DNA of 64,000 nt from Halopenitus persicus. Lineage in GTDB: Archaea; Halobacteriota; Halobacteria; Halobacteriales; Haloferacaceae. The translations under genes and the position numbers were made by a program. The stretch spans positions 1,426,001 to 1,490,000 of the forward strand of contig NZ_AP017558.1 in the NCBI RefSeq assembly GCF_002355635.1. The letters run 5' to 3'. The notes beneath the pieces are model-generated. The model searched no databases. It saw nothing but the letters and a program-made list of their open reading frames with translations, and was not told the DNA's origin. Shown piece by piece: positions 1-64,000 of this stretch; the stretch's first letter is position 1; each line of letters starts with the position of its first letter.

Positions 1-49
1 CGGACGGACCGATCGTCGGACGCGTGGTGCGTCGTTCGAACAGGTGGGG

Positions 50-57
50 TTTATATA
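50..57 (+). promoter_or_regulatory. TATA box of the first enolase-superfamily gene
   Basis: TTTATATA lies 22-29 bases before the ATG at 79. This is the usual haloarchaeal spacing for a transcript that begins at or next to the start codon, so it supports both that start and a leaderless mRNA. No Shine-Dalgarno-like sequence is present. Confidence 0.6.
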
Positions 58-78
58 CCACCCGTCGATCGTTTCGGT

Positions 79-1320
79 ATGCGGATCACCGACGTGGGAG
101 GGTATGCCCTCTCATCGCCGATCGAACCGGCACAGACGCGATCGTTCTACGGCGGTCGTCGTCGGCTGTTGAAACGCGACGTGGTGCTCGTGGTCGTCGA
201 GACCGCGGACGGCGAGATCGGGTTCGCCCCCGCGGGCGCGAGCAGCTCCGCGATGCGCGAGTACTTCGAGGGCGACTCGCAGGCCACGTTCGCCGACCTG
301 GTCGAGGACGAGATCGCCGACGCCCTCGAGGGCGAGACGCTGGCGGAGATCACCGACGCATACGACCTGATCGACGCGACCGATCTCCCGGAACGAGTCA
401 AAACCGAGGCCGTCTCGGCGATCGACGTCGCGCTCTACGACCTGAAAGGCAAGCGACAGGGCGCGCCGATCCACGAGCTGCTGTGTTCGGAGTACGAGAC
501 GGAGCCGACGACCGAGATGCCGATGTACGCCAGCGCGGGGATGTACATGGAGCCGGAGGAATACGCCGAGCAGGCCCGGATCATCGACGACCTCGGGTTC
601 TTCGGGTACAAATACCGGCCGGGGATCGGTCCGGACGGGGACGTCGAGACCATCGACCGGCTCGCGGAGGCGGTCACCGAAACCGAGGTGATGATCGACG
701 CCCACACCTGGTGGAAGCTCGACGACGACGTCTACGACGCCGCGACCCGTGCCGAGATCGTCGAGCACGCCGGCGACCGTGGTGCATACTGGGTCGAGGA
801 ACCCGTCGCGCCGGACGACTACGACGGCTACCGCGACCTTGCGGGCCGCGGGGTTCGGTTGGCCGGCGGCGAGAGCGAGGAGTCGCCGACGGGACTGATC
901 GAACTCGCCGAGACGGGCGCGGTCGGGTTCCTGCAGGGCGACGTCCGCCACCATCGTGGGTTCACCGGCTGTGCGGAGGCCATCGAGTACTGCCGGGGAC
1001 GCGACGCCGAGTTCGTGCCGCACAACTTCGGCACGTGGCTCGGGTTGATCGCGAACGCGCACCTGGTCGCGGCGGCGCCCGACGTGGAACTGCTCGAATA
1101 CCCCGTCTTCGAGGACGACCCCGCGCTGGATCACCCCGAGGATCCCGGCATGTATCCCTTCGATCTGGCCTTCGACGTCATCGAGGGGACGGTCGACGTC
1201 GAGGACGGCCACCTCACCGTCCCCGACGGTCCCGGACTGGGCGTGACCGTCGACATGGACGTCATCGAGGAGTATCCGCCCACCGAGGGCGCCTGGACCG
1301 AGTTCATCTACGACGACTAG
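79..1320 (+). CDS. Mandelate racemase/muconate lactonizing enzyme family protein (probable sugar-acid dehydratase)
   Basis: A 413-residue member of the enolase superfamily, which abstracts a proton alpha to a carboxylate using an active-site Mg2+; in sugar-acid pathways such enzymes usually dehydrate aldonates or hexarates. The capping domain is residues 1-130 and the barrel follows. Visible catalytic features are K178 in GYKYRPG, D207 in MIDAHTWW, E240/E241 in VEEPV, E265 in GGESEE and H315 in PHNFG, matching the Mg-ligand and His-base layout of the family. The position normally holding the second Lys of KxK is Arg (K-Y-R). The downstream neighbour is a convergent mannonate-dehydratase-like gene, and a second enolase-superfamily gene follows. 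The substrate cannot be told from sequence; glucarate, galactarate and other sugar acids are possible. Confidence 0.85.
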   Translation: MRITDVGGYALSSPIEPAQTRSFYGGRRRLLKRDVVLVVVETADGEIGFAPAGASSSAMREYFEGDSQATFADLVEDEIADALEGETLAEITDAYDLIDATDLPERVKTEAVSAIDVALYDLKGKRQGAPIHELLCSEYETEPTTEMPMYASAGMYMEPEEYAEQARIIDDLGFFGYKYRPGIGPDGDVETIDRLAEAVTETEVMIDAHTWWKLDDDVYDAATRAEIVEHAGDRGAYWVEEPVAPDDYDGYRDLAGRGVRLAGGESEESPTGLIELAETGAVGFLQGDVRHHRGFTGCAEAIEYCRGRDAEFVPHNFGTWLGLIANAHLVAAAPDVELLEYPVFEDDPALDHPEDPGMYPFDLAFDVIEGTVDVEDGHLTVPDGPGLGVTVDMDVIEEYPPTEGAWTEFIYDD

Positions 1321-1388
1321 GACGGGGCGAAGAAACGCCGCGTTCTCTTTTAAGTACCGACGAGCGTACCCACCCCGACCGCCGAGCC

Positions 1389-2438
1389 TCAGTCGTCGGC
1401 GACGCGCGCGAGACCGCGGAGGTAGCCTGCCGTGAAGCCGCGACCGCGGTGGCCCCAGTCCGTGTCGTCCCGTACCGTCGGCACGTGGTCGGGGATCACG
1501 ATCCCCGCGAAACCGCTGTCGACGAGGGACTGCATCACCGCGAGCTCGTCGTAGTTGCCGCAGTCGACGAACGTCTCGTTGAACGACTCCGCGAGTCCCT
1601 CGACGTCCCGGAAGTGGACGAAGGTGATGTCGCCGGCCTCGCCGAACTCGCGAACGACGTCGACGACGTCGGCACCCATCTCGGAGAAGCAACCGAGACA
1701 GAGCTTGAGGCCGTGGTTGTCGCTCGGGACGGTCTCCATCGCGCGGCGGAAGCTCTCCACGTTCCGGAAGAGCCGCGGAATGCCGCCGATCGTCTCGATG
1801 CTTGGCGGGTCGATCGGATGGAGCGCGAGCGTGACGCCCGCCTCCTCGGCGACCGGCAGGATCTCCTCGAGGAACCGTTCGTAGTTCTCCCACAGCTCGT
1901 CCTCGGTGTACTCGCGGTCGAGGGCGGGGTCGCCGGCGTTTTCGACGTCGTCGATGTCGAAGCTGGTGGCCTCCGCGTCGCCGCGGATCGGGACCGTCCC
2001 GGTGCGCATCGGCACGACCCCTCGCGGGTTCCACTGGTAGCCGAGGATCGGCAGCCCGGCCTCGCCCATGTTCCGAAGCAGCTGCGTGATCGCCGCGATC
2101 TGGTCGTCGCGTCCCTCGCGGTCGAACTTGATGTCGCCGTAGCAGTTGTAGCCCAGCGTGTGGATCCCGGCGAGGTCGACGTCGTACGCCGCGCAGGCGT
2201 CGACGAGCTCCTCGAGGTACGCGACCGACGGGACCTCCTCGGGGCCGAGCGGCAGCCGGCGGTCCGTCTCCGTGCGGTCGCTCTCGTCGACGAAGATGTC
2301 CCCGCCGGTCCCGCCGCCCGGCTCGGTCGGGTTGATGAAGACGTCGGTCACGCCGAGCTGGCTGATGTACTGGAGCCGTTCGTCAGAGAGGGTGTTGGTC
2401 CGGAAGCCGACGCGCACACCATCGTCTCGCTCGCTCAT
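1389..2438 (-). CDS. Mannonate dehydratase (UxuA)-like TIM-barrel protein
   Basis: About 349 residues. UxuA enzymes dehydrate D-mannonate to 2-keto-3-deoxy-D-gluconate, a step of glucuronate breakdown, in the cytoplasm. Family-like features include the opening GFRTNTLSDE, the metal-site stretches LALHPIDPP, KLCLGC and HFRDVEG, and the C-terminal PDHVP followed by GHRGRGFTAGYLRGL. The reading frame extends upstream to 2600, but the ATG at 2438 (MSERDD) starts at the conserved barrel and avoids overlap with the divergent gene at 2566. It is convergent with the gene ending at 1320; T-rich sequence CTCTTTTAAG lies between the two stops. It may act on a related acid rather than mannonate. Confidence 0.75.
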   Translation of the reverse strand: MSERDDGVRVGFRTNTLSDERLQYISQLGVTDVFINPTEPGGGTGGDIFVDESDRTETDRRLPLGPEEVPSVAYLEELVDACAAYDVDLAGIHTLGYNCYGDIKFDREGRDDQIAAITQLLRNMGEAGLPILGYQWNPRGVVPMRTGTVPIRGDAEATSFDIDDVENAGDPALDREYTEDELWENYERFLEEILPVAEEAGVTLALHPIDPPSIETIGGIPRLFRNVESFRRAMETVPSDNHGLKLCLGCFSEMGADVVDVVREFGEAGDITFVHFRDVEGLAESFNETFVDCGNYDELAVMQSLVDSGFAGIVIPDHVPTVRDDTDWGHRGRGFTAGYLRGLARVADD

Positions 2439-2565
2439 GTCCAGTCGTGGCTCGAGGACCCACATCAAACTACCGATCCGTGGGGTCCAACCGACCGACT
2501 CGAGGCGGGCCATCGCCGGATCGCGAGCGTTAATGTGTGAGTAGATCCAACACGGCTCCCGCGAT

Positions 2566-3798
2566 ATGTACGAGGAGTTCGCGAGCACGCTCGCCGCCAC
2601 GATGTGGGGCGATTACGACGAAACGCCGAGCCGGACGACCGACACGCCGACGATCACCGGCGTCGACACGCTGGTGATCGACGGCAACTTCCCATGGACG
2701 ATCGTCACGATCGAGACCGACGCCGGAATACGGGGAATCGGGGAAGCGTATCCGGCGCCGGGGGTCCACGAGATCATCACCGACTACCTCCGACCGGTCC
2801 TCGTGGGGGAGACGCCCCTCGACGTCGAGCGCCTCTATCACCTGATGCGTGAGAGCCTCTCCGGACGAGGGTCCCAGCAGGGGATCGGAACCACGGCGAT
2901 AAGCGGCGTCGAGCTCGCGCTGTGGGACGCGGCCGGCAAGGCCCTGGAGCAGCCCGTCTATCAGCTTCTCGGCGGCAAGATGCGGGAGCAGGTCCGGATC
3001 TACGCCGACTGTCACGCCGGGGACTCGATGGTCGAGGCGGCCGGCGAGGGGCAACCGACGGACGTCTATCGCCCCGAGGCCTACGCCGAGGCGGCACGGG
3101 AGGCGGTCGAGGAGGGGTACGACCTGATCAAGTTCGATCTCGACGTGCCGTCCGGCGGTGAGATCCAGCGGAAATCGCGACACCTTACCGAGCCCGAGAT
3201 CGACCACAAACGGGAGCTCGTCGCGGCGGTCGCCGAGGCGGTCGGTGACGAAGCGGAGTACGCCTTCGACCTCCACTGGAACTTCGCCCCGGAGTCGGCA
3301 CGGCGGCTCTGTGCCGCGGTCGCCGAATACGACCCGATCTGGATCGAGGACCCGGTGCCGCCGGAGAACGCCGAGGCGATGGCGTCGCTGGCCGAGCGCG
3401 TCGACGTGCCGATCCTCACGGGCGAGAATCGATACGGTCGGCACGGCTTTCGCGACCTCCTCGAATCGGGCGCGGTCGACTTCGTCGCGCCGGACGTCCC
3501 GAAGACCGGCGGGATCGCCGAGTCGAAGAAGATCGCGGAGCTGGCGGATACGCGGTACTGTGCGCTGACGCCGCACAACATCGGCAGCCCGGTCGCGACG
3601 ATGGCCGGCGTTCACGTCGGCGCCACGGTCCCGAACTTCCTGGCGTTGGAGTTCCACGCCCGCGAAGTGTCCTGGTGGGACGACCTGATCGAACGCGAGG
3701 AGCCCCTCATCCGGAACGGGCGGATCACCGTTCCGGACGAGCCGGGACTCGGGATCGAACTCGACTGGGACGTCGTCGAGGCGCACCGAAAGCGCTGA
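2566..3798 (+). CDS. Enolase-superfamily dehydratase (galactonate/mannonate dehydratase-like)
   Basis: A second, distinct enolase-superfamily enzyme of 410 residues. Residues 25-150 form the capping domain (SGVELALWDAAGKALEQPVY is typical) and the barrel follows. Active-site features are K189 in IKFDLD, D235 in FDLHWN, E261 in WIEDPV, E287 in LTGENR and H337 in LTPHNIG. The DLHWN/PHNIGSP pattern is that of sugar-acid dehydratases such as galactonate or gluconate dehydratases, which give 2-keto-3-deoxy acids. It is divergent from the UxuA-like gene, 127 bases away, and precedes the ThDP enzyme on the same strand by 51 bases. The presence of two dehydratases plus UxuA suggests several sugar acids feed one pathway. 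Confidence 0.85.
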   Translation: MYEEFASTLAATMWGDYDETPSRTTDTPTITGVDTLVIDGNFPWTIVTIETDAGIRGIGEAYPAPGVHEIITDYLRPVLVGETPLDVERLYHLMRESLSGRGSQQGIGTTAISGVELALWDAAGKALEQPVYQLLGGKMREQVRIYADCHAGDSMVEAAGEGQPTDVYRPEAYAEAAREAVEEGYDLIKFDLDVPSGGEIQRKSRHLTEPEIDHKRELVAAVAEAVGDEAEYAFDLHWNFAPESARRLCAAVAEYDPIWIEDPVPPENAEAMASLAERVDVPILTGENRYGRHGFRDLLESGAVDFVAPDVPKTGGIAESKKIAELADTRYCALTPHNIGSPVATMAGVHVGATVPNFLALEFHAREVSWWDDLIEREEPLIRNGRITVPDEPGLGIELDWDVVEAHRKR

Positions 3799-3849
3799 TC
3801 GGAGACGACACCGAAACGCTTTATCCGGACTCGGCCGACGGTAGACGAT

Positions 3850-5496
3850 ATGCGAAACGATCACGCGATAATCGACCGCCTCACGGACCGGGGCATTACG
3901 ACGGTCTTCGGCATTCCGGGGAAACAGACGCTCCCGTTGAACGACGTGATCAGCGGCCGGGACGACGTCCGGTTCGTGATGGCGCGCCACGAGACGAACG
4001 TCACCCACCAGGCGTGGGGCTACGCGGAGTCGAGCGGCGAGACGGCCGCCACCGTCGTCATCCCCGGCCCGGGCGACATGAACGCGATGAACGGGCTGAA
4101 GAACGCGCTCAACGACTGTACGCCGCTGGTCCACATCGCCGTCGAGACCGAACCCGAGGTCCGCGGCGGCGACGGGATCCACGAGACGCCGCCGGACACC
4201 TACGACAACGTCGTCAAGGAGAACGTCACCGTGGAGACGCCCCAGAGCGTGGTCGCGGAACTGGACCGGGCGATCACGATCGCGGAGACGCCGCCGATGG
4301 GGCCGGTCCGGGTGGGCATCCCGAAGAACTTCATCCCGGTGGAGACCGAGCCGGCGGCCGTCGAGCCGGCCGAGCCGGCCGCTCCGCCGGACCCGCCGGC
4401 CGAGGCCGTCGAGCGCGCGGCCGACCTGCTGGCCGCGGCCGAGGCGCCGGCGATCGTCGCGGGGGGCGGCGTGCGGGCGGCGAACGCGAGCGGGCGGCTC
4501 CGGTCGCTCGCGGAGGCGATCGGCGCCCCGGTGGCGACGACGTACAAGGGGAAGGCGACGATGCCCGAGGACCACCCGCTGTTCGCGGGGGCGCTGTGCG
4601 GTGGGACGAGTCCGGAGCTGCGGGCGTGTCTGGAGTCGTCGGACGTGTTGCTCGCGGTCGGCAGCGACTTCGACGCGGTCTGGACCCAACACTGGTCCTA
4701 CGAGTTCCCGGCGGACCTGATCCACGTGACCCTCCACCCCTCGGACGTCGGGACCGGCTACGACCCGCGGGTCGCGGTCGTCGCCGACGCGGACCGAACG
4801 CTCGCGGCGATCGAGACCGCACTGGCGGACCGGTCGGTGACGAAGCCGAGCGAGGCCGGCACGGACCGTGCCGCGGCGGTGCGGACGGCGGACGCCGAGC
4901 GGACCGCCGAGCTCCGAGCCGCCACGGACGCGCCGCTCCCGAGCGTGAGCGCGCTCGCGGCGCTGCGTGAGGCGCTGCCCCGGGAGACGATCGTCACCGC
5001 GGACGCCGGCGGGTCGCGGGTCTGGACGGTCGTGACCTTTCCGGCGTACGAGCCGCGCGATTACGTCAATCCCGGCTCCTGGGCGTCGATGGGGCTCGCG
5101 GTCCCGGCGGCGGTCGGGGCCGCGGTCGCCAACCCGGACCAGCCGGTCGCAGTGCTCATCGGCGAGGGCGGGCTGTTGATGTGCCTCGAGGAGCTCCACA
5201 CGATCGCCGCCGAGGACCTCGACGTGACGGTGTTCGTGTTCAACAACGACGACTACGGGATCATCAGCGAGGAGGCCGAGCGAAGCTACGATCTCGCGTC
5301 GAGCGCGTACGGCTGGTCGGACGCGCCGCTCGATTGCGCCCGGATCGCCGAGGGGATGGGCCTGGACGTCGACCGCGCCGAGACGCCGAGCGAGATCCGC
5401 GAGGCAGCCAGCGCGGCGGTCGGAAGCGGGCCGACGCTCGTGGAGATCCCGACCGATCCCGACGAGCCACAGGCGGGCGAGTTCATGACGCGGTGA
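3850..5496 (+). CDS. Thiamine diphosphate-dependent enzyme of the acetolactate synthase family
   Basis: 548 residues with the three-domain layout of ThDP enzymes: an N-terminal PYR domain with catalytic Glu E48 (ARHETN), a central domain around residues 190-330, and a C-terminal PP domain. The ThDP/Mg motif normally begins GDG; here it reads G438-E439-G440 and ends 26 residues later in N465-N466 (NNDDYG), so the first metal-ligand Asp is Glu. Such enzymes decarboxylate or ligate 2-keto acids. The pathway role here is unknown; it could process a keto acid from the neighbouring dehydratases. A CTTTATCC element about 27 bases upstream of the ATG supports the start. A short duplication follows the stop codon. 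Confidence 0.8.
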   Translation: MRNDHAIIDRLTDRGITTVFGIPGKQTLPLNDVISGRDDVRFVMARHETNVTHQAWGYAESSGETAATVVIPGPGDMNAMNGLKNALNDCTPLVHIAVETEPEVRGGDGIHETPPDTYDNVVKENVTVETPQSVVAELDRAITIAETPPMGPVRVGIPKNFIPVETEPAAVEPAEPAAPPDPPAEAVERAADLLAAAEAPAIVAGGGVRAANASGRLRSLAEAIGAPVATTYKGKATMPEDHPLFAGALCGGTSPELRACLESSDVLLAVGSDFDAVWTQHWSYEFPADLIHVTLHPSDVGTGYDPRVAVVADADRTLAAIETALADRSVTKPSEAGTDRAAAVRTADAERTAELRAATDAPLPSVSALAALREALPRETIVTADAGGSRVWTVVTFPAYEPRDYVNPGSWASMGLAVPAAVGAAVANPDQPVAVLIGEGGLLMCLEELHTIAAEDLDVTVFVFNNDDYGIISEEAERSYDLASSAYGWSDAPLDCARIAEGMGLDVDRAETPSEIREAASAAVGSGPTLVEIPTDPDEPQAGEFMTR

Positions 5497-5517
5497 GGGG
5501 CCGCGTCGGAGATCCAC

Positions 5518-5543
5518 CTCCCGGAGGTCCACCTCCCGGATCG
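5518..5543 (+). repeat. Short direct repeat after the ThDP enzyme gene
   Basis: A near-exact TCCACCTCCCGGA unit occurs twice head to tail in the 120-base gap between the ThDP enzyme and the hydroxyacid dehydrogenase. It is one of several small tandem duplications placed just after stop codons in this window. No function is evident. Confidence 0.5.
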
Positions 5544-5617
5544 CGGTGAAGCGACGTGTCGGCCGGCGTGGCCGACACCAGTACGTATTTGTGGGCGAGC
5601 CGACCACGGTAGTCCGT

Positions 5618-6577
5618 ATGTCGACTCCACCGACGGTGCTCGTAATGCACGAGGCACCACACGATCGGTCCGTCGAGGAGCTGTGGACGGCGATCGAGTC
5701 ACACGACGCGGCAATCGACCTGCGGCGGGCGCGTAGCTACGCCGAGACGGAACGGCAGATCCCGGAGGCGGAGATCGTGGTCACGCGGGCGCTCGACGAG
5801 GACCTCCTGGAGGCGGCGACCGAGCTGGAGTGGGTGCAGGCGCTCAACGCGGGCGTCGACCACTACGACCTCGACCGAATGCGCGACCGGGACATCATCC
5901 TGACCAACGCGTCGGGAGTGCACGCGATCCCGGCCGCCGAACAGGTTCTCGGAACGATGCTCCTGTTCGAACGGAACCTCCTGGAGGGGATCCGTCGCCA
6001 CCGGCGGCGCGAGTGGCGCCACTTCAGCGGCGGCGAGCTCCACGGCTCGACCGTCGGCGTGATCGGCGTCGGCGAGATCGGTGGCGGGATCGCCGACCGG
6101 ACGTCGGCGTTCGGAATGGAGACGCTGGGACTGCGCCGAAATCCGGATCAGGGACACGACTCGGTGGACGAGATGTTCGGTCCCGACGAACTCGACGCGC
6201 TGCTCGCGCGGTCGAAGTACGTGGTCCTCAGCTGTCCGCTGACCGAGGACACGCGTGGACTCCTCGACGCGCGGGCGTTCGAGTCGATGCGGTCGGACGC
6301 GGTCGTCGTCAACGTCGCACGCGGCGAGGTGGTCGACGAGGACGCGCTGGTGACGGCGCTGCGAGGCGGCGAGATCGGCGGCGCCGCGCTCGACGTCCAG
6401 GCGACCGAACCGTTGCCGGAGGACTCGCCGCTGTGGAACCTGTCGAACGTGCTGGTCACCCCGCACATGGCCGGCTCCTCACCGAAGTACCTCGACCGGT
6501 GTGCCGACATCTTCCTGTCGAACTACGAGCGCTACCGGCGCGGCGAGTACGACGCGTTCGAGAACAGGGTGCTGTGA
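5618..6577 (+). CDS. D-2-hydroxyacid dehydrogenase (NAD(P)-dependent)
   Basis: 319 residues from the ATG at 5618 (MSTPPTVLV); the frame is open further upstream, but a TATA-like GTATTTGT lies about 27 bases before this ATG. The protein would interconvert 2-keto acids and D-2-hydroxyacids. The Rossmann motif GVIGVGEIGGG is near residue 150. The catalytic triad is visible as R235 in NVARGE, a Glu near 264 in QATEPLPE and H283 in TPHMAG. Family length is normal. It follows the ThDP enzyme on the same strand, so it may reduce or oxidise a keto acid of the same pathway. It ends convergent with the ABC ATPase remnant. Confidence 0.88.
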   Translation: MSTPPTVLVMHEAPHDRSVEELWTAIESHDAAIDLRRARSYAETERQIPEAEIVVTRALDEDLLEAATELEWVQALNAGVDHYDLDRMRDRDIILTNASGVHAIPAAEQVLGTMLLFERNLLEGIRRHRRREWRHFSGGELHGSTVGVIGVGEIGGGIADRTSAFGMETLGLRRNPDQGHDSVDEMFGPDELDALLARSKYVVLSCPLTEDTRGLLDARAFESMRSDAVVVNVARGEVVDEDALVTALRGGEIGGAALDVQATEPLPEDSPLWNLSNVLVTPHMAGSSPKYLDRCADIFLSNYERYRRGEYDAFENRVL

Positions 6578-6654
6578 CCGATTCGGGAGCCGACAGCGAG
6601 GCGGCGTGACGAACGGCGATCGCGCGGTTCTCGAGTGACGATCCGACGGCTCGG

Positions 6655-7128
6655 TTATCGGTCCGACGGGTAAACCAGCGAGGCCCCCGTGTCGTCGTCG
6701 AAGAGGTGGCACTTCTGCAGGTCGAACTGGAGGCTGATCCTGTCGCCGCGCTGGAGGCTCGTGTTGGGTTCGACGATGGCCTGGTACTCGACGCCGTCGT
6801 TCTCGAGGGTGAGGAAGAAGTCGGACCCCATCTCCTCGACGACCACGACCTCGGCGGTGGCGTGATCCTCGGCGCTCGCGTCCTCGTCGAGTCCCTCGAC
6901 GCTGATGTCCTCGGGCCGAATGTCGAACTCGGCCGCGAAGGTTCCGCCGCGGTCGATCCGGTCGCGCATCCACTCGGGGTACGGGAGCGTGAACGCGTCG
7001 GTCCGGATCTCGCCCGCGTCGACGTCCACCTCCGCGTCGAAGAAGTTCATCTGCGGGCTGCCAATGAAGCCGCCGACGAAGGAGTTCACCGGCTGGTCGT
7101 ACTTGGTCAGGCCGTCGATCTTGAGATA
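6655..7128 (-). pseudogene. C-terminal remnant of a sugar ABC transporter ATPase (UgpC/MalK type)
   Basis: The frame encodes only the C-terminal part of a MalK/UgpC-type ATPase. PVNSFVGGFIGSPQMNFF is the junction that normally follows the ATPase core, and it leads into the TOBE/regulatory domain (FDIRPEDISVEG, QCHLF-like end). No Walker A, signature or Walker B is present. Just before it, in frame, the sequence reads TYLKIDGLTKYDQPV; TYLKIDGLTK resembles the N-terminal first strand of such ATPases, so the gene may have lost its centre by an internal deletion, but there is no start codon in the expected place. The base composition is that of the GC-rich host. It lies exactly at the left edge of the AT-rich island, so the original transporter was probably destroyed when the island formed. 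Confidence 0.7.
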
Positions 7129-7264
7129 CGTGGGTCCGTGGCGTCGTCTTCGGCAGGTTGTGCTTGCTTATGGATCAGCCAGGCCGATAGATCTGTGAAT
7201 CGAACCAGCATCTTGTTAGAAATATTTATTACGGGTGAATATGATTAGTCTGATGTGGTTTCGA
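7090..7264. other. Left junction between host DNA and the AT-rich island
   Basis: Composition changes between about 7140 (GC-rich coding remnant) and 7200 (AT-rich). AATATTTATTAC at 7219-7230 is the likely TATA region for the solute-binding protein gene. I see no integrase, tRNA end or long direct repeat matching the right junction near 21.1-21.25 kb. Confidence 0.5.
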
Positions 7265-8764
7265 ATGTCAGATGATAGCACGAGCGACAATGAAAAGTTG
7301 AGCCGACGGCGGACAATGCAAGCAACTAGTGGAATTGCTGCAGCGGCAATTGCTGGTTGTCTCGGAGATGGCGGTGGCGGCTCTGGTGGGAATGGAAATG
7401 GGGGCTCTGGTGGAAATGGAAACGGGGGCTCCGATGGTACGAATGGTGGATCCGGGGGTGCAACTATCGAATTTTGGGACGTTATGAACGCCCAGTCTCG
7501 GTCCGCCAGAGATCAAATAAACAACATAAGTGATCAATTCGAGCAGGACACTGGGAATCAAATCGACATAAATTTCAGTGGTTACGCGCAGTTGTCAGGA
7601 GCAAAGTGGTTTTCTTCCTTCGAGCGAGGAGACTATCCACACGTCTTTAGTGGTGAAAGTATTTTCACCGGTAGATTTGCGGAGCAAGGATGGGTCAAGC
7701 CGTTCGATGAATGGAAAGACGCTCTGGATGACGAGACGCTAGACAATATCCAATGGTTCCTCGATATTTACCGGGAAACTGGGAATACTTGGAAAGACGA
7801 CGTCGGATTGGAACACAGAGTTCACGCGCTCCCCGTCGGCTTAGTAACGCAGGAACCATTCCAAGTTCGTACCGATCATATGGAGGAGGCGGGACTGGAT
7901 CCCGATCAAGATTTCCCACCTGAAAGTTATGATGACCTACTTGATCTCGCACTAGAACTCAAAAATAACGGGCCATCAGACTATGGCTTCCAGGTTCATG
8001 GGGACGTCTTCGATTGGTACACCTACATCCTTCCCGCAGCTGCTGCATCCGGACGCTATGGATACTTTGCAGACGACTTCAAAAGTGTCAATTTTGACAC
8101 AGAGGAGTTCATCCAGCGTACGCGAGAGGCTGTTGGATTCTTCAGAGAACATGAAGTCTCTAACCCTGGAACTCCGCAGATGTCCGATGAGGAGGCAGTC
8201 GGCCTCCTCATCAATGGAGAGATCAGTATGAGCGTATGTGAACCACCGAACTTCCCCGAGTTTCTCGATCGCGGCCAAAGTCAGATAGAACAAGGGAACA
8301 TTCAGTACGGGAAATTCTTCGATACTGACGATGGTTTTGGTGTCGTACCCCTCTCGTTCTGCCTCGGGCTAACCAACAAGCCTGACGATGTTGATCAGGC
8401 AAAGTGGGATCGGCAAATGGAGGCAGCTAAGGAGTACATCAGTATGTGGTTCTCAAAAGACTTCCAGAAGTTTATGTTCTCAGAATTAGGTATGCTCCCA
8501 ATTCGTGAAGATGTGTGGGCAGAAGTGCAAGAGTCACTCGAATATGAGTCACAACATCAAGCCTTCGAGACTATGACGACAATGGCAAAGAACAGTGTCC
8601 AAGATAAATCGTCTTTCCCTCTTGTGGGAACGATTGAGCAGAACGTAATGGGCCCTCGATTCCAAGAAGCACTCAATGGAGAGATCACTCCGGAAGAGTG
8701 TTGCAACCGGGCCGCCGAAGAGGCTAACCAACTAATCGATGAATTCTGGGCAGAGCGCGAATAA
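7265..8764 (+). CDS. Extracellular solute-binding lipoprotein of a carbohydrate ABC transporter
   Basis: About 499 residues. The N-terminus has the twin-arginine motif SRRRTM (R14-R16), a short hydrophobic stretch and the lipobox IAGC with C32, then a Gly/Asn/Ser-rich linker to about residue 70. This marks a Tat-exported lipoprotein tethered outside the membrane. The mature part looks like a family-1 sugar-binding protein (ATIEFWDVMNAQSR start, FSGYAQ, PHVFSGES). ATG codons at 7235, 7241 and 7253 are in frame; 7265 places the RR motif at the usual distance. It is the first gene of an operon with two permeases. AT-rich codon use matches the island. The ligand is unknown; sugars, polyols or oligosaccharides are usual for this family. 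Confidence 0.85.
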   Translation: MSDDSTSDNEKLSRRRTMQATSGIAAAAIAGCLGDGGGGSGGNGNGGSGGNGNGGSDGTNGGSGGATIEFWDVMNAQSRSARDQINNISDQFEQDTGNQIDINFSGYAQLSGAKWFSSFERGDYPHVFSGESIFTGRFAEQGWVKPFDEWKDALDDETLDNIQWFLDIYRETGNTWKDDVGLEHRVHALPVGLVTQEPFQVRTDHMEEAGLDPDQDFPPESYDDLLDLALELKNNGPSDYGFQVHGDVFDWYTYILPAAAASGRYGYFADDFKSVNFDTEEFIQRTREAVGFFREHEVSNPGTPQMSDEEAVGLLINGEISMSVCEPPNFPEFLDRGQSQIEQGNIQYGKFFDTDDGFGVVPLSFCLGLTNKPDDVDQAKWDRQMEAAKEYISMWFSKDFQKFMFSELGMLPIREDVWAEVQESLEYESQHQAFETMTTMAKNSVQDKSSFPLVGTIEQNVMGPRFQEALNGEITPEECCNRAAEEANQLIDEFWAERE

Positions 8765-8824
8765 ATAACACTCCCGTTTAGGCCCCAAACATAAAATATT
8801 AAATAAAAAATTCTACATCCCTCT

Positions 8825-9769
8825 ATGAGTGTGAAAACTGATTCCAGACTGTTACGTAGCGCTAGAAGTTCATATAGCCATTACAAGTCCATACTTTCGG
8901 ACAACTGGTTCGCCTACTTGATGTTGGCACCTGTTGTTATTTTTCTCTTCTTGATCGTCTGGGTTCCGTTTCTTCGCGGAATTTGGATGTCTCTCCATCA
9001 ATGGTCATTCACCTCGACCGCCCCTCCGGAATTTATCGGCCTCGAGAACTACATATATCTGTTCGGATGGGAGCCATTCTATACTTCGTTGAAAGCGACT
9101 GCGTTATTTGCAACGACAACACTAGTCCAGCTGATAATAGCTCTCACCGCGGCTCTGTTGGTAAATAGCATAAGCAGATTCAAGAACCTGATTAGCAGTT
9201 CGTTCCTTATACCGTATACGCTCCCTCCGGTTGCGACGGGGACAATCTGGCTCTATCTCATCAACCCGAATGTTGGGCCAATATTTAAGTTCCTTACAAA
9301 TAAGAACATTCTCGACTCACCGATATACTGGAGCGTCCAAAGTGATACAGCTCTTATGGCGGTAATTGGTATCACGTCGTGGACCTTCTGGCCGTTTATG
9401 TTCCTGATTCTATTGGCCTCTCTTGAGAGTATTCCAGAGGAATATTACGAGAGTGCTCGTATGTACGGGGCCGGTATCGTCGATCGGTTTCTACATATCA
9501 CGCTTCCCCACCTCAAGACAGCGATTCTACTGGCTGTCAGTATCAGAATGGTTTGGAACCTCACGAAGGTCTCCCAAATTTATCAACTAACCGGAGGAGG
9601 ACCGGGATACTCAACCTCGATTTTAGCAGTGTTCCTCTACCGGTTCGCATATGATCAGGGCCAGTTCGGCCTTGCATTCGCAGTCGGTGTAGTGCTCCTA
9701 ATTATTACGTTGGCGTTCACGCTACTCTTCATCCGTGGCTTCGAGAAGTCTCGGAGTGATAACGAATGA
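8825..9769 (+). CDS. Carbohydrate ABC transporter permease (MalF/UgpA type)
   Basis: 314 residues with six predicted membrane helices: the first near 35-60 (YLMLAPVVIFLFLIVWVPF), the last near 280-305. The cytoplasmic EAA loop is seen in EYYESARMYGAGIVDRF followed by ITLP, roughly residues 207-227, which is where the ATPase docks. It forms a heterodimeric membrane pore with the next gene. The ATG follows an AT-rich 60-base gap after the binding-protein gene, and its stop codon overlaps the start of the second permease by four bases, so the two are translationally linked. Confidence 0.88.
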   Translation: MSVKTDSRLLRSARSSYSHYKSILSDNWFAYLMLAPVVIFLFLIVWVPFLRGIWMSLHQWSFTSTAPPEFIGLENYIYLFGWEPFYTSLKATALFATTTLVQLIIALTAALLVNSISRFKNLISSSFLIPYTLPPVATGTIWLYLINPNVGPIFKFLTNKNILDSPIYWSVQSDTALMAVIGITSWTFWPFMFLILLASLESIPEEYYESARMYGAGIVDRFLHITLPHLKTAILLAVSIRMVWNLTKVSQIYQLTGGGPGYSTSILAVFLYRFAYDQGQFGLAFAVGVVLLIITLAFTLLFIRGFEKSRSDNE

Positions 9770-10608
9770 GTATAACAAACAAAATCCAGAAAGTATCGAA
9801 TTCAAGTGCCCTCTTCGAATTCGTCAAGTGGGCGCTCATAGCGTGTATGATGGCGATTTTCGCCCTCCCGATGATGTTTGCGTTCTTTGCAGCATTCCGG
9901 CCACCTAATGAGTTCTATGCGAGCACGGTACGCATAATTCCGGAGGAACCAACGCTCTCTACATGGGTCGATGCGTTCGTAAGTCTGCAGGACCAGCTGG
10001 TGAACAGCTTCATAATCGCCACAGGAACCACAATTATGTCGATGGTGATCGTGATTCCAGCAGCATACGTGTTTGCCCGTAAGCAATTCCCTGGAAAAAT
10101 TACGCTTTTTTACCTGATCATCGCCGCAATGATGTTCCCGTATGTGTTGCTAATCATCCCTATCGCTTCGATCTGGGATGGACTAGGTCTCTACAATTCT
10201 ATTGTAGGGCTCTGGATAGGGTATCAAATATTCGTCACACCGTTTGCGATTTGGATTTTGCGAGATTATTTCGCAAAACTGCCGACAAATCTCGAAGAGT
10301 CCGCTCAAATGTACGGATGTACTCAAGCATCCGCATTCCTTCGAGTAGTGCTACCGCTATCTGCACCTGCAGTCGTAGCAGTGGGATTCCTCTCGTTCCT
10401 CACCGCGTGGAACGACTTCCTTATGTCAAATATGCTCACGACAGGAGTAGGTCCACGACCAGCAGTTGTCCAATTGTACATTATTACGACCGGTGAGGTG
10501 AAGCACTGGGGATTAGTGATGGCAATGACATTTATAATAGGGTTCCCACCTACTGTGCTCTACCTGTTGGGACGCCGCCAGCTATCTCAATCATTCAGTG
10601 TGGGATAG
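9766..10608 (+). CDS. Carbohydrate ABC transporter permease (MalG/UgpE type)
   Basis: 280 residues, six predicted membrane helices, and the EAA loop NLEESAQMYGCTQ followed by AFLRVVLP near residues 175-195. It is the partner of the preceding permease and starts inside that gene's stop codon (ATGA overlap). Together with the binding protein at 7265 and most likely the ATPase at 17413 it makes a full importer. The stop is followed at once by a 12-base repeat and by degenerate sequence, so the transporter operon is truncated here and its ATPase has been separated from it. Confidence 0.88.
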   Translation: MSITNKIQKVSNSSALFEFVKWALIACMMAIFALPMMFAFFAAFRPPNEFYASTVRIIPEEPTLSTWVDAFVSLQDQLVNSFIIATGTTIMSMVIVIPAAYVFARKQFPGKITLFYLIIAAMMFPYVLLIIPIASIWDGLGLYNSIVGLWIGYQIFVTPFAIWILRDYFAKLPTNLEESAQMYGCTQASAFLRVVLPLSAPAVVAVGFLSFLTAWNDFLMSNMLTTGVGPRPAVVQLYIITTGEVKHWGLVMAMTFIIGFPPTVLYLLGRRQLSQSFSVG

Positions 10609-10620
10609 CACTCCACGCTT
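10609..10620 (+). repeat. 12-bp direct repeat, copy 1
   Basis: CACTCCACGCTT begins at the last base of the permease stop region and recurs exactly at 12190-12201, so the pair brackets the MFS gene. Twelve bases could repeat by chance in a region this size, so its meaning is uncertain. Confidence 0.5.
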
Positions 10621-10924
10621 CTATAGGCGGATCGAAGCGTTCGCTGAGGTGTATCACGTCACCGTTCACGACTGATATCATCGCCTCGAACACCTGTCTG
10701 ATCCCGATTACGACCGGCGGTAGACGGTTGAGGTCGATGAGACTAATCTGGTTCCGAAAGATAGCGTTTAGACACCGATTGCCTTACTACAGTATCAGAG
10801 AATCAACTAGAAGCGGTCTCAAATCCTTCGCTGCTCTCCACAATACTATGCTCCAAAATGAATATATAATACCTTTGTGGAAGTGAATTTTTATTATCCG
10901 GTGAATGAGGATATTAGATATCCA
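10621..10924. other. Gene-free stretch, possibly decayed coding DNA
   Basis: No intact ORF. On the plus strand one frame reads protein-like pieces broken by stops (FYRRIEAFAEVYHVTVHD, then YHRLEHLSDPDYDRR, then TVEVDETNLV), and the reverse strand also has a 55-codon open stretch. This looks like a decayed gene, perhaps a transposase, but I cannot name the family. The last 60 bases are AT-rich and should hold the MFS promoter. Confidence 0.35.
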
Positions 10925-12124
10925 ATGAGTAAGCTAAGTTCAGTTCGTCAAGAGCTGTCCGATCTGTGGGCCGGAGGCAAAGGAAAATCGTTAATCGTTA
11001 TCGCACTAGGTTGGGGCCTATTAATCGGGACACGGATGATCTATCCACCTCTGATCCCATATATTAGCAATGACTTCGGCTTTACACTGACAACCGCTGG
11101 CTTCCTTGTAGCAGTCGTATGGATAACGCACTCAATTGGCCAAGTTCCAGGTGGAATCCTCGCAGATCGGTACAGCGAACGAAGAATCTTGATGGTAAGC
11201 GTAACTATAACTGCATGTGGAGTGATCACTGTACTCGTTGCCCCGTCGATGTTCGTGCTGTTTATCGCGACCGCACTAGTCGGGGCCGGATTGTCCCAGT
11301 ATCCCGTGGCGCGTATGACTATACTCTCTGATCTCTATCCCACCCGTCTTGGTCGTGCCCTTGGTGTAACGATGGCGTCGGGTGATGTCGGGCAGACAGC
11401 GCTTCCGCCCATCGCGAGCTTTCTCGCAGCTGCGGTTTGCTGGCGGCTTGGTTTCAGTTACGTTCTCCCGTTCTTTTTTCTCACCGTGGTTAGCCTCTGG
11501 TGGGTACTACCAAAATCAGACTCGGAAGACGGCGGTTCTAAGAACGTAAACAAGAGCACTTTCTCGATTATCGCTGAACTCTATTCGCCAACGATCGCAA
11601 TTATGTGTGTTATGCTATTTTTATTCCTTTTCGTTTGGCAAACATTTTCGGCGTTTTATCCAATATATCTCACTGATGAAAAAGGACTGTCTCCGACCAT
11701 CGCCGGGATTCTATTCGGACTCTTTTTTGCCGTCGGTATCGTCATCAAACCACTGACTGGCGCGGCATATGATAGAGTTGGAGTTCGTCGGTCCCTGCCA
11801 GTAGTTCTGAGTGGCTCGATTATCGGTTTTATGCTGCTTCCGTTTACTGATAGCATTGTTGGGCTGGTTGGAGTGACCATTCTGATTAGTACCATACAGG
11901 GTAACGGCGCAATAGTTCAACCATACTTAACTGAAACTTTACCTAACGACATTCAGGGCATCGGACTAGGTCTTGTCCGGTCGGGTACTGGACTACTTGG
12001 TGCAACGGGACCGTTGATATTCGGTGCAATAGCTGAAGGAGGTCACTATGATGCAGGATACATAATATTAGCCATTCTCGTCACCGTTATCTCTGGGCTG
12101 GCACTGCGGATACCTGATGCCTGA
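10925..12124 (+). CDS. Major facilitator superfamily transporter
   Basis: 399 residues with about twelve membrane helices. The MFS loop 2-3 signature is visible as GGILADRYSERRIL near residue 75, and a similar loop in the second half as GAAYDRVGVRRSL. Such proteins are single-chain secondary carriers in the cytoplasmic membrane, often proton- or sodium-coupled. The frame opens at 10877, but the ATG at 10925 (MSKLSSVRQ) gives a normal N-terminus ahead of helix 1. It lies alone between two gene-free stretches and is flanked by the 12-base repeat. The substrate is unknown; the context (cyclic amidase, RidA, dehydrogenases) makes an organic acid, nucleobase or amide plausible. Confidence 0.82.
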   Translation: MSKLSSVRQELSDLWAGGKGKSLIVIALGWGLLIGTRMIYPPLIPYISNDFGFTLTTAGFLVAVVWITHSIGQVPGGILADRYSERRILMVSVTITACGVITVLVAPSMFVLFIATALVGAGLSQYPVARMTILSDLYPTRLGRALGVTMASGDVGQTALPPIASFLAAAVCWRLGFSYVLPFFFLTVVSLWWVLPKSDSEDGGSKNVNKSTFSIIAELYSPTIAIMCVMLFLFLFVWQTFSAFYPIYLTDEKGLSPTIAGILFGLFFAVGIVIKPLTGAAYDRVGVRRSLPVVLSGSIIGFMLLPFTDSIVGLVGVTILISTIQGNGAIVQPYLTETLPNDIQGIGLGLVRSGTGLLGATGPLIFGAIAEGGHYDAGYIILAILVTVISGLALRIPDA

Positions 12125-12619
12125 TTACCAGTAATCGAATGTATGGAACCGAAGTTAAATGAGGTCGCCAACACCGCTGCTTCTGTCAACACTCCACGCT
12201 TGAGGTGGTTTTATTATTTCGTAAGCCTAGAATAATACTCAACCATCGTTGAAAAGTCGGATTACTACTAAGGGTTCACCGCCGAAGTCTACAACCTCGA
12301 ACAAACGGTCAAATAGTAATTCCAATCCGTCATCGGATTCCAATAAGCAGACAAGCCCGATCTTCCTTCGATACTTTGTCCACTCAGAACCAAGCAGCAT
12401 TAAATATAGATGACAACATTCGAGCGCGCCGAACGATTAGCACATCAAAGAGCAGGGTAAACGCTAAGACGGCATATGCTCAGCGATCCTGCAAGGTGGT
12501 CCCTCGGTAAACTCATTCTTCAATGTCGTGGAGATAGAGACGTTGACTGTTTGAACATCTCTCCTTCGAAGCTGATGCGTGAGTTCCCCCAAATGTTGAA
12601 CTCGGGCTAGTGGTGATGA
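12125..12619. other. Gene-free stretch with second copy of the 12-bp repeat
   Basis: The repeat CACTCCACGCTT is at 12190-12201. The rest contains only short frames interrupted by stops on both strands, such as GFTAEVYNLEQTVK on the plus strand. It resembles decayed insertion-sequence or gene debris, but no family is recognisable. It separates the MFS gene from the convergent dehydrogenase. Confidence 0.4.
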
Positions 12620-13393
12620 TTACGCTAGTCGACCTCCATTAACTTGGATTTCTGCTCCGGTGATGAATTGGCTCATCGGTGACGCCAGATATAATGTGGC
12701 TTTGGCGATATCATCTGGCGTGCCGAGCCGGCCAAGTGGAATCATATTCCGGATCTGATCGTCTGCTAAATCACCTGAATGCTTACTTCCAACATCGAGA
12801 TTGGAATCACTCAGCGTGGTTTTTCCAGTCCGGGTGGGAGTGATGGTGTTCACGCGAATTCCGTCATCTGCTAATACCTTTGCTACTGATCGGGTGAAAT
12901 TCAATATGCCCGCTTTTGTAGTCGCATATGCAACTGAATATTTTTCTCCTCGATGTCCTGACGTTGACGAGAAATTAATGATGCTTCCACGATCTGAGTT
13001 TTTCATAGACTTCGATACTTCTCTCGTACAGAGGAATGTTCCACGTAGATTGACCTCCACGGTCCGATCAAATGCGGATGCAGACATCTCTAGGAACTCG
13101 GAGTTTTCTTTCACTGCTGCATTATTAACTAGGATGTTAGCAGGCCCGAATGTATCTTCAGTGTATTCGACCATTGCTCTGACTTGGTCCTCGTCTGCAA
13201 CATCAATAGCCTGCGCCCGTGCCGTTCCGCCATCGTCTTTTATAATTCCAACTGTTTCATTTGCCCGTTCCTCATCGATATCGACCACGACCACCTTTGC
13301 ACCCTCTGAAGCGAACAATATAGCGATCGATCGACCGATATTCCTGCCCGCACCCGTAACAATAGCTACTTCACCAGATATGTCGAGTTCCAT
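12620..13393 (-). CDS. Short-chain dehydrogenase/reductase (SDR family)
   Basis: 257 residues, a normal classical SDR. The cofactor motif TGAGRNIG is residues 13-20, NNAA is at 90-93, the catalytic Ser is S143 (FSSTSG), and Y156-K160 form the YxxxK pair (YATTK). D38 after strand 2 (VVDID) suggests NAD rather than NADP. The reaction is oxidation of an alcohol or reduction of a ketone; the substrate is unknown. The ending FITGAEIQVNGGRLA is typical. It stands alone on the minus strand between two degenerate regions and has the AT-rich composition of the island. Confidence 0.85.
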   Translation of the reverse strand: MELDISGEVAIVTGAGRNIGRSIAILFASEGAKVVVVDIDEERANETVGIIKDDGGTARAQAIDVADEDQVRAMVEYTEDTFGPANILVNNAAVKENSEFLEMSASAFDRTVEVNLRGTFLCTREVSKSMKNSDRGSIINFSSTSGHRGEKYSVAYATTKAGILNFTRSVAKVLADDGIRVNTITPTRTGKTTLSDSNLDVGSKHSGDLADDQIRNMIPLGRLGTPDDIAKATLYLASPMSQFITGAEIQVNGGRLA

Positions 13394-13429
13394 ATCTGGG
13401 ATGTTTCGGTGTTCATATTAAAGGTATGG

Positions 13430-13960
13430 GTAACCTATCCGGACGAGGTAAGTTGTTTGGGCGCGAGTCGACGAGCCGCGTCGTGATCCAGATGTGGATT
13501 CAAAGGTTTGGACGGAAATTGGACGAGGCCGGTCGGCGATATACCGCTGAACTGCCGGCCATTGTGCTGGTGAGCAAAACCATCGCCAAACGACAGGGAG
13601 AGAAGTTTATGCTGTTCGTCGCGGTCGATCGAGAAACTCATCGCCCCACTACACGGCGGTAACTCCATTGCGGGAGTATCTCATAACTCAGCGGTTTCTA
13701 TCAGGAATCACCGAGTTATACAGATGAGATTTACCAACTATAGTAACGGTGAGACTAGCTATAGCTCCGTCTTCACCAAACTGAGAGCTACTTACATTTC
13801 CCATCAGTACAGTCCAAGAAATCCAATACTGAATTCAAGAGCTGAAACGCCGCAGAAACACGTTCTATACGTCGTTCATCAACAACCTACCACCCGAGCA
13901 GTTGTCTGGGATAATTCGCTTGGATATGGAGCGTCTGTCCGAATTATTATTATCACTTAC
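13430..13960 (+). pseudogene. Decayed DDE transposase gene (IS6-like, haloarchaeal)
   Basis: Pieces of one transposase are spread over different frames. At 13470-13650 the frame gives WIQRFGRKLDEAGRRYTAELP and then KTIAKRQGEKFMLFVAVDRET, where the expected DET of the catalytic site reads SKT. A shifted frame then gives YLITQRFLSGITELYR at about 13670-13720. At about 13840-13900 another gives IQELKRRRNTFYTSF, matching the conserved ELKRR-DTFYASF C-terminal block of haloarchaeal IS6-like transposases. At least two frameshifts and internal stops make it dead. The short ORF at 13426-13662 is only its first piece. I could not find terminal repeats. Confidence 0.55.
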
Positions 13961-14020
13961 CAAATGATCATGTCAGTTGGGAAACCTACACATCAGATGC
14001 GAAATTTTTCTACAACCCGG

Positions 14021-14809
14021 TTAGCGCTCAGTACCGACTAAATATCCTCCATCGACGACCAATGTATGCCCCGTAATATATTTCGCCTCGTCAGATGCCA
14101 AAAACAACGCCGCATTTCCTATGTCTTCAGGTTGACCGACGTATGGTAAAGTGATCTGATCAAATATAAACTCACCAACTTCATCCATATCATTCATAGA
14201 CGTGTCGATCGGTCCTGGGCAGATGGCATTGACAGTAATCCCGTCCGGTCCGTAATCGATAGCCATTTGCCGCGTTAGTTGAATTATTGCCCCTTTAGAG
14301 GAACTATACGCCGCTTTCGCGTCAACTGATCCTCCGCGCATCCCTCGCTGAGAAGCTATGTTGATGATCCGCCCCGCATCACTCTGTTGGAGATATGGTA
14401 TCGCCGTACGCATACAATTGTATATGCCGTTAACGTTGATATCTTGAACTTTGTTCCAATCCTCCGGAGACGTATTATGGATTTTACCCTCGACGCTTAT
14501 TCCAGCATTATTGACGAATACGTCGATCCCTCCAAAACGCTCTACCACCTCTTCAGTCAGATTTGCGGTATCATCTGAGTCGCTTACATCTGTCTCAACG
14601 AAGACACCACGCTGACCGTGGGATTCGATTTCTTCGACTGTGGTTGTCTTCTCCGTTGTTGATTTCGGCTCCTTTCTGACGTCGGCTACGGCGACGTCAG
14701 CTCCGTTTTTCGCGAACTCGATAGCGATCGCTCTGCCGATTCCACTCGCGGCACCTGTAACGATGGCCGTCCGATTTGCTAGCTTCACCTGTAACCTTTC
14801 TCTCCCCAT
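14021..14809 (-). CDS. Short-chain dehydrogenase/reductase, FabG/glucose-dehydrogenase-like
   Basis: 262 residues from the ATG at 14809 (MGRERLQVKLANR); an upstream in-frame ATG at 14842 adds an unlikely hydrophobic extension. Motifs: TGAASGIG at 18-25, D43 (VADVR), NNAG at 100-103, S153 (IASQRG), Y168-K172 (YSSSK), and the C-terminal ITGHTLVVDGGYL. All catalytic residues are intact, so it should be an active NAD(P)-dependent alcohol dehydrogenase or ketoreductase with unknown substrate. It is transcribed divergently from the hydantoinase-family gene across a 166-base AT-rich gap, which suggests joint regulation. Confidence 0.85.
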   Translation of the reverse strand: MGRERLQVKLANRTAIVTGAASGIGRAIAIEFAKNGADVAVADVRKEPKSTTEKTTTVEEIESHGQRGVFVETDVSDSDDTANLTEEVVERFGGIDVFVNNAGISVEGKIHNTSPEDWNKVQDINVNGIYNCMRTAIPYLQQSDAGRIINIASQRGMRGGSVDAKAAYSSSKGAIIQLTRQMAIDYGPDGITVNAICPGPIDTSMNDMDEVGEFIFDQITLPYVGQPEDIGNAALFLASDEAKYITGHTLVVDGGYLVGTER

Positions 14810-14975
14810 ATATAAAAATATTTTATTTGATATGATACACATAAATTATAAGATACTATTCAACTGTCAATCTGAAAGCCCCCATAATTTGTCGCGGGCG
14901 GCTGATGAACTTCTGTTAACCCTTATAAAGGATGGTCGGCAAATATTTACAGTTGGCATACAAGGATGGAATACG
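14810..14975. promoter_or_regulatory. Divergent promoter region between SDR and cyclic amidase genes
   Basis: The gap is strongly AT-rich, with TATATAAAAATATTTTATTTG next to the SDR start serving as a TATA region on the minus strand, and CTTATAAAGG at about 14921-14930 on the plus strand. Two divergent catabolic genes sharing one short region suggest a common regulator, but no clear operator palindrome was seen. Confidence 0.45.
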
Positions 14976-16361
14976 ATGCCCGTACAGACGCGGATCGATA
15001 ATGGAGAGATAGTAACATCATCAAACGTGAGAGAGGGAAGTGTCGCGATCGACGATGGGAAGATTGTCGCAATCGGCACGAAAGAAAACGTTCCACAAGC
15101 TGAGAGGGTTATTAATGCAGAGGGGAAGATAATCCTCCCGGGAATAGTCGATCCTCACGTCCATATTGATGAAGTACCGGAAAGTCAAGGTCGGGCTGGC
15201 AAAATGGAAACTGAAACTGCTGCTGCAGCTCTCGGAGGCGTGACGACGCTCATTGATTTCGCGTATCAGGGGGGAGATCTTCGGCTCAACGACGGTAAAG
15301 ACTTAATTGCCGGTATTAAACACAAGCGCTCTAAAAACGAGTCGAGTTACGTCGATTACAGTCTTCACGGAGTCTTACACCGTGAAACCGCACGAACGCT
15401 TGACGAAATTGAATTAGCAATCGAAGAGGGAGTCACTTCGTTCAAAATGTTTATGTCTAGTAGCGAAATGGGGGTCTCCAACGGGTTTATTTTTCGAGCC
15501 TTTGAGAAGATTGCCGAAGAAAATGCCGTAGCAGCAGTTCATACAGAGGATATATCTATCTGCGAGGCTCGAGAAGGCCAGTTGAAACGTGCCGGAAAAG
15601 GTGATTCTCGGTTCTTTGCTGATTCACGTCCCGATTTTGCTGAAGCAATGGCCGCTGAAGATGCCATTCGGGCTGCCGTCGAAACGGGGGTGAAATACTA
15701 TGGAGTCCATACGACGTGCAGAAAGGCGGCAGAGGTTTTCGATTGGTTCCAGGAAGACAACTCAAACATACGTGCTGAAACATGCACACATTATACAGTA
15801 TTAGATCGATCTTCTCACGAGAAATTCGGAAATCGGTCGGTCCTCAAACCACCATTACGGACTCCGGATGATCGAGAGGCAATGTTCGAGTATCTTCAGA
15901 ACGGTACGCTGACCGTCGTTTCCACCGACCACGTTACGTATTATGAAGATTATAAACAGACCTCCAACTGGTGGGATTCGCCCTACGGAGTCAATTCGAT
16001 CCAGTATAGCCTCCCAGTCTTTTATGAAATAGCGATACGACAACGGAATCTTTCGTGGCCTTTCCTTGTTCAAGTGATGTGCCGTAACCCGGCACAGACG
16101 TTTGGCATACCGCAGAAGGGCACTCTTGATCCCGGAACGGACGCAGATATCGTCATCTTCGATCCAGATTCTGGAAGCGACATTACAGCGGAAAATAACG
16201 CGTCGAACTCGACGTTTTCAATCTACGAAGGGATGCACACGTCTGGTTCCGTAGAGAAAGTGTTTGTTCGGGGTAACCTTATTGCGGATGCCGGGGAGAT
16301 AGTCGCCGAGAAAGGACACGGTGAATTTATTCAGCGAGAAATCCCCCAGTGGACTAATTAA
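14976..16361 (+). CDS. Dihydropyrimidinase/hydantoinase-family cyclic amidohydrolase
   Basis: 461 residues from ATG 14976 (MPVQTRIDNG); the frame is open upstream only because it overlaps the divergent SDR. The fold is the amidohydrolase TIM barrel with two metals. All metal ligands are visible: H61 and H63 (HVH), the carboxylated lysine K157 (SFKMFM), H189 (VHTED), H245 (GVHTTC) and D318 (STDHV). Enzymes of this type open cyclic amides such as dihydropyrimidines, hydantoins or allantoin-like ureides to N-carbamoyl acids. RidA follows by 66 bases on the same strand. No carbamoylase of the M20 family is seen nearby; an M28 peptidase is 3.3 kb away. The exact substrate is unknown. Confidence 0.85.
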   Translation: MPVQTRIDNGEIVTSSNVREGSVAIDDGKIVAIGTKENVPQAERVINAEGKIILPGIVDPHVHIDEVPESQGRAGKMETETAAAALGGVTTLIDFAYQGGDLRLNDGKDLIAGIKHKRSKNESSYVDYSLHGVLHRETARTLDEIELAIEEGVTSFKMFMSSSEMGVSNGFIFRAFEKIAEENAVAAVHTEDISICEAREGQLKRAGKGDSRFFADSRPDFAEAMAAEDAIRAAVETGVKYYGVHTTCRKAAEVFDWFQEDNSNIRAETCTHYTVLDRSSHEKFGNRSVLKPPLRTPDDREAMFEYLQNGTLTVVSTDHVTYYEDYKQTSNWWDSPYGVNSIQYSLPVFYEIAIRQRNLSWPFLVQVMCRNPAQTFGIPQKGTLDPGTDADIVIFDPDSGSDITAENNASNSTFSIYEGMHTSGSVEKVFVRGNLIADAGEIVAEKGHGEFIQREIPQWTN

Positions 16362-16427
16362 TCCACGCAACTATAAGATATCGATAAAAAATTATTAGTA
16401 TTGGTGTATACTAGCGTTTGATGCAGT

Positions 16428-16808
16428 ATGAGACAGATCGAAACTAGTGAAGTTGCCCCTAGTAGCGCCCCCCTGTCACAAGCGATTGTGGAAGGAGATC
16501 TCGTATTCGCATCGGGCCAGATCCCAAGAGAACCGGATGGCACGATTATTACGGGAGACATTAAGGAACAAACCGCACAAGTTATGGAAAATCTATCTTC
16601 GATCCTCGAGGAGTCTGGTTCTTCACTTGATAATGTTATAAAATCAACCGTATTCCTTACCGATACAGAACATTTTGACGGTTTTAACGATATGTATGCC
16701 AAATATATGAATGAACCGTATCCGGCACGAAGTGCATTTATTGTCGCCTCCCTCGCTCGAACGGAGATAGACGTTGAGGTAGAAGTCATCGCCAAAATCG
16801 ACGAATAA
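16428..16808 (+). CDS. RidA family (YjgF/UK114) protein
   Basis: 126 residues, the usual RidA length. Visible features are SGQIPREPDG near residues 31-40, the conserved Arg R101 in YPARSAF that holds the substrate carboxylate, and the C-terminal VEVEVIAKI. RidA proteins hydrolyse reactive enamine/imine intermediates to keto acids and ammonia, and some relatives (RutC type) act in pyrimidine degradation. Being directly after the cyclic amidase in the same orientation suggests it clears a reactive nitrogen intermediate of that pathway. The AT-rich segment with ATAAAAAATTATTAG just upstream may be its own promoter. Confidence 0.88.
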   Translation: MRQIETSEVAPSSAPLSQAIVEGDLVFASGQIPREPDGTIITGDIKEQTAQVMENLSSILEESGSSLDNVIKSTVFLTDTEHFDGFNDMYAKYMNEPYPARSAFIVASLARTEIDVEVEVIAKIDE

Positions 16809-16814
16809 ATAGCT

Positions 16815-17350
16815 CGCTACTGTAGTTTCGGTACACGGCAGTGGTTTTCAGTAGGTCTCTCGGAACTCGCACGGTAGCACCGAGCGTGCGCTTAATTGAC
16901 GAGAAGACAGCTTCAAACTGATCGCTGGGAATTATTGATCACTATCCATATGGGCGTGATGGTACGGTTGGCGTAGTTCTGCTGGACTGATCTTGACGGT
17001 CGAAGCTAGTAGTATCGATAGCAACGTAGTCAGTGCGTTTCCCGGCTGCTGCGCCGAAAAACGCATACCACGTCTTCGTAGAGACTCGCTCGAACCAGTT
17101 GGGTAACATCATAATGAGGAGTCGTATGAGACCAATCTCTTCAAGGGCGCTGGACAGTTCTGAAAACAGCTTCACCGCAATGCAGTAGGATTTGTCTAGC
17201 TCGATGCGAAGTGCCAAGGTGAGCATCACCCACTTAGCGAAGCCACTTCCCCGCTAAGATTGGCAGATTCGTCTAGGTTATTGACATCTTGTTTAGTCTT
17301 ATCGACCGTAACACGCGTGAAGAGACTGATTTTCGGATGTCACACCGATC
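16815..17350 (-). pseudogene. Decayed IS5-family (ISH1-like) transposase
   Basis: The minus strand carries three pieces of one haloarchaeal IS5-type transposase. From 17345 an N-terminal piece (SLFTRVTVDKTKQDV) runs to a frameshift near 17240. It continues as GFAKWVMLTLALRIELDKSY, then NWFERVSTKTWYAFFGAAAG and the catalytic AIDTTSFDR block (ORF 17229-16942). After an internal deletion the C-terminal piece FEAVFSSIKRTLG appears at about 16910-16870, with decayed sequence beyond. The gene is dead. It separates RidA from the ABC ATPase, so IS activity probably rearranged this part of the island. Confidence 0.65.
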
Positions 17351-17412
17351 CGTCTCTTCACTTTCTACCGAGGTAACGTAGTCGTCGTCGAGTCTAGCGA
17401 AGCTACAAACTC

Positions 17413-18561
17413 TCAGATCAAACGTTCGCCCTGCCTATCGAATAGCCAGACCTTAGATGGGTCAATGTCCACAGTTACGCTCTCTCCCACATCAGTAACT
17501 TCACCTTGATCTACCAATGCGTTGAGATCATATTCACTAGCTTCTAGATAGACTGTATCATTCGCTCCATTGGGTTCAATTACGGAGATGTCTGCGGTGA
17601 ACAACTTGGAACCACTATTCAGGTCGAAGAATTCCGGACGTATTCCGAGGGACACCGTTTCTCCATCCTTGACATCGACTTCGGTGTTCCTCTGCGGGAT
17701 ATTGAGTGAAAACAGGTCGTTCGAGACATATAGACTGTCGTCCTGAACCTCAAGTGTCGATTCGATAATATTGGTTGAAGGCGATCCGATAAATTCAGCT
17801 ACGAATTGATTCGCAGGCTCGTTATAAATCTCATATGCCGATCCCACTTGCTGAATATATCCATCATCCATAATTACAATCTTATCACCTAGTGTCATCG
17901 CTTCTTCCTGATCGTGAGTGACAAAGATCATAGCTATCTCGAGCCGCTGTTGTAATTTCTTGATCTCGGTCTGCATCTGATCTCGAAGATTAGCATCAAG
18001 CGCCGAGAACGGTTCATCAAGTAAGAATGCGGCCGGTTCCATCACCATCGCCCGACCAATGCTAACGCGCTGCTGTTGACCGCCCGAAAGTGCATTCGGT
18101 TTTCTATCAAGCATCTCCTCGATACCAAGCATTTCAGCGGCGTCTTCCACACGATCATTCTTTTCTTTTTTCGAAAGATCGGTCATCATATCCAGACCGA
18201 ATCGCATATTCGCACGAACTGTTTTGTGTGGATATAGTGTGATATTTTGGAAGACAAAAGCGAGATTCCTGTCTTTGGGTTTTAAATTTGTTACGTCGTC
18301 CCCATCAATACGAATTGATCCCGAATTTGGCGTTTCCAAACCAGCGATCATACGCAGTGTCGTTGTTTTCCCACACCCAGATGGCCCGAGAAATACTACA
18401 AAATCATTCTTCGAGATATTCAGGTTAATATTGTCACAGGCGATTATCTCCCCGTCATCGAATGTTTTCGAGAGATCGGTCAATTTGATATAACCATCGG
18501 CCTTTTCGGGCGTGGTAGGATTTTCATCAACAAACGCTTTTTCCGGTTGTCGAAGACCCAT
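17413..18561 (-). CDS. Carbohydrate ABC transporter ATP-binding protein (UgpC/MalK type)
   Basis: 382 residues with a complete ATPase: Walker A GPSGCGKT at 59-66, the Q-loop (VFQNITLYPH), signature LSGGQQQR near 152, Walker B FLLDEPFSALDA near 175 and the switch His (FVTHDQEEAM). The C-terminal regulatory part from about 245 (FVAEFIGSPSTNII, GIRPEFFDL) is typical of MalK/UgpC. It powers sugar-type importers. Its AT-rich composition matches the binding protein and permeases at 7265-10608, which lack an ATPase, so it is most likely their missing component even though it lies 7 kb away in the opposite orientation. The minus-strand TATA (ATTATTTGAGG side) is at about 18583-18598. Confidence 0.88.
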   Translation of the reverse strand: MGLRQPEKAFVDENPTTPEKADGYIKLTDLSKTFDDGEIIACDNINLNISKNDFVVFLGPSGCGKTTTLRMIAGLETPNSGSIRIDGDDVTNLKPKDRNLAFVFQNITLYPHKTVRANMRFGLDMMTDLSKKEKNDRVEDAAEMLGIEEMLDRKPNALSGGQQQRVSIGRAMVMEPAAFLLDEPFSALDANLRDQMQTEIKKLQQRLEIAMIFVTHDQEEAMTLGDKIVIMDDGYIQQVGSAYEIYNEPANQFVAEFIGSPSTNIIESTLEVQDDSLYVSNDLFSLNIPQRNTEVDVKDGETVSLGIRPEFFDLNSGSKLFTADISVIEPNGANDTVYLEASEYDLNALVDQGEVTDVGESVTVDIDPSKVWLFDRQGERLI

Positions 18562-18612
18562 AGTATGGAATTGGCCATAGCCTCAAATAATCTTTATGGT
18601 GCAGACAAAGAA
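18562..18612. other. Promoter gap before the IS6 relic
   Basis: A short AT-rich spacer carrying the likely TATA of the ABC ATPase gene on the minus strand (CATAAAGATTATTTG read on that strand). Nothing else is recognisable. Confidence 0.4.
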
Positions 18613-19288
18613 CAGTGTTCAGATAAGATCAAAAAGTGAGGCGGACGTAGTTCCTTGGTTCCTCTGCCAGAAACCAGCCGCCTCACCGACTGTGGCGACT
18701 TCCCGGAGTGTGAGTTTGTGGAGCGAAAGTCGACACTCGAGCCCGCGATGAAGTTGGGCATCCAACTGTATCTGGCCGGGCTGTCGCTGGCGAATGCCGT
18801 TTCGGTCCTCGCAAACCGGGTGGCGAGCGCTGTCGGTCCACCGCTCAACTGGGTTCAGAAGGCAAACCTACAGCCTGCAGAGGGTCACGACTTGGATTAT
18901 GTCGCGGTTGACGAGACAGTAATCCGCGTGAATGACCAGCACTACTGGCTGTTTAGGTGGTTAATCCTGACTCGAATCGCCTGCTCCACGTGCGATTGTT
19001 CCCGACCAGGACCTCCGCACTGACCGAGACGTTTCTCGCGGAGCTCCTCGAAAAACATCTTGGTGATGACGCGGTATTCCTGGTCGATGGTGCACCGTGG
19101 CTGCAGGCTATCTTCACTCACTCCGATTCCAACAGTCAAGGGGACTCGGAATGTCGTCGAACGCACCTTCAAAGAGCTGAAACGTCGAGCTGAAGCGTTT
19201 GCCAACCACTTCAGCACGCTCAGCCCGAAACAGTAGAAACGTGGTTCAAGCATTTGCTGTCTGCTTCAATCAGCTAATCTGAACAATG
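18613..19288 (+). mobile_element. Decayed IS6-family insertion sequence with imperfect terminal inverted repeats
   Basis: A 676-base element bounded by 15-base imperfect inverted repeats at 18613-18627 (CAGTGTTCAGATAAG) and 19274-19288, whose reverse complement is CATTGTTCAGATTAG (13 of 15 identical). The size fits haloarchaeal IS6 elements of about 700 bases. The flanking 8 bases do not match, so no target duplication remains. The outer ends are uncertain by a few bases. The transposase inside is broken. Confidence 0.6.
18650..19280 (+). pseudogene. IS6-family transposase pseudogene
   Basis: Three frames together give most of an IS6 transposase. Frame 1 (18655-18958) holds MKLGIQLYLAGLSLANAVS, then WVQKANLQPAEGHD and the first catalytic block DYVAVDETVIRVNDQHYWLF. 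After a frameshift near 18958 the next piece (to about 19130) gives LLHVRLFPTRTSALTETFL and FLVDGAPWLQAIF, the second catalytic block. A third frame from about 19140 gives NVVERTFKELKRRAEAFANHF, the third block. A final shift gives VVQAFAVCFNQLI and stop. All catalytic Asp/Asp/Glu positions are recognisable, but the gene has at least three frameshifts. Confidence 0.75.
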
Positions 19289-19675
19289 CCGAGGGGAGTC
19301 AAAGTTGGAACGCCACATGGTGACAAACGGTGAGGGCTGTGAGCCATAATATGGTTGATTCAGCGATGATATAGAAGGAAAACCAATGACATAAACGGTT
19401 TGCTTCGGTAAATGAAGATCTCGAGCCGTGTTTCGACGGGTGGCCGGTTTCGCTCATATTTCTCGTGCATACTCGCGATCTAAGAGTTCAAGCGGCCAGC
19501 CGTATCACGTGCCACCGACACTCGTTTGCTTTTCCAAGCTTGTTTAGCTAGCTACCTACACTCCCTGAACGAAGTCGAGAAACAAGAACTCTATGGCCGA
19601 ATACGTCCCCAAATTCAGTCTCACTAAACCGGGGGATTGAGGAACTTATAGTGGCTTTTCAACAAAGCGTACTGC
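19289..19675. other. Gene-free stretch after the IS6 relic
   Basis: No convincing ORF on either strand; every frame is broken by stops. The composition is intermediate. A stretch near 19550-19610 can be read as a protein-like fragment (LNEVEKQELYGRIRP) but cannot be assigned. The M28 peptidase gene ends at 19676 on the minus strand, so this is also its downstream region. Confidence 0.4.
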
Positions 19676-21052
19676 TCACCATCGCCATCGGTCTGTTACC
19701 TTTAGAGTATCTTCATACCCTTGATCAATCAGGGCGCTCCGTACCTCCTCTGTAGAAGCAGCAGCGATCTTTCGCTCATTTTCGGTGAGTTTTATGATGC
19801 CCGTCGTAAGTGCAATTGCGAGTTCCCTGAAATCTCGATAATTATGCTTGTCGAGTGTGTCAGCGTGCGTATGTCCCCACCCCTTCGGTGTAACGCCAGA
19901 CGTTGAATCCCGTTGTTCCGATCCGACATACGCAGATGGCACTCCATTCGAGGCGAATGTCCAATGGTCACCATACATATTTAATTCATCAGTTACCTTC
20001 ACTGGCGTGTGCACCTCGTCTTCCACTTCCTTGAACGCCCTACCAATCTCGTCAAATCCATGAGTTCTCACGTACAAATTGTTTGAAAATCCGATCCCAT
20101 CTAAATTTATTACACACTTAATATTCTCAGAATTGTTATTTTTGATCCAATAGTCCGATCCGTATAATCCAAACTCTTCCGCTCCAAATAGCACCAGTCG
20201 CACTCTCGAGTCAAGTTCAGATTCGATTTGCGACAGGAGTCTCCCGACCTCAACGACGAGTGCAGAACCGAATCCGTTATCTCTGGCGCCGTTCCCTAAG
20301 TCATGTGCATCAATGTGCGCCGTGAGAAGGACCTCCTCTTTTGATTCTGGGCCCAAAACAGCCTCAATATTTTTCGACTTGGCAGGTGCTTTTGTACAAT
20401 TGACTTCAAGCGATGCCGTCACGGATCCTTTTTTTAGATGACGGAGAATTCGCCTCCCCTCCTCTCGAGAAATCGCTGCACCAACCACTGAGCCAATCAG
20501 AGTATCGTCATTTGTAGTATCAGCCCATGGATTTACTGTACCAACCGCCGGAACGCACCCAGGGATCTGGTTTCGGAATAAAAATCCGACTGCGCCAGCA
20601 TTAGCAGCTCTAGCGTATTTCTCATATCGCTGGAGACGTCTATTGACGCCAGCAGGTGTCCGATTCGACGTCATCACGATCTTGCCCTCCAATTCGGTCG
20701 AATCAAAGTCGCCCGGAACCCCCGCATCAATGCTGTATATTTCTGCCTCGATATCACCTGACGGGCTACCCGGTAAAGCTACGATCTCATGCTGCCGGTC
20801 AAGTTGCCAACGGTTGGATCCGTTTACCTCGAGTGTTGTTGTGCCACGTTGCCAGCCGGGAAATTCGAATTCATTTGTTTCGATATTGTGAGCGTCTATG
20901 GCAGAAAACTGTTTTTTGACGAGTTCACGGGCTTCTTTTTCTCCATCAGTTCCGGCTAACCGGTTGCCAATGTCGGTTAGCTCTTCCAAGAATTCCCAAC
21001 TGCGTTCATTTAGATACGCATCTCCGACAATCGCTGGTGGGATCTCTGACAT
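19676..21052 (-). CDS. M28-family metallopeptidase with PA domain
   Basis: 458 residues. The N-terminus lacks a signal peptide, so the enzyme is probably cytoplasmic. A PA-like insert is at about residues 95-215 (DFDSTELEGKIVMTSNR, GAVGFLFRN). The M28 zinc site is complete: His and Asp in LLTAHIDAHD, the bridging Asp in GNGARDNG, Glu pair in FGAEEFG, Asp in VINLDGIG and the final His in GHTHADT. Such enzymes remove N-terminal amino acids or act on related amides. It is the last gene of the AT-rich island. It could cleave peptide substrates or, speculatively, an N-carbamoyl or amide product of the cyclic amidase. Confidence 0.85.
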   Translation of the reverse strand: MSEIPPAIVGDAYLNERSWEFLEELTDIGNRLAGTDGEKEARELVKKQFSAIDAHNIETNEFEFPGWQRGTTTLEVNGSNRWQLDRQHEIVALPGSPSGDIEAEIYSIDAGVPGDFDSTELEGKIVMTSNRTPAGVNRRLQRYEKYARAANAGAVGFLFRNQIPGCVPAVGTVNPWADTTNDDTLIGSVVGAAISREEGRRILRHLKKGSVTASLEVNCTKAPAKSKNIEAVLGPESKEEVLLTAHIDAHDLGNGARDNGFGSALVVEVGRLLSQIESELDSRVRLVLFGAEEFGLYGSDYWIKNNNSENIKCVINLDGIGFSNNLYVRTHGFDEIGRAFKEVEDEVHTPVKVTDELNMYGDHWTFASNGVPSAYVGSEQRDSTSGVTPKGWGHTHADTLDKHNYRDFRELAIALTTGIIKLTENERKIAAASTEEVRSALIDQGYEDTLKVTDRWRW

Positions 21053-21256
21053 CGATTATTTGATAGATTGAATAGTATATATTACTTTTGGTTCGGATTT
21101 CTCTATACACATAACTATCTACTAAAGCCACCGAACGTGTACTGATTAGATCTTTCCGTCGGTATGAACAGCGGTTTGATCGACAACACCGACAAGCCCA
21201 CAACGAGCCGGTAACCGAAATTTACCTATACGAGGCGGCGGATCGTCTCCACGGAG
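21053..21256. other. Right junction of the AT-rich island and promoter of the aldehyde dehydrogenase
   Basis: The first 70 bases are AT-rich (minus-strand promoter of the peptidase gene), then composition rises to host level by about 21170. TTTACCTATA at 21221-21230 lies about 30 bases before the ATG at 21257 and is the likely TATA element. No integrase, tRNA or matching repeat with the left junction was found. Confidence 0.5.
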
Positions 21257-22708
21257 ATGCCGACGACCTACGAAAACTACGTTGACGGAAGGTGGATCGA
21301 ATCGAGCACGGGCGAGACGTTCGCGGTCCGGAACCCTGCCGACACCGACGAGGTGGTCGCTCGATTCCAGGATTCGGAACGCGCGGACCTCGACGCGGCC
21401 GTCGAGGCGGCCGTCGAGGCGCAAGCGGAGTGGGCGAACACGCCCGGTCCCGAGCGGGGTGCCGTACTGAAACGCGCCGGCGAGGTGCTCGAGCGGCGAC
21501 GCGACGAGGCGACCGAGGCCCTCGTCCGGGAGGAGGGAAAGACGCGCAGCGAGGCGGGCGGCGAGGTCGGGCGCGCGATCGACATCTTCCACTACTACGC
21601 GGAGAAGGCGCGCGAGCTCGGCGGGATCGAGAAGGCAGCGAGCGGACCGAACACGGACCTCTCCACGAAGCGGGAGCCGCTGGGGACCGTCGGGCTCATC
21701 ACGCCCTGGAACTACCCGATCGCGATCCCGGCCTGGAAGCTCGCCCCCGCCCTGGCGACCGGGAACACGGTCGTCCACAAGCCGGCATCGGCGGCGCCGA
21801 ACGTCTCGCGGATCCTCTACGAGTGTCTCGCGGAGGCCGGCCTCCCCGAGGGCGTCGCGAACATGGTCACCGGGTCCGGAAGCGAGATCGGCGCTCCCCT
21901 GGCCGACCACGAGGCGGTCGACGCGGTCTCGTTCACCGGAAGCACGGCGGTCGGGACCGCGGTGGCGCAGTCGGCGGCGGACGACCTGAAGCGCGTCCAG
22001 TGTGAGATGGGTGGGAAGAACCCCACGGTCGTGATGCCGAGCGCGGACGTCGAGGAGGCCACCGAGATCGTCGGCGTCGGCGCCTTCGGAACGACGGGCC
22101 AGTCCTGTACCGCCTGTTCGCGGGCGATCGTCCACGAGGACGTCTACGACGAGTTCCTCGAGTCGATCGTCGCGTACGCGGAGGACCTCACGGTCGCGGA
22201 CGGGTTCGCGGACCCCGGTATGGGACCGCACGTCTCCGAGAGCGAGCTCGAATCGACGCTGGAGTACGTCGCGGTGGGTCGGGAGGACGGCGCGACCCTC
22301 GAGACGGGCGGCAGCGAGCTCACCGGTGAGGGATACGACGACGGCCACTTCGTCGAGCCGACCGTCTTCTCCGGGGTGAGCTCCGACATGCGGATCGCCC
22401 AGGAGGAGATCTTCGGCCCGGTCCTCTCCGTCATGAAGGTCGGCAGCTTCGACGAGGCGGTCGCGGTCGCCAACGACGTCGACTACGGCCTCTCGGCGAG
22501 CATCGTAACGCAGGACCTCTCGGAGGCCCACGAGTTCGTCGACGCGGTCGAGGCCGGGGTCGTCAAGGTGAACGAGAAGACGACCGGGGTCGAACTTCAC
22601 GTCCCGTTCGGAGGGTACAAGGACTCCTCGACGACCACCTACCGCGAGCAGGGCGACGCGGGGCTCGACTTCTTCACCGCGACGAAGACCGTCTACCTGA
22701 ACTACTGA
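21257..22708 (+). CDS. 2,5-dioxovalerate (alpha-ketoglutarate semialdehyde) dehydrogenase-like aldehyde dehydrogenase
   Basis: 483 residues, a full NAD(P)-dependent aldehyde dehydrogenase. The cofactor region includes ITPWNYPIAIP and FTGSTAVG, the general-base Glu is in CEMGGKNP near 250, and the nucleophile is C284 in GQSCTACSR. The C-terminal VNEKTTGVELHVPFGGYKDS is typical of the haloarchaeal KGSA dehydrogenase group, which oxidises alpha-ketoglutarate semialdehyde to alpha-ketoglutarate in pentose and hexarate degradation. It lies 50 bases before a KdgD/DapA-family gene, a pairing that fits the end of such a pathway. Assignment to the KGSA substrate is by resemblance and context. Confidence 0.85.
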   Translation: MPTTYENYVDGRWIESSTGETFAVRNPADTDEVVARFQDSERADLDAAVEAAVEAQAEWANTPGPERGAVLKRAGEVLERRRDEATEALVREEGKTRSEAGGEVGRAIDIFHYYAEKARELGGIEKAASGPNTDLSTKREPLGTVGLITPWNYPIAIPAWKLAPALATGNTVVHKPASAAPNVSRILYECLAEAGLPEGVANMVTGSGSEIGAPLADHEAVDAVSFTGSTAVGTAVAQSAADDLKRVQCEMGGKNPTVVMPSADVEEATEIVGVGAFGTTGQSCTACSRAIVHEDVYDEFLESIVAYAEDLTVADGFADPGMGPHVSESELESTLEYVAVGREDGATLETGGSELTGEGYDDGHFVEPTVFSGVSSDMRIAQEEIFGPVLSVMKVGSFDEAVAVANDVDYGLSASIVTQDLSEAHEFVDAVEAGVVKVNEKTTGVELHVPFGGYKDSSTTTYREQGDAGLDFFTATKTVYLNY

Positions 22709-22727
22709 CGTCGCGGCGGGGCAATAG

Positions 22728-22735
22728 TTTTATAT
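22728..22735 (+). promoter_or_regulatory. TATA box of the DapA/KdgD-family gene
   Basis: TTTTATAT lies 24-31 bases before the ATG at 22759, the spacing of a leaderless haloarchaeal transcript, so the lyase can be expressed on its own as well as by read-through from the dehydrogenase. Between it and the start lies TCGGTCCTCGAACCGA, a 5-base-arm inverted repeat that could be an operator. Confidence 0.5.
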
Positions 22736-22758
22736 CAGTCGGTCCTCGAACCGATGCT

Positions 22759-23724
22759 ATGGGATCAGCAGCCGAGCAGGTGCAGGACCGCCTCCGCGGC
22801 GTGGCGGTCGGGCTCCTGACGCCGTTCGATGAGACGAATCAGATCGTACACGACGGGATCCGCGAGAACGCGACGCGGATATACGACGCCGGGATCCGGA
22901 CGTTCCTGGCTGCGGCCAACATCAGCGAGTACCACTCGCTCTCGCGGGACGAACGGGTCGCCGTGGTCGAGACCGCCGTCGACGCGTTGCCGGAGGACGC
23001 CTGCGTGCTGGCGGGGGTCGGCGGGAGCACGTCGAACGCCCGGGATCTGATCCGCGCGTACGACGACGTCGGCGCCGACGCGATGATGATCATGCCGCCG
23101 GACCACACGTATCTGCACGAACGCGGCCTGCTGGCGTATTACGAGAAGCTGGACGAAGCGAGCAACCGACCGTTGGTGCCGTACGTCCGGGGATTCGATC
23201 CGTCGGTGGAGTACCTCGGGGATCTCACGCGGATCGACGGCGTGGCCGGGATCAAGTACGCGCTGCCCGACCCGATCAAGCTGGGCGCGGGCGTGGCCGC
23301 GGGCGCGGACGACGTCGTCTGGGTCGACGGACTGGCCGAGCCGTACGCCGTCTCGTTCTGGGCGGAGGGTGCCGAGGGGTTCTCCGCCGGCGTCAGCAAC
23401 TTCCGGCCGGAGGTCGGGCTCGAGCTCTTCGAAGCCCTCTCGGCGGGCGAGTGGGAGCGTGCCCGCGCGCTCCGGAACGCCTGTCTCCCGTATCAGGACT
23501 TCCGCGACGAGACGGGGGAGGACAACCAGATCGACGGCGCGATCAGCATCCCGGCGGTCAAGAAGGGGCTGGATCTGGCGGGACTGAACGGCGGCGCGGT
23601 TCGGGAACCGATCCGCCCGCTCAGCGCGGCGGACGAGCGGCGGGCTGAGGAGCTCTACGAACAGCTGGACCGTGACATCGAACGGCAGCTCGAACGGGAA
23701 CGGCCGGCGGCGAGCGAGCAGTGA
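22759..23724 (+). CDS. DapA-superfamily lyase (5-dehydro-4-deoxyglucarate dehydratase or KDG-type aldolase candidate)
   Basis: 321 residues with the class I aldolase/lyase barrel of the dihydrodipicolinate synthase family. The Schiff-base lysine is K166 in AGIKYALPD, and the substrate-loop region reads LVPYVRGF. Family members act as aldolases on 2-keto-3-deoxy acids or as decarboxylating dehydratases forming alpha-ketoglutarate semialdehyde. The adjacent semialdehyde dehydrogenase favours the second activity. The C-terminal 30 residues are charged and rich in Arg/Glu (ELYEQLDRDIERQLERER), a probable helix. The IclR gene follows convergently, 132 bases away. Confidence 0.78.
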   Translation: MGSAAEQVQDRLRGVAVGLLTPFDETNQIVHDGIRENATRIYDAGIRTFLAAANISEYHSLSRDERVAVVETAVDALPEDACVLAGVGGSTSNARDLIRAYDDVGADAMMIMPPDHTYLHERGLLAYYEKLDEASNRPLVPYVRGFDPSVEYLGDLTRIDGVAGIKYALPDPIKLGAGVAAGADDVVWVDGLAEPYAVSFWAEGAEGFSAGVSNFRPEVGLELFEALSAGEWERARALRNACLPYQDFRDETGEDNQIDGAISIPAVKKGLDLAGLNGGAVREPIRPLSAADERRAEELYEQLDRDIERQLERERPAASEQ

Positions 23725-23856
23725 GGCGACCACGGTGAAACGACGGGCACGACGGACGACGAGACCGACCACGACGAACCACCGGCACGGCCACGACGAA
23801 CGACGAACGACGGACATCACGACGACCGACGACCGAAACAGCGGACGGCGAGGCGC

Positions 23857-24630
23857 TTAGGAGAACTTGGTGTTGAGTTCGATGATGTTCGCGGCGCGTT
23901 GGACGCTGTCGGCGAGCTCGCCGTGAAGCCGCTCGTCGGTGATCCGGCTCGACGGCCCGGAAACGCTGATCGCGCCGAGGACCGTCTCGTCGCTCGTGAC
24001 CGGCGCGGCGACGCAACGAAGCCCCTCGATGTTCTCCTCGTCGTCGGTGGCGTACCCGCGTTCCGCGACCCGATCGAGTTCCTCGTAGAGCGCCTCCGGA
24101 GAGGTGATCGTGTTCGACGTTTTGGGGGAGAACTCGATCGATTCCACGATCTCGTCGGTTCGGTCGTCCGGCAGGTGCGTGAGGATCGATTTGCCGAGCG
24201 ACGTGGAGTACATGGGCTGCTGCATGCCGACGTGTGAGACGGTCTCGACGGCCTGCTCGCCGGTCGCCTTGTACAGGTACGACACCATCCCGTGTTCCTC
24301 AATGCCGAACTGGCTAACCTCGTTGGTCTCGGTCGCGAGGCTATCGGCCTCGCTTTTGATGACGTCGTAGTTGCCGATCTGGCCGCGGACCGTCTCGGCC
24401 ATGTCGAGAACCTTGAGACTGAGCCGATAGCCGTCGTCCTCCTTGACCAGCAGTTTGCGGTCCTCGAGCGTCCGGAGATGGCTGTGGACCGTGCTCTTCG
24501 AGTGGCCGAGCTCCTCGGCGATCTCCGTGACGCTCGTGTGGTCCTGCCGTTGGAGAACCTCGATGACGTTGAACGCTATTTCGACCGACTGTATCCGGCG
24601 ACCGTGTGGTTCCTCCGATGGGGCATCCAT
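23857..24630 (-). CDS. IclR-family transcriptional regulator
   Basis: 257 residues. The N-terminal winged helix (about 12-75) contains TSVTEIAEELGHSKSTVHSHL, the recognition helix region. The IclR effector domain (about 90-255) includes GMQQPMYSTSLGKSILTHLP and ISVSGPSSRITDE. IclR regulators in haloarchaea commonly control neighbouring sugar-acid genes, activating or repressing them in response to a pathway metabolite. Being convergent with the lyase/dehydrogenase pair makes it the likely regulator of the split sugar-acid cluster. Its own promoter carries a perfect palindrome, suggesting autoregulation. Confidence 0.88.
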   Translation of the reverse strand: MDAPSEEPHGRRIQSVEIAFNVIEVLQRQDHTSVTEIAEELGHSKSTVHSHLRTLEDRKLLVKEDDGYRLSLKVLDMAETVRGQIGNYDVIKSEADSLATETNEVSQFGIEEHGMVSYLYKATGEQAVETVSHVGMQQPMYSTSLGKSILTHLPDDRTDEIVESIEFSPKTSNTITSPEALYEELDRVAERGYATDDEENIEGLRCVAAPVTSDETVLGAISVSGPSSRITDERLHGELADSVQRAANIIELNTKFS

Positions 24631-24654
24631 ATCAGGACCCTACCCCTCCAGTCC

Positions 24655-24680
24655 CATAAATATGTTCCCGCATCGGGAAC
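24655..24680 (-). promoter_or_regulatory. iclR promoter with overlapping palindromic operator candidate
   Basis: On the minus strand ATATTTATG (24663-24655) is the TATA box, 25 bases before the start codon at 24630. Touching it upstream is GTTCCCGCATCGGGAAC (24664-24680), a perfect palindrome with 7-base arms and a 3-base centre, placed where a bound dimer would block or position the transcription factors. It is a good candidate binding site for IclR itself. Confidence 0.55.
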
Positions 24681-25538
24681 CGAGGTCCGGACGCCGAAGA
24701 TCGGCTGAAACCGGCCGCAAGCCGCGATCGGGGGGATCCGCGGATCGAAGCGGACGCGGCGTGATCCGGGATGCGGAACGATTCGGCGACGGAACGGATC
24801 GCGTTCCCGGTCCCGCCGTTCCCTGCTCGCGAACAATCTGGATTCAACGGGTGAGACGGCGTTTCAGTCCACGTGAGCCCGTCTCCAGTCGTTCCATCGA
24901 TCCCGATCGAAGCGGGATCGGAACGGCATAAACGAAACTCGAATATTGAATTACAGATCTACTTCTGTAAGTCAAACGGGCGGAGCGCGACGGCGAACGG
25001 CCGTGATTCGCGACGGGGGAAAACCCGGGTTCGGTGCCAAGGGGAACGACGAGAGGATCGAACGGCGGTCGCACTCGATCGGAGGTCGCACTCGATCGGA
25101 GGTCGCACTCGATCGGGGGATATCGGGAGCGATCGGGGGCGATCGGACCGGGGAGCGGGAACGACCGTCCCTCGGATCCTCCGACGAATGAACGAGCGTT
25201 TGCGTTGCTCACCCAGATAAATATAAAAGTACATATGGTAATATATAGAAATAAATTATGGATATATCTCGTGTAACGTCGAGACAATCCTTTTAAACGT
25301 CGATCTCCAAATCCCGTTCGATCCGATCCGACATCAGTACTTCCCATATACGCCGTTTTACTGCGTTTAAAGGGCTATTAACCCCTTTTTACATCTTATA
25401 CATAATATTGAATTCATATAAATATTAAATAACGAATTCGGTGTCTGTTCGTCGAGCAGACTCGGCGAGGGATCGTCACGGGAGATCTACCGGGAACCGA
25501 ACGGAGCGAAGCAACCGAAAACGTACCGACGACCCGCT
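24681..25538. other. Large intergenic region between iclR and valS
   Basis: About 860 bases with no convincing gene; the frames that are open are low-complexity artefacts of the repeats. It has two parts: a GC-rich half (to about 25200) with the ATCGGAGGTCGCACTCG repeat, and a strikingly AT-rich half (25211-25437). The latter contains a 6-base-arm hairpin AAAGGG-N8-CCCTTT followed by T residues at 25369-25390 and two GAATTC sites. Confidence 0.5.
25068..25118 (+). repeat. 17-bp tandem repeat, three copies
   Basis: GTCGCACTCGATCGGAG is repeated three times head to tail, the last copy diverging at its 3' end (GGGG). A related GATCGGGG motif follows twice more to about 25140. It lies in non-coding DNA, and its function is unknown. 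Confidence 0.8.
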
Positions 25539-28184
25539 TCACTCGGCGTCGACGCGAACGATCACGGCGGCGTCGCCTGCCTCAAGCAGCTCGCCCGCGC
25601 CCTGATACCGGCGGTCGGTCTCGACGGTGAACTCCTCGGGCGCCAGCTCGTGGCCCGCGGCGTGGAGCTCGCCGTCGACGAGCTCGTACTCGCCGGCCTC
25701 GATCGCGGCCTCGATGTCGGGGACGTCGCCGCCGTACGCCGGACCGACCGTGGCATAGTCGAGGTCGATCCCGGTCGTGACGGTCTCGACGGGCGCCTCG
25801 GCGTCGGGGTGGACGCGGAGGTCCTCGACGTGCATCACGCCGGTGACGTCGTCCTCGAAGCCGCGGACGTCGCCGTAGACCTCGACGACGTCGAGGGCGG
25901 CGTTGAGCGGGAGCCCCCGGTCGCTTTTGAACTTCCGGAGCGCGCCGACGACCGCCATCGCGAGCTCGCCGGCGTCGTGGTCCGCCTCGAGCCCGAGCGG
26001 GTCGGGCCAGTCGGCGAGGTGGATCGACTCGGCGGCCGCGGACGCCTCGCCGGACGCGCCGTCGGCTGCGCCGTCCGCGTACTCGTCGTGCCAGATCTCC
26101 TCGGTCACGTGGGCAAGCAGCGGCGCGAACAGCTTCAGGAACCGACGATGCGCCGTCCGGAGGGTGTACCGGGCCGAGTCGTCCTCCCGCTGTTTGGCGA
26201 TCTCGAGGTAGTCGTCACAGAAAGTTCCCCAGAAGAACGTCCGGAAGCCGTCGCGGGCCTTCGAGAACTCCCGGTTCTCGAGGCGCTCCGTGAGCCGCTC
26301 GATCTCCCGGTCGATCTCCGCGAGCAGCCACCGGTCGAGCTCGGCGAGCTCGTCGGGCTTCTCCGGGTAGGGCTCGGGGGCCAACGACGCGACCAGCTTC
26401 GAGGCGTTCCAGAGCTTGCGGATGAGCTTCTCGCCCGCGCGCAGGCCCTTCTCCTGGTACGGCAGGTCGTCGCCAATCGAGGAGCCGGCGGCCCAGAATC
26501 GGGCGGCGTCGACCGGGAACTGCTCCATCACGGCGTCGGGGTCGACGACGTTGCCCTTCGATTTCGACATCTTCTCGCGGTTCTCGTCGAGAACCATCCC
26601 GTTGATCATCGTCGACTCGAAGGGCACCTCGCCGGTGTGTTCGTAACACTTGATCACCGTGTGGAACAGCCAGAAGGAGATGATGTCGTGGCCCTGCGGG
26701 CGGACGTCCATCGGGTAGATCTCCGGACGATCCATCGTGAACTCGCCGGCCGCCTCGTCCCAGTCCCAGCCGGCGTTGATGAGCGGCGTGAGCGAGGAGG
26801 TGGCCCAGGTGTCGAGCACGTCGTCCTCGGGGACGAACGCCTCGTGGCCGCACTCCGGGCAGGCGTCGACCGGCGGGTCGTCGGAGAGCGGATCGACCGG
26901 GAGGTCGTCCTTCGCGGCGACGATCGCGTGGTCGCAGTCCGCGCAGTACCAGACCGGGAACGGGATGCCCGAGGAGCGCTGCCGGGAGATGAGCCAGTCC
27001 CACTGCAGCCCCTCGACCCAGTGTTCGTACCGGGTGAACATCTTCTCGGGGAACCACTCCATCTCGCGGCCGGCCTGAAGGTACTCCTCGCGCTTGTCGA
27101 GAACCCGGACGTACCACTGCTCGGTGACGAGGAACTCCACGCCGACCCCGCAGCGCTCGTGGACGTTCACGGTGTGGGTGATCGCGCGGCGGTCCAGCAG
27201 CGCGCCCTCCTCCTCGAGGTCGCTCACGATCGCCTCGCGGGCCTCCGCGGAGTGCATCCCCTCGTAGGGGCCGGCGACGTCGGTGAGATGGCCGGACTCG
27301 TCGATGGCGACGCGTAGATCCAGGTCGTGGGCCTGGTACCACTCGATGTCGGTCTGGTCGCCGAAGGTACAGCACATCACGATCCCCGACCCGGTCTCCA
27401 TGTCGACGCGATCGTCGGCGATGATCGGCACGTCGTGGCCGAACAGCGGGATCGTCGCCTCCTCGCCGACGAGGTGCTGATTCCCGTCGTCGTCGGGATG
27501 GACGAACACGGCGACGCAGGCCGGCAGGAGTTCCGGCCGCGTGGTGGAGATGGTGAACCCCTCCCCGGAGCCGGCGACGGTGAACTCGATGTCGTGGAAG
27601 TGGGAGTCCTGCTCGTCGTCCTCGGTCTCGACCTGCGAGATGGCGGTCTCGCACTCGGGACACCAGATGGCGGGCGCCTGCTCGCGGTACTCGCGGCCCT
27701 TCTCGTAGAGGTCGACGAACGAGAGCTGGGAGACGCGCTGGACCTCCGGGGAGATGGTGCGGTAGGTGTTGTTCCAGTCGATCGACAGGCCCATCCCCTG
27801 CATCTTCTCGGTGAAGTCGGCCTCGTACTCCCGGCAGACCTCCCGACACTTCCGCTGGAACTCGCGACGCTCGAAGTCCTGATGGCGGACGTCGAGTTCG
27901 CGCTCGGTCAGCCGCTCGGAGGCGATCCCGTTGTCGTCGTAGCCGAACGGGTAGAGGACGTCCCGGCCGTGCATCCGGTGGAACCGGGCGACGACGTCCT
28001 GGAGGATCGAGCCGTAGACGTGGCCCCAGTGGAGGTTGCCCGAGACGGTCGGCGGGGGCGTGTCGATCGCGAAGGCGGTGTCCGGGTCGGCGGTCTCCTC
28101 CGGATAGGCGAACGTCTCGTCGTCGACCCACCGGCGCTGCCAGCGCGCCTCGGCGGCGTCGGGGTCATACTCTCCGCTGGGCAT
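25539..28184 (-). CDS. valS: Valyl-tRNA synthetase
   Basis: 881 residues, a class I synthetase that charges tRNA-Val. The HIGH-type motif is HWGH at 52-55 (TVSGNLHWGH), and KMSKS is at 538-542. The editing (CP1) domain contains STTRPELLPACVAVFVHP and the conserved TFGDQTD. Two zinc-type cysteine pairs are seen (CPECETA, and CADCD with CPECG). The anticodon-binding domain follows (WLLAEIDREIERL). An acidic Ala/Gly-rich insert lies near 730-745. The start at 28184 has a GCTTAAC TATA element about 30 bases upstream. It is a monocistronic or loosely linked neighbour of pheST in the same orientation. Confidence 0.96.
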   Translation of the reverse strand: MPSGEYDPDAAEARWQRRWVDDETFAYPEETADPDTAFAIDTPPPTVSGNLHWGHVYGSILQDVVARFHRMHGRDVLYPFGYDDNGIASERLTERELDVRHQDFERREFQRKCREVCREYEADFTEKMQGMGLSIDWNNTYRTISPEVQRVSQLSFVDLYEKGREYREQAPAIWCPECETAISQVETEDDEQDSHFHDIEFTVAGSGEGFTISTTRPELLPACVAVFVHPDDDGNQHLVGEEATIPLFGHDVPIIADDRVDMETGSGIVMCCTFGDQTDIEWYQAHDLDLRVAIDESGHLTDVAGPYEGMHSAEAREAIVSDLEEEGALLDRRAITHTVNVHERCGVGVEFLVTEQWYVRVLDKREEYLQAGREMEWFPEKMFTRYEHWVEGLQWDWLISRQRSSGIPFPVWYCADCDHAIVAAKDDLPVDPLSDDPPVDACPECGHEAFVPEDDVLDTWATSSLTPLINAGWDWDEAAGEFTMDRPEIYPMDVRPQGHDIISFWLFHTVIKCYEHTGEVPFESTMINGMVLDENREKMSKSKGNVVDPDAVMEQFPVDAARFWAAGSSIGDDLPYQEKGLRAGEKLIRKLWNASKLVASLAPEPYPEKPDELAELDRWLLAEIDREIERLTERLENREFSKARDGFRTFFWGTFCDDYLEIAKQREDDSARYTLRTAHRRFLKLFAPLLAHVTEEIWHDEYADGAADGASGEASAAAESIHLADWPDPLGLEADHDAGELAMAVVGALRKFKSDRGLPLNAALDVVEVYGDVRGFEDDVTGVMHVEDLRVHPDAEAPVETVTTGIDLDYATVGPAYGGDVPDIEAAIEAGEYELVDGELHAAGHELAPEEFTVETDRRYQGAGELLEAGDAAVIVRVDAE

Positions 28185-28272
28185 TCTTGGGTGTCGATAC
28201 CGCCGGTTGCCTGTTAAGCGCCTCGATCGGTACGGGGCGGCGGGCGGAGCGTTCGGTCCGCTCCCTCGAGCG

Positions 28273-30059
<1,787 letters not shown>

Positions 30060-30060
<1 letters not shown>

Positions 30061-31595
30061 TACCGCACCACCTCCGTCTCCCGCAGCAGTTCAAGGTCAC
30101 ACAGCGTCCCGTGCACGTCGCGGATGTCGTCGAAGCCGTACATCAACATCAACAGTCGCTCCAGGGCGAGTCCCCACGCCATCACGTCGCACTCGACGCC
30201 CAGCGGGCCCAACACCTCCTCGCGGAACATCCCCGAGTTGCCGATCTCGATGAGTTCGTTCGTCTCGGGATGGCGGCCGAACAGCTCGAAGGAGGGTTCG
30301 GTGTAGGGGTTGTAGTGCGGTTTGAACTGCACGTCGGTGATCCCGAACTGCCGGTAGAACTCCTCGAAGGTGCCCATCAGGTCGCGCACCGAGAGGTCCT
30401 CGGCCATCACCCACCCCTCGATCTGGAAGAACTCCAGCAGGTGGGTCGGATCGAGGGTGTCGTTGCGGTAGACCTTTTCGACCGAGAAGAACCGCTGCGG
30501 CGGCTCCAGGTCGCCCAGCGCGAACCCGGAGAGGTGCCGCATCGACAGCGAGGTCGTGTGGCCGCGCAGGTCGATCGCCCGCGCGACGTCCTCGGTCCAC
30601 GGGGAGTGGTAGCCATCTCCGTCCTCGCCCCATCCCTCGCGGTGGGCGCGCTCGACGCGCTCGAGCAGCCCCGGCGGGATCTGCTCCATCGGCGGGAGAT
30701 CCAGCGCGAACTGGTCCCAATGGGTCCGCGCGGGGTGGTCCTGAGGCATGAACAGGCAGTCGTTGATCCAGAACTCCGAATCCGCGTGCGGGCCCTCCAT
30801 CTCCCGAAAGCCCATCCCGACGAGGACGTCCTTCACGCGGTCGGCGGTTTGCCGAAGGATGTGCTTGCGACCGCCCGTGGCGGTCTCGGCGTCCGCCTCG
30901 ACGTTGTACTCGGCGAACTCCACGTCCCGCCAGTCGCCGCTCGTGAGCAGTTCGGGCGTGAGTCGGTCGACCGTCTCTGCCGTCTCGATCCCCTCCATCA
31001 GGGCGGTCACACCCTCCTCCGAGAGCGTGACCGAGCGCACGGTCGACTCGGTGCGGTCGACGAGTCCGCGGCGCTCCAGGCTCTCGAGGACGTCGTCGTC
31101 GACCGATTCGGGCGGTTGGACGGATCCCTCTCGATCGGCCGTCGCCGCATCGATCGCCTCGAGCGCGAGGAGTTCGGGATCCTCGGCGGGGTCGACGTCG
31201 GGAGCGGCGGTTATCTCGCCGGACTCGATGGTTCCGTAGCCCTTGCGGGCGTAGTTCGACAGGGCGATGTCGACCGCCGGCCCCTCGAGGCCTGCCCGGC
31301 CGATGATCTCGCCCATCGACCGGGGGTCCTCGTCGGCACCGGCGTCGAGGGCCGCACGATGGAGTCGGATCTCGGGGAGGTCACTTTCGACGTACTCGCG
31401 GCCCTCGTCGGTGATCGTCACCGAGACCCGGTCGGCCTCGCTGACCGTGAGCAGTCCCTCGTCCGCGAGCTCGAAGGCGGCTCGCGTGACTGTCTCGGGT
31501 TTCTCGTCGATCTCGGCCGCGAGATCGTCGATCGGTCGGTCGTCGGTCGCGCTCGCGGCCTCGAGGACCGCGAGTTGGGCTTCCGTGAGTCGCAT
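30060..31595 (-). CDS. pheS: Phenylalanyl-tRNA synthetase alpha subunit
   Basis: 511 residues from ATG 31595 (MRLTEAQLAVLEAAS); the open frame extends upstream but only this start gives the archaeal PheS N-terminus. Residues 1-90 form winged-helix tRNA-binding repeats (TRAAFELADEGLLTVSE). The class II catalytic core is C-terminal: motif 2 region FSVEKVYRNDTLDPTHL near 400 and motif 3 GLALERLLMLMYGFDDIRD near 480. FQIEGWVMAEDLSV is also diagnostic. It makes the catalytic half of the heterotetramer. The last base of its stop overlaps the pheT start. Confidence 0.95.
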
Positions 31596-31972
31596 ATGGT
31601 GAGTATATCTCGTGTGGTCGGCGTCGTCTCTCGTGCGTACGTTCGGCGGCGTGAGGGTCGTAAGCGTTCCGTGTTCGGTCGGTGACCGAGACGTCGGTCC
31701 GGCGGATCGCGGGAGAGAACACGGTGCGCGCGGTTTCACCGCCCCGCTGCGGGATGTCTACAGCGGAGGGGATCCGCCACGCGCGAGTCAGCGAAAACCG
31801 AACTCGAACCCGAAGCCGGCGCGGTCACGGGCGATCCGAACGGTGGCGGGTTCGAGTGCCATACCTGGGAGTGCGGTCGGCGACGATATATGCGTTGTGC
31901 GTCGTCCCGAAAACGGTGGCAGCCACCTCCGGGAACCGACCGGCTTAATCCCGGGCCGTCCAACGCGAACGT
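31596..31972. other. Intergenic region between divergent pheS and hisA
   Basis: GC-rich 377-base gap with no supportable ORF or tRNA. It holds the pheS promoter on the minus strand (GATATACTC at about 31605-31613 when read on that strand) and the hisA promoter on the plus strand (GCTTAATCC at 31942-31950, about 27 bases before the ATG). Confidence 0.5.
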
Positions 31973-32734
31973 ATGAGCGAGACCGATGCCTTTGCTGACG
32001 GCTTCGAGGTGATCCCGGCGGTCGACGTCCAGGACGGCGAGGTCGTCCAGCTCGTGCAGGGCGAGCGCGGAACCGGCAAGCGGTACGGCGACCCGGTCGA
32101 GGCGGCCGAGCGCTGGATCGACGAGGGTGCGGAGACGCTGCATCTCGTGGATCTGGACGGCGCCTTCGAGGGGGAACGCGTCAACGCCCCTGCGTTCGAA
32201 GCGATCGTCGACGCGGTCGGGGACGACGTCGACCTCCAGCTCGGCGGCGGGATCCGCACCGTGGCGGACGCGCGGGCGCTGCTCGAGTTGGGGATCGACC
32301 GCGTCATCCTCGGCACCGCGGCCGTGGAGGACCCGCCGATCGTGGAGTCGATCGCCGAAACGCACCCCGGGACGGTCGTGGTGAGCCTCGACGCGAAGGA
32401 CGGCGAGGTCGTCGTCTCGGGGTGGACCGAGTCGACCGGCCTCGACCCGGCCGAGGCGGCGGCGCGCTACGAGGAGTTGGGCGCGGGCGCGATCCTCTTC
32501 ACCAACGTCGACGTCGAGGGACAACTCGAGGGGATCGACCGGGAGGCCGTCGAGGCGGTCGTGGACGCGGTCGACATCCCCGTGATCGCCTCCGGCGGGG
32601 TGGCAAGCCTCGATGACGTGGTTTCGCTGCGTAAGGCGGGTGCGGCCGCGGTCGTGATCGGCACGGCGCTGTACGAGGGATCGTTCACGCTCCGGGAGGC
32701 GAAACGAGCCGCGTCCGGCGACGGCGCGGAGTGA
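31973..32734 (+). CDS. hisA: Phosphoribosylformimino-5-aminoimidazole carboxamide ribotide isomerase (HisA)
   Basis: 253 residues, a beta/alpha barrel that performs the Amadori-type isomerisation (fourth step) of histidine biosynthesis. The N-terminal half has FEVIPAVDVQDGEVVQLVQG with the catalytic Asp of the AVDVQDG strand and HLVDLDGAFEG. The first phosphate loop is GGGIRT, and the second half has VVSLDAKDGEVVVSGWTE and IASGGVASLDD with the second phosphate-binding loop. Length is normal for the family. A TATA-like GCTTAATCC about 27 bases upstream supports a leaderless start. The other his gene here, hisB, is 2.5 kb away, so the his genes are dispersed. Confidence 0.95.
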   Translation: MSETDAFADGFEVIPAVDVQDGEVVQLVQGERGTGKRYGDPVEAAERWIDEGAETLHLVDLDGAFEGERVNAPAFEAIVDAVGDDVDLQLGGGIRTVADARALLELGIDRVILGTAAVEDPPIVESIAETHPGTVVVSLDAKDGEVVVSGWTESTGLDPAEAAARYEELGAGAILFTNVDVEGQLEGIDREAVEAVVDAVDIPVIASGGVASLDDVVSLRKAGAAAVVIGTALYEGSFTLREAKRAASGDGAE

Positions 32735-32770
32735 GCGAGCGTATGAAGTGAACGGCGGAAGCCCGCGCGG

Positions 32771-33655
32771 TCACTCCTCGCCTGGCTCATCATCGCCTGC
32801 CTGCCCCTCGCCGGGCCGTTCGCGTTGGACGACGAACACCGGTCCGAGAAACCGCTCGGCGACCTGCTCGGAGGGCATCCCGAAGACGAACGTCGTGACC
32901 GACGGATCCGTCTCCCCCATCACGACCGCGTCGTGGTCCGCGGCGTGGCCGGCGATGGCCTCGATCGGCGCGTCGGGGCGGTCGAGGATCGTCTCGATCG
33001 CCTCGGGGCTGACGCCGCGGTCGACGAGCGCAGCAGTCGTCGTCTCCAGCAGCGACTCCCCCTCCGCGTCGGGTTCGTCGCCATCGAGCGCGTGATACAG
33101 CGTGATCGTCGCGTCGGTCGTCGCGAACAACCCGGCGACGAGGCGGGTGTTTCGGTCGAGTCCGACGTCACCCCGAACCGCGAGCAGCACCGACTCGGGG
33201 ACGTCGACACCGTTGGGGACGAGCACGGCGAGACAGTCGTGTTCGTAGATCAGCCGGTTGATCGTCGCCTGCGCCTCGTGCGTGAAGACGAGGCGAACGT
33301 CGACCGTTGCGCCCGCGTCGGAAAGCGCCGCCGCGAACTCCTCGAGTTTGGCCATCGCGCGCTCGCCGAACTGCTCGCGGGCCTGGTCGGCCGCGGTCTG
33401 TTCGGGGATGACGTGGTAGCCGGCGAGCACGACGTGCGCGTTCGCGAGCAGCTCCGCGATCCCGGTCGGCAGCGACTCACCCTCCAGCACTCGGATCGGA
33501 TAGAGGACGGTCGGTCGATCCGGCCGGTCGATGGACGGATCACCGTCGGCCTCGGTGGCCGTGTCGGTCGGCGCGTCGGCTGCCGTGTCGGTCGGCGCGT
33601 CGGCTGCCGTGTCGGTCGGCGCGTCGGTTGGGGTTGTGGGGTCAGTGTCAGTCAT
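32771..33655 (-). CDS. Universal stress protein (UspA) domain protein
   Basis: 294 residues. After a low-complexity Thr/Asp/Ala N-terminus (three copies of an 8-residue TDTAADAP-type repeat, DNA unit 24 bases) there is one Usp-like domain from about 48 (TVLYPIRVLEGESLPTG) to 145 (LAVLVPNGVD) and a second, more divergent part from about 165, ending VMGETDPSVTTFVFGMPSEQV and GPVFVVQRE. It begins three bases after the stop of the APC permease gene on the same strand, so it is co-transcribed with it. Usp proteins paired with amino-acid permeases are common in haloarchaea and are thought to regulate the carrier. Confidence 0.8.
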   Translation of the reverse strand: MTDTDPTTPTDAPTDTAADAPTDTAADAPTDTATEADGDPSIDRPDRPTVLYPIRVLEGESLPTGIAELLANAHVVLAGYHVIPEQTAADQAREQFGERAMAKLEEFAAALSDAGATVDVRLVFTHEAQATINRLIYEHDCLAVLVPNGVDVPESVLLAVRGDVGLDRNTRLVAGLFATTDATITLYHALDGDEPDAEGESLLETTTAALVDRGVSPEAIETILDRPDAPIEAIAGHAADHDAVVMGETDPSVTTFVFGMPSEQVAERFLGPVFVVQRERPGEGQAGDDEPGEE

Positions 33656-33658
33656 GGT

Positions 33659-35080
33659 TCAGAACGCTCCTTTGAGTTCGACGTCGGTGGCGTAGTACCG
33701 GTACCAGGCGTAGGCGGCGACCATCACGGCGGCGCCGACGCCGATCGACGCCGGCTGCATGAACGCGATGAGCGAGAGGCTCGCGAGCGTGCCGAGACCG
33801 GCGACGAGGAACCCCGCCGGACAGCGGAACGAGGGGGTATACCACTCGGGCGACTCGCGTCGAAGCTGGATCAGGGCGACGCAGACGAGTCCGTACATCA
33901 CGAGATGGAGGACGGAGGCGACCTCAGCGAGCAGCTCCACCTGGCCGGTCGCCGCGAGCACGACGATCGGGCCCCCGGCCATCCCCAATGCGACGTGTGG
34001 CGTTCCGTACCGGAGGTTGAGGCGGCTGGCGGACGTGGGAAGGAGGTCATCGCGGCTCACGGCGTACACCGCCCGGGAGGCGCTGAGGATGGAGGCGTTC
34101 GCGCTCGAGAACGTGGCGAGCAGCCCGGCGACGACGATCGCGAGCGCCCCCGGAAGGCCGACGAAGGCGCGGGCGACTTCGACCATCGCGGTCTCGCCGA
34201 ACCCGCCGAGTCGAGCGCTCCCGAACGCGCTGGTCGCCACGAAGATGGTGACGACGTAGAACGCCCCGACGACGAGCACCGATCCCACCATCGCCAGCGG
34301 CAGGTTTCGGCTCGGATCGGTGATGTCGCCGGCGACCGTCGCCACCTGCGCGAAGCCGAGGTACGAGGTGAACACGAGCGCGGCGGTCCGCAACACCGGC
34401 ACCATGCCGCCGGGCGGGAGGAACCGCTCCGGGGTCGACTCGGTGCCGAACACGCCGAGCGCGTCGAGGCTCCCGTAGCTCAAAAACAGCGTGAGGATGA
34501 CGAGCAACACGATCACGATCGCGTTCTGCAGCGACGCCGTGTTCTCGGTCCCGAAGACGCTGAGGACGGTGAGCGCGACGCCGAAGGCCACCCCCAAGGG
34601 CACCGCCGGATCCACCGGCAGGGAGATCCCCGCCTCGGCGAACACCTGGCCGGCGTAGCTCCCGAGCCCGACGAGGTAGAACGCGGACGCGAACACGAGC
34701 CCGAGCCAGAGGCCGATGCCGATGACGGCGCCCGGTCCGGTGCCGAGTCCCCGGGAGATGAAGAAGTAGCCGCCGCCGCTGCGGGGCATCGCGGTCGCGA
34801 GTTCCGAGAGCGGGAGCGCGACCAACAGCGCGACGACCGCGCCGATCGCGAACGAGAGCGATGCGGCCGGGCCGGCGCTCTCCGCGGCGAGCCCCGGAAA
34901 GACGAAGATCCCCGCCCCGATCATCGTCCCGATGCCGATCGCGAGGCCGCCGACGAGCCCGATCGTTCGCTCGAGCTCCCCCTCACCCCGGTCACGGTCG
35001 TGTTCGACCGCGGGTGCCGGTTGATCCGGCGGCGCAGGATCGCCACGATCGTCCCGTTTCGTCGCGTCATCCGGTCCCAT
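33659..35080 (-). CDS. APC-family amino acid permease
   Basis: 473 residues from ATG 35080 ([13 protein letters not shown]); the open frame extends to 35134 without support. After an acidic 40-residue N-tail there are about twelve membrane helices. Helix 1 carries the APC signature [22 protein letters not shown] near 50-70, and helix 2 follows with [43 protein letters not shown] and [24 protein letters not shown] are other family features. It imports amino acids or similar compounds by secondary transport. The Usp gene follows directly in the same operon. Substrate specificity is not evident. Confidence 0.9.
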
Positions 35081-35262
35081 ATCGCACCGATCCCGTGCGG
35101 GCCCGAAATAGCCACCGCCGCCAGCGACCCGCAACGCACCCGCAAACCTCCCTGACAGCGTCCCCGCAAGCGTCCCAATCCCTCGGACGTGGTCTCGACG
35201 GATCGGTCTCGCGGGAATTGGCCGCCCGCAATTCCCTTAAGAGTCGGCCGCGAGTGACCGGT

Positions 35263-35868
35263 ATGAACGGATCGAGCGGCGCCGACCGCAGCGCGGCCGT
35301 CTCCCGCGCGACCGCGGAGACGGATATCGACGTGACGCTGACGATCGACGGGGACGGGGACGGCGAGATCGACACCGGGATCGGCTTCTTCGACCACATG
35401 TTGACGGCCTTCGCCACGCACGGACTGTTCGATCTGACCGTCCGCTGTGACGGGGACGTCCACATCGACGACCACCACACCGTCGAGGACGTGGCGATCT
35501 GTCTGGGCGAGGCGTTCGCGGCGGCGCTGGGCGATAAGCGCGGGATCCGCCGGTACGCCGACCGTCGCGTCCCGCTCGACGAGGCGGTCGCGTCGGTGGT
35601 CGTCGACGTCTCGGGGCGACCCTACTACGAGTTCGCGGGCGAGTTCTCACAGGACTCGGTCGGGGAGTTCACGAGCGTGATGGCCGACCACTTCGCGATG
35701 TCGCTGGCGCACAACGCCGACCTGACGCTGCACGCCGAGGTCGTCCGCGGCGAGAACGCCCACCACGAGGTGGAGGCGCTGTTCAAGGCGCTCGCGCGCG
35801 CGCTCGACGACGCGACCCGGCTCGACGAGCGGCGCTCGGACACCCCGAGCACGAAGGGCGACTTATAA
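35263..35868 (+). CDS. hisB: Imidazoleglycerol-phosphate dehydratase (HisB)
   Basis: 201 residues, a monofunctional HisB without phosphatase domain, catalysing the sixth step of histidine synthesis with Mn. Metal-binding signatures are [49 protein letters not shown] and [21 protein letters not shown] at 35236-35241 is about 25 bases before the ATG at 35263, and this start matches the family N-terminus after a short serine/alanine tail. The next gene (ACT-domain regulator) starts at once after the stop, so the two are co-transcribed. Confidence 0.95.
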
Positions 35869-35871
35869 GTG

Positions 35872-36372
35872 ATGTTCGACGAGATCCTCGGCAAGTTCGA
35901 GGGGTCGCCGAGCCAGCAGGCGGTGATCCGCCTGCTCTTAGAGCGCGGGTTCTCCGTCAACGAGGACGGGCGCGTGGTCTCGGGCGGGATCGAGATCCCC
36001 TACACCGGGATCGCGCGCGAGCTGGACGTGGACCGTCGCGTCGTCGACTCCACGACCGACGCGATCCGGGAGGACCCGGAGCTGCGGCGCATCTTCGCGA
36101 ACATCTCCTCGATCGCGAGCCTGATGGACCTCGCGCCAGTGCTCGAGTTGACCGTCCTCACCGTCGAGGTGGCCGCGGCGGACGAGTCCGGGATCGTCGC
36201 GGAGGTGTCCGGGCTCATCGCCGAGCACGGGCTCACGATCCGGCAGATCATCAGCGACGACCCGGAGTTCGCTGCCGACCCGAAGCTCTACGTGATCCTC
36301 GACGACGACGTGCCGGGCGAGCTGCTCGTGGCGATCCGGGAGCTCCCCTACGTGCGCCGCGTCGAGTTCTGA
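35872..36372 (+). CDS. ACT-domain amino-acid-metabolism regulator
   Basis: About 166 residues. The N-terminal half (15-75) resembles a winged-helix DNA-binding region (QQAVIRLLLERGFSVNEDG, GIARELDVDRRVVDSTTDAI), and the C-terminal half (about 92-166) is an ACT fold (TVEVAAADESGIVAEVSGLIAEHGLTIRQI). This architecture matches a conserved archaeal regulator family thought to sense amino acids. It starts directly after the hisB stop: a GTG (35869) and an ATG (35872) overlap the junction, with ATG preferred. Coupling with hisB suggests a link to histidine or general amino-acid metabolism. Confidence 0.82.
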   Translation: MFDEILGKFEGSPSQQAVIRLLLERGFSVNEDGRVVSGGIEIPYTGIARELDVDRRVVDSTTDAIREDPELRRIFANISSIASLMDLAPVLELTVLTVEVAAADESGIVAEVSGLIAEHGLTIRQIISDDPEFAADPKLYVILDDDVPGELLVAIRELPYVRRVEF

Positions 36373-36436
36373 GCCGGCGGAGACGGGAAGCACGCCACGA
36401 ATACGGGAATCAATACGGCCGTGAACCGCGCATACC

Positions 36437-36444
36437 GTTAATAC
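36437..36444 (+). promoter_or_regulatory. TATA element that selects the second ATG of the DUF5789-like gene
   Basis: GTTAATAC is centred about 26 bases before the ATG at 36467 but only about 18 before the ATG at 36458. With the usual haloarchaeal spacing this makes the second ATG the leaderless start. Confidence 0.45.
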
Positions 36445-36466
36445 GGCTCGCGCCCGTATGGACGGT

Positions 36467-36724
36467 ATGAGCACCGAGGTACGGCTAAACCGGCTCCGAA
36501 CCGTCATCGACGCGCTCGACTACCCGATCGAACGAACCGACGCGCGCGAGGAACTGTCCGACGTGACGCTCCTGTACGCCGACGGGAGGGAGTCGCTGGC
36601 TGCGGTCGTCGACCGGTCGAACGACGAGGTCTTCCGATCGATGGAGGACCTCGAGGCCGCGGTCTTCGGAAACGTGCCGGTCGAAGCGGTCGGCGAACCG
36701 GGACAGTCGGACGGCGACGCCTAG
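36467..36724 (+). CDS. Small conserved haloarchaeal protein (DUF5789-like)
   Basis: 85 residues from ATG 36467 (MSTEVRLNRLRTVIDALDYP); an ATG three codons upstream is also possible. It is acidic and soluble, without cysteines or membrane segments. The pattern of STEVRLN at the start, DVTLLYADGRESLAAVV in the middle and VEAVGEPGQSDGD at the end is that of a widespread haloarchaeal family of unknown function, which I recall as DUF5789. The gene is monocistronic between the ACT regulator and radA. Confidence 0.75.
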   Translation: MSTEVRLNRLRTVIDALDYPIERTDAREELSDVTLLYADGRESLAAVVDRSNDEVFRSMEDLEAAVFGNVPVEAVGEPGQSDGDA

Positions 36725-36812
36725 TACAGCCGATTTCGCGTCCATTTTGTGGGGTTACCTGCCGTGAACCAGCGGCGGTGATCGTGAGACGTCTCCGCAT
36801 ATTTCACTTTCA

Positions 36813-36839
36813 CCCACCTGTTAACGTGGGTTTATATGG
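36813..36839 (+). promoter_or_regulatory. radA promoter with inverted repeat beside the TATA box
   Basis: TTTATATG at 36832-36839 lies 24-31 bases before the ATG at 36863. Immediately upstream, CCCAC-CTGTTAAC-GTGGG (36813-36830) is an inverted repeat with 5-base arms around a GTTAAC core, covering the BRE position. It could be a binding site for a regulator, perhaps of the DNA damage response. Confidence 0.5.
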
Positions 36840-36862
36840 GAGAGCGAACAAGCGGGGAGTAC

Positions 36863-37894
36863 ATGCCCGAAGACGAACTCGAAGACCTCCCAGGCGTCGG
36901 CCCCGCGACCGCGGACAAGCTCGTTGACACCGGCTACGAGAGCTACCAGAGCATCGCGGTCGCCAGTCCCGGGGAGCTGTCGAACACCGCCGACATCGGC
37001 TCCTCGACCGCCTCGGACATCATCAACGCCGCGCGGGAGGCCGCCGACGTCGGCGGCTTCGAGACCGGCGCGGCCGTCCTCGAGCGTCGCGAGCAGATCG
37101 GCAAGCTCTCCTGGCAGATCGACGAGGTCGACGAGCTGCTCGGCGGCGGCGTCGAGACGCAGTCGATCACCGAGGTCTACGGCGAGTTCGGCGCCGGGAA
37201 ATCGCAGGTGACCCACCAGCTCGCGGTGAACGTCCAGCTGCCCCGCGAGCACGGCGGACTCGACGGCGGCTGCATCTTCGTCGACACCGAGGACACGTTC
37301 CGACCCGAGCGGATCGACGATATGGTCCGCGGGCTCGACGACGAGATCCTCGAGACCGAACTCGAACGCCGCGAGATCGAGGGAACGCCGAACAGCGACG
37401 AGGCGCTGACCGAACTCACCGAGGCGTTCCTCGATCGGATCCACGTCGCGAAGGCGTTCAACTCCAACCACCAGATCCTGCTGGCCGAGAAGGCCAAGGA
37501 ACTGGCGGGCGAACACGAGGAGAGCGAGTGGCCGATCCGGCTCGTCTGCGTGGACTCGCTGACGGCCCACTTCCGCGCCGAGTACGTCGGCCGGGGCGAG
37601 CTCGCCGAGCGCCAGCAGAAGCTGAACAAACACCTCCACGACCTGATGCGGATCGGCGACCTATACAACACGTCGATCCTCGTCACCAACCAGGTTGCCT
37701 CGAACCCCGACTCCTACTTCGGCGACCCGACCCAGCCGATCGGCGGCAACATCCTCGGCCACACCTCCACGTTCCGGATCTACCTGCGCAAGTCGAAGGG
37801 CGACAAGCGGATCGTCCGGCTCGTCGACGCGCCGAACCTCGCCGACGGCGAGGCCGTGATGCGCGTCCAGGACGCCGGCCTCAAACCGGAATAA
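36863..37894 (+). CDS. radA: DNA repair and recombination protein RadA
   Basis: 343 residues from ATG 36863 ([14 protein letters not shown]); an upstream ATG at 36836 is inside the TATA box, so it is rejected. It is the archaeal RecA/Rad51 recombinase that forms filaments on single-stranded DNA. The N-terminal helix-hairpin-helix is [21 protein letters not shown]. The polymerisation motif region [12 protein letters not shown] leads into the core: Walker [10 protein letters not shown] near 111-118, Walker [16 protein letters not shown] near 230, L1/L2 loops ([36 protein letters not shown]). There is no intein. Confidence 0.96.
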
Positions 37895-38312
37895 GACGGC
37901 CCGGCAGGACACGACGAACGTCGGTCACACACCACTCACGCGAGCCGACACCGTCGTTTGTAACGATTCCCGCGACACCGTCGTTTGCACCGATCTCCGC
38001 GGCGGCGACTCACGAGGAGCGCGCGCGAGCGTTTCGGGCGTATATACCACTCATCCGACAAAACGATCGTCAAGTTGTTCGGCAACATTTGTAACGGAAC
38101 TGCCGAGAATACGTCCTTATATTGGCCTAATTCGATTGTATATCTGACGAACGTCTACTGACACCCATATATTGTGCTATTTTTCAACTCCACGATTTAT
38201 ATACCTCCATCTACCCCAATCGGAACGTGATTTCGAACACGAACGCGAAGGAAACGGTTGGAATAGTTCACGATCGTAAACAATCTTCCCACGATGGGGC
38301 GGTGATCGCCTG
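37895..38312. other. Upstream region of the amt-PII gene
   Basis: 418 bases without an ORF. A 15-base direct repeat (CGACACCGTCGTTTG) occurs at 37946-37960 and 37973-37987. The stretch 38100-38210 is AT-rich and contains TTTATA at 38196-38201 (full context GATTTATATACC), the best TATA box, about 112 bases before the ATG. This would give an 85-base leader, unusually long for haloarchaea and thus possibly regulatory. Confidence 0.5.
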
Positions 38313-39980
38313 ATGGTGGGCGCGGGTCTCCTCGCGCAGGTCGATCCCTCGGTGATCGCCGAGGGCGTGAACCTGCTGTGGGTCGCGGTCGTCTGTTTCC
38401 TGATCTTCTTCATGCACGCCGGCTTCGCGATGCTGGAGGCGGGGCAGGTGCGCGCGAAGAACGTGGCGAACCAGCTGACGAAGAACCTGCTGACCTGGAG
38501 CGTCGGCATCCTGGTCTACTTCCTGATCGGGTTCGGCGTCGAGGCCGTCGCGGGCGGCAGCGGCGTCTCGATGGAGACGTTCACGGCCGCGATGACCGCG
38601 CCCGACGGCGCGTGGGTCAACAGCTGGCTGTTCGGCGCCGTCTTCGCGATGACGGCGGCGACGATCGTCTCCGGCGCGGTCGCCGGCCGCGCGAAGCTCC
38701 GCGCGTACGTCGGCTACACGATCGTGTTATCGGCGGTCATCTACCCGGTCGTGGCGGGGATGTCCTGGTACGGCGGCGGCCTCCTGGCGGGACTCGGCTT
38801 CACGGACTTCGCCGGCGGGATGGTCGTCCACGGGATGGGCGGGATCGCCGGCCTCACGGCCGCGTACGTGATCGGCCCGCGGATGGACCGCTACGCCGAC
38901 GACGGCTCCACGAACGTCATTCCCGGTCACTCGATGACGTTCGCGGTCCTGGGAACGCTCGTCCTCGCGTTCGGCTGGTACGGCTTCAACGTCGGCACGA
39001 CCGCGACCGTCTTCGCGGTCGAGAACGGCGAGCTGACGCTCGGCGGCTTCGGGGTCGTCGGTCGCGTCGCGCTCACGACGACGCTCGGGATGGCCGCCGG
39101 GGGCATCGGCGCGGCGCTCGGGGCGCTCGCGCTCACGAAGAAGGTCGACACCCTCTACGTCGCCAACGGGCTGCTTGCGGGGCTCGTCGGCGTCACCGGG
39201 ATCGTCGACCTCGTCACCTGGTGGGGCGCCATCGCGGTCGCGCTGATCTGCGGCCTCCAGCTCCCGTTCGTCTTCGAGTTCGTCTCGGACACGCTGCAGA
39301 TCGACGACGTCTGTGCGGTCTTCCCGGTCCACGGCTCCGCCGGCGTCATCGGGATCCTGGCGCTGCCGTTCGTCCACGTGAACGGCTTCTCGGTCGACCT
39401 GCTCGTCTCGCAGGTGGTCGGAACCGCCGTGATCACGGTCTGGACGGTCGCGGCGACCGCGGCGGTCTTCGGCGCCTTCAAGGCGGCCGGGCAGGCCCGC
39501 GTTTCGCTTGAACACGAGCGTGAGGGGCTCGACGTCTCCGAGCACGGCGTCGACACCTACCCCGAGTTCGGCAAGCCGATCGCCGCCGACGGCTCCGGAA
39601 CCAGCGTCCGTGCCGACGGCGGCGAGGAGGCAGGCTCGGAGATCAAGATGGTTACGGCGATCGTCCGCCCCGAGAAGCTCGGCGACATCAAGACGGCGCT
39701 CGCGGGAGTCGGCGCACCCTCGCTGACGGTCACGAACGTCTCCGGCCGCGGCTCCCAGCCGGCCAAGACGGGCCAGTGGCGCGGCGAGGAGTACGTCGTC
39801 GACCTCCACCAGAAGGTGAAGGTCGAGTGCGTCGTCGCCGACGTCCCGGCCGACGAGGTCGCGAACGCGATCCGCGAGGCCGCAAGCACCGGCGAGCCCG
39901 GCGACGGGAAGGTCTTCGTCCTGCCCGTCGAGGACGCGCTGCAGGTGCGCACCGGCACGGCCGGTCCAGAGGCGGTGTAA
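38313..39980 (+). CDS. amt: Ammonium transporter Amt fused to a C-terminal PII (GlnK-like) domain
   Basis: 555 residues with two domains. Residues 1 to about 405 form the Amt channel of eleven membrane helices with the signature [16 protein letters not shown] near 30-45, [16 protein letters not shown] holding the first pore His, and [14 protein letters not shown] holding the second. An acidic linker runs to about 440. From M446 there is a complete PII domain: [18 protein letters not shown], the T-loop [20 protein letters not shown], then [20 protein letters not shown] and [22 protein letters not shown] senses ATP/2-oxoglutarate and normally blocks Amt by inserting its T-loop; here they are one polypeptide. 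No separate glnK is seen nearby. Confidence 0.93.
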
Positions 39981-40024
39981 GCCGCCGAGAGAGTCCGAAT
40001 CGGTCCGATCCTCTGGCGGGCTTT

Positions 40025-40106
40025 TTTTAAGTAGTTACCCTATCCCTTTTAAGCAGTTACCCTATCCCTTTTAAGCAGTTACCCTATCCCTTTTAAGCAG
40101 CTACCG
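40025..40106 (+). repeat. 22-bp tandem repeat after amt (about 3.7 copies)
   Basis: Unit TTTTAAGCAGTTACCCTATCCC occurs at 40025-40046 (one mismatch), 40047-40068, 40069-40090 and, partly, 40091-40106. The block begins 44 bases after the amt stop with a run of seven T residues. Every copy carries TTTTAA, which resembles a haloarchaeal TATA element, and a CCC-TTTT step that could end transcription. Confidence 0.88.
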
Positions 40107-40131
40107 GAAGTGACGTCCTCACCCGCCCGCG

Positions 40132-40380
40132 TCACTCCTCGGCGTCGAGCCGGTCCCGAACCAGCGGCGAGTCGGACGTCGTACATTCGGGCCGGCCACA
40201 GACGCCGGCATCGGCGCCGGCACGTTCCACGCCCGGGGAGAGGCGGTCGATCGACCAGTCGGCGTCGTGACCGTGGGTTCGCCGGTGGTCCTCGAGGGCG
40301 GTCCGCGCTCGGCGAAGGGACGGAAACGTCTCCGTGAACGAGCAGGAATCGCAGTCGACCGTCACGCGGGCGGTGGCCAT
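40132..40380 (-). CDS. Small cysteine-containing haloarchaeal protein
   Basis: 82 residues from ATG 40380 ([19 protein letters not shown]). Two cysteine pairs, CDSC near residues 10-13 and CGRPEC near 65-70, could bind zinc, though they are far apart. Between them lies [21 protein letters not shown] with several His. The DADW[19 protein letters not shown] ending is shared by a haloarchaeal family I recognise by pattern but cannot name with certainty. Its start region is divergent from hemL across 138 bases. It is probably a small nucleic-acid or metal-binding protein; function unknown. Confidence 0.6.
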
Positions 40381-40518
40381 ACGGGATCGATGGGGACCGG
40401 CAGCCAAAACGATCGTGGTGTAAATGGATCCGGACGAGCACGCTCCGAACGAACGTGGGGCGAACCGACCGCGCTCCGAACGGAACCCCTTTTTCACCTC
40501 CCGGTCGAAGGGGGGCGT

Positions 40519-41862
40519 ATGAATAACGACCGCTCGCGCGCGCTGTACGACCGCGCGCTCTCGGTGCTTCCCGGCGGGGTGAACTCCTCGGTGCGGGCGA
40601 CGCTGCCGCACCCGGTGTTCGTCGACCGCGGCGACGGCGGCCACGTGATCGACGCGGACGGAAACCGGTACGTCGACTGGGTGATGGGCTACGGGCCGCT
40701 GTTGTACGGTCACGACGTCCCCGAGCCGGTGACGGCGGCGATCCAGTCCGCGGCGGCCGACGGCCCGATGTACGGCGTCCCGACCGAGGTCGAGGTCGAA
40801 CACGCCGAGTTCATCGCGCGTCACGTCCCGAGCGTCGAGCAGGTACGGTTCGTCAACTCCGGCACGGAGGCGACCGTCTCCGCGGTCCGACTGGCCCGGG
40901 GCCACACCGGTCGCGACAAGATCGTGGTGATGCAGGGCGGCTACCACGGCGCCCAGGAGTCGACGCTCGTCGAGGGCGAACCCGGCTCGCAGGCGCCCTC
41001 CACCGCGGGCGTTCCCGACGAGTTCGCCGAACACACCCTCCCGGTGCCGTTCAACGACCCGGAGGCCGCACGCGAGGTCTTCGCCGAACACGGCGAGAAC
41101 ATCGCCGCGGTGCTCGTCGAACCGATCCTCGCGAACTCCGGGATCGTGATGCCGGTCGACGGCTATCACGAGACGCTGCGCGAACTGTGTGACGAGCACG
41201 GCTCGCTACTCGTCTTCGACGAGGTGATCACCGGTTTCCGCGTCGGCGGGCTGGGCTGTGCACAAGGGAAACTCGGCGTCACTCCCGATCTCACCACGTT
41301 CGGGAAGATCGTCGGCGGCGGGTTCCCGGTCGGCGCGATCGGTGGCCGCGCGGACGTGATGGAGGGGTTCACCCCGGCGGGCGACGTCTTCCAGGCGGGG
41401 ACCTTCTCGGGCCACCCGGTGGCGATGGCGGCCGGAAAGGCCTACCTGGAGTACGCGGCCGAACACGACGTCTACGAGCACGTCAACGGGCTCGGCGAGA
41501 AGCTCCGCGCCGGGATCACCGACATCTGCGCCGACCAGGCGCCGACGTACACGGTCGTCGGGACGGACTCGCTTTTCAAGACGATCTTCACGCGCGAGGG
41601 GCCCAGCGGCGAGGACCTCGAGGCGTGCTGTTCGGCGGGGTGTACCCAGGATCCCGACTGTCCGCGGTACGACTACTGTCCGAAGACGGGCGCCGACGTC
41701 GCCAGCGCCGAGACCGACCGCTGGGAGCGCGTCTTCCGCCAGGAGATGAAAGAGCAGGGGATCCTTCTGACCGGCAACCAGTTCGAGAGCCAGTTCGTCT
41801 CGTACGCCCACACCGAGGCGGACGTCGAGGAGACCCTCGAGGCGTACAAACACGCGCTCTAG
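40519..41862 (+). CDS. hemL: Glutamate-1-semialdehyde 2,1-aminomutase
   Basis: 447 residues, a PLP-dependent enzyme that forms 5-aminolevulinate for tetrapyrroles. Features are [11 protein letters not shown] at the N-terminus, [15 protein letters not shown], the GYHGAQE loop, [21 protein letters not shown] and the PLP lysine in [15 protein letters not shown]. Compared with usual HemL the segment at residues 370-390 is an insertion with five cysteines (CC, C375, C381, C387). A TATA-like CTTTTTCACC is about 27 bases before the ATG. hemC, SUMT and hemD follow on the same strand, forming a haem/sirohaem gene group. Confidence 0.95.
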
Positions 41863-42002
41863 AGCCCGGAAACGCGCGATCTCGGATCCGCAACTCGCGA
41901 TCGCGCGTACGGCGGTCGCCGCCGCGCCGGCGGACGAGCGTGCCGCGACACGACGCGACCGAAATTGGTGGCCTTTTCACCGCCGGGACCGTCGGTTCGA
42001 GT

Positions 42003-43121
42003 ATGACACGATCGCTTCGACTCGCGACCCGCGGATCCGACCTCGCCGTGAAACAGGCGGCGACGGTCGCGGACGCGCTCGCGACCAGGCGCCGGGAGGT
42101 CGAGACCCGAACGGTCGAGACCCGCGGCGACCAGATCCCGGACGCGCTCATCCACGAGCTCGGGAAGACGGGCGCGTTCGTCCGGTCGCTGGACGAGGAG
42201 GTGCTCGCCGGCGACGCCGACCTCGCGGTCCACTCGCTGAAGGACGTCCCGACGGAGGGGCTCGACGACCTCGTCATCGCGGGCATCCCCGAACGCGGGC
42301 CGGCCGGCGACGTCCTCGTGACGCCCGGCGGACGTGACCTGGCCGACCTCGAGCCGGGATCGACGATCGGGACCGCCTCGCTGCGCCGCACCGCGGAGAT
42401 CAAGGCCACCCGACCGGACCTCGAGGTGGAACCGATCCGCGGCAACGTCGACACGCGGATCGAGAAGCTGCTCGCGCCGGGCCTCCAGCGCGAACACGAG
42501 GCCCGGATGGAGGCCCGCTCGGAGCGAAAGGGCGACGCCGAGGGCGACGAAAACGCGGCAGCGGACGATGAGGACGGCCGCGAGTTCGAGGCGACCGTCG
42601 AGGAGTGGTTCGACTCGCTCTCCGAGTTGGAGCGCGGGGCGATGGAACGGGAGGTCGAGACCGAATACGACGGGCTGGTGCTCGCGGAGGCCGGGCTCGC
42701 ACGGTCCGGCCTGCTCGAGGAGGTCCCGACCGTGCGGCTCGAGCGCACCGAGTTCGTTCCGGCGGCCGGCCAGGGCGCGATCGCCGTCGTCGCGGCGGAC
42801 CCGGACGTGATCGATGCGATCCGCTCGGCCGTCGACCATCCACGGACGCGCGTGGAGACGACCGTGGAGCGGACGATCCTCGCGGAGCTGGGCGGCGGCT
42901 GTATCGCCCCGATCGGCATCAACGCGATCGTACAGGGGTCGTACGTGCACACGACCGTCCGCGTGCTCTCGCGGGACGGGACCGAGGAGGTGGCCGAAAC
43001 GCGGGACCTCGACATCGAGCGGTACGGACAGGACGCGCGGACGTTCGGCCGCGATCTCGCCGACCGGGGTGCCGACGAGCTGATCGAACGCGCGCGCAAA
43101 CGGAGCGACGAGGATGACTGA
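42003..43121 (+). CDS. hemC: Hydroxymethylbilane synthase (porphobilinogen deaminase)
   Basis: 372 residues, longer than the usual 300-320. It polymerises four porphobilinogen units. LRLATRGSDLAVKQA opens the protein, the catalytic Asp is D81 in HSLKDVPTE, GTASLRRTAEIKA and IRGNVDTRIEKL bind substrate and cofactor, and the dipyrromethane cofactor Cys is in GGGCIAPIG. An extra acidic segment at about 161-221 (ending ELERGAMEREVETEYDG) splits the region between RGNVDTRIEKLL and YDGLVLAEAGL. TTTTCACC is about 27 bases before ATG 42003. Its last 8 bases overlap the next gene. Confidence 0.95.
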   Translation: MTRSLRLATRGSDLAVKQAATVADALATRRREVETRTVETRGDQIPDALIHELGKTGAFVRSLDEEVLAGDADLAVHSLKDVPTEGLDDLVIAGIPERGPAGDVLVTPGGRDLADLEPGSTIGTASLRRTAEIKATRPDLEVEPIRGNVDTRIEKLLAPGLQREHEARMEARSERKGDAEGDENAAADDEDGREFEATVEEWFDSLSELERGAMEREVETEYDGLVLAEAGLARSGLLEEVPTVRLERTEFVPAAGQGAIAVVAADPDVIDAIRSAVDHPRTRVETTVERTILAELGGGCIAPIGINAIVQGSYVHTTVRVLSRDGTEEVAETRDLDIERYGQDARTFGRDLADRGADELIERARKRSDEDD

Positions 43122-44019
43122 GGACGAGGCGGGGACGTCTGCGGACGAGGCGGGGACGTCTGCGGACGAGATCCCGACCGACGTTCCCGATGAGGCGCCC
43201 GGCAAGGTGTACCTCGTCGGCTCGGGTCCGGGCGATCCGGAGCTGCTGACGGTGCGGGCCAAGCGGCTCCTCGAGACGGCCGACGTCGTGCTCCACGACA
43301 AGCTGCCGGGCCCGGAGATCATCGAGTCGATCCCCGAGGAGAAGCGCGAGGACGTCGGCAAACGGGCCGACGGCGAGTGGACGCCCCAGGAGTACACCAA
43401 CCGCCGGCTGGTCGAGCTCGCCCGCGAGGGGAGGACGGTCGTACGGCTGAAGGGCGGCGACCCCTTCGTGTTCGGCCGCGGCGGCGAGGAGCTCGAGCAC
43501 CTCGCGGCGGCCGGCGTGCCGGTCGAGGTCGTTCCGGGCATCACCTCGGCGATCGCCGGGGCCGGCGTGGCCGGGATCCCCGTAACCCACCGGGATCACG
43601 CCTCCTCGGTGTCGTTCGTGACGGGCCACGAGGACCCGACGAAGGAGGACTCGGCGGTCGACTGGGAGGCGCTTGCGGCCACCGGCGGAACGATCGTCGT
43701 GTTGATGGGCGTCGGCAAGCTGCCGGAGTACGTCGCCGAACTCCGGAGCGCGGGGATGGCCCCCGAGACGCCCGTGGCGCTCGTCGAGCGCGCGACGTGG
43801 CCGGACATGCGCGTGGCCACCGGGACCCTCGAGACGATCGTGTCGGTCCGCGACGAGGCGGGGATCGAGCCGCCGGCGATCACGGTGATCGGCGAGGTCG
43901 CCGCAAGCCGGGACCGCGTGATCGACGCCCTCGAGAACGCCAACGCGGCGCCGGTCGGAAACGACAACGCGACGCCGGTCGGAACCGAAACCGAGCGGGA
44001 ACGGGGGGCTCAGCGATGA
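43114..44019 (+). CDS. cobA: Uroporphyrinogen-III C-methyltransferase (SUMT)
   Basis: 301 residues. It uses S-adenosylmethionine to methylate uroporphyrinogen III to precorrin-2, the branch to sirohaem and cobalamin. The family marks are KVYLVGSGPGDPELLTVRAKRLL, the loop VVLHDKLPG, RLKGGDPFVFGRGGEE, the VVPGITSAIAGAG stretch and PVTHRDHASS. The first 30 residues are an acidic tail with a duplicated TSADEAG unit. The ATG overlaps the end of hemC and the TGA overlaps the ATG of hemD, so hemC, SUMT and hemD form one translationally coupled operon. The C-tail repeats NAAPVGND-type units. Confidence 0.93.
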   Translation: MTEDEAGTSADEAGTSADEIPTDVPDEAPGKVYLVGSGPGDPELLTVRAKRLLETADVVLHDKLPGPEIIESIPEEKREDVGKRADGEWTPQEYTNRRLVELAREGRTVVRLKGGDPFVFGRGGEELEHLAAAGVPVEVVPGITSAIAGAGVAGIPVTHRDHASSVSFVTGHEDPTKEDSAVDWEALAATGGTIVVLMGVGKLPEYVAELRSAGMAPETPVALVERATWPDMRVATGTLETIVSVRDEAGIEPPAITVIGEVAASRDRVIDALENANAAPVGNDNATPVGTETERERGAQR

Positions 44020-44801
44020 GCCGGCAGGTGCGCGTCGCCGTCTTCCGCCCGGACGACGATCGGATCGACGGCGCGTCCGAGCTGTTGGCGTCGCTGGGGG
44101 CCGAGCCGGTACCCGATCCGATGCTTGCCGTGGAGCCGACCGGCGAGACGCCGGGGGAGGCGCCCTACGTCGTCCTCACGAGCAAGACCGGGGTCGAGCT
44201 TGCCGCGGAGCGTGGCTGGGCGCCGCCCGCGGAAACGACGCTCGTCGCGATCGGCCCCGCGACCGCGGCGGCAGCCAGGAAGGCGGGCTGGACCGTCGAT
44301 CTGATCCCCGAGGAGTACACCTCCCAGGGACTCGTCGACCTGCTCGCCGGCCGGATCGCCGAGGAAAGCGAGGGGACCGAAGGCACGACGAACGACGGCG
44401 TCGCGATCGAGGTCGCACGCTCGGACCACGGCAGCGCGGTCCTCACCGAGGGGCTCGCGGATGCGGGAGCCGACGTCCACGAGACGGTGCTCTACCGGCT
44501 CGTCCGCCCCGAGGAAGCCGGCCGGTCGACCGAGCTGGCCGCCGACGGAGAGCTGGAGGCCGTCGCGTTCACCTCCTCGCTGACCGTCGAGCACTTCCTC
44601 GAGGCCGCCGCCGAGCGCGGGGTCGAGGACGCTGCGCGGGCGGGACTCTCGGACGCCGTCGTCGGAACCATCGGCGACCCGACCCGGGAGACGGCCACGG
44701 CACACGGGATCGACGTCGACGTCGTTCCCGAGGAGGCGACCTTCGAGTCGCTCGCGACTGCGGTCGTCGAGCGCGCGGCGCCGAGCCACCGCGGCGAGTG
44801 A
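44016..44801 (+). CDS. hemD: Uroporphyrinogen-III synthase
   Basis: 261 residues from ATG 44016 (MSRQVRVAVFRPDDDR), overlapping the SUMT stop by four bases. HemD closes the hydroxymethylbilane ring. Sequence conservation in this family is weak; the two-lobed pattern is visible as YVVLTSKTGVELAAERG, TTLVAIGPATAAAARKAGW and EEYTSQGLVDLLAG for lobe 1 and VEVARSDHGSAVLTEGLADAGA, AVAFTSSLTVEHFLEA, AVVGTIGDPTRETATAHGI for lobe 2. Position next to hemC and SUMT strongly supports it. Confidence 0.9.
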   Translation: MSRQVRVAVFRPDDDRIDGASELLASLGAEPVPDPMLAVEPTGETPGEAPYVVLTSKTGVELAAERGWAPPAETTLVAIGPATAAAARKAGWTVDLIPEEYTSQGLVDLLAGRIAEESEGTEGTTNDGVAIEVARSDHGSAVLTEGLADAGADVHETVLYRLVRPEEAGRSTELAADGELEAVAFTSSLTVEHFLEAAAERGVEDAARAGLSDAVVGTIGDPTRETATAHGIDVDVVPEEATFESLATAVVERAAPSHRGE

Positions 44802-44851
44802 ACGTCTCGGCGCGGGAGCGACGCGGAGCTGGTCCGAAACGCGACCGGGCC

Positions 44852-46222
44852 TCACTCCCCGTTTGTAACCCGGTCGTCGAACGTCGCCCACGCGTCGGGA
44901 AACGCCTCGAGCCGTGCCGCCGACAGCGTGTACAGCGCGTACTCCCGGTCCAGCCTGACCGTTCGGTCCTCCTCGATCCAGCTGTGTATCCGGTCGTCCG
45001 TCGAGGCGATCCGGGACCGTTCGGCCGCGATGAAATCGCCGCCGACGGTCGGATCGGCGGCCGAGACGGGAAGCTCCTCGAGCGCCGCGACCGCCGACTC
45101 GCGGGCCGACCGAACCGTCTCGGGCGTCGCCTCGCGGTGTCCTCCCTCCTCGATGGTCGTTCGAACGCGATCGAGTGCCCGCCGGTTGACGTCGAGCTCG
45201 AGGGCGGTCGCAAGCGACCGGCCGAGTCGGCGCTGCTCCTCGAACAGGGTTTCGTGCAGGTGCGAAACCACCCGGACGCCATCGAGCATCAGCTCCCGGG
45301 CCGGGCGCGCGTCGGTCTCGATCAACTCGCGGGGATCGCTCGTCTCGTCGGTTGGATACTCGGCCGCCCGAAGGTCCTCGCGGGCGGTTTCGAGCGCCTC
45401 CGTGAACCGCCCCTCGTAGTCGGTGGGCGAGTCGTCGCCGGCACCAGCGTCGCCGGCATCAGCATCGTCGCCGGCATCGTCGCCGTCGGCCTCGGCACGC
45501 TCGCGGTGGCGCGCCGACAGGTGATCGAGGGCTGCCAGCCGCGAGACGGCGCGTTCGACCTGCCCGGCCAGCTCGCCGACCCACAGCGCGTGCCCCTCGG
45601 GCGCGGCGTGGTGATGCGTGGGGCGATCGAGATCGGTGCGGGCGCGATCGAGGAGACTCTCGAGGCGGACGGCGGTCAGCAGGGTTCGATGCGGGTCGAC
45701 TCCCGCATAGGTGAGCGCGTCCGCACCGGTCGCGAGTCGATCGCGTGCCGCGGAGTGGGCATCCTCGACCGCGGACCGCCGCTCCGTCGTCGATCCGACG
45801 GCGGCGACCGCCTCGGCGGCGCTCCGGGCGCTCCCGCGGGGGCCGTGTGACTCCGCCAGCGCGCGAGCGGCGGTCGGCGCGTCCGTGACGTCCTCGAGGC
45901 CACGAGCAGCCCGGTCGCGAAACCGCTCGATCTCCCGGCGAGCGGCGCCGTTCGGGACGTCGGCTGCGGTGAGCGGGTCCGGAACGTCGGCCAGCAGCGC
46001 GTCGATGCGGTCGGCCGTCCCGGCGACCGCCTCCGTGCTCGGCTGGACCGGTTCCGGCTGCGGCGGCGTCTCGATGGCGGACTCGACCGTCCCCTCCAGC
46101 GCCGCGGTATCGTACGTCGGGCGAGCGTCCTCGCCGCGGTCGAGGACGTCAAGACAGCCGGCCGACGCGAGCGTCAGCCCGGCACCGATCGCTCCGAGAA
46201 CCGACCGACGTGACCGGTTCAC
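44852..46222 (-). CDS. Haloarchaeal Tat lipoprotein of unknown function
   Basis: 456 residues. The N-terminus NRSRRSVLGAIGAGLTLASAGC gives a twin-arginine signal and lipobox with the modified Cys near 23, so it is a membrane-anchored extracellular lipoprotein. The rest is acidic, largely helical and Ala/Arg/Glu-rich; an Asp/Gly/Ala-rich linker (about residues 245-265) divides it. There are no recognisable catalytic motifs. Its ATG overlaps by four bases the end of the next upstream lipoprotein, so they form a two-gene operon. No function is known to me. Confidence 0.72.
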   Translation of the reverse strand: MNRSRRSVLGAIGAGLTLASAGCLDVLDRGEDARPTYDTAALEGTVESAIETPPQPEPVQPSTEAVAGTADRIDALLADVPDPLTAADVPNGAARREIERFRDRAARGLEDVTDAPTAARALAESHGPRGSARSAAEAVAAVGSTTERRSAVEDAHSAARDRLATGADALTYAGVDPHRTLLTAVRLESLLDRARTDLDRPTHHHAAPEGHALWVGELAGQVERAVSRLAALDHLSARHRERAEADGDDAGDDADAGDAGAGDDSPTDYEGRFTEALETAREDLRAAEYPTDETSDPRELIETDARPARELMLDGVRVVSHLHETLFEEQRRLGRSLATALELDVNRRALDRVRTTIEEGGHREATPETVRSARESAVAALEELPVSAADPTVGGDFIAAERSRIASTDDRIHSWIEEDRTVRLDREYALYTLSAARLEAFPDAWATFDDRVTNGE

Positions 46223-46914
46223 GCGTCGCCACCTCCGCTCGGTCCGGCCGAGTCGACCGATTCGAATCGGCAGTTCGAGCTGGTTCCGAGCCCCATCCCG
46301 GAGGGTGACGTCTCGTAGGGCTGCGGGACGCGCAGCGCGGTCACGAGCAGGTGGCGGTCGTCCACCTCGCAGGCCGCGTCCGCCGGCCGAAGCCGACGAC
46401 AGCGGCTGGCGTGAAACGCGTCGTCCTCGAGCTCGACGTACTCGGTCGAGAGCGCGTCACAGGCCGGGATCGGTTCCTGGATCAGAACGGCCGACTCGGA
46501 CTCGAAGTCGGTCGCGGCCAGGAAGGACCGGAGGTCGTCGACGCCTTCGGGTTCACGGTCGAACCGCAGTCGGTCGAGGTGGGCATCCTCGAGGATGAAC
46601 CACATCCGGTTCCGGAGCCCCCGGTTCTCGAGATCCGGCGTCGGGGTGGCGGTGGAGGCACCCGGGTCGGTCGTCTCCACACCGCCGTCCGGATCCGCCG
46701 GATCGAACCCGAACGGGATGATCGGATCGAGCGACGTGTCGCGAAGCGTCTCGACCGCGAAGTCGGTCGTGGCCGATTCGGGCGGATACGAGGGGTCGTC
46801 GTTGACGGTCCGGCTCGTGGAGGTGCTCCCGTCGAGACACCCGGCCGCGGCGCTCGCCAGGAGGGCGGCGCCCGCGGCGAGGAGGGATCGCCGGGACCGG
46901 TGGAGGGCGGGCAT
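46219..46914 (-). CDS. Haloarchaeal Tat lipoprotein of unknown function, first in a two-gene operon
   Basis: 231 residues from ATG 46914 (MPALHRSRRSLLAAGAALLA); the upstream M at 46941 is less likely. It has a twin-arginine signal with the lipobox AAGC (Cys near 26). The mature part has scattered Cys (IPACDALS, ASRCRRLRPADAACEV, SSNCRF). The AHLDRLRFDREPEGVDD region and the pattern RMWFILEDAHLD are visible but match no family I recognise. It leads an operon with the 456-residue lipoprotein by a four-base overlap. Function is unknown. Confidence 0.7.
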   Translation of the reverse strand: MPALHRSRRSLLAAGAALLASAAAGCLDGSTSTSRTVNDDPSYPPESATTDFAVETLRDTSLDPIIPFGFDPADPDGGVETTDPGASTATPTPDLENRGLRNRMWFILEDAHLDRLRFDREPEGVDDLRSFLAATDFESESAVLIQEPIPACDALSTEYVELEDDAFHASRCRRLRPADAACEVDDRHLLVTALRVPQPYETSPSGMGLGTSSNCRFESVDSAGPSGGGDA

Positions 46915-47005
46915 ACAACCGGCTGGTCGGTGCCACACCAAATAGGTTGGGAACCGGCCCGACTCGCGACGACCACTTTTAGTCGATGGCGCCGACAGGG
47001 GCGGT

Positions 47006-49213
47006 ATGAGCGACGAGCGGGATCGAAACGACGACGAAGCCCCGTCGCAGTCCGCGGATCCGGCCGAGAAGCCGTCCCGATACGCGGACCCGGACGAGAA
47101 CCCTTACGTACGGGACCCGCCGACCGAGTTCGCGGACGTCGCCGGACTCGATGCGTCGACGGCCCGGGAGCAGGCCGATCGCCTCCGTGCGGCGATCCGC
47201 GAACACGATTACCGATACTACGTCGAGGCGGACCCGATCGTCTCGGACGCGACCTACGACGCGCTCTTCGACCGGCTCCTGGCCCTCGAGGAGGCGTTCG
47301 ACCTCCGGACCGCGGACTCCCCGACCCAGCGCGTCGGCGGGGAGCCGGTCGACCACCTCGAGGCAGTCGAGCACGCCGCGCCGATGCTCTCCATCGACCA
47401 GACGACCGACTCCGACGACGTTCGGGAGTTCGACGAGCGCGTGCGGCGGGAGCTCGCGGAGGCGGGGTTCGATGACGTCGACGCCGATGCCGATGCCGGG
47501 GGCCTCGAGTACGTCTGCGAGCCCAAGTTCGACGGTCTCTCTGTCGAGATCGTCTACGAGGACGGCGAATACGTTCGCGCGGCGACCCGGGGTGACGGGA
47601 CGACCGGCGACGACGTGACCGAGCAGGTGGCGACGATCCGTGCGGTCCCGGGCCGGCTCCGCGGAGCGCCTGCCGACGTTCCGTCGACGCTCGCCGTCCG
47701 CGGGGAGGTCTACATTCCGCGTGACGCCTTTCAGGAGCTGAACCGCGAGCGCCAGGAGCGCGGCGAGGAGCCGTTCGCGAACCCCCGGAACGCCGCGGCC
47801 GGAACGCTGCGACAGCTCGACCCCTCGGTCGTCGCCGACCGGCCGCTCAGCGTCTTCTTCTTCGACGTCCTCGAGTGGACCGACCCCGGGATCGAACGGC
47901 CGACGACCCACTGGGCGGAACTCGACGCGCTCGAGGGCTTCGGGCTGCGCCGGAACGACCGAGCCGAGATCGTGACCGACGTCGAGGACGCGATCGACTA
48001 CCGCGACCGGACCGCCGCGGTCCGCGACGATCTCGAGTACGAGATCGACGGGATCGTGATCAAGGTGAACGATCTGGTGGCGTGTGAATCGCTCGGGACC
48101 ACGTCCCGCTCGTACCGCTGGGCGTTCGCCTACAAGTTCCCGCCGCGGACCGAGACGACGACGATCGAGGAGATCGTCGTTCAGGTCGGGCGGACGGGGC
48201 GGTTGACGCCGGTCGCCCTCCTCGACCCGGTCGACGTCGGCGGCGTCACGGTCTCGCGGGCGACGCTGCACAACCCCGCCGAGATCGAGACGCTGAACGT
48301 GAACGTGGGGGATCACGTCCGGGTGTATCGCGCCGGCGACGTCATCCCGTACGTCCCGGCGGTCGTCGAGAAGCGGTCCGACGGCCCCTACGAGTTCCCG
48401 AAGACCTGCCCGGTCTGTGACTCGCCGGTCGAACGCGACGGCCCGCTGGCGTACTGCACCGGTGGACTCGGCTGTCCGGCCCAGCTCGAGCGCGCGATCG
48501 AACACTGGGCGCGACGCGACGCGCTCGACATCGAAGGGGTGGGTCCCGAAACGGTCGAGCAGCTCCGGGCGGCGGGACTGGTCGAGTCGTTGCCGGATCT
48601 CTACCGACTCGATCGTGAGGAGCTCGCGGCGCTGGAGGGTTTCGGCGAGACGAGCGCCGAAAACCTCCTCGCGGAGCTGGACGCGAGCAAAAACCCGCCG
48701 CTGCCGGAGTTCCTTGCCGCCCTCGGGATCCCGGACGTGGGCGCTGCGACCGCCCGGAACCTCGCCGAGCGGTTCGGCACGCTCGATGCGCTCCTGGAGG
48801 CGTCCGAGGATGACCTCCAGGCCGTCGCGGACGTCGGCGAAACCGTCGCCGGCGAGATCCGGGAGTTCCTCGACGGAGAGCGAAACCGCGAGACGATCGC
48901 CGAGCTCCGCGAGCTGGGCGTGGATCCCGAACCGTACGAAAGCGAGGCCGGCGACGCGGAGCTCGACGGACTCACGTTCGTGTTCACGGGCGCGCTGTCG
49001 GTCCCGCGAAGCGAGGCGCGGACGGTCATCGAGCGCCACGGCGGTACCGCGACCGGGAGCGTCTCCGGCAACACGGACTACCTCGTGGTCGGGGACGACC
49101 CCGGCCGGAGCAAACGGCGGGACGCCGAGGACCACGGCGTCGAAACGATCGACGAGGCGGGTCTTGCGGACCTCCTGGCCGACCACGGGATCGAGTGGCC
49201 CCCGGGATCGTGA
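47006..49213 (+). CDS. ligA: NAD-dependent DNA ligase
   Basis: 735 residues, the bacterial-type LigA that haloarchaea acquired. The N-terminal extension is acidic (to about residue 45). Domain Ia with the NMN-binding YYVEADPIVSDATYDALF is near 70; the AMP-accepting lysine is in CEPKFDGLSVEIVYEDG near 174; RGDGTTGDDVTEQ, ANPRNAAAGTLRQLD, EIDGIVIKVND and WAFAYKFPP are further motifs. The zinc finger has CPVCDSPVERDG and CTGGLGCPAQLERAIEHW. The HhH region and a C-terminal BRCT domain (LDGLTFVFTGALSVPRSEA) complete it. CTTTTAG is about 27 bases before the ATG. A 29-base tandem repeat starts on the stop codon. Confidence 0.96.
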   Translation: MSDERDRNDDEAPSQSADPAEKPSRYADPDENPYVRDPPTEFADVAGLDASTAREQADRLRAAIREHDYRYYVEADPIVSDATYDALFDRLLALEEAFDLRTADSPTQRVGGEPVDHLEAVEHAAPMLSIDQTTDSDDVREFDERVRRELAEAGFDDVDADADAGGLEYVCEPKFDGLSVEIVYEDGEYVRAATRGDGTTGDDVTEQVATIRAVPGRLRGAPADVPSTLAVRGEVYIPRDAFQELNRERQERGEEPFANPRNAAAGTLRQLDPSVVADRPLSVFFFDVLEWTDPGIERPTTHWAELDALEGFGLRRNDRAEIVTDVEDAIDYRDRTAAVRDDLEYEIDGIVIKVNDLVACESLGTTSRSYRWAFAYKFPPRTETTTIEEIVVQVGRTGRLTPVALLDPVDVGGVTVSRATLHNPAEIETLNVNVGDHVRVYRAGDVIPYVPAVVEKRSDGPYEFPKTCPVCDSPVERDGPLAYCTGGLGCPAQLERAIEHWARRDALDIEGVGPETVEQLRAAGLVESLPDLYRLDREELAALEGFGETSAENLLAELDASKNPPLPEFLAALGIPDVGAATARNLAERFGTLDALLEASEDDLQAVADVGETVAGEIREFLDGERNRETIAELRELGVDPEPYESEAGDAELDGLTFVFTGALSVPRSEARTVIERHGGTATGSVSGNTDYLVVGDDPGRSKRRDAEDHGVETIDEAGLADLLADHGIEWPPGS

Positions 49214-49285
49214 GCGCAGCGAACACCCTCCCCGTCTCGCGAGCGCAGCGAACACCCTCCCCGTCTCGCGAGCGCAGCGAACACC
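49212..49285 (+). repeat. 29-bp tandem repeat across the ligA stop codon
   Basis: A unit beginning GAGCGCAGCGAACACCCTCC and ending CCGTCTCGC is present at 49212-49240 and 49241-49269, with a third partial copy to about 49285. The first copy starts inside the ligA stop region, and the third ends 37 bases before the ABC ATPase gene. The final CTTTATCC of that gene's promoter follows. Confidence 0.85.
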
Positions 49286-49321
49286 CACAACCCTTTATCC
49301 GAACGGGCGGAACCGGGGCGT

Positions 49322-50236
49322 ATGACAGCCATCGAGCTCTCCGGGGTGACGAAACGGTTCGGGGAGTTGACAGCGGTCGACGACCTCGACCTCGCGGTGG
49401 AGGAGGGCGACGTGTTCGGCTTCCTCGGCCCGAACGGGGCGGGCAAGTCGACGACGATCAACGTCCTGTTGGATTTCGTCCGGCCGACGTCGGGGTCGGT
49501 CCGCGTTCTGGGCCACGACGCCCAGCGGGACGGCGTCGCGGTGCGGGAGCGGACCGGAGTGCTCCCGGAGGGGTTCGACGTCTACGACCGGCTGACCGGA
49601 CGGCAGCATATCGAGTTCGCGGTCGAGTCGAAGGACGTGGACGACGACCCGGACGCGATCCTCGATCGGGTGGGGATCGCCGGAGACGGCGGCCGAAAGG
49701 CCGGCGGCTACTCGAAGGGGATGCGCCAGCGGCTGGCGCTCGGGATGGCGCTCGTGGGCGATCCGGACCTGCTGATCCTCGACGAGCCGTCGTCGGGGCT
49801 CGACCCAGCCGGCGCGAAGGAGATGCGTGAGATCGTCCGCGAGGAGGCCGCGGACGGGACGACCGTCTTCTTCTCCTCGCACGTGCTCGGACAGGTCGAG
49901 GCCGTCTGTGACCGCGTCGGGATCCTCCGCGACGGCCGACTCGTGGCCGAGGACTCGATCGACGGCCTGCGGGAGGCCGTCGGCGGCGACGAGACGCTCA
50001 TCGTCACCGTCGACGCGGCCACGACCGAGGACCTCGAGGGCGTTCGCGCGATCGACGGCGTCGCCAGCGCCGAGACGGACGGCGGGACCGTCCGCGTGAG
50101 CTGTGACAGCGGCGTGAAGACGGACGTGATCGGCGCTCTCGAGGGGGCCGGGGTGACGGTGCAGGACTTCACGACCCAGGAGGCCTCGCTGGAGGACCTG
50201 TTCATCGCCTACACCGAGGGGGAGGTGGCCGAATGA
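49322..50236 (+). CDS. ABC transporter ATP-binding protein
   Basis: 304 residues with one ATPase domain. Walker A GPNGAGKST is near 39-47, the Q-loop is in TGVLPEGFDVYDRLTG, the signature is YSKGMRQRLALG, and Walker B is LLILDEPSSGLDPAG with the switch His in FFSSHVLGQVE. It has the C-terminal 80 residues of drug-exporter-type ATPases. It pairs with the next gene by a four-base overlap, the ATPase/permease pattern of an ABC-2 exporter. CTTTATCC is about 27 bases before the ATG. The transported substrate is not evident. Confidence 0.9.
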   Translation: MTAIELSGVTKRFGELTAVDDLDLAVEEGDVFGFLGPNGAGKSTTINVLLDFVRPTSGSVRVLGHDAQRDGVAVRERTGVLPEGFDVYDRLTGRQHIEFAVESKDVDDDPDAILDRVGIAGDGGRKAGGYSKGMRQRLALGMALVGDPDLLILDEPSSGLDPAGAKEMREIVREEAADGTTVFFSSHVLGQVEAVCDRVGILRDGRLVAEDSIDGLREAVGGDETLIVTVDAATTEDLEGVRAIDGVASAETDGGTVRVSCDSGVKTDVIGALEGAGVTVQDFTTQEASLEDLFIAYTEGEVAE

Positions 50237-51129
50237 GCTACCGCGCGGTCGCCCGCAAGGACTTCCGGGACGCGGTCAGATCCCGGTGGATCTGGGTGCT
50301 CTCGGCGCTGTTCATCGTGGTGTTCGCCGGGCCGGCTCTGCTGCGGTTCACGCTCGGGATCGGACTCGGCGACACCAACGAGGCGACCGGGATCACGGTG
50401 CTTTTCATCCAGTTCATGAAGGAGGGGACCGCGATACTCGTGCCGATCATCGCGATCGTCGTCGGCTACGCGTCGATCACGCGCGAGCGCGAGAGCGGCA
50501 CGTTGAAGCTCCTGTTGTCGCTGCCGCACTCCCGTGGAGACGTCGTGCTCGGGAAGGTGCTCGGCCGGTCGGCGGTCGTCGCGCTGCCGATCGCGATCGG
50601 CTTCCTCGTGGCCGGAATCGTCCTGATCCCGGCCACGAGCGGGGGGGCCGTGAGCCGGTTCGTCGCGTTCGCCCTGTTGACGGTCGTGCTCGGCGTCGTC
50701 TTCGTCGGACTGGCGGTGGGGATCTCGGCGGCCTCCGAGACCGACCGGCAGGCGATGGTCGGATCGGTCGGGCTGTTCCTGCTCACCAGCCTCTTTTGGG
50801 GGACCGCATCGGGCCGGATCGCCTCGGCGCTCAACGAGTACGCCGGCGTGAGCGTCCAACAGCAGTACCTGGTCGAGCTCGGGCTCAAGGTCGTCAACCC
50901 GGTGGCGGCCTACAAGACGCTGGTCGACTCGCTGGTCTACGCGAGCCAGATGGAGGCCCGCCAGCAGCTGTTCGGGTTCTTCCTCTTTTTCGACCCGGCG
51001 GCGGCCGAGGCGCTCGGCGACGAGTTGCCCGTCGTCTTCACCGACCCGGTGATCGCCGCGCTGCTCGCGTCGTGGTTCGTCGTGCCGGTGTACATCGGAA
51101 TGACGGTCTTCGAGCGCGTGGACCTGTAG
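50233..51129 (+). CDS. ABC-2 type transporter permease (NosY/CcmB-like)
   Basis: 298 residues with about six membrane helices. MSYRAVARKDFRDAVRSRWIWVLSALF is the typical N-terminal start of ABC-2 permeases (NatB/NosY group). The conserved SITRERESGTLKLLLSLPHSR follows helix 2, and GKVLGRSAVVALP precedes helix 3. It starts on the last bases of the ATPase gene (ATGA), so the two are translationally coupled and form one exporter. The substrate is unknown. A 19-base duplication follows the stop codon. Confidence 0.88.
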   Translation: MSYRAVARKDFRDAVRSRWIWVLSALFIVVFAGPALLRFTLGIGLGDTNEATGITVLFIQFMKEGTAILVPIIAIVVGYASITRERESGTLKLLLSLPHSRGDVVLGKVLGRSAVVALPIAIGFLVAGIVLIPATSGGAVSRFVAFALLTVVLGVVFVGLAVGISAASETDRQAMVGSVGLFLLTSLFWGTASGRIASALNEYAGVSVQQQYLVELGLKVVNPVAAYKTLVDSLVYASQMEARQQLFGFFLFFDPAAAEALGDELPVVFTDPVIAALLASWFVVPVYIGMTVFERVDL

Positions 51130-51141
51130 CGGACGGCGTCA

Positions 51142-51179
51142 GGCCCCACCGCCAGCGGACGGCCCCACCGCCAGCGGAC
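51142..51179 (+). repeat. 19-bp tandem duplication after the ABC permease
   Basis: GGCCCCACCGCCAGCGGAC is present twice head to tail, with flanking partial copies (AGCGGACGGCG before and after). It lies in the 135-base gap before the next gene. It is another of the short duplications close to stop codons in this window. Confidence 0.8.
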
Positions 51180-51264
51180 GGCGCCAGCACCGCACCGACC
51201 GCGTCGTGGGTGACGGTCGGACCGGCACGAAAGCCCTATTTCGGACGGCCCCCATCAGTCGACA

Positions 51265-51867
51265 GTGCCGACGTTCCGCTACCCGTGTCCCGGCTGTCAC
51301 ACGACGAACAGCCTCCACGAGGTCGACTGCGAGTTCGAGGGTGTCGACTGGCCGCGGATCGAGCGGGCCTACACCGACCTGTTGGCGGTGCTTACCCGGG
51401 AGCCGGAGGGGATCACGGAGCCGGAGCTTCGCGCCGCGGTCCCCGACGACTGGTCGGGCATCCACGCGGCCGCGCTCGGGCTGTTGGAGCGCGAACAGCG
51501 GGTCGTCCGCGATGACGGCGAGGAGGGGCCGCTCCGGCTGTTGACCGCCGCGGAGTTCAAGGAGCGCGTCTCGGAGCCGACGCGGGAGCCGATGCGGACG
51601 ATCTACGTGCGTGGGTCGGTGCCGGGCTGTCACGACAACGCGGTCTTCGCGATGATCGCGTGGTACGAGATGGTCGGGCTCTCCTGGAGCGAAACGAAGG
51701 AACACGTGATCGACTGGCTGGAGACCTCCGGCGCGTGGGACCGAGGTGGTTTCGAGGAGTCCTCGCCCGCGGAGCTCGTCGAGAGCAAGCGCCACGTCTA
51801 CGACGCCGGCTACGGCTGGAAGGAGAAGGCGCAGGCCGCCAAACGCGTGATCGAGCGGCACGGGTGA
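51265..51867 (+). CDS. Conserved haloarchaeal protein with CPGC motif, function unknown
   Basis: 200 residues from the GTG at 51265; CTATTTCG about 27 bases upstream supports a leaderless start. The N-terminus reads PCPGCHTTNSLHEVDCEF, with one CxxC and a further Cys, a possible small zinc site. Residues 30-90 (IERAYTDLLAVL, ELRAAVPDDWSGIHAAALGLL) look like a winged-helix fold. The C-terminal part has GSVPGCHDNAVFAMIAWYEMVG and YDAGYGWKEKAQAAKRVI. I cannot assign a family function. It lies between the exporter and the histidine kinase with no overlap, so the context gives little. Confidence 0.6.
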   Translation: MPTFRYPCPGCHTTNSLHEVDCEFEGVDWPRIERAYTDLLAVLTREPEGITEPELRAAVPDDWSGIHAAALGLLEREQRVVRDDGEEGPLRLLTAAEFKERVSEPTREPMRTIYVRGSVPGCHDNAVFAMIAWYEMVGLSWSETKEHVIDWLETSGAWDRGGFEESSPAELVESKRHVYDAGYGWKEKAQAAKRVIERHG

Positions 51868-51952
51868 AGCGCGAGGGGAGGGGCCAGCGGCGAGGACCGG
51901 GACGGGACCACGACCGCGACAGCTTTAGCACGCCGCCGGTCCTCCCGCGGGT

Positions 51953-53749
51953 ATGGTCGGGGTTGCGACGCTGCCGTGGCCGGCGATCGGGTCGGTAGCC
52001 GCCGGAATCGGCAGCCTCGCGCTGATCCGATACGTGCTCGACCATCGCGGAACGCCCGGTGCGAACTGGTTCATCGCGGTGCTGCTCGCCCAGGCGGTCT
52101 GGTGTCTCGGCTACGGGGCCGGCCTGTTCGTCTTCGATCCCCGATCGCGACTGGCGTTCGAGGCGGTCGTCTGGCTCGGGATCGTCTGGACCGGGCTCAC
52201 GTTTCTGGCGTTCGCGCTCGAGTACACCGGCCGCGGGGACGTCGTTCGCGGGACGGGCTACGGCGCGTTCGCCGCCTTCGGGGTCGTGACAACGGTGCTG
52301 ACCGTGACGAACCCGCTTCACGGCGCGATGTGGTCCGGGTTCGGTCTCGACCCGGTCCTCGGCGTCGCGACGGTCACGTACGCGATCGGCGCGTGGGGCT
52401 ATCTGACGCTCGGCGTCGCGACGCTGTCGGTCGTGGGCGCCGTAGTCCTGCTCGTCGACACGCTGCTGAGCTACGGGCCGCTGTATCGGCGGGAGGCCGC
52501 CGCCGTCGCGCTGAGTTCGATCCCGCCGGGGATCGCCCTGTTGGCGTGGGCGTTCGGTGTCGGTCCGGTGCCCCAGCTCAACCTGGCACCCGTGATGTTC
52601 CTTCCGCACGTCGCGCTCGACGCGTACGCGTTCGGGCGGGCCGACCTCTTCGAGCGGAATCCGACGACGATCCGGACGGCCGAGCGGACCGCGATCGACG
52701 ACCTGGCCGACCCGATCGCGATCGTCGACCTGGACGAGCGGGTCGTCCGACTGAACGCCGCCGCCGCCGCGACCTTCGGGGGTGCCGACGGGTCGCCGCT
52801 GGACCGGCAGTTGACGGCGGTCGTGGGCGCCGACGTCGACCTCACAAGCGCTGCTGAAGGCGGGACGATCGAGCACCGGGTCGGCGGCCGGGACCGGACG
52901 TTCGCGGTGTCGGTGTCTCGACTTCGTGACCCGGCGGAAACGCACGTGGGATACACCGTGGTGTTCACCGACGTCACCGAGCAGGAGCGGCGGCGCCAGC
53001 AGCTCGAGGTGCTCAACCGGATCCTGCGCCACAACCTCCGGAACGACGCCGGGGTGGTCCACGGGTACGCGGAGCTGCTCGTCGGCCGCGTGGACGCGGA
53101 CGACCGCCGGATGGCCGACGCGATCGAGCGGCGCGCCGGCGCCCTCGCGGCGCTGGGCGAGAAGGCCCGCACCGTCGAGACGCTGATCGACGGCGAGCCG
53201 TCACGCCGGCTCTCGGTCGACGGTCTGGTTCGGTCGGCCGTCGCGGACGTTCGGGACCGGGACCGACTCGACACGGCGGAACTCGACACGGCGGACGTGG
53301 GCGTCTCGGTGACGGTGAACGGCCCGGCGAACGATGGGGGTGACGGGACCGCGAACGGCGAAGCGGACGTCAGGATCGAGGGGGAGTTCCGGGAGGCGGC
53401 CCTGACGGCGGCGGTGACGAACCTCGTGGAGAACGCGATCCGCCATCACGACGGGAACGGAAGCGAGCGTCCGGACGGCAGTCCGTGGGTCCGCGTGACC
53501 GTCGCTCTCGACGGTGACGACGTCGTGGTGACCGTCGCGGACGACGGGCCGGGGATCCCCGACCACGAGCTCGAGACGATCGCGGCCGGGGAGGAGACGG
53601 CGCTCGAACACGGGTCGGGGCTGGGGTTGTGGATCGTCCACTGGGCCAGCGACGCCCTCGGCGGGACGGTCACTTATACGGACCGATCGCCGCGGGGGAC
53701 GCGCGCCGAGCTCCGTCTGCCGGGCGGGAAGGACGATCCGAGGCGGTAA
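51953..53749 (+). CDS. Membrane sensor histidine kinase with PAS domain
   Basis: 598 residues. The first 210 residues hold about seven membrane helices (sensor domain of the haloarchaeal histidine-kinase 7TM type: TLPWPAIGSVAAGIGSLALI and following). A PAS domain is at about 240-345 (LADPIAIVDLDERVVRLNAAAAATFGG). The H-box is LRHNLRNDAGVVHGYAELL, with the phospho-accepting His near 364. The ATPase has N-box NLVENAIRHHDG, G1 DDGPGIPDHE and G2 GSGLGLWIVHWASDALGG. It should autophosphorylate and pass phosphate to a response regulator not found in this window. CTTTAG is about 27 bases before the ATG. Confidence 0.88.
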   Translation: MVGVATLPWPAIGSVAAGIGSLALIRYVLDHRGTPGANWFIAVLLAQAVWCLGYGAGLFVFDPRSRLAFEAVVWLGIVWTGLTFLAFALEYTGRGDVVRGTGYGAFAAFGVVTTVLTVTNPLHGAMWSGFGLDPVLGVATVTYAIGAWGYLTLGVATLSVVGAVVLLVDTLLSYGPLYRREAAAVALSSIPPGIALLAWAFGVGPVPQLNLAPVMFLPHVALDAYAFGRADLFERNPTTIRTAERTAIDDLADPIAIVDLDERVVRLNAAAAATFGGADGSPLDRQLTAVVGADVDLTSAAEGGTIEHRVGGRDRTFAVSVSRLRDPAETHVGYTVVFTDVTEQERRRQQLEVLNRILRHNLRNDAGVVHGYAELLVGRVDADDRRMADAIERRAGALAALGEKARTVETLIDGEPSRRLSVDGLVRSAVADVRDRDRLDTAELDTADVGVSVTVNGPANDGGDGTANGEADVRIEGEFREAALTAAVTNLVENAIRHHDGNGSERPDGSPWVRVTVALDGDDVVVTVADDGPGIPDHELETIAAGEETALEHGSGLGLWIVHWASDALGGTVTYTDRSPRGTRAELRLPGGKDDPRR

Positions 53750-53832
53750 GGCCGGCGATCGGCGGGAAAGAAGGCAGGGACGAAGCGGAAGAGAACGAAG
53801 CGATCGAAGTCGTTGGGCGAGCGCGAACCGCG

Positions 53833-54576
53833 TTACTCGCTCTGGATCCGGGGCGCGAGCATGAACGTCACGTTGCCCAGGCCCTCGGCGAAGGAGTAGT
53901 GAAGCTTGACCGGGAACTCCTCGCCGAGCTCGACGACGACCTCGGCGTCCTTGGGAATGGCCTTGTTCATGTCCTTGAGGTAGTCCAGCGAGAACAGCGA
54001 GTCGGCGGGACCGGCCGTGAGGTCGATGAGGTCGTCACGCTCCAGTTTCAGATCGACGTCGTCGGTGTCGCCCTCGGCCTCGATCGAGAAGGCCTCGGCG
54101 GCCTCGTCGACGCGGAGCCGGATGTGGTCCGAGACCATATCCGCGGCGGTGATGCCGCGGTCGATCTGGGCGCCCTCCAGGACGATCTCCGCAGGGAGGT
54201 CGAGCTCGGGGATGTCCGGCTCCTGACGGATCGAGTCCGGATCGATCAGCGCGAGGGTGTAGGAGAGCCCGTCGATCTCGATGTGAAGCTTGCGGGTCTC
54301 CTCGTCGAGCTCGAGGTGGACGAGGTCCCCGGAGTTGGCCATCCCGGCGATGTCCTGCAGACGCGCGAGGTTGACGCCGATGACGCCCCCGTCGGCCTCG
54401 TAGGACTCGAAGGCGGCGGCCTCAAGCGAGAGGTCCACCATCCCGACGTTCGCGGGGTCGACGGCGCGGATTGCGAGCTCCTCCTCGTTCAGGCGGATCT
54501 TGCACTCGTCAACCAACACGCTCACCGAACCGAGCGCGTCCTGGAGCGTCGACGCACTCACGATGGCCTTGAACAT
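53833..54576 (-). CDS. pcn: DNA polymerase sliding clamp (PCNA)
   Basis: 247 residues from ATG 54576 ([19 protein letters not shown]). PCNA trimers encircle DNA and tether polymerase and repair proteins. Typical features are the two repeated folds, the segment [19 protein letters not shown], the interdomain part [20 protein letters not shown] and the C-terminal [23 protein letters not shown]. The protein is strongly acidic. A minus-strand TATA (CTTTTTAGGG side) at about 54601-54610 is 26 bases upstream of the start, which picks this ATG over the one at 54597. Confidence 0.95.
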
Positions 54577-54705
54577 ATACGGACCGGTACGGCGCAATAC
54601 CCTAAAAAGACCCGCGATCCGATTAGCATCTTCGCGTGCGCGACGCGTGCGTCGACTCGAGAATCGGAACCGCTCCGACCAGTCGTCGGGGCGGAGCCGC
54701 TCCGG

Positions 54706-56166
54706 TCAGTCGTCGTTCGGGGTCGGCGCCGGCGAGCCGCCGGCGGGCCCGGAAGTTCGCGTCGTCCGCGGGACGTCGATCCCGCCGAGCACCATCGCGA
54801 ACAGAACGAGCGGCGAGAGGAAACCGAACAGGTAGAACGGCGCGTACTCGAGGGTGGGGACGCCCGTCACCGAGGCCATATACACGCCGCCGGCGTGCCA
54901 GGGGAGCAGCGCGCCGGTGGGCGTCCCGGCCGCCTCGACGGCCCGCGAGAGCTGGTCGCCGTCGAGGTCGAACTCGGCGTAGAGGTTCCGCAGCGTCACG
55001 CCGGGAAGGACGATGCTCATGTACTGCTGGGCCGTGAGCGCGTTGATGAGGATCGCCGAGACGCCGGTGCCGGCGATCAGGCTGCCGGACTCCTGAACCG
55101 CGCCGGTGAGTCCGTGTGCGAGGACGGCGAGGACCCCGGTTCGCTCGAGGACGCCGCCGAGCGACAGCGCGGCGACGACCACGGTGATCGTCCACGCGGA
55201 GCCGGTGAGCCCGCCGGCGGCGAGGAGGTCGTTCACCAGGTCGCTGCCCGTCTCCGGGGCCGTCCCGGACATGAAGACCTCCCAGGCGGCGACGAAGCCG
55301 GTCCCCTGCAGGAGGATCGCGGTGGCGACCCCGGTGAAGGCGCCGGCGACGAGCGACGGCAGCGCCGGGTGGCCGCGCAGCGCCAGGCCGAAGGTGACCG
55401 CGAGGGGGACGAAGACGAGCGGCGAGAGGTGGTAGGTACCCGCCAGTGCCCCCTGGATCTCGGCGAGCCGGTCGGCGGGGATGGTCCCCGCAGCCTGGAG
55501 ACCGAGAACCCCGAACGCGACGATCGCGATCCCGAACGCGATGGCGGTGCCGAGCCGCATCCGCCGGATGTGGGCGTACAGGTCGGTGTTCGTCACGCCG
55601 GCGGCGAGGTTCGTCGTGTCCGACAGCGGCGACTGCTTGTCGCCGGCGTACGCGCCCGAGAGCACCGCGCCGACGGTCATCGGCGCGGGCACGCCGAGCC
55701 CGGCGCCGATCCCGACGAAGGCGACGCCGAGGGTCCCGACCGTGGTCCAGGAGGAGCCGATCGAGAAGGCGACGACCGCCGAGAGGACGGCGGCGACCGG
55801 AAGGAAGACCGACGGGGTGAGAAACGACAGCCCGTAGTACATCAGCCCGGGGATCGTCCCGGACGCGATCCACGTCGCGATGAGCGCGTAGATGACGAAG
55901 AGGATCAACAGCGCCTGAATGCCCATCAGCAGGCCGTTCGAGACGCCCTCGAAGAGCTCCTCCCACTCGTAGCCGAGATAGCGGCCGATCCCGGCGACGA
56001 AAACGATGCTCCACAGCAGGGGTGCGTGCGGGTCCAGGCCGAGCACGGCCGACCCGATTCCGAGAAACGCGACCACCGCGAGGACCGGAACGAGCGCGAG
56101 CCGGAAGGACGGCCGCCTGTCCGCCGGCAGCTCCTCGTAGGTGGTCGGGGTGAACGCTGGTGCCAT
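54706..56166 (-). CDS. Na+/H+ antiporter, NhaC family
   Basis: 486 residues from ATG 56166 (MAPAFTPTTYEELP), which follows a TTAATTCG-type TATA about 25-30 bases upstream; the open frame to 56238 is not supported. About eleven membrane helices. Diagnostic NhaC motifs are GSSWTTVGTLGVAFVGIG, GAVLSGAYAGDKQSPLSDTTNLA and TAQQYMSIVLPG. It exchanges sodium for protons across the cytoplasmic membrane, important for pH and sodium balance in a salt-loving cell. The C-terminal tail is Pro/Ala-rich. It is divergent from the Vps62-like lipoprotein across 160 bases. Confidence 0.92.
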   Translation of the reverse strand: MAPAFTPTTYEELPADRRPSFRLALVPVLAVVAFLGIGSAVLGLDPHAPLLWSIVFVAGIGRYLGYEWEELFEGVSNGLLMGIQALLILFVIYALIATWIASGTIPGLMYYGLSFLTPSVFLPVAAVLSAVVAFSIGSSWTTVGTLGVAFVGIGAGLGVPAPMTVGAVLSGAYAGDKQSPLSDTTNLAAGVTNTDLYAHIRRMRLGTAIAFGIAIVAFGVLGLQAAGTIPADRLAEIQGALAGTYHLSPLVFVPLAVTFGLALRGHPALPSLVAGAFTGVATAILLQGTGFVAAWEVFMSGTAPETGSDLVNDLLAAGGLTGSAWTITVVVAALSLGGVLERTGVLAVLAHGLTGAVQESGSLIAGTGVSAILINALTAQQYMSIVLPGVTLRNLYAEFDLDGDQLSRAVEAAGTPTGALLPWHAGGVYMASVTGVPTLEYAPFYLFGFLSPLVLFAMVLGGIDVPRTTRTSGPAGGSPAPTPNDD

Positions 56167-56328
56167 TACGCCGTCGTATGTTCTACACGAATTAATACTA
56201 TTTGGAATATTCCTAGGAAACATACACGGCGGTGACAATCACCACGGTGGTTACCACCACGGTTGATACGACCACAGCCAGGGTACGCAGAACGGTTTTC
56301 CGTCCGCACCACGAGCGATACCCAGAGG

Positions 56329-58569
56329 ATGAGCCACGATCGACCGGGGGGACGATCCGAAGACGACCGACCGAACGGAAGGGGAGGTCGGCCGATCAGT
56401 GACGAGAACGAGGGACGACGGACCATCGGCCGACGAACGATGCTCGCCACGATCGCGGGTGTGGGGGCCGCCGGAATCGCGGGATGCGGCGCGTTCGAGC
56501 GCGGTGACGACGGCGAGACGACGGCGACGAGCGACGAGTGGGCCCGCAGCGTGGCCGAGCGGTTCGCGCCGACGCTGTATTTCGACGTTCACGAGCGCTG
56601 GTTCCCGACCGACCCGCGCCAGTATACGCGCGAGGAGGGGGACGCGACGATAGTCGACGGATTCGACGCTCTCGAGGGATATCACAGCCGGTACGACGGG
56701 GCGGAGGACCCGCCGAACCCGACGATGTTCTATCACGTCCGCGAATACGCCGACTCGCCGCTCGCCGTTGTGCAGTTCTGGTACTACGCCGCCTTCGATC
56801 AGTTCACGACCAACTTCCACTGGCACGACTGGGAGGTGCTCCACGTGTTCGTGGACACGGACACCGAGGAACCACAGCTGTACGTCGCGAGCTCGCACTC
56901 ACGGGCCGTTCCGAACAACGAGTTCCTCGATCCCGATCCCGGGCGAGCTCCACGGATCCTCTCGGAACTCGGGTCACACTCGAGCGCCCTCTCGGTCAAC
57001 GAGATCCCGGACCGCTTCCAGCGTCTCTCGACCGACGGACTGCTCGCCGACATCACGAACACGGCGATCGAGGGGATCGAGGACCTCGCGGAGGTCCCGC
57101 TGGCCTACGGGCTGCCACGGGACGAGGGGTCGGTGCTGCCGTACGTCGTTCCGGAATACGAGGGAGCGCCGATCTACGAACACGAGGATCTCCCGTCGGT
57201 GGGCCGGGAGTCGTTGATCGACGACGTCCTCACGATCCGGTCGCTCGAGGCGATCGAGGAACCGCCGACAACCCTCCCGGAGCGGGAGACCGGACTCGTC
57301 TTCGAGTACGGCGAAAGCATGGACGGCGAAACCGGATCGGTCGACGTGGAGTACGAGCTCGTGCCCACCGCGGAGATCGAGCACATCGACGACTTCGTCG
57401 GACCGCAGTTGAGCTTCGAGTTCGCCGTTCCCGAGGCGGTCGAGGACGCGATCGCGGGCCACATCTCCACGACGGGAACCCCGTGGAGCCAGCCGCGGTA
57501 CGAGAACCCCGCGGCGGACATCACGGTGCCGTTCCACCGCCAGGCGCTGGCGGACCGGTACGACGCGATCGGGGACGCGGCGCCGATCAACACCGTCCTC
57601 ACGCGCGTGACGAGCACGATCGCGGACGACGACGCGCCCGAAAACGAGGGGGTCACGACCACCGAATCGGCGGTCGAATCGGTCGCGCTCCTCGAGAGCG
57701 ACCCCGTGGCCGTCCCGACGTTCGCCGGCGTCGCCGCGGTGCACGACGTGCCCGAGGGAGACCACCGGCTGACCGTCAACGGCGCCGGGCGGGCCCCCCA
57801 CAGCGAGCGCGTGACCGTCGCTGGAGGTGGATCGACGACCGCCGCCGGCGTCGAGGGTGAGATCCCGCTCGTCGCGCGCGAGCGCGCCAGGCGGATCTCG
57901 GTCAGCGACGAGACGGCGGACATCGAACTGACCCGGGTGGGTCTCGAGGACGACTTCGGGGGACGGCTGTACGACTCCGCCGTCGAGGGATCGGACGCGG
58001 TCTACGTCCACGACGGCGGCGCGTACACGGTCGAGTTCCGCGACGCGGACGACGCGGTGGGTGCGTCCCGTGTCAATCCGGATCCGGCTGCCGAATCGGC
58101 GATCCGGATCGATCGTCCCGAGACCGGGACCGCGTCGCTCGCCGCCTTCGTGGGCGATGTCGCGGATGAAACGCGGACGGAGATCGCCGCGGTCGAGGAC
58201 GACCGTGACGATGAGGCGGCTGGCGATACGGACGGCGATGGGACGCCGACCGGCGGGAGTACCGAAAACGCCGGCGGCGGAGACTCCGAAACCGACCGAG
58301 ACGGCTCCGAGAACGCGGTCGTCGGACTCCGCCGCGCCCTCGAAGCGATCGCCGAGAACGCGCGAGCGGCCGCGACGGAATCGCGGGCCGGAAATCGCGG
58401 TGCCGCGGAACAGCGGCTCGAGACGGTTCGCGACCGCCTCGACCGCGCGGTCGAGCGCCTCGAGGCGGCTGGCGATGGCGTTCCCGCGCCGCTGTCACGC
58501 GCGACGCGTCGCCGCCTCGACCAGGCGTCGCGGCGGACCGAACAGGCACTGAACTCACGAAAGCCGTGA
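56329..58569 (+). CDS. Large Tat lipoprotein with Vps62-like N-terminal domain
   Basis: 746 residues from ATG 56329 (MSHDRPGGRS). The signal reads GRRTIGRRTMLATIAGVGAAGIAGC: a twin-Arg region, hydrophobic stretch and lipobox. The mature N-terminus RFAPTLYFDVHERWFPTDPRQY, followed by FWYYAAFDQFTTNFHWHDWEVLHVFVD and SSHSRA, resembles a eukaryotic-type Vps62/plant DUF946 domain that often acts as a surface lectin-like or hydrolase-like module. Middle parts are beta-rich. The C-terminal 100 residues are helical and Arg/Ala-rich after a Gly/Asp/Ser linker (ENAGGGDSETDRDG). Role on the cell surface is unknown. Confidence 0.72.
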   Translation: MSHDRPGGRSEDDRPNGRGGRPISDENEGRRTIGRRTMLATIAGVGAAGIAGCGAFERGDDGETTATSDEWARSVAERFAPTLYFDVHERWFPTDPRQYTREEGDATIVDGFDALEGYHSRYDGAEDPPNPTMFYHVREYADSPLAVVQFWYYAAFDQFTTNFHWHDWEVLHVFVDTDTEEPQLYVASSHSRAVPNNEFLDPDPGRAPRILSELGSHSSALSVNEIPDRFQRLSTDGLLADITNTAIEGIEDLAEVPLAYGLPRDEGSVLPYVVPEYEGAPIYEHEDLPSVGRESLIDDVLTIRSLEAIEEPPTTLPERETGLVFEYGESMDGETGSVDVEYELVPTAEIEHIDDFVGPQLSFEFAVPEAVEDAIAGHISTTGTPWSQPRYENPAADITVPFHRQALADRYDAIGDAAPINTVLTRVTSTIADDDAPENEGVTTTESAVESVALLESDPVAVPTFAGVAAVHDVPEGDHRLTVNGAGRAPHSERVTVAGGGSTTAAGVEGEIPLVARERARRISVSDETADIELTRVGLEDDFGGRLYDSAVEGSDAVYVHDGGAYTVEFRDADDAVGASRVNPDPAAESAIRIDRPETGTASLAAFVGDVADETRTEIAAVEDDRDDEAAGDTDGDGTPTGGSTENAGGGDSETDRDGSENAVVGLRRALEAIAENARAAATESRAGNRGAAEQRLETVRDRLDRAVERLEAAGDGVPAPLSRATRRRLDQASRRTEQALNSRKP

Positions 58570-58612
58570 GGCCCGCGTCACACGACGAAGCGCGCGGCTG
58601 CGGGCGGAACGT

Positions 58613-58834
58613 TCAGGCCCGCTCGATCTCGACGTGCCACTCGTCGGCGGTGACGCGTGTCGTCTCGTAGCGGAATCCGCGCCGCTCGAGGACGTCGTAG
58701 AGCGGTTCGGGTTCGAATCCGTTTATCAGCGTCAGCCGCTCCTCGGGACCGAGGTCGGTGAGGGCGTCGTCGATCCGCTCGAACGGCGGAGTCGCTGAGT
58801 CGCGGACGTCGAGACGGGTGGTGTGTGCGCTCAT
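58613..58834 (-). CDS. DUF2249 domain protein (second of a pair)
   Basis: 73 residues from ATG 58834 (MSAHTTRLDVRDSATPPF). The family fold shows the opening TTRLDVRD, the middle FERIDDALTDLGPEERLTLINGFEPEPLY and the end RVTADEWHVEIERA. DUF2249 proteins are small TusA-like alpha/beta proteins often found near denitrification and respiration genes. It is transcribed after the neighbouring DUF2249 gene, with only four bases between its start and that gene's stop, so the two are one operon. No partner respiratory genes are visible here. Confidence 0.85.
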   Translation of the reverse strand: MSAHTTRLDVRDSATPPFERIDDALTDLGPEERLTLINGFEPEPLYDVLERRGFRYETTRVTADEWHVEIERA

Positions 58835-58838
58835 CGGA

Positions 58839-59069
58839 TCACTCCCGTTTCGGGAACTCGGCACGGTACTCGTCCGGCGCCGCCTCCGTGACGCTGTATC
58901 CCTCCTCGTCGAACGCCTCGACCTCCGCCGCCATCTCGTAGAACAGCGGCTTGGGCTCGTGGTCGTTGACGATCGTCAGCGTCTCGCCCGGCGCCAGCGC
59001 CGCGAACTCGTCGTGGATCGTGTCGTGGCGGTCGACCGGCGGGATGTCACGTACGTCGAGCGTGGGCAT
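58839..59069 (-). CDS. DUF2249 domain protein (first of a pair)
   Basis: 76 residues, MPTLDVRDIPPVDRHDTIHDEF at the start and ETLTIVNDHEPKPLFYEMAAEV in the core; LDVRDIPP and NDHEPKPL are the family marks. It is the upstream member of the two-gene pair. A gap of about 97 bases separates it from the next minus-strand gene. Its function is not established; TusA-like proteins can act in sulfur or metal-cluster transfer. Confidence 0.85.
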   Translation of the reverse strand: MPTLDVRDIPPVDRHDTIHDEFAALAPGETLTIVNDHEPKPLFYEMAAEVEAFDEEGYSVTEAAPDEYRAEFPKRE

Positions 59070-59166
59070 ACGGTCGAGTATCCGGGACGCGCCCGCCTCC
59101 CTCTTCCGGCGAACATATTCGATCGAGGAGGGTCCAGACCGGACGGGACGAAACCGAAAGGGGCGA

Positions 59167-59406
59167 TCAGGATGTCGGGACGAGCCCCCACGTGACGTGG
59201 TCCCAGAGCCGCTCGTAGGCGTAGTACGTCCCCGTCTTGAGAAGGTTGGTGACGAGTCCGATGTTCATCGCCGCATACGCGTCACCGACGACGAACCAGG
59301 CGACGCCGACGGTGATCGCCACCATTAGCGTCCGGTAGCAGGCCGTCTTGAGCAGGGTCCGGCGGCGAGTGTGAACGGTCGACCGTGAGAACGCGCCCCT
59401 GGGCAT
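59167..59406 (-). CDS. DUF2061-family small membrane protein
   Basis: 79 residues with two membrane segments: LKTACYRTLMVAITVGVAWFVVG near 19-41 and AAMNIGLVTNLLKTGTYYAYERLWDHVTWG near 45-74, the latter with the conserved TYYAYERLWD of the family. Function is unknown; some relatives sit next to sulfate assimilation or transport genes. A minus-strand TATA-like ATTATAAC is about 26 bases before the start, so the transcript is probably leaderless. The GC-poor 40 bases upstream stand out from the surrounding sequence. Confidence 0.82.
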   Translation of the reverse strand: MPRGAFSRSTVHTRRRTLLKTACYRTLMVAITVGVAWFVVGDAYAAMNIGLVTNLLKTGTYYAYERLWDHVTWGLVPTS

Positions 59407-59500
59407 AAATATAATAGGTTACTATCTGTTATAATGATATTGAAAAAGGTTACATCCGGGCGACGGTGGCCGGAGTGATCCCCATCCGGCCATCGAAGGC

Positions 59501-60172
59501 TCACGACAGCTCGTCGGCCAGCTCGGCGTAGGAGTCGACGACGAGCCCGGGCTCGTGTCCGAGTCGGGTCGGCGGGACGTCGAATCGGTTCACGAGGACC
59601 GTCTCCATCCCCGCCGCCGAGGCGCCGGCGACGTCGAAGGTGTGGGTCGCGACCATCGTACATTCCTCGAGCGGGCGGTCGACATGGGCCTCGATCGTCC
59701 GGTAGGCGTCGGGGTGAGGTTTATAAACGCCGGCGTCGTCGACGCTCGCGATCCCGTCGACGTACGCGTCGAAGCCGGTGTTCCCGGCGAGCGTCCGGAG
59801 CATCTCGGGCGTCCCGTCAGAAAGGACGTAGAGGTCGTGACCCGCCTCCTGAAGCCGTCCGAAGTGGGACAGGTCCTCGTAGGGCTCGAGGTGCTCGTAG
59901 GCCGCCAGCAGCGTCTCCACGATCTCCTCGGTCGGGTCGACGCCGTAATACTCGAGCGCGTACCGCAGCGACCGGACGGTGAGCTGCCGCCAGTCCTCGT
60001 AGGCGCCCATCAGGGAGACCTCCATCGAGTAGCCGATCTGGTGGTCGACCCACAGCCGCGAGAGGTCCGCAGCGAGGTCGGTCGGGAGGCCGGTGACCGC
60101 CGCGATCTCGTCGACGATCGAGTGTTGGTTGTGGGTCGACCCGTACACGTCGAAACAGAGTACCTCGGACAT
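59501..60172 (-). CDS. HAD-superfamily hydrolase, haloacid dehalogenase type II
   Basis: 223 residues from ATG 60172 (MSEVLCFDVYGSTHNQHSIV); the open frame to 60256 has no support, and TTTCTTTA on the minus strand is about 27 bases upstream. The nucleophile Asp is D8 in CFDVYGST; motif II is VLSDGTPEM; the Lys is in YKPHPDAY; the last motif is VATHTFDVAGASAAGM. Type II enzymes hydrolyse 2-haloacids, but many relatives are phosphatases. The residue after the nucleophile (V) and the STHNQHS loop differ from classical dehalogenases (AYGTL), so the substrate is uncertain. Confidence 0.85.
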   Translation of the reverse strand: MSEVLCFDVYGSTHNQHSIVDEIAAVTGLPTDLAADLSRLWVDHQIGYSMEVSLMGAYEDWRQLTVRSLRYALEYYGVDPTEEIVETLLAAYEHLEPYEDLSHFGRLQEAGHDLYVLSDGTPEMLRTLAGNTGFDAYVDGIASVDDAGVYKPHPDAYRTIEAHVDRPLEECTMVATHTFDVAGASAAGMETVLVNRFDVPPTRLGHEPGLVVDSYAELADELS

Positions 60173-60255
60173 CGCCGGGTGGATGAACGGGTCCGTAAAG
60201 AAATCCGGGGGTGGATGGGTAACATTCACGTCCGCGCTCGACCGAGCACCGGGCA

Positions 60256-60912
60256 ATGACCGAACGTGGACCGAACGCGGACCGCGGACCGAACGCGGAC
60301 CGACGCGGGGATCGACCGACCGAGAGGGATCGAGACGAAGCCGACGGGCTCGCCTGGGAGACCGTCGGGACGCGGGTCGACTACGCGTGTCCGGGCTTCG
60401 ACGTCCGCGTCGACGACGTGCGGTTCCCGAACGGGACCGCCGACGAGTACCACTACGTCGACGAGCCGCCGGCGGTCGTGGTCCTCCCGTTCACGCCGGC
60501 GGGCGACGTCGTCGTGATCGACGAGTGGCGGCAGGCTGTCGGCCGGGTCAACCGCGGACTGCCGGCCGGGACGGTCGAACCGGAGGACGTCGGGGACGCC
60601 GAGCGGTCGACCACGGCAGATTTCGAGGCGGCGGCCGCACGCGAACTCGCGGAGGAGACGGGGTATGCGGCGCAGGGCGGCTTCGAGCACCTGATCACCG
60701 TCGAGCCGACCAACGGGATCGCCAACTCCGTCCATCACCACTTCCTCGCGCACGGCTGTGAACCGACCGCCGAGCGCGATCTCGACCACAACGAGTCGAT
60801 CGACGTCGACGTGGTGGACTACGATGACCTCCTCGCGGCCGTCGTGGACGGGGCGTGTCGGGACGGGCGGACGGTGACCGCGGTCCTACAGTACGAGTTG
60901 ACGCGGCGGTGA
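60256..60912 (+). CDS. Nudix hydrolase (ADP-ribose pyrophosphatase-like)
   Basis: 218 residues. An Arg/Asp-rich N-terminal tail with a repeated GPNADR unit precedes the domain. The Nudix box is recognisable as GTVEPED followed by AARELAEETGY (REx2EExGx core). The region VVVLPFTPAGDVVVIDEWRQAVGR before the box is typical of ADP-ribose/NADH-type Nudix enzymes. It should cleave a nucleoside diphosphate linked to another moiety using Mg2+. It starts divergent from the HAD gene and lies 48 bases before the protease gene on the same strand. Confidence 0.85.
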   Translation: MTERGPNADRGPNADRRGDRPTERDRDEADGLAWETVGTRVDYACPGFDVRVDDVRFPNGTADEYHYVDEPPAVVVLPFTPAGDVVVIDEWRQAVGRVNRGLPAGTVEPEDVGDAERSTTADFEAAAARELAEETGYAAQGGFEHLITVEPTNGIANSVHHHFLAHGCEPTAERDLDHNESIDVDVVDYDDLLAAVVDGACRDGRTVTAVLQYELTRR

Positions 60913-60959
60913 GGTTCCGGAGTGCCAACCGTTTTGCGCGTCGGTCGCGTACCGCGGGT

Positions 60960-61814
60960 ATGTCGATGGACGTGAACCGACGGTCCCCGATCGCGTCGGT
61001 CATCGCGGTCGTGAGCGCGATCGGATTGGGCGCCGGCGGCCTCCTCCTCGGGTTCCTGTTGACGTTCGTGGGCGGAGGCGTGCTGATAGTCGGCTTCGGC
61101 GTCGAGATCAGTGCGTCGCTGGGGCTGGTTCTCAGCCTCGTGTTCGTGCAGGGAGTCGGCTGTGCCGGCGTCGCGCTGGCGTACGCGCACCTCAGGCCGG
61201 AGATCCAGCCGGTCGTCCGTGACCTCCTCGGGGTGCCCCAGGACGCGAGCCGGTTTTCGATCGGCGTCTCGCTGCCCGGCCTCCGGGACGTCCTCGTCGT
61301 GATCGGCGGGTACGTTCTCGCGTTCGGGGGCGCGCTTGCTGGCGCATTTGCCCTCTCGGCCTACCAAGCGCTCACGAACACGGAGGTAGACACCGGCACG
61401 AACCAGGCGGCCGAGATCGGGATGTCGAACCCCGAGACCCTCCTGCTGCTCATTCCGGCTTCGATCCTGCTCATCGGCCCCGGCGAGGAGCTGCTGTTCC
61501 GCGGCGTCGTCCAGGGACGCCTCCGGGAGGTCTTTCACCCCGTCGTGGCGATCCTGCTCGCCAGCACCGTGTTCGCCGCGCTCCACTGGTTCGCGCTGAC
61601 CGGCGGGTCGACGACCGGCAACCTCGTCAGCGTCGCGATCCTCGTGGTCCCGAGCCTCGTCTTCGGCGCGAGCTACGAGTATACGGGCAACATCGTCGTG
61701 CCGGCGCTGATACACGGGGTCTACAACGCGACCCTGTTCACGCTGTTGTACGTCACGATCGTCTACAGCGACGCGCTTCCGGCCGCCGGGGCGGCGGTCA
61801 CGGCGGTCGTCTGA
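60960..61814 (+). CDS. CPBP-family intramembrane metalloprotease
   Basis: 284 residues from ATG 60960 (MSMDVNRRSP), which a TATA-like CCGTTTTGCG about 27 bases upstream supports. About eight membrane helices. The active-site motif is GPGEELLFRGVVQGRLREV with the Glu-Glu-x-x-x-Arg core; the second motif is VFAALHWFAL and the third is VPALIHGVYNATL, both contributing His. These Abi/CAAX-type proteases cleave within membranes or process prenylated proteins. The organism has no obvious prenylated partner here, so the role is unknown. Confidence 0.88.
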   Translation: MSMDVNRRSPIASVIAVVSAIGLGAGGLLLGFLLTFVGGGVLIVGFGVEISASLGLVLSLVFVQGVGCAGVALAYAHLRPEIQPVVRDLLGVPQDASRFSIGVSLPGLRDVLVVIGGYVLAFGGALAGAFALSAYQALTNTEVDTGTNQAAEIGMSNPETLLLLIPASILLIGPGEELLFRGVVQGRLREVFHPVVAILLASTVFAALHWFALTGGSTTGNLVSVAILVVPSLVFGASYEYTGNIVVPALIHGVYNATLFTLLYVTIVYSDALPAAGAAVTAVV

Positions 61815-61845
61815 GGCGGTCAGCCGAGGGTCGGACGAGCAAGCG

Positions 61846-62754
61846 TCACTCCCGTCGTCGGACCTCGTGGCGCCCGAACCCGTATCGGAGCCGGTTCGCG
61901 AGCCGCCGGGAGAACCGCCCCTCGTTCCGGGAGTCGAACCGCTCGGCCAGGGCGTTATAGATGAGCGGGACCGGGACCTCCTGTTCGAGCGCCTCCTGGA
62001 CCGTCCAGGTGCCGGTCGAGCCGCCGGCGACGTGGTCGGCGACGTCGCCCAGGTCCGAGCCCTCCTCGCGGAAGGCCTCCTCACACAGCTCCAGCAGCCA
62101 CGACCGGATCACCGCGCCGTTGTTCCAGGTCCGGGCGACCGACTCCATGTCGAGGTCGAACCGCCCCTCGTGAAGCAGCTCGAACCCCTCGCCGTACGCC
62201 TGCATCAGCGCGTACTCGACGCCGTTGTGAACCATCTTCACGTAGTGGCCCGCCCCGGACTCACCCATCCGGTCGTGGCCATCGGGTCCGGTTGCGACGG
62301 CATCGAAGACGGGAACCAGTTCCTCGTAGGCCCACGCCGGCCCGCCGATCATCAGCGAGAAGCCCGTCTCGGCGCTGGCGGGACCGCCGGAGGTGCCGCA
62401 GTCGAGGTAGGCCGCGTCGGTCGCCTCGGCACGCCGAACCGAGGCCTGAAAGCGGGAGTTCCCGCCGTCGACGACGACGTCGTCGCTCCCGAGGTGCGGC
62501 TCGAGGTCGTCGAGCGTGGCGTCGACCGCCTCGCCCGCGGGAACCATCAGCCAGATCCGCTTGCCGGCCTCGCCGCCCGAATCGAGCCGGTCACAGAGGT
62601 CGGCCACCGAGTCCGCCGGCTCGGCACCGGCCTCGGCCGCGGTCGCGGTCGCCTCCGCCGAGAGGTCGAAGGCCACCACGTCGTGGCCCGCATCGAGACA
62701 CCGGTCGACGACGATCCGTCCCATCCGACCCAAACCGATGACGCCCAGTTGCAT
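61846..62754 (-). CDS. gnd: 6-phosphogluconate dehydrogenase, decarboxylating
   Basis: 302 residues from ATG 62754 (MQLGVIGLGRMGRIVVDRCL). Rossmann motif GVIGLGRMG is at residues 4-12; the conserved DGGNSRF, YLDCGTSGG, and the catalytic Lys/Asn motif GAGHYVKMVHNGVEYALMQAYGE follow. It belongs to the short (about 300-residue) 6PGDH type. It makes ribulose 5-phosphate and NAD(P)H in the oxidative pentose route, present in haloarchaea. The gene lies 31 bases after the protease gene in convergent orientation. Confidence 0.9.
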   Translation of the reverse strand: MQLGVIGLGRMGRIVVDRCLDAGHDVVAFDLSAEATATAAEAGAEPADSVADLCDRLDSGGEAGKRIWLMVPAGEAVDATLDDLEPHLGSDDVVVDGGNSRFQASVRRAEATDAAYLDCGTSGGPASAETGFSLMIGGPAWAYEELVPVFDAVATGPDGHDRMGESGAGHYVKMVHNGVEYALMQAYGEGFELLHEGRFDLDMESVARTWNNGAVIRSWLLELCEEAFREEGSDLGDVADHVAGGSTGTWTVQEALEQEVPVPLIYNALAERFDSRNEGRFSRRLANRLRYGFGRHEVRRRE

Positions 62755-62830
62755 ACGCGGGAGGTCGGGAGGCCGGTCCCTAGTGGTTGCGATCGGTGGC
62801 GGGCCAGGGCAGGTCACGGTCGAAAAACGC

Positions 62831-62899
62831 GGCGAACGACGTTCCGGAGGAAAAACCGGCGAACGACGTTCCGGAGGAAAAACCGGCGAACGACGATGG
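62831..62899 (+). repeat. 27-bp tandem repeat between gnd and pstA
   Basis: GGCGAACGACGTTCCGGAGG plus AAAAACC repeats at 62831-62857 and 62858-62884, with a partial third copy to about 62899 (GGCGAACGACGATGG). It lies in the 160-base gap upstream of gnd, downstream of pstA. No function is evident. Confidence 0.82.
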
Positions 62900-62914
62900 C
62901 GGTGGCCGTCGTCC

Positions 62915-63892
62915 TCAGGTGTCGCTGCGCTGGTACCGGTTGCGCAGCAGGATCGCGGTCGCGTTGAGCAGGATCATCGTCGCGAGCAGGACGACGACGC
63001 CGGCGGCGACCACGCCGTAGCGGAACTCCGGCTGCGGCCGGGCCCGCCAGTTGTAGATCTGCATCGGCATCGCGCTCACGCTGTCGAAGAGCGTGGTCGG
63101 CACGCTGAAGACGCTCGTGGCGGCGCCGATCATGATGAGCGGCGCGGTCTCGCCGATGGCGCGACCCAGCGCGAGGATCGTTCCGGTGAGGATCCCCGGC
63201 AGCGCCTGCGGGAGCGTGACGTTCCGGAGCGTCTGCCACTCGCTTGCGCCCATCCCGCGGCTCGCCTGTCGGTAGGAGTCGGGGACGGCGCGCAGCGCCT
63301 CCTGGGAGGAGACGATGACGATCGGCAACACGAGCAGGCCGACGGTCAGCCCGCCGACGAGGACGATCCCGCTATCGAAGCCGATCCCGCGCACGAAAAC
63401 GGCGAGGCCGAGCAGCCCGTAGACGACCGAGGGAACGCCCGCGAGGTTGGCGATGTTGATCCGGACGATCCGAGTGATCCGGTTCTCGGGCGCGTACTCC
63501 TCCAGGTAGACCGCCGCCCCGATCCCGATCGGGAAGACGGCGAAGACCATCACGACCAGGATGAGCAGCGACCCGACGATCGGGGCGAGGAACCCGGCCT
63601 CGGCCGGGGTCCGCGAGGGGAGACTCGTGAGGAACTGCCAGTCGACCCAGGAGCTATGCGCGGGATCGAGGAGCGAGAAGGCGTCGACCGCGACGTACGC
63701 GAGGAGGATGAACACCATCGCGATCCCGGAGAGCGCGGCGAACAGGAGCGCGTACGCGAACGCCTTGTCGCGGAGCGCACGGTACAGCGGACCCCAGCCG
63801 CTTCGGGCGAACGGGTTGGTCCCCGATCCGGCTGCGGTCCCGTCCGCGGAGGCCCCCTCGCCGGCGGTTTCCGGATCCGGCTCGACGCTCAT
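62915..63892 (-). CDS. pstA: Phosphate ABC transporter permease PstA
   Basis: 325 residues with six membrane helices after an acidic Gly/Ala N-tail. Features are FLAPIVGSLLILVVMVFAVFPIGIGAAVYLEEYAP, NLAGVPSVVYGLLGLAVFV and the EAA-type loop DSYRQASRGMGASEWQTLRNVTLPQALPGILTG. PstA and PstC form the channel of the high-affinity phosphate importer, driven by PstB with the binding protein PstS. Its ATG overlaps the stop of the upstream pstC fragment at 63889-63892. pstB is not in the window. Confidence 0.92.
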   Translation of the reverse strand: MSVEPDPETAGEGASADGTAAGSGTNPFARSGWGPLYRALRDKAFAYALLFAALSGIAMVFILLAYVAVDAFSLLDPAHSSWVDWQFLTSLPSRTPAEAGFLAPIVGSLLILVVMVFAVFPIGIGAAVYLEEYAPENRITRIVRINIANLAGVPSVVYGLLGLAVFVRGIGFDSGIVLVGGLTVGLLVLPIVIVSSQEALRAVPDSYRQASRGMGASEWQTLRNVTLPQALPGILTGTILALGRAIGETAPLIMIGAATSVFSVPTTLFDSVSAMPMQIYNWRARPQPEFRYGVVAAGVVVLLATMILLNATAILLRNRYQRSDT

Positions 63893-64000
63893 CGGTACTC
63901 CTCCCGGAGCCGGTCACGGATGACCTCGGCGCCGATGTTCAAACTGAAGGTGAACACGAACAACACGAGCCCGAGCGCGAACATCGAGTAGTAGGCCGGC
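63889..64000 (-). CDS. pstC: Phosphate ABC transporter permease PstC (3' end only)
   Basis: The last 36 codons of a gene that continues beyond the window. The minus strand reads YYSMFALGLVLFVFTFSLN, then IGAEVIRDRLREEYR and stop, the last membrane helix and C-terminal tail of PstC. The TGA stop overlaps the ATG of pstA, the usual translational coupling of pstC-pstA. Assignment rests on the short C-terminal match and the pstA neighbour. Confidence 0.82.
   Translation of the reverse strand, partial: PAYYSMFALGLVLFVFTFSLNIGAEVIRDRLREEYR

Follow-up and report, generated by a model that had tools for sequence, protein, structure and literature searches.

A foreign island in the genome of Halopenitus persicus carries a predicted cyclic amidohydrolase with an altered substrate gate, together with a protein of the Rid family (RidA) and two short-chain dehydrogenases (SDR1 and SDR2). 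Relatives of this amidohydrolase recur beside SDRs and beside RidA in other haloarchaea. We consider it an even call that the core of the island is a re-targeted cyclic amide or ureide hydrolase, the product of which would pass to RidA and the SDRs without a carbamoylase. Positions refer to the window, the 64-kb stretch of DNA that was analysed (Table 1).

Table 1 Features of the island and its left edge in the window.
Feature	Position	Strand	Remarks
Native ABC ATPase stump (C-terminal part)	6655..7089	-	High GC; truncated by the island; outside the module
CUT1-type ABC transporter, island copy: substrate-binding protein and two permeases	7235..10608	+	
MFS transporter	10877..12124	+	
SDR2, second short-chain dehydrogenase	12620..13393	-	
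SDR1, NAD(P)-dependent short-chain dehydrogenase	14021..14809	-	Divergent from amidohydrolase; taken to start at 14809 (14842 in the longest ORF)
Cyclic amidohydrolase (hydantoinase/allantoinase superfamily), 461 aa	14976..16361	+	Prediction based on sequence, structure model and metal site
RidA (Rid family detoxifying hydrolase)	16428..16808	+	TIGR00004; 66 bp past amidohydrolase
IS5-type transposase remnant	16868..17407	.	Match to annotated IS5 family transposase
ABC transporter ATPase, UgpC/MalK type	17413..18561	-	
IS6-type transposase remnant	18613..19290	.	80% identity to annotated IS6 family transposase
M28 family peptidase with PA domain	19676..21052	-	Most weakly linked to the module

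The island replaces most of a native transporter

The island spans positions 7103-21212 (14.1 kb), with breakpoints determined to the base by alignment to a genome of the same genus (G060). The left arm of the window (3800-7102) corresponds to positions 10818-14141 of locus L277 of that genome, and the right arm (21213-22470) to positions 18646-19901. The GC content of the island is 47.8%, compared to 68.7 and 67.5% in its flanks. The island displaced about 4.5 kb of native DNA, including most of a native ABC transporter, which is whole in the genome of the same genus (loci L277/L278). It is horizontally acquired DNA that replaced most of this transporter, and it may be a patchwork, with several insertion sequence (IS) remnants inside. 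Pfam had no match for three remnant ORFs (16942, 18942 and 13724), and a sigma-70 promoter scan of the region, using a model not suited to archaea, gave hits at chance level. A sequence-only reading of this DNA had not reported the island edges, the IS5- and IS6-type remnants, or the change of the gate tyrosine to serine described below.

The UgpC/MalK-type ATPase probably serves the ABC transporter of the island. The linkage of this transporter and of the MFS carrier to the amidohydrolase is not conserved among the loci of relatives. The M28 peptidase is positioned past the IS5- and IS6-type remnants, as seen from the amidohydrolase, and has two counterparts near members of the amidohydrolase clade, both distant (L114 and L190); its link to the module is weak. 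The flanking genes for a D-2-hydroxyacid dehydrogenase, ALDH, aldolase, and IclR were considered as module members and rejected, the D-2-hydroxyacid dehydrogenase because the window copy is native DNA, 93-94% identical in the genome of the same genus. Homologs of this dehydrogenase do occur near some relatives of the amidohydrolase.

Structure and metal site of the amidohydrolase

The sequence, predicted structure, and metal site identify the window enzyme as a putative cyclic amidohydrolase. The Pfam profile Amidohydro_1 matches it with 81.4 bits (gathering score 25). The AlphaFold2 model has a pLDDT of 94.5 and superposes on D-hydantoinase 1yny with an rmsd of 1.6 across 445 residues (Z 57.5). 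The predicted fold and the bimetal site resemble those of the D-hydantoinases/dihydropyrimidinases 1yny, 1k1d, and 1nfg (Z 57, rmsd 1.6-1.8, 445-450 residues), from which the window enzyme differs in sequence (about 30% identity), in a score below the family cut-off, and in a serine in place of Tyr155 of the Bacillus enzyme. The bimetal site is whole, composed of H61, H63, the carboxylated lysine K157, H189, H245, and D318, and the six residues are invariant in 83 haloarchaeal and 72 bacterial aligned sequences. The enzyme scores 314.3 bits with the D-hydantoinase/dihydropyrimidinase profile TIGR02033 (cut-off 393.25) and 273.5 bits with the allantoinase profile TIGR03178 (cut-off 357.85), against which the uricase-linked clade members were not scored. 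The best PDB sequence match is 1gkr, an L-hydantoinase of Arthrobacter. Like the window enzyme, 1gkr and E. coli AllB (29% identity to the window enzyme) have a gate without tyrosine, however, their genome contexts differ.

An altered substrate gate and its neighbors

The tyrosine in gate loop II is replaced by serine in the window enzyme (S163, alignment numbering), and gate loop I is two residues longer than in the nearest relatives. Tyr155 of the Bacillus D-hydantoinase lines the substrate pocket, and E. coli AllB has Thr151 at the gate position, as described in PMC9863593. The tyrosine is kept in EcHyuA and in 72/72 bacterial relatives. Gene decay was rejected as the cause of the serine; the ORF is full length. 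The window enzyme differs at six strongly conserved positions, which ranks it 4th to 7th of 83 sequences (the top 20 differ at 3 to 9).

Neighboring genes were counted for 93 clade members. Five carry serine, glycine, or asparagine at the gate; all five have an SDR beside them, four have RidA, and none has an M20 N-carbamoylase nearby. The other 88 carry tyrosine or aspartate, and are accompanied by an SDR in two cases, by RidA in none, and by M20 in 64. An SDR counted as a neighbor when it lay no more than 2.5 kb away and matched SDR1 or SDR2 with at least 25% identity and 70% coverage. The stretches compared are 9 to 59 kb long, so that a missing M20 is less certain in the short ones, and one locus (L235) is a partial sequence. 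The count omits L190, the ORF of which did not cluster, and the fragment L009. L190, checked separately, has the gate tyrosine and lacks M20, RidA, and SDR; L009 also has the tyrosine. The gate residue was spotted before the association was counted, and the 93-member count was therefore not blind. Eleven members found later, which include no gate-lost case, have ten tyrosines and one aspartate, and their loci, each 4.4 kb long, contain neither RidA nor an SDR. Fisher values for the association take no account of relatedness; the independent gate losses number only three and the independent RidA linkages two, and a pairs test cannot reach significance.

Position within the haloarchaeal clade

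The amidohydrolase gene has many relatives: about 100 members make up its haloarchaeal clade. Many of these adjoin genes for uricase, HIU hydrolase, OHCU decarboxylase, and M20, and the uricase-linked members look like allantoinases. A quick tree was calculated for a 100-row set and a careful tree for a 44-row set. In the careful tree, the window enzyme belongs to a haloarchaeal sub-branch of eight rows (support 100/99), within which it groups with the Halosimplex and Natronomonas enzymes (three rows, support 99/93). The loci of the nearest relatives were located with patterns taken from the window protein itself. M20, the usual partner, is near all seven other members of the sub-branch, and uricase linkage was found in 0/9 of the rows of the sub-branch.

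The sequence-only reading had stated that no known N-carbamoylase is present. This holds for the 64-kb window, where one query, the Halosimplex M20 (TIGR01879), had no match at E 1e-5; however, the genome contains one M20 homolog about 487 kb from the module (G000:C1:952980-954191). It shares 42% identity with the Halosimplex M20 and is set among other transport genes. Searches of the genome for uricase and urease, with one query each and no positive control genome, were empty.

Recurrence of the dehydrogenases and RidA

Both SDRs are recurrent partners of clade amidohydrolases in other haloarchaea. They match the Pfam profile adh_short_C2 with 236.9 (SDR1) and 202.6 bits (SDR2; gathering score 27), and membership of this huge family names no substrate. 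NCBIfam names for the SDRs, among them glucose dehydrogenase, FabG, and many others, were not taken as function. In a search of 391 genomes, 7/16 SDR1 matches, from 5/12 genomes, have a clade amidohydrolase no more than 15 kb away. Close SDR2 homologs occur in two of the 391 genomes, that of H. persicus itself and that of Natronomonas aquatica, in which the homolog and a clade amidohydrolase are about 10 kb apart. Halosimplex carlsbadense is the only further source of a close SDR2 homolog; its locus (L002) contains homologs of both SDRs next to each other near a clade amidohydrolase.

RidA scores 123.7 bits with TIGR00004 (cut-off 106.25) and 56.2 bits with the RutC profile TIGR03610, below the cut-off of 169.1. 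It has the conserved arginine and shares the YPARS motif with its PDB relatives. RidA recurs beside relatives of the amidohydrolase more weakly than the SDRs do: it adjoins clade amidohydrolases, with SDR1 nearby, in three further genomes (G345, G141, and G277). The amidohydrolases of these three have glutamine instead of the first metal-binding histidine and may, because of this loss, differ in chemistry. Their neighboring RidAs are 46-48% identical to the window RidA, no closer than background. A single common origin of the RidA-linked amidohydrolases was rejected by an AU test of the window enzyme and the other RidA-linked set as one clade (p 3.75e-11, gate-loop columns left out), and the combination therefore arose at least twice.

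The genes described by the sequence-only reading were all located: the amidohydrolase with its six metal residues intact, RidA after it, the divergent SDR1, and the MFS carrier, second dehydrogenase, and M28 peptidase in the same island. Its proposal of a functional module agrees with the recurrence of the amidohydrolase and SDRs and, less strongly, of RidA, but not with the weak links of M28, MFS, and ABC genes. The comparison of neighborhoods, named there as the refuting check, found that the SDRs recur beside relatives and are not independent neighbors.

Proposed pathway and alternatives

We propose that the substrate of the amidohydrolase is a cyclic amide or ureide, the ring of which would be opened by the bimetal, carboxylated-lysine chemistry usual in the superfamily, as the family and intact metal site of the enzyme suggest. 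Its ancestors in the sub-branch would have worked with an M20 N-carbamoylase, the partner lost by the window copy. Because M20 is lost and both gate loops are altered, the enzyme probably takes another ring compound. RidA would hydrolyse an enamine or imine of the ring-opened product or its derivative, and one or both of the NAD(P)-dependent SDRs would also act on it, similarly to RutC and the dehydrogenase that end the bacterial Rut pathway. We infer the ring opening, the order of steps, and the joint function of the genes. A bolder version, which we regard as unlikely, is that haloarchaea shifted at least twice independently from an allantoinase-like enzyme to a carbamoylase-free pathway, in which the loss of the gate tyrosine would admit an unsaturated or different ring; RidA would clear the enamine or imine product, and the SDRs would reduce or oxidise it.

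It is also conceivable, if somewhat unlikely, that the island is a patchwork, in which the amidohydrolase is a real cyclic amide hydrolase and the SDRs perhaps its own, and insertion sequences brought in RidA, the ATPase, and M28 as cargo unrelated to it, with RidA in general housekeeping protection. The IS5- and IS6-type remnants and the position of M28 past them fit such an origin, as does the nearest relative of the window RidA (77% identity), which in Haloterrigena turkmenica is located beside PdxS and a PLP enzyme (PALP), with no amidohydrolase; an IS6-like stretch lies 41 bp from it. RidA homologs are also widespread, occurring in 83/391 genomes at E 1e-28 or better. Against mere cargo, RidA adjoins three further amidohydrolases of the clade, which belong to a separate branch, and is absent beside all 88 members with gate tyrosine or aspartate.

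That the enzyme is an allantoinase of purine or ureide breakdown, as most of its clade would be, appears quite improbable. Clade relatives with genomic links to uricase, HIU hydrolase, OHCU decarboxylase, and an M20 enzyme assigned to the allantoate amidohydrolase family point that way, and AllB similarly has no gate tyrosine, but the sub-branch has no uricase linkage, the single uricase and urease queries were empty, the score is below the allantoinase cut-off, and the uricase-linked members retain gate tyrosine or aspartate. We find it very improbable that the enzyme is a hydantoinase or dihydropyrimidinase in an ordinary two-step pathway dispersed in the genome, with the N-carbamoyl product finished by the M20 487 kb away. 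Such a homolog exists and M20 accompanies all seven nearest relatives; however, its low identity to the Halosimplex partner, its setting among other transport genes, and the score below the D-hydantoinase cut-off argue otherwise.

Relation to known systems and implications

The sequence-only reading knew of no described haloarchaeal pathway built from this gene set; haloarchaeal ureide gene clusters have, however, been proposed earlier (PMC8305020, PMC6801745), among them the Haloferax volcanii HVO_B0302 cluster with a predicted allantoinase of the PucH1 type (PMC8305020). The PucH1-type enzymes, encoded in a haloarchaeal ureide cluster, are proposed to be of the same kind as the window enzyme, and HVO_B0302 may fall within its clade. 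The uricase-linked clade members differ in having tyrosine or aspartate at the gate instead of serine, and the window enzyme has RidA and SDRs, with no M20 or purine genes nearby. In the E. coli Rut pathway, RutC is a 3-aminoacrylate deaminase and YdfG a reductase (PMC8113886). As proposed for the island, one route there combines a nitrogen compound with an opened ring, a Rid protein, and a dehydrogenase; however, the Rut ring is opened by the RutA/F monooxygenase, the window RidA is not RutC, and no RutB is known here. A literature search for hydantoinase together with RidA gave one paper in the available text, on a bacterial herbicide degrader, and the main text of a genome survey of Rid proteins (PMC4433059) does not contain the words amidohydrolase, dihydropyrimidinase, or hydantoin.

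The island is a clean example, with both breakpoints known, of foreign catabolic DNA displacing most of a native transporter. Automatic annotation lumps enzymes of this kind as dihydropyrimidinase, allantoinase, or amidohydrolase family protein. By gate residue and neighboring genes, the clade falls into at least two contexts, one linked to M20 and uricase (the ureide pathway) and one to RidA and SDRs. If independent shifts to a carbamoylase-free pathway did occur, RidA would act within the pathway and not as a housekeeping protector, and the kind of pathway that a genome carries could be predicted from the gate residue. If the two contexts are borne out, one residue would be enough to pick out members with an untested substrate, and assays of these could name a new nitrogen source of haloarchaea.

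Genomic island and gene content

The GC content of the window is 68.7% before position 7103, 47.8% across 7103–21212, and 67.5% thereafter. An island-free version of the site is present in a genome of the same genus (G060, locus L277), where window positions 3800–7102 align with L277 10818–14141, and those from 21213 onward with L277 18646 onward, at ~93%. The 4.5 kb that separate the two aligned blocks in G060 encode a binding protein and two permeases, and include the greater part of an ABC ATPase gene. The exchange of L277 14142–18645 for window 7103–21212 is a transporter swap with base-level breakpoints: the native CUT1 ABC transporter was mostly lost to the island, which carries its own CUT1 transporter, and the permeases are 26–30% identical. 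The flanking sugar-acid genes, including those for a D-2-hydroxyacid dehydrogenase, an ALDH, and an aldolase, were rejected as members of the module and are native DNA, because G060 shares the flanks without the island.

The short-chain dehydrogenase SDR1, the amidohydrolase, and RidA are present as named and positioned in the sequence-only reading, which proposed a compact module degrading a cyclic amide or ureide. They are surrounded by a second short-chain dehydrogenase (SDR2), an MFS carrier, a CUT1-type ABC transporter, and an M28 peptidase.

Features of the island and its left border (window positions)
Feature	Position	Strand	Remark
Native ABC ATPase stump	6655–7089		sole remainder of the gene in the window
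SDR1	14021–14809	-	short-chain dehydrogenase
Cyclic amidohydrolase	14976–16361	+	461 aa
RidA	16428–16808	+
IS5-type transposase remnant	16868–17407		inside island
IS6-type transposase remnant	18613–19290		inside island

Structure and relatives of the amidohydrolase

The fold of the amidohydrolase is predicted with high confidence (mean pLDDT 94.5), and all six metal-site residues are kept in the alignment. The model closely matches D-hydantoinases and dihydropyrimidinases (1yny, Z 57.5, rmsd 1.6 over 445 residues).

Matches to the enzyme occur in 94 of 391 haloarchaeal genomes (E 1e-60 or better) and form two sets, a close haloarchaeal clade of ~44–65% identity and a distant group of ~33%. Neighborhoods were compared for 80 clade members, then ten more, and named relatives. 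Many members adjoin uricase, HIU hydrolase, OHCU decarboxylase, and an M20 hydantoinase/carbamoylase-family enzyme, and the context of the uricase-linked members is that expected of allantoinases. A similar cluster was proposed for Haloferax volcanii, in terms its authors call highly speculative (PMC8305020), and another Haloferax cluster is tabulated in which a “putative allantoinase; dihydropyrimidinase” is accompanied by an M20 enzyme (PMC6801745). Five clade loci (L117, L118, L125, L126, L144) adjoin HyuA/HyuB-type and amidase genes, not uricase or M20, which is a further pathway context for the same enzyme.

The tree places the window amidohydrolase outside the uricase-linked groups, together with Halosimplex carlsbadense and Natronomonas aquatica (support 99/93), within an eight-member branch (100/99). 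An M20 enzyme is near all seven other members of this branch; none was found in the window, and one M20 homolog (42%) lies 487 kb away in the genome. The same genome has a second hydantoinase-like amidohydrolase adjoining an NCS1-type permease (L192, L197; G000:C1 around 1608481).

Substrate gate and neighboring genes

The substrate pocket of D-hydantoinase is lined by Tyr155, which corresponds to Thr151 of E. coli allantoinase (PMC9863593). At this gate position the window enzyme has Ser, and its loop I has two more residues than that of its nearest relatives. Of 93 clade members, 77 have Tyr at the gate, 11 have Asp, three Gly, one Asn, and one Ser. All five members without Tyr or Asp lie within 2.5 kb of an SDR, four of them lie within 2 kb of RidA, and none has M20 within 12 kb; the counts for the other 88 are 2, 0, and 64. 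Fisher tests give small values that ignore relatedness (RidA 1.7e-6, SDR 4e-7, M20 0.002). The gate was lost three times on the tree and RidA was gained twice; the pairs point the same way but are too few for a test. A topology that unites the window enzyme with the remaining RidA-linked members, evaluated without the gate-loop columns, is rejected (p 3.75e-11). Eleven later-found members fit the pattern: ten have Tyr and one Asp, with no further gate loss, and neither RidA nor SDR was found beside them within the stretches covered.

The three RidA-linked Gly members (L216, L217, L219, from three genomes) also carry a Gln where the HxH metal motif has its first His, which complicates the comparison and raises the question of whether they have a mononuclear metal site or perform no hydrolysis. 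The third independent gate loss is L230 (G286), with Asn at the gate, an adjoining SDR, and a creatininase-family gene close by, without RidA or M20. The Asp-gate members (L174–L180, L184, L185, L188, L189) form one branch, and uricase is near 9 of the 11.

Association of the neighboring genes

A search with SDR1 (E 1e-70) gave 16 matches in 12 of 391 genomes; for seven of them, in five genomes, a clade amidohydrolase lies at most 15 kb away. SDR2 (E 1e-62) was found in only 2 of the 391 genomes, its own and that of Natronomonas aquatica, in which it is ~10 kb from a clade amidohydrolase. Beyond this search, Halosimplex provides one more case, in which SDR1 and SDR2 adjoin each other 5–7 kb from the amidohydrolase. 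Therefore, both dehydrogenases look like true associates of the amidohydrolase.

RidA adjoins clade amidohydrolases in three genomes (G345, G141, and G277, Natronosalvus rutilus), with SDR1 homologs close by and no M20 found near them. The window RidA was itself recruited separately, because its closest relative (77%) adjoins PdxS and a PLP enzyme in Haloterrigena turkmenica. The Natronosalvus rutilus plasmid (L283, NZ_CP100356.1, 4–36 kb) combines an amidohydrolase, two RidA, and several SDRs with three M32 carboxypeptidases, a creatininase-family protein, an amidase, and a dipeptide-type ABC transporter, and looks like a cluster for the degradation of peptide-like nitrogen compounds.

The link of M28 is weak: homologs of 38–39% are close to two clade members, and the one in Natrialba magadii has several peptidase genes and a peptide transporter around it. 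No conserved link to the amidohydrolase was found for the MFS carrier or the ABC transporter. The gene set noticed in the sequence-only reading is confirmed, and its interpretation is partly supported: the dehydrogenases recur beside relatives of the enzyme, and the links of M28 and the transporters are weak.

Proposed pathway

We infer that the enzyme most likely has a changed range of substrates and uses its metal site to open the ring of a cyclic amide or ureide. RidA would then hydrolyze an enamine or imine, replacing the usual carbamoylase step, and an SDR would oxidize or reduce the product. The closest parallel known is the end of the Rut pathway, in which 3-aminoacrylate is deaminated by RutC and the product is reduced by a dehydrogenase (PMC8113886); the window RidA is not RutC. 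The combined evidence partly supports a real, acquired catabolic module of putative ring-opening chemistry, an unusual variant within a known superfamily.
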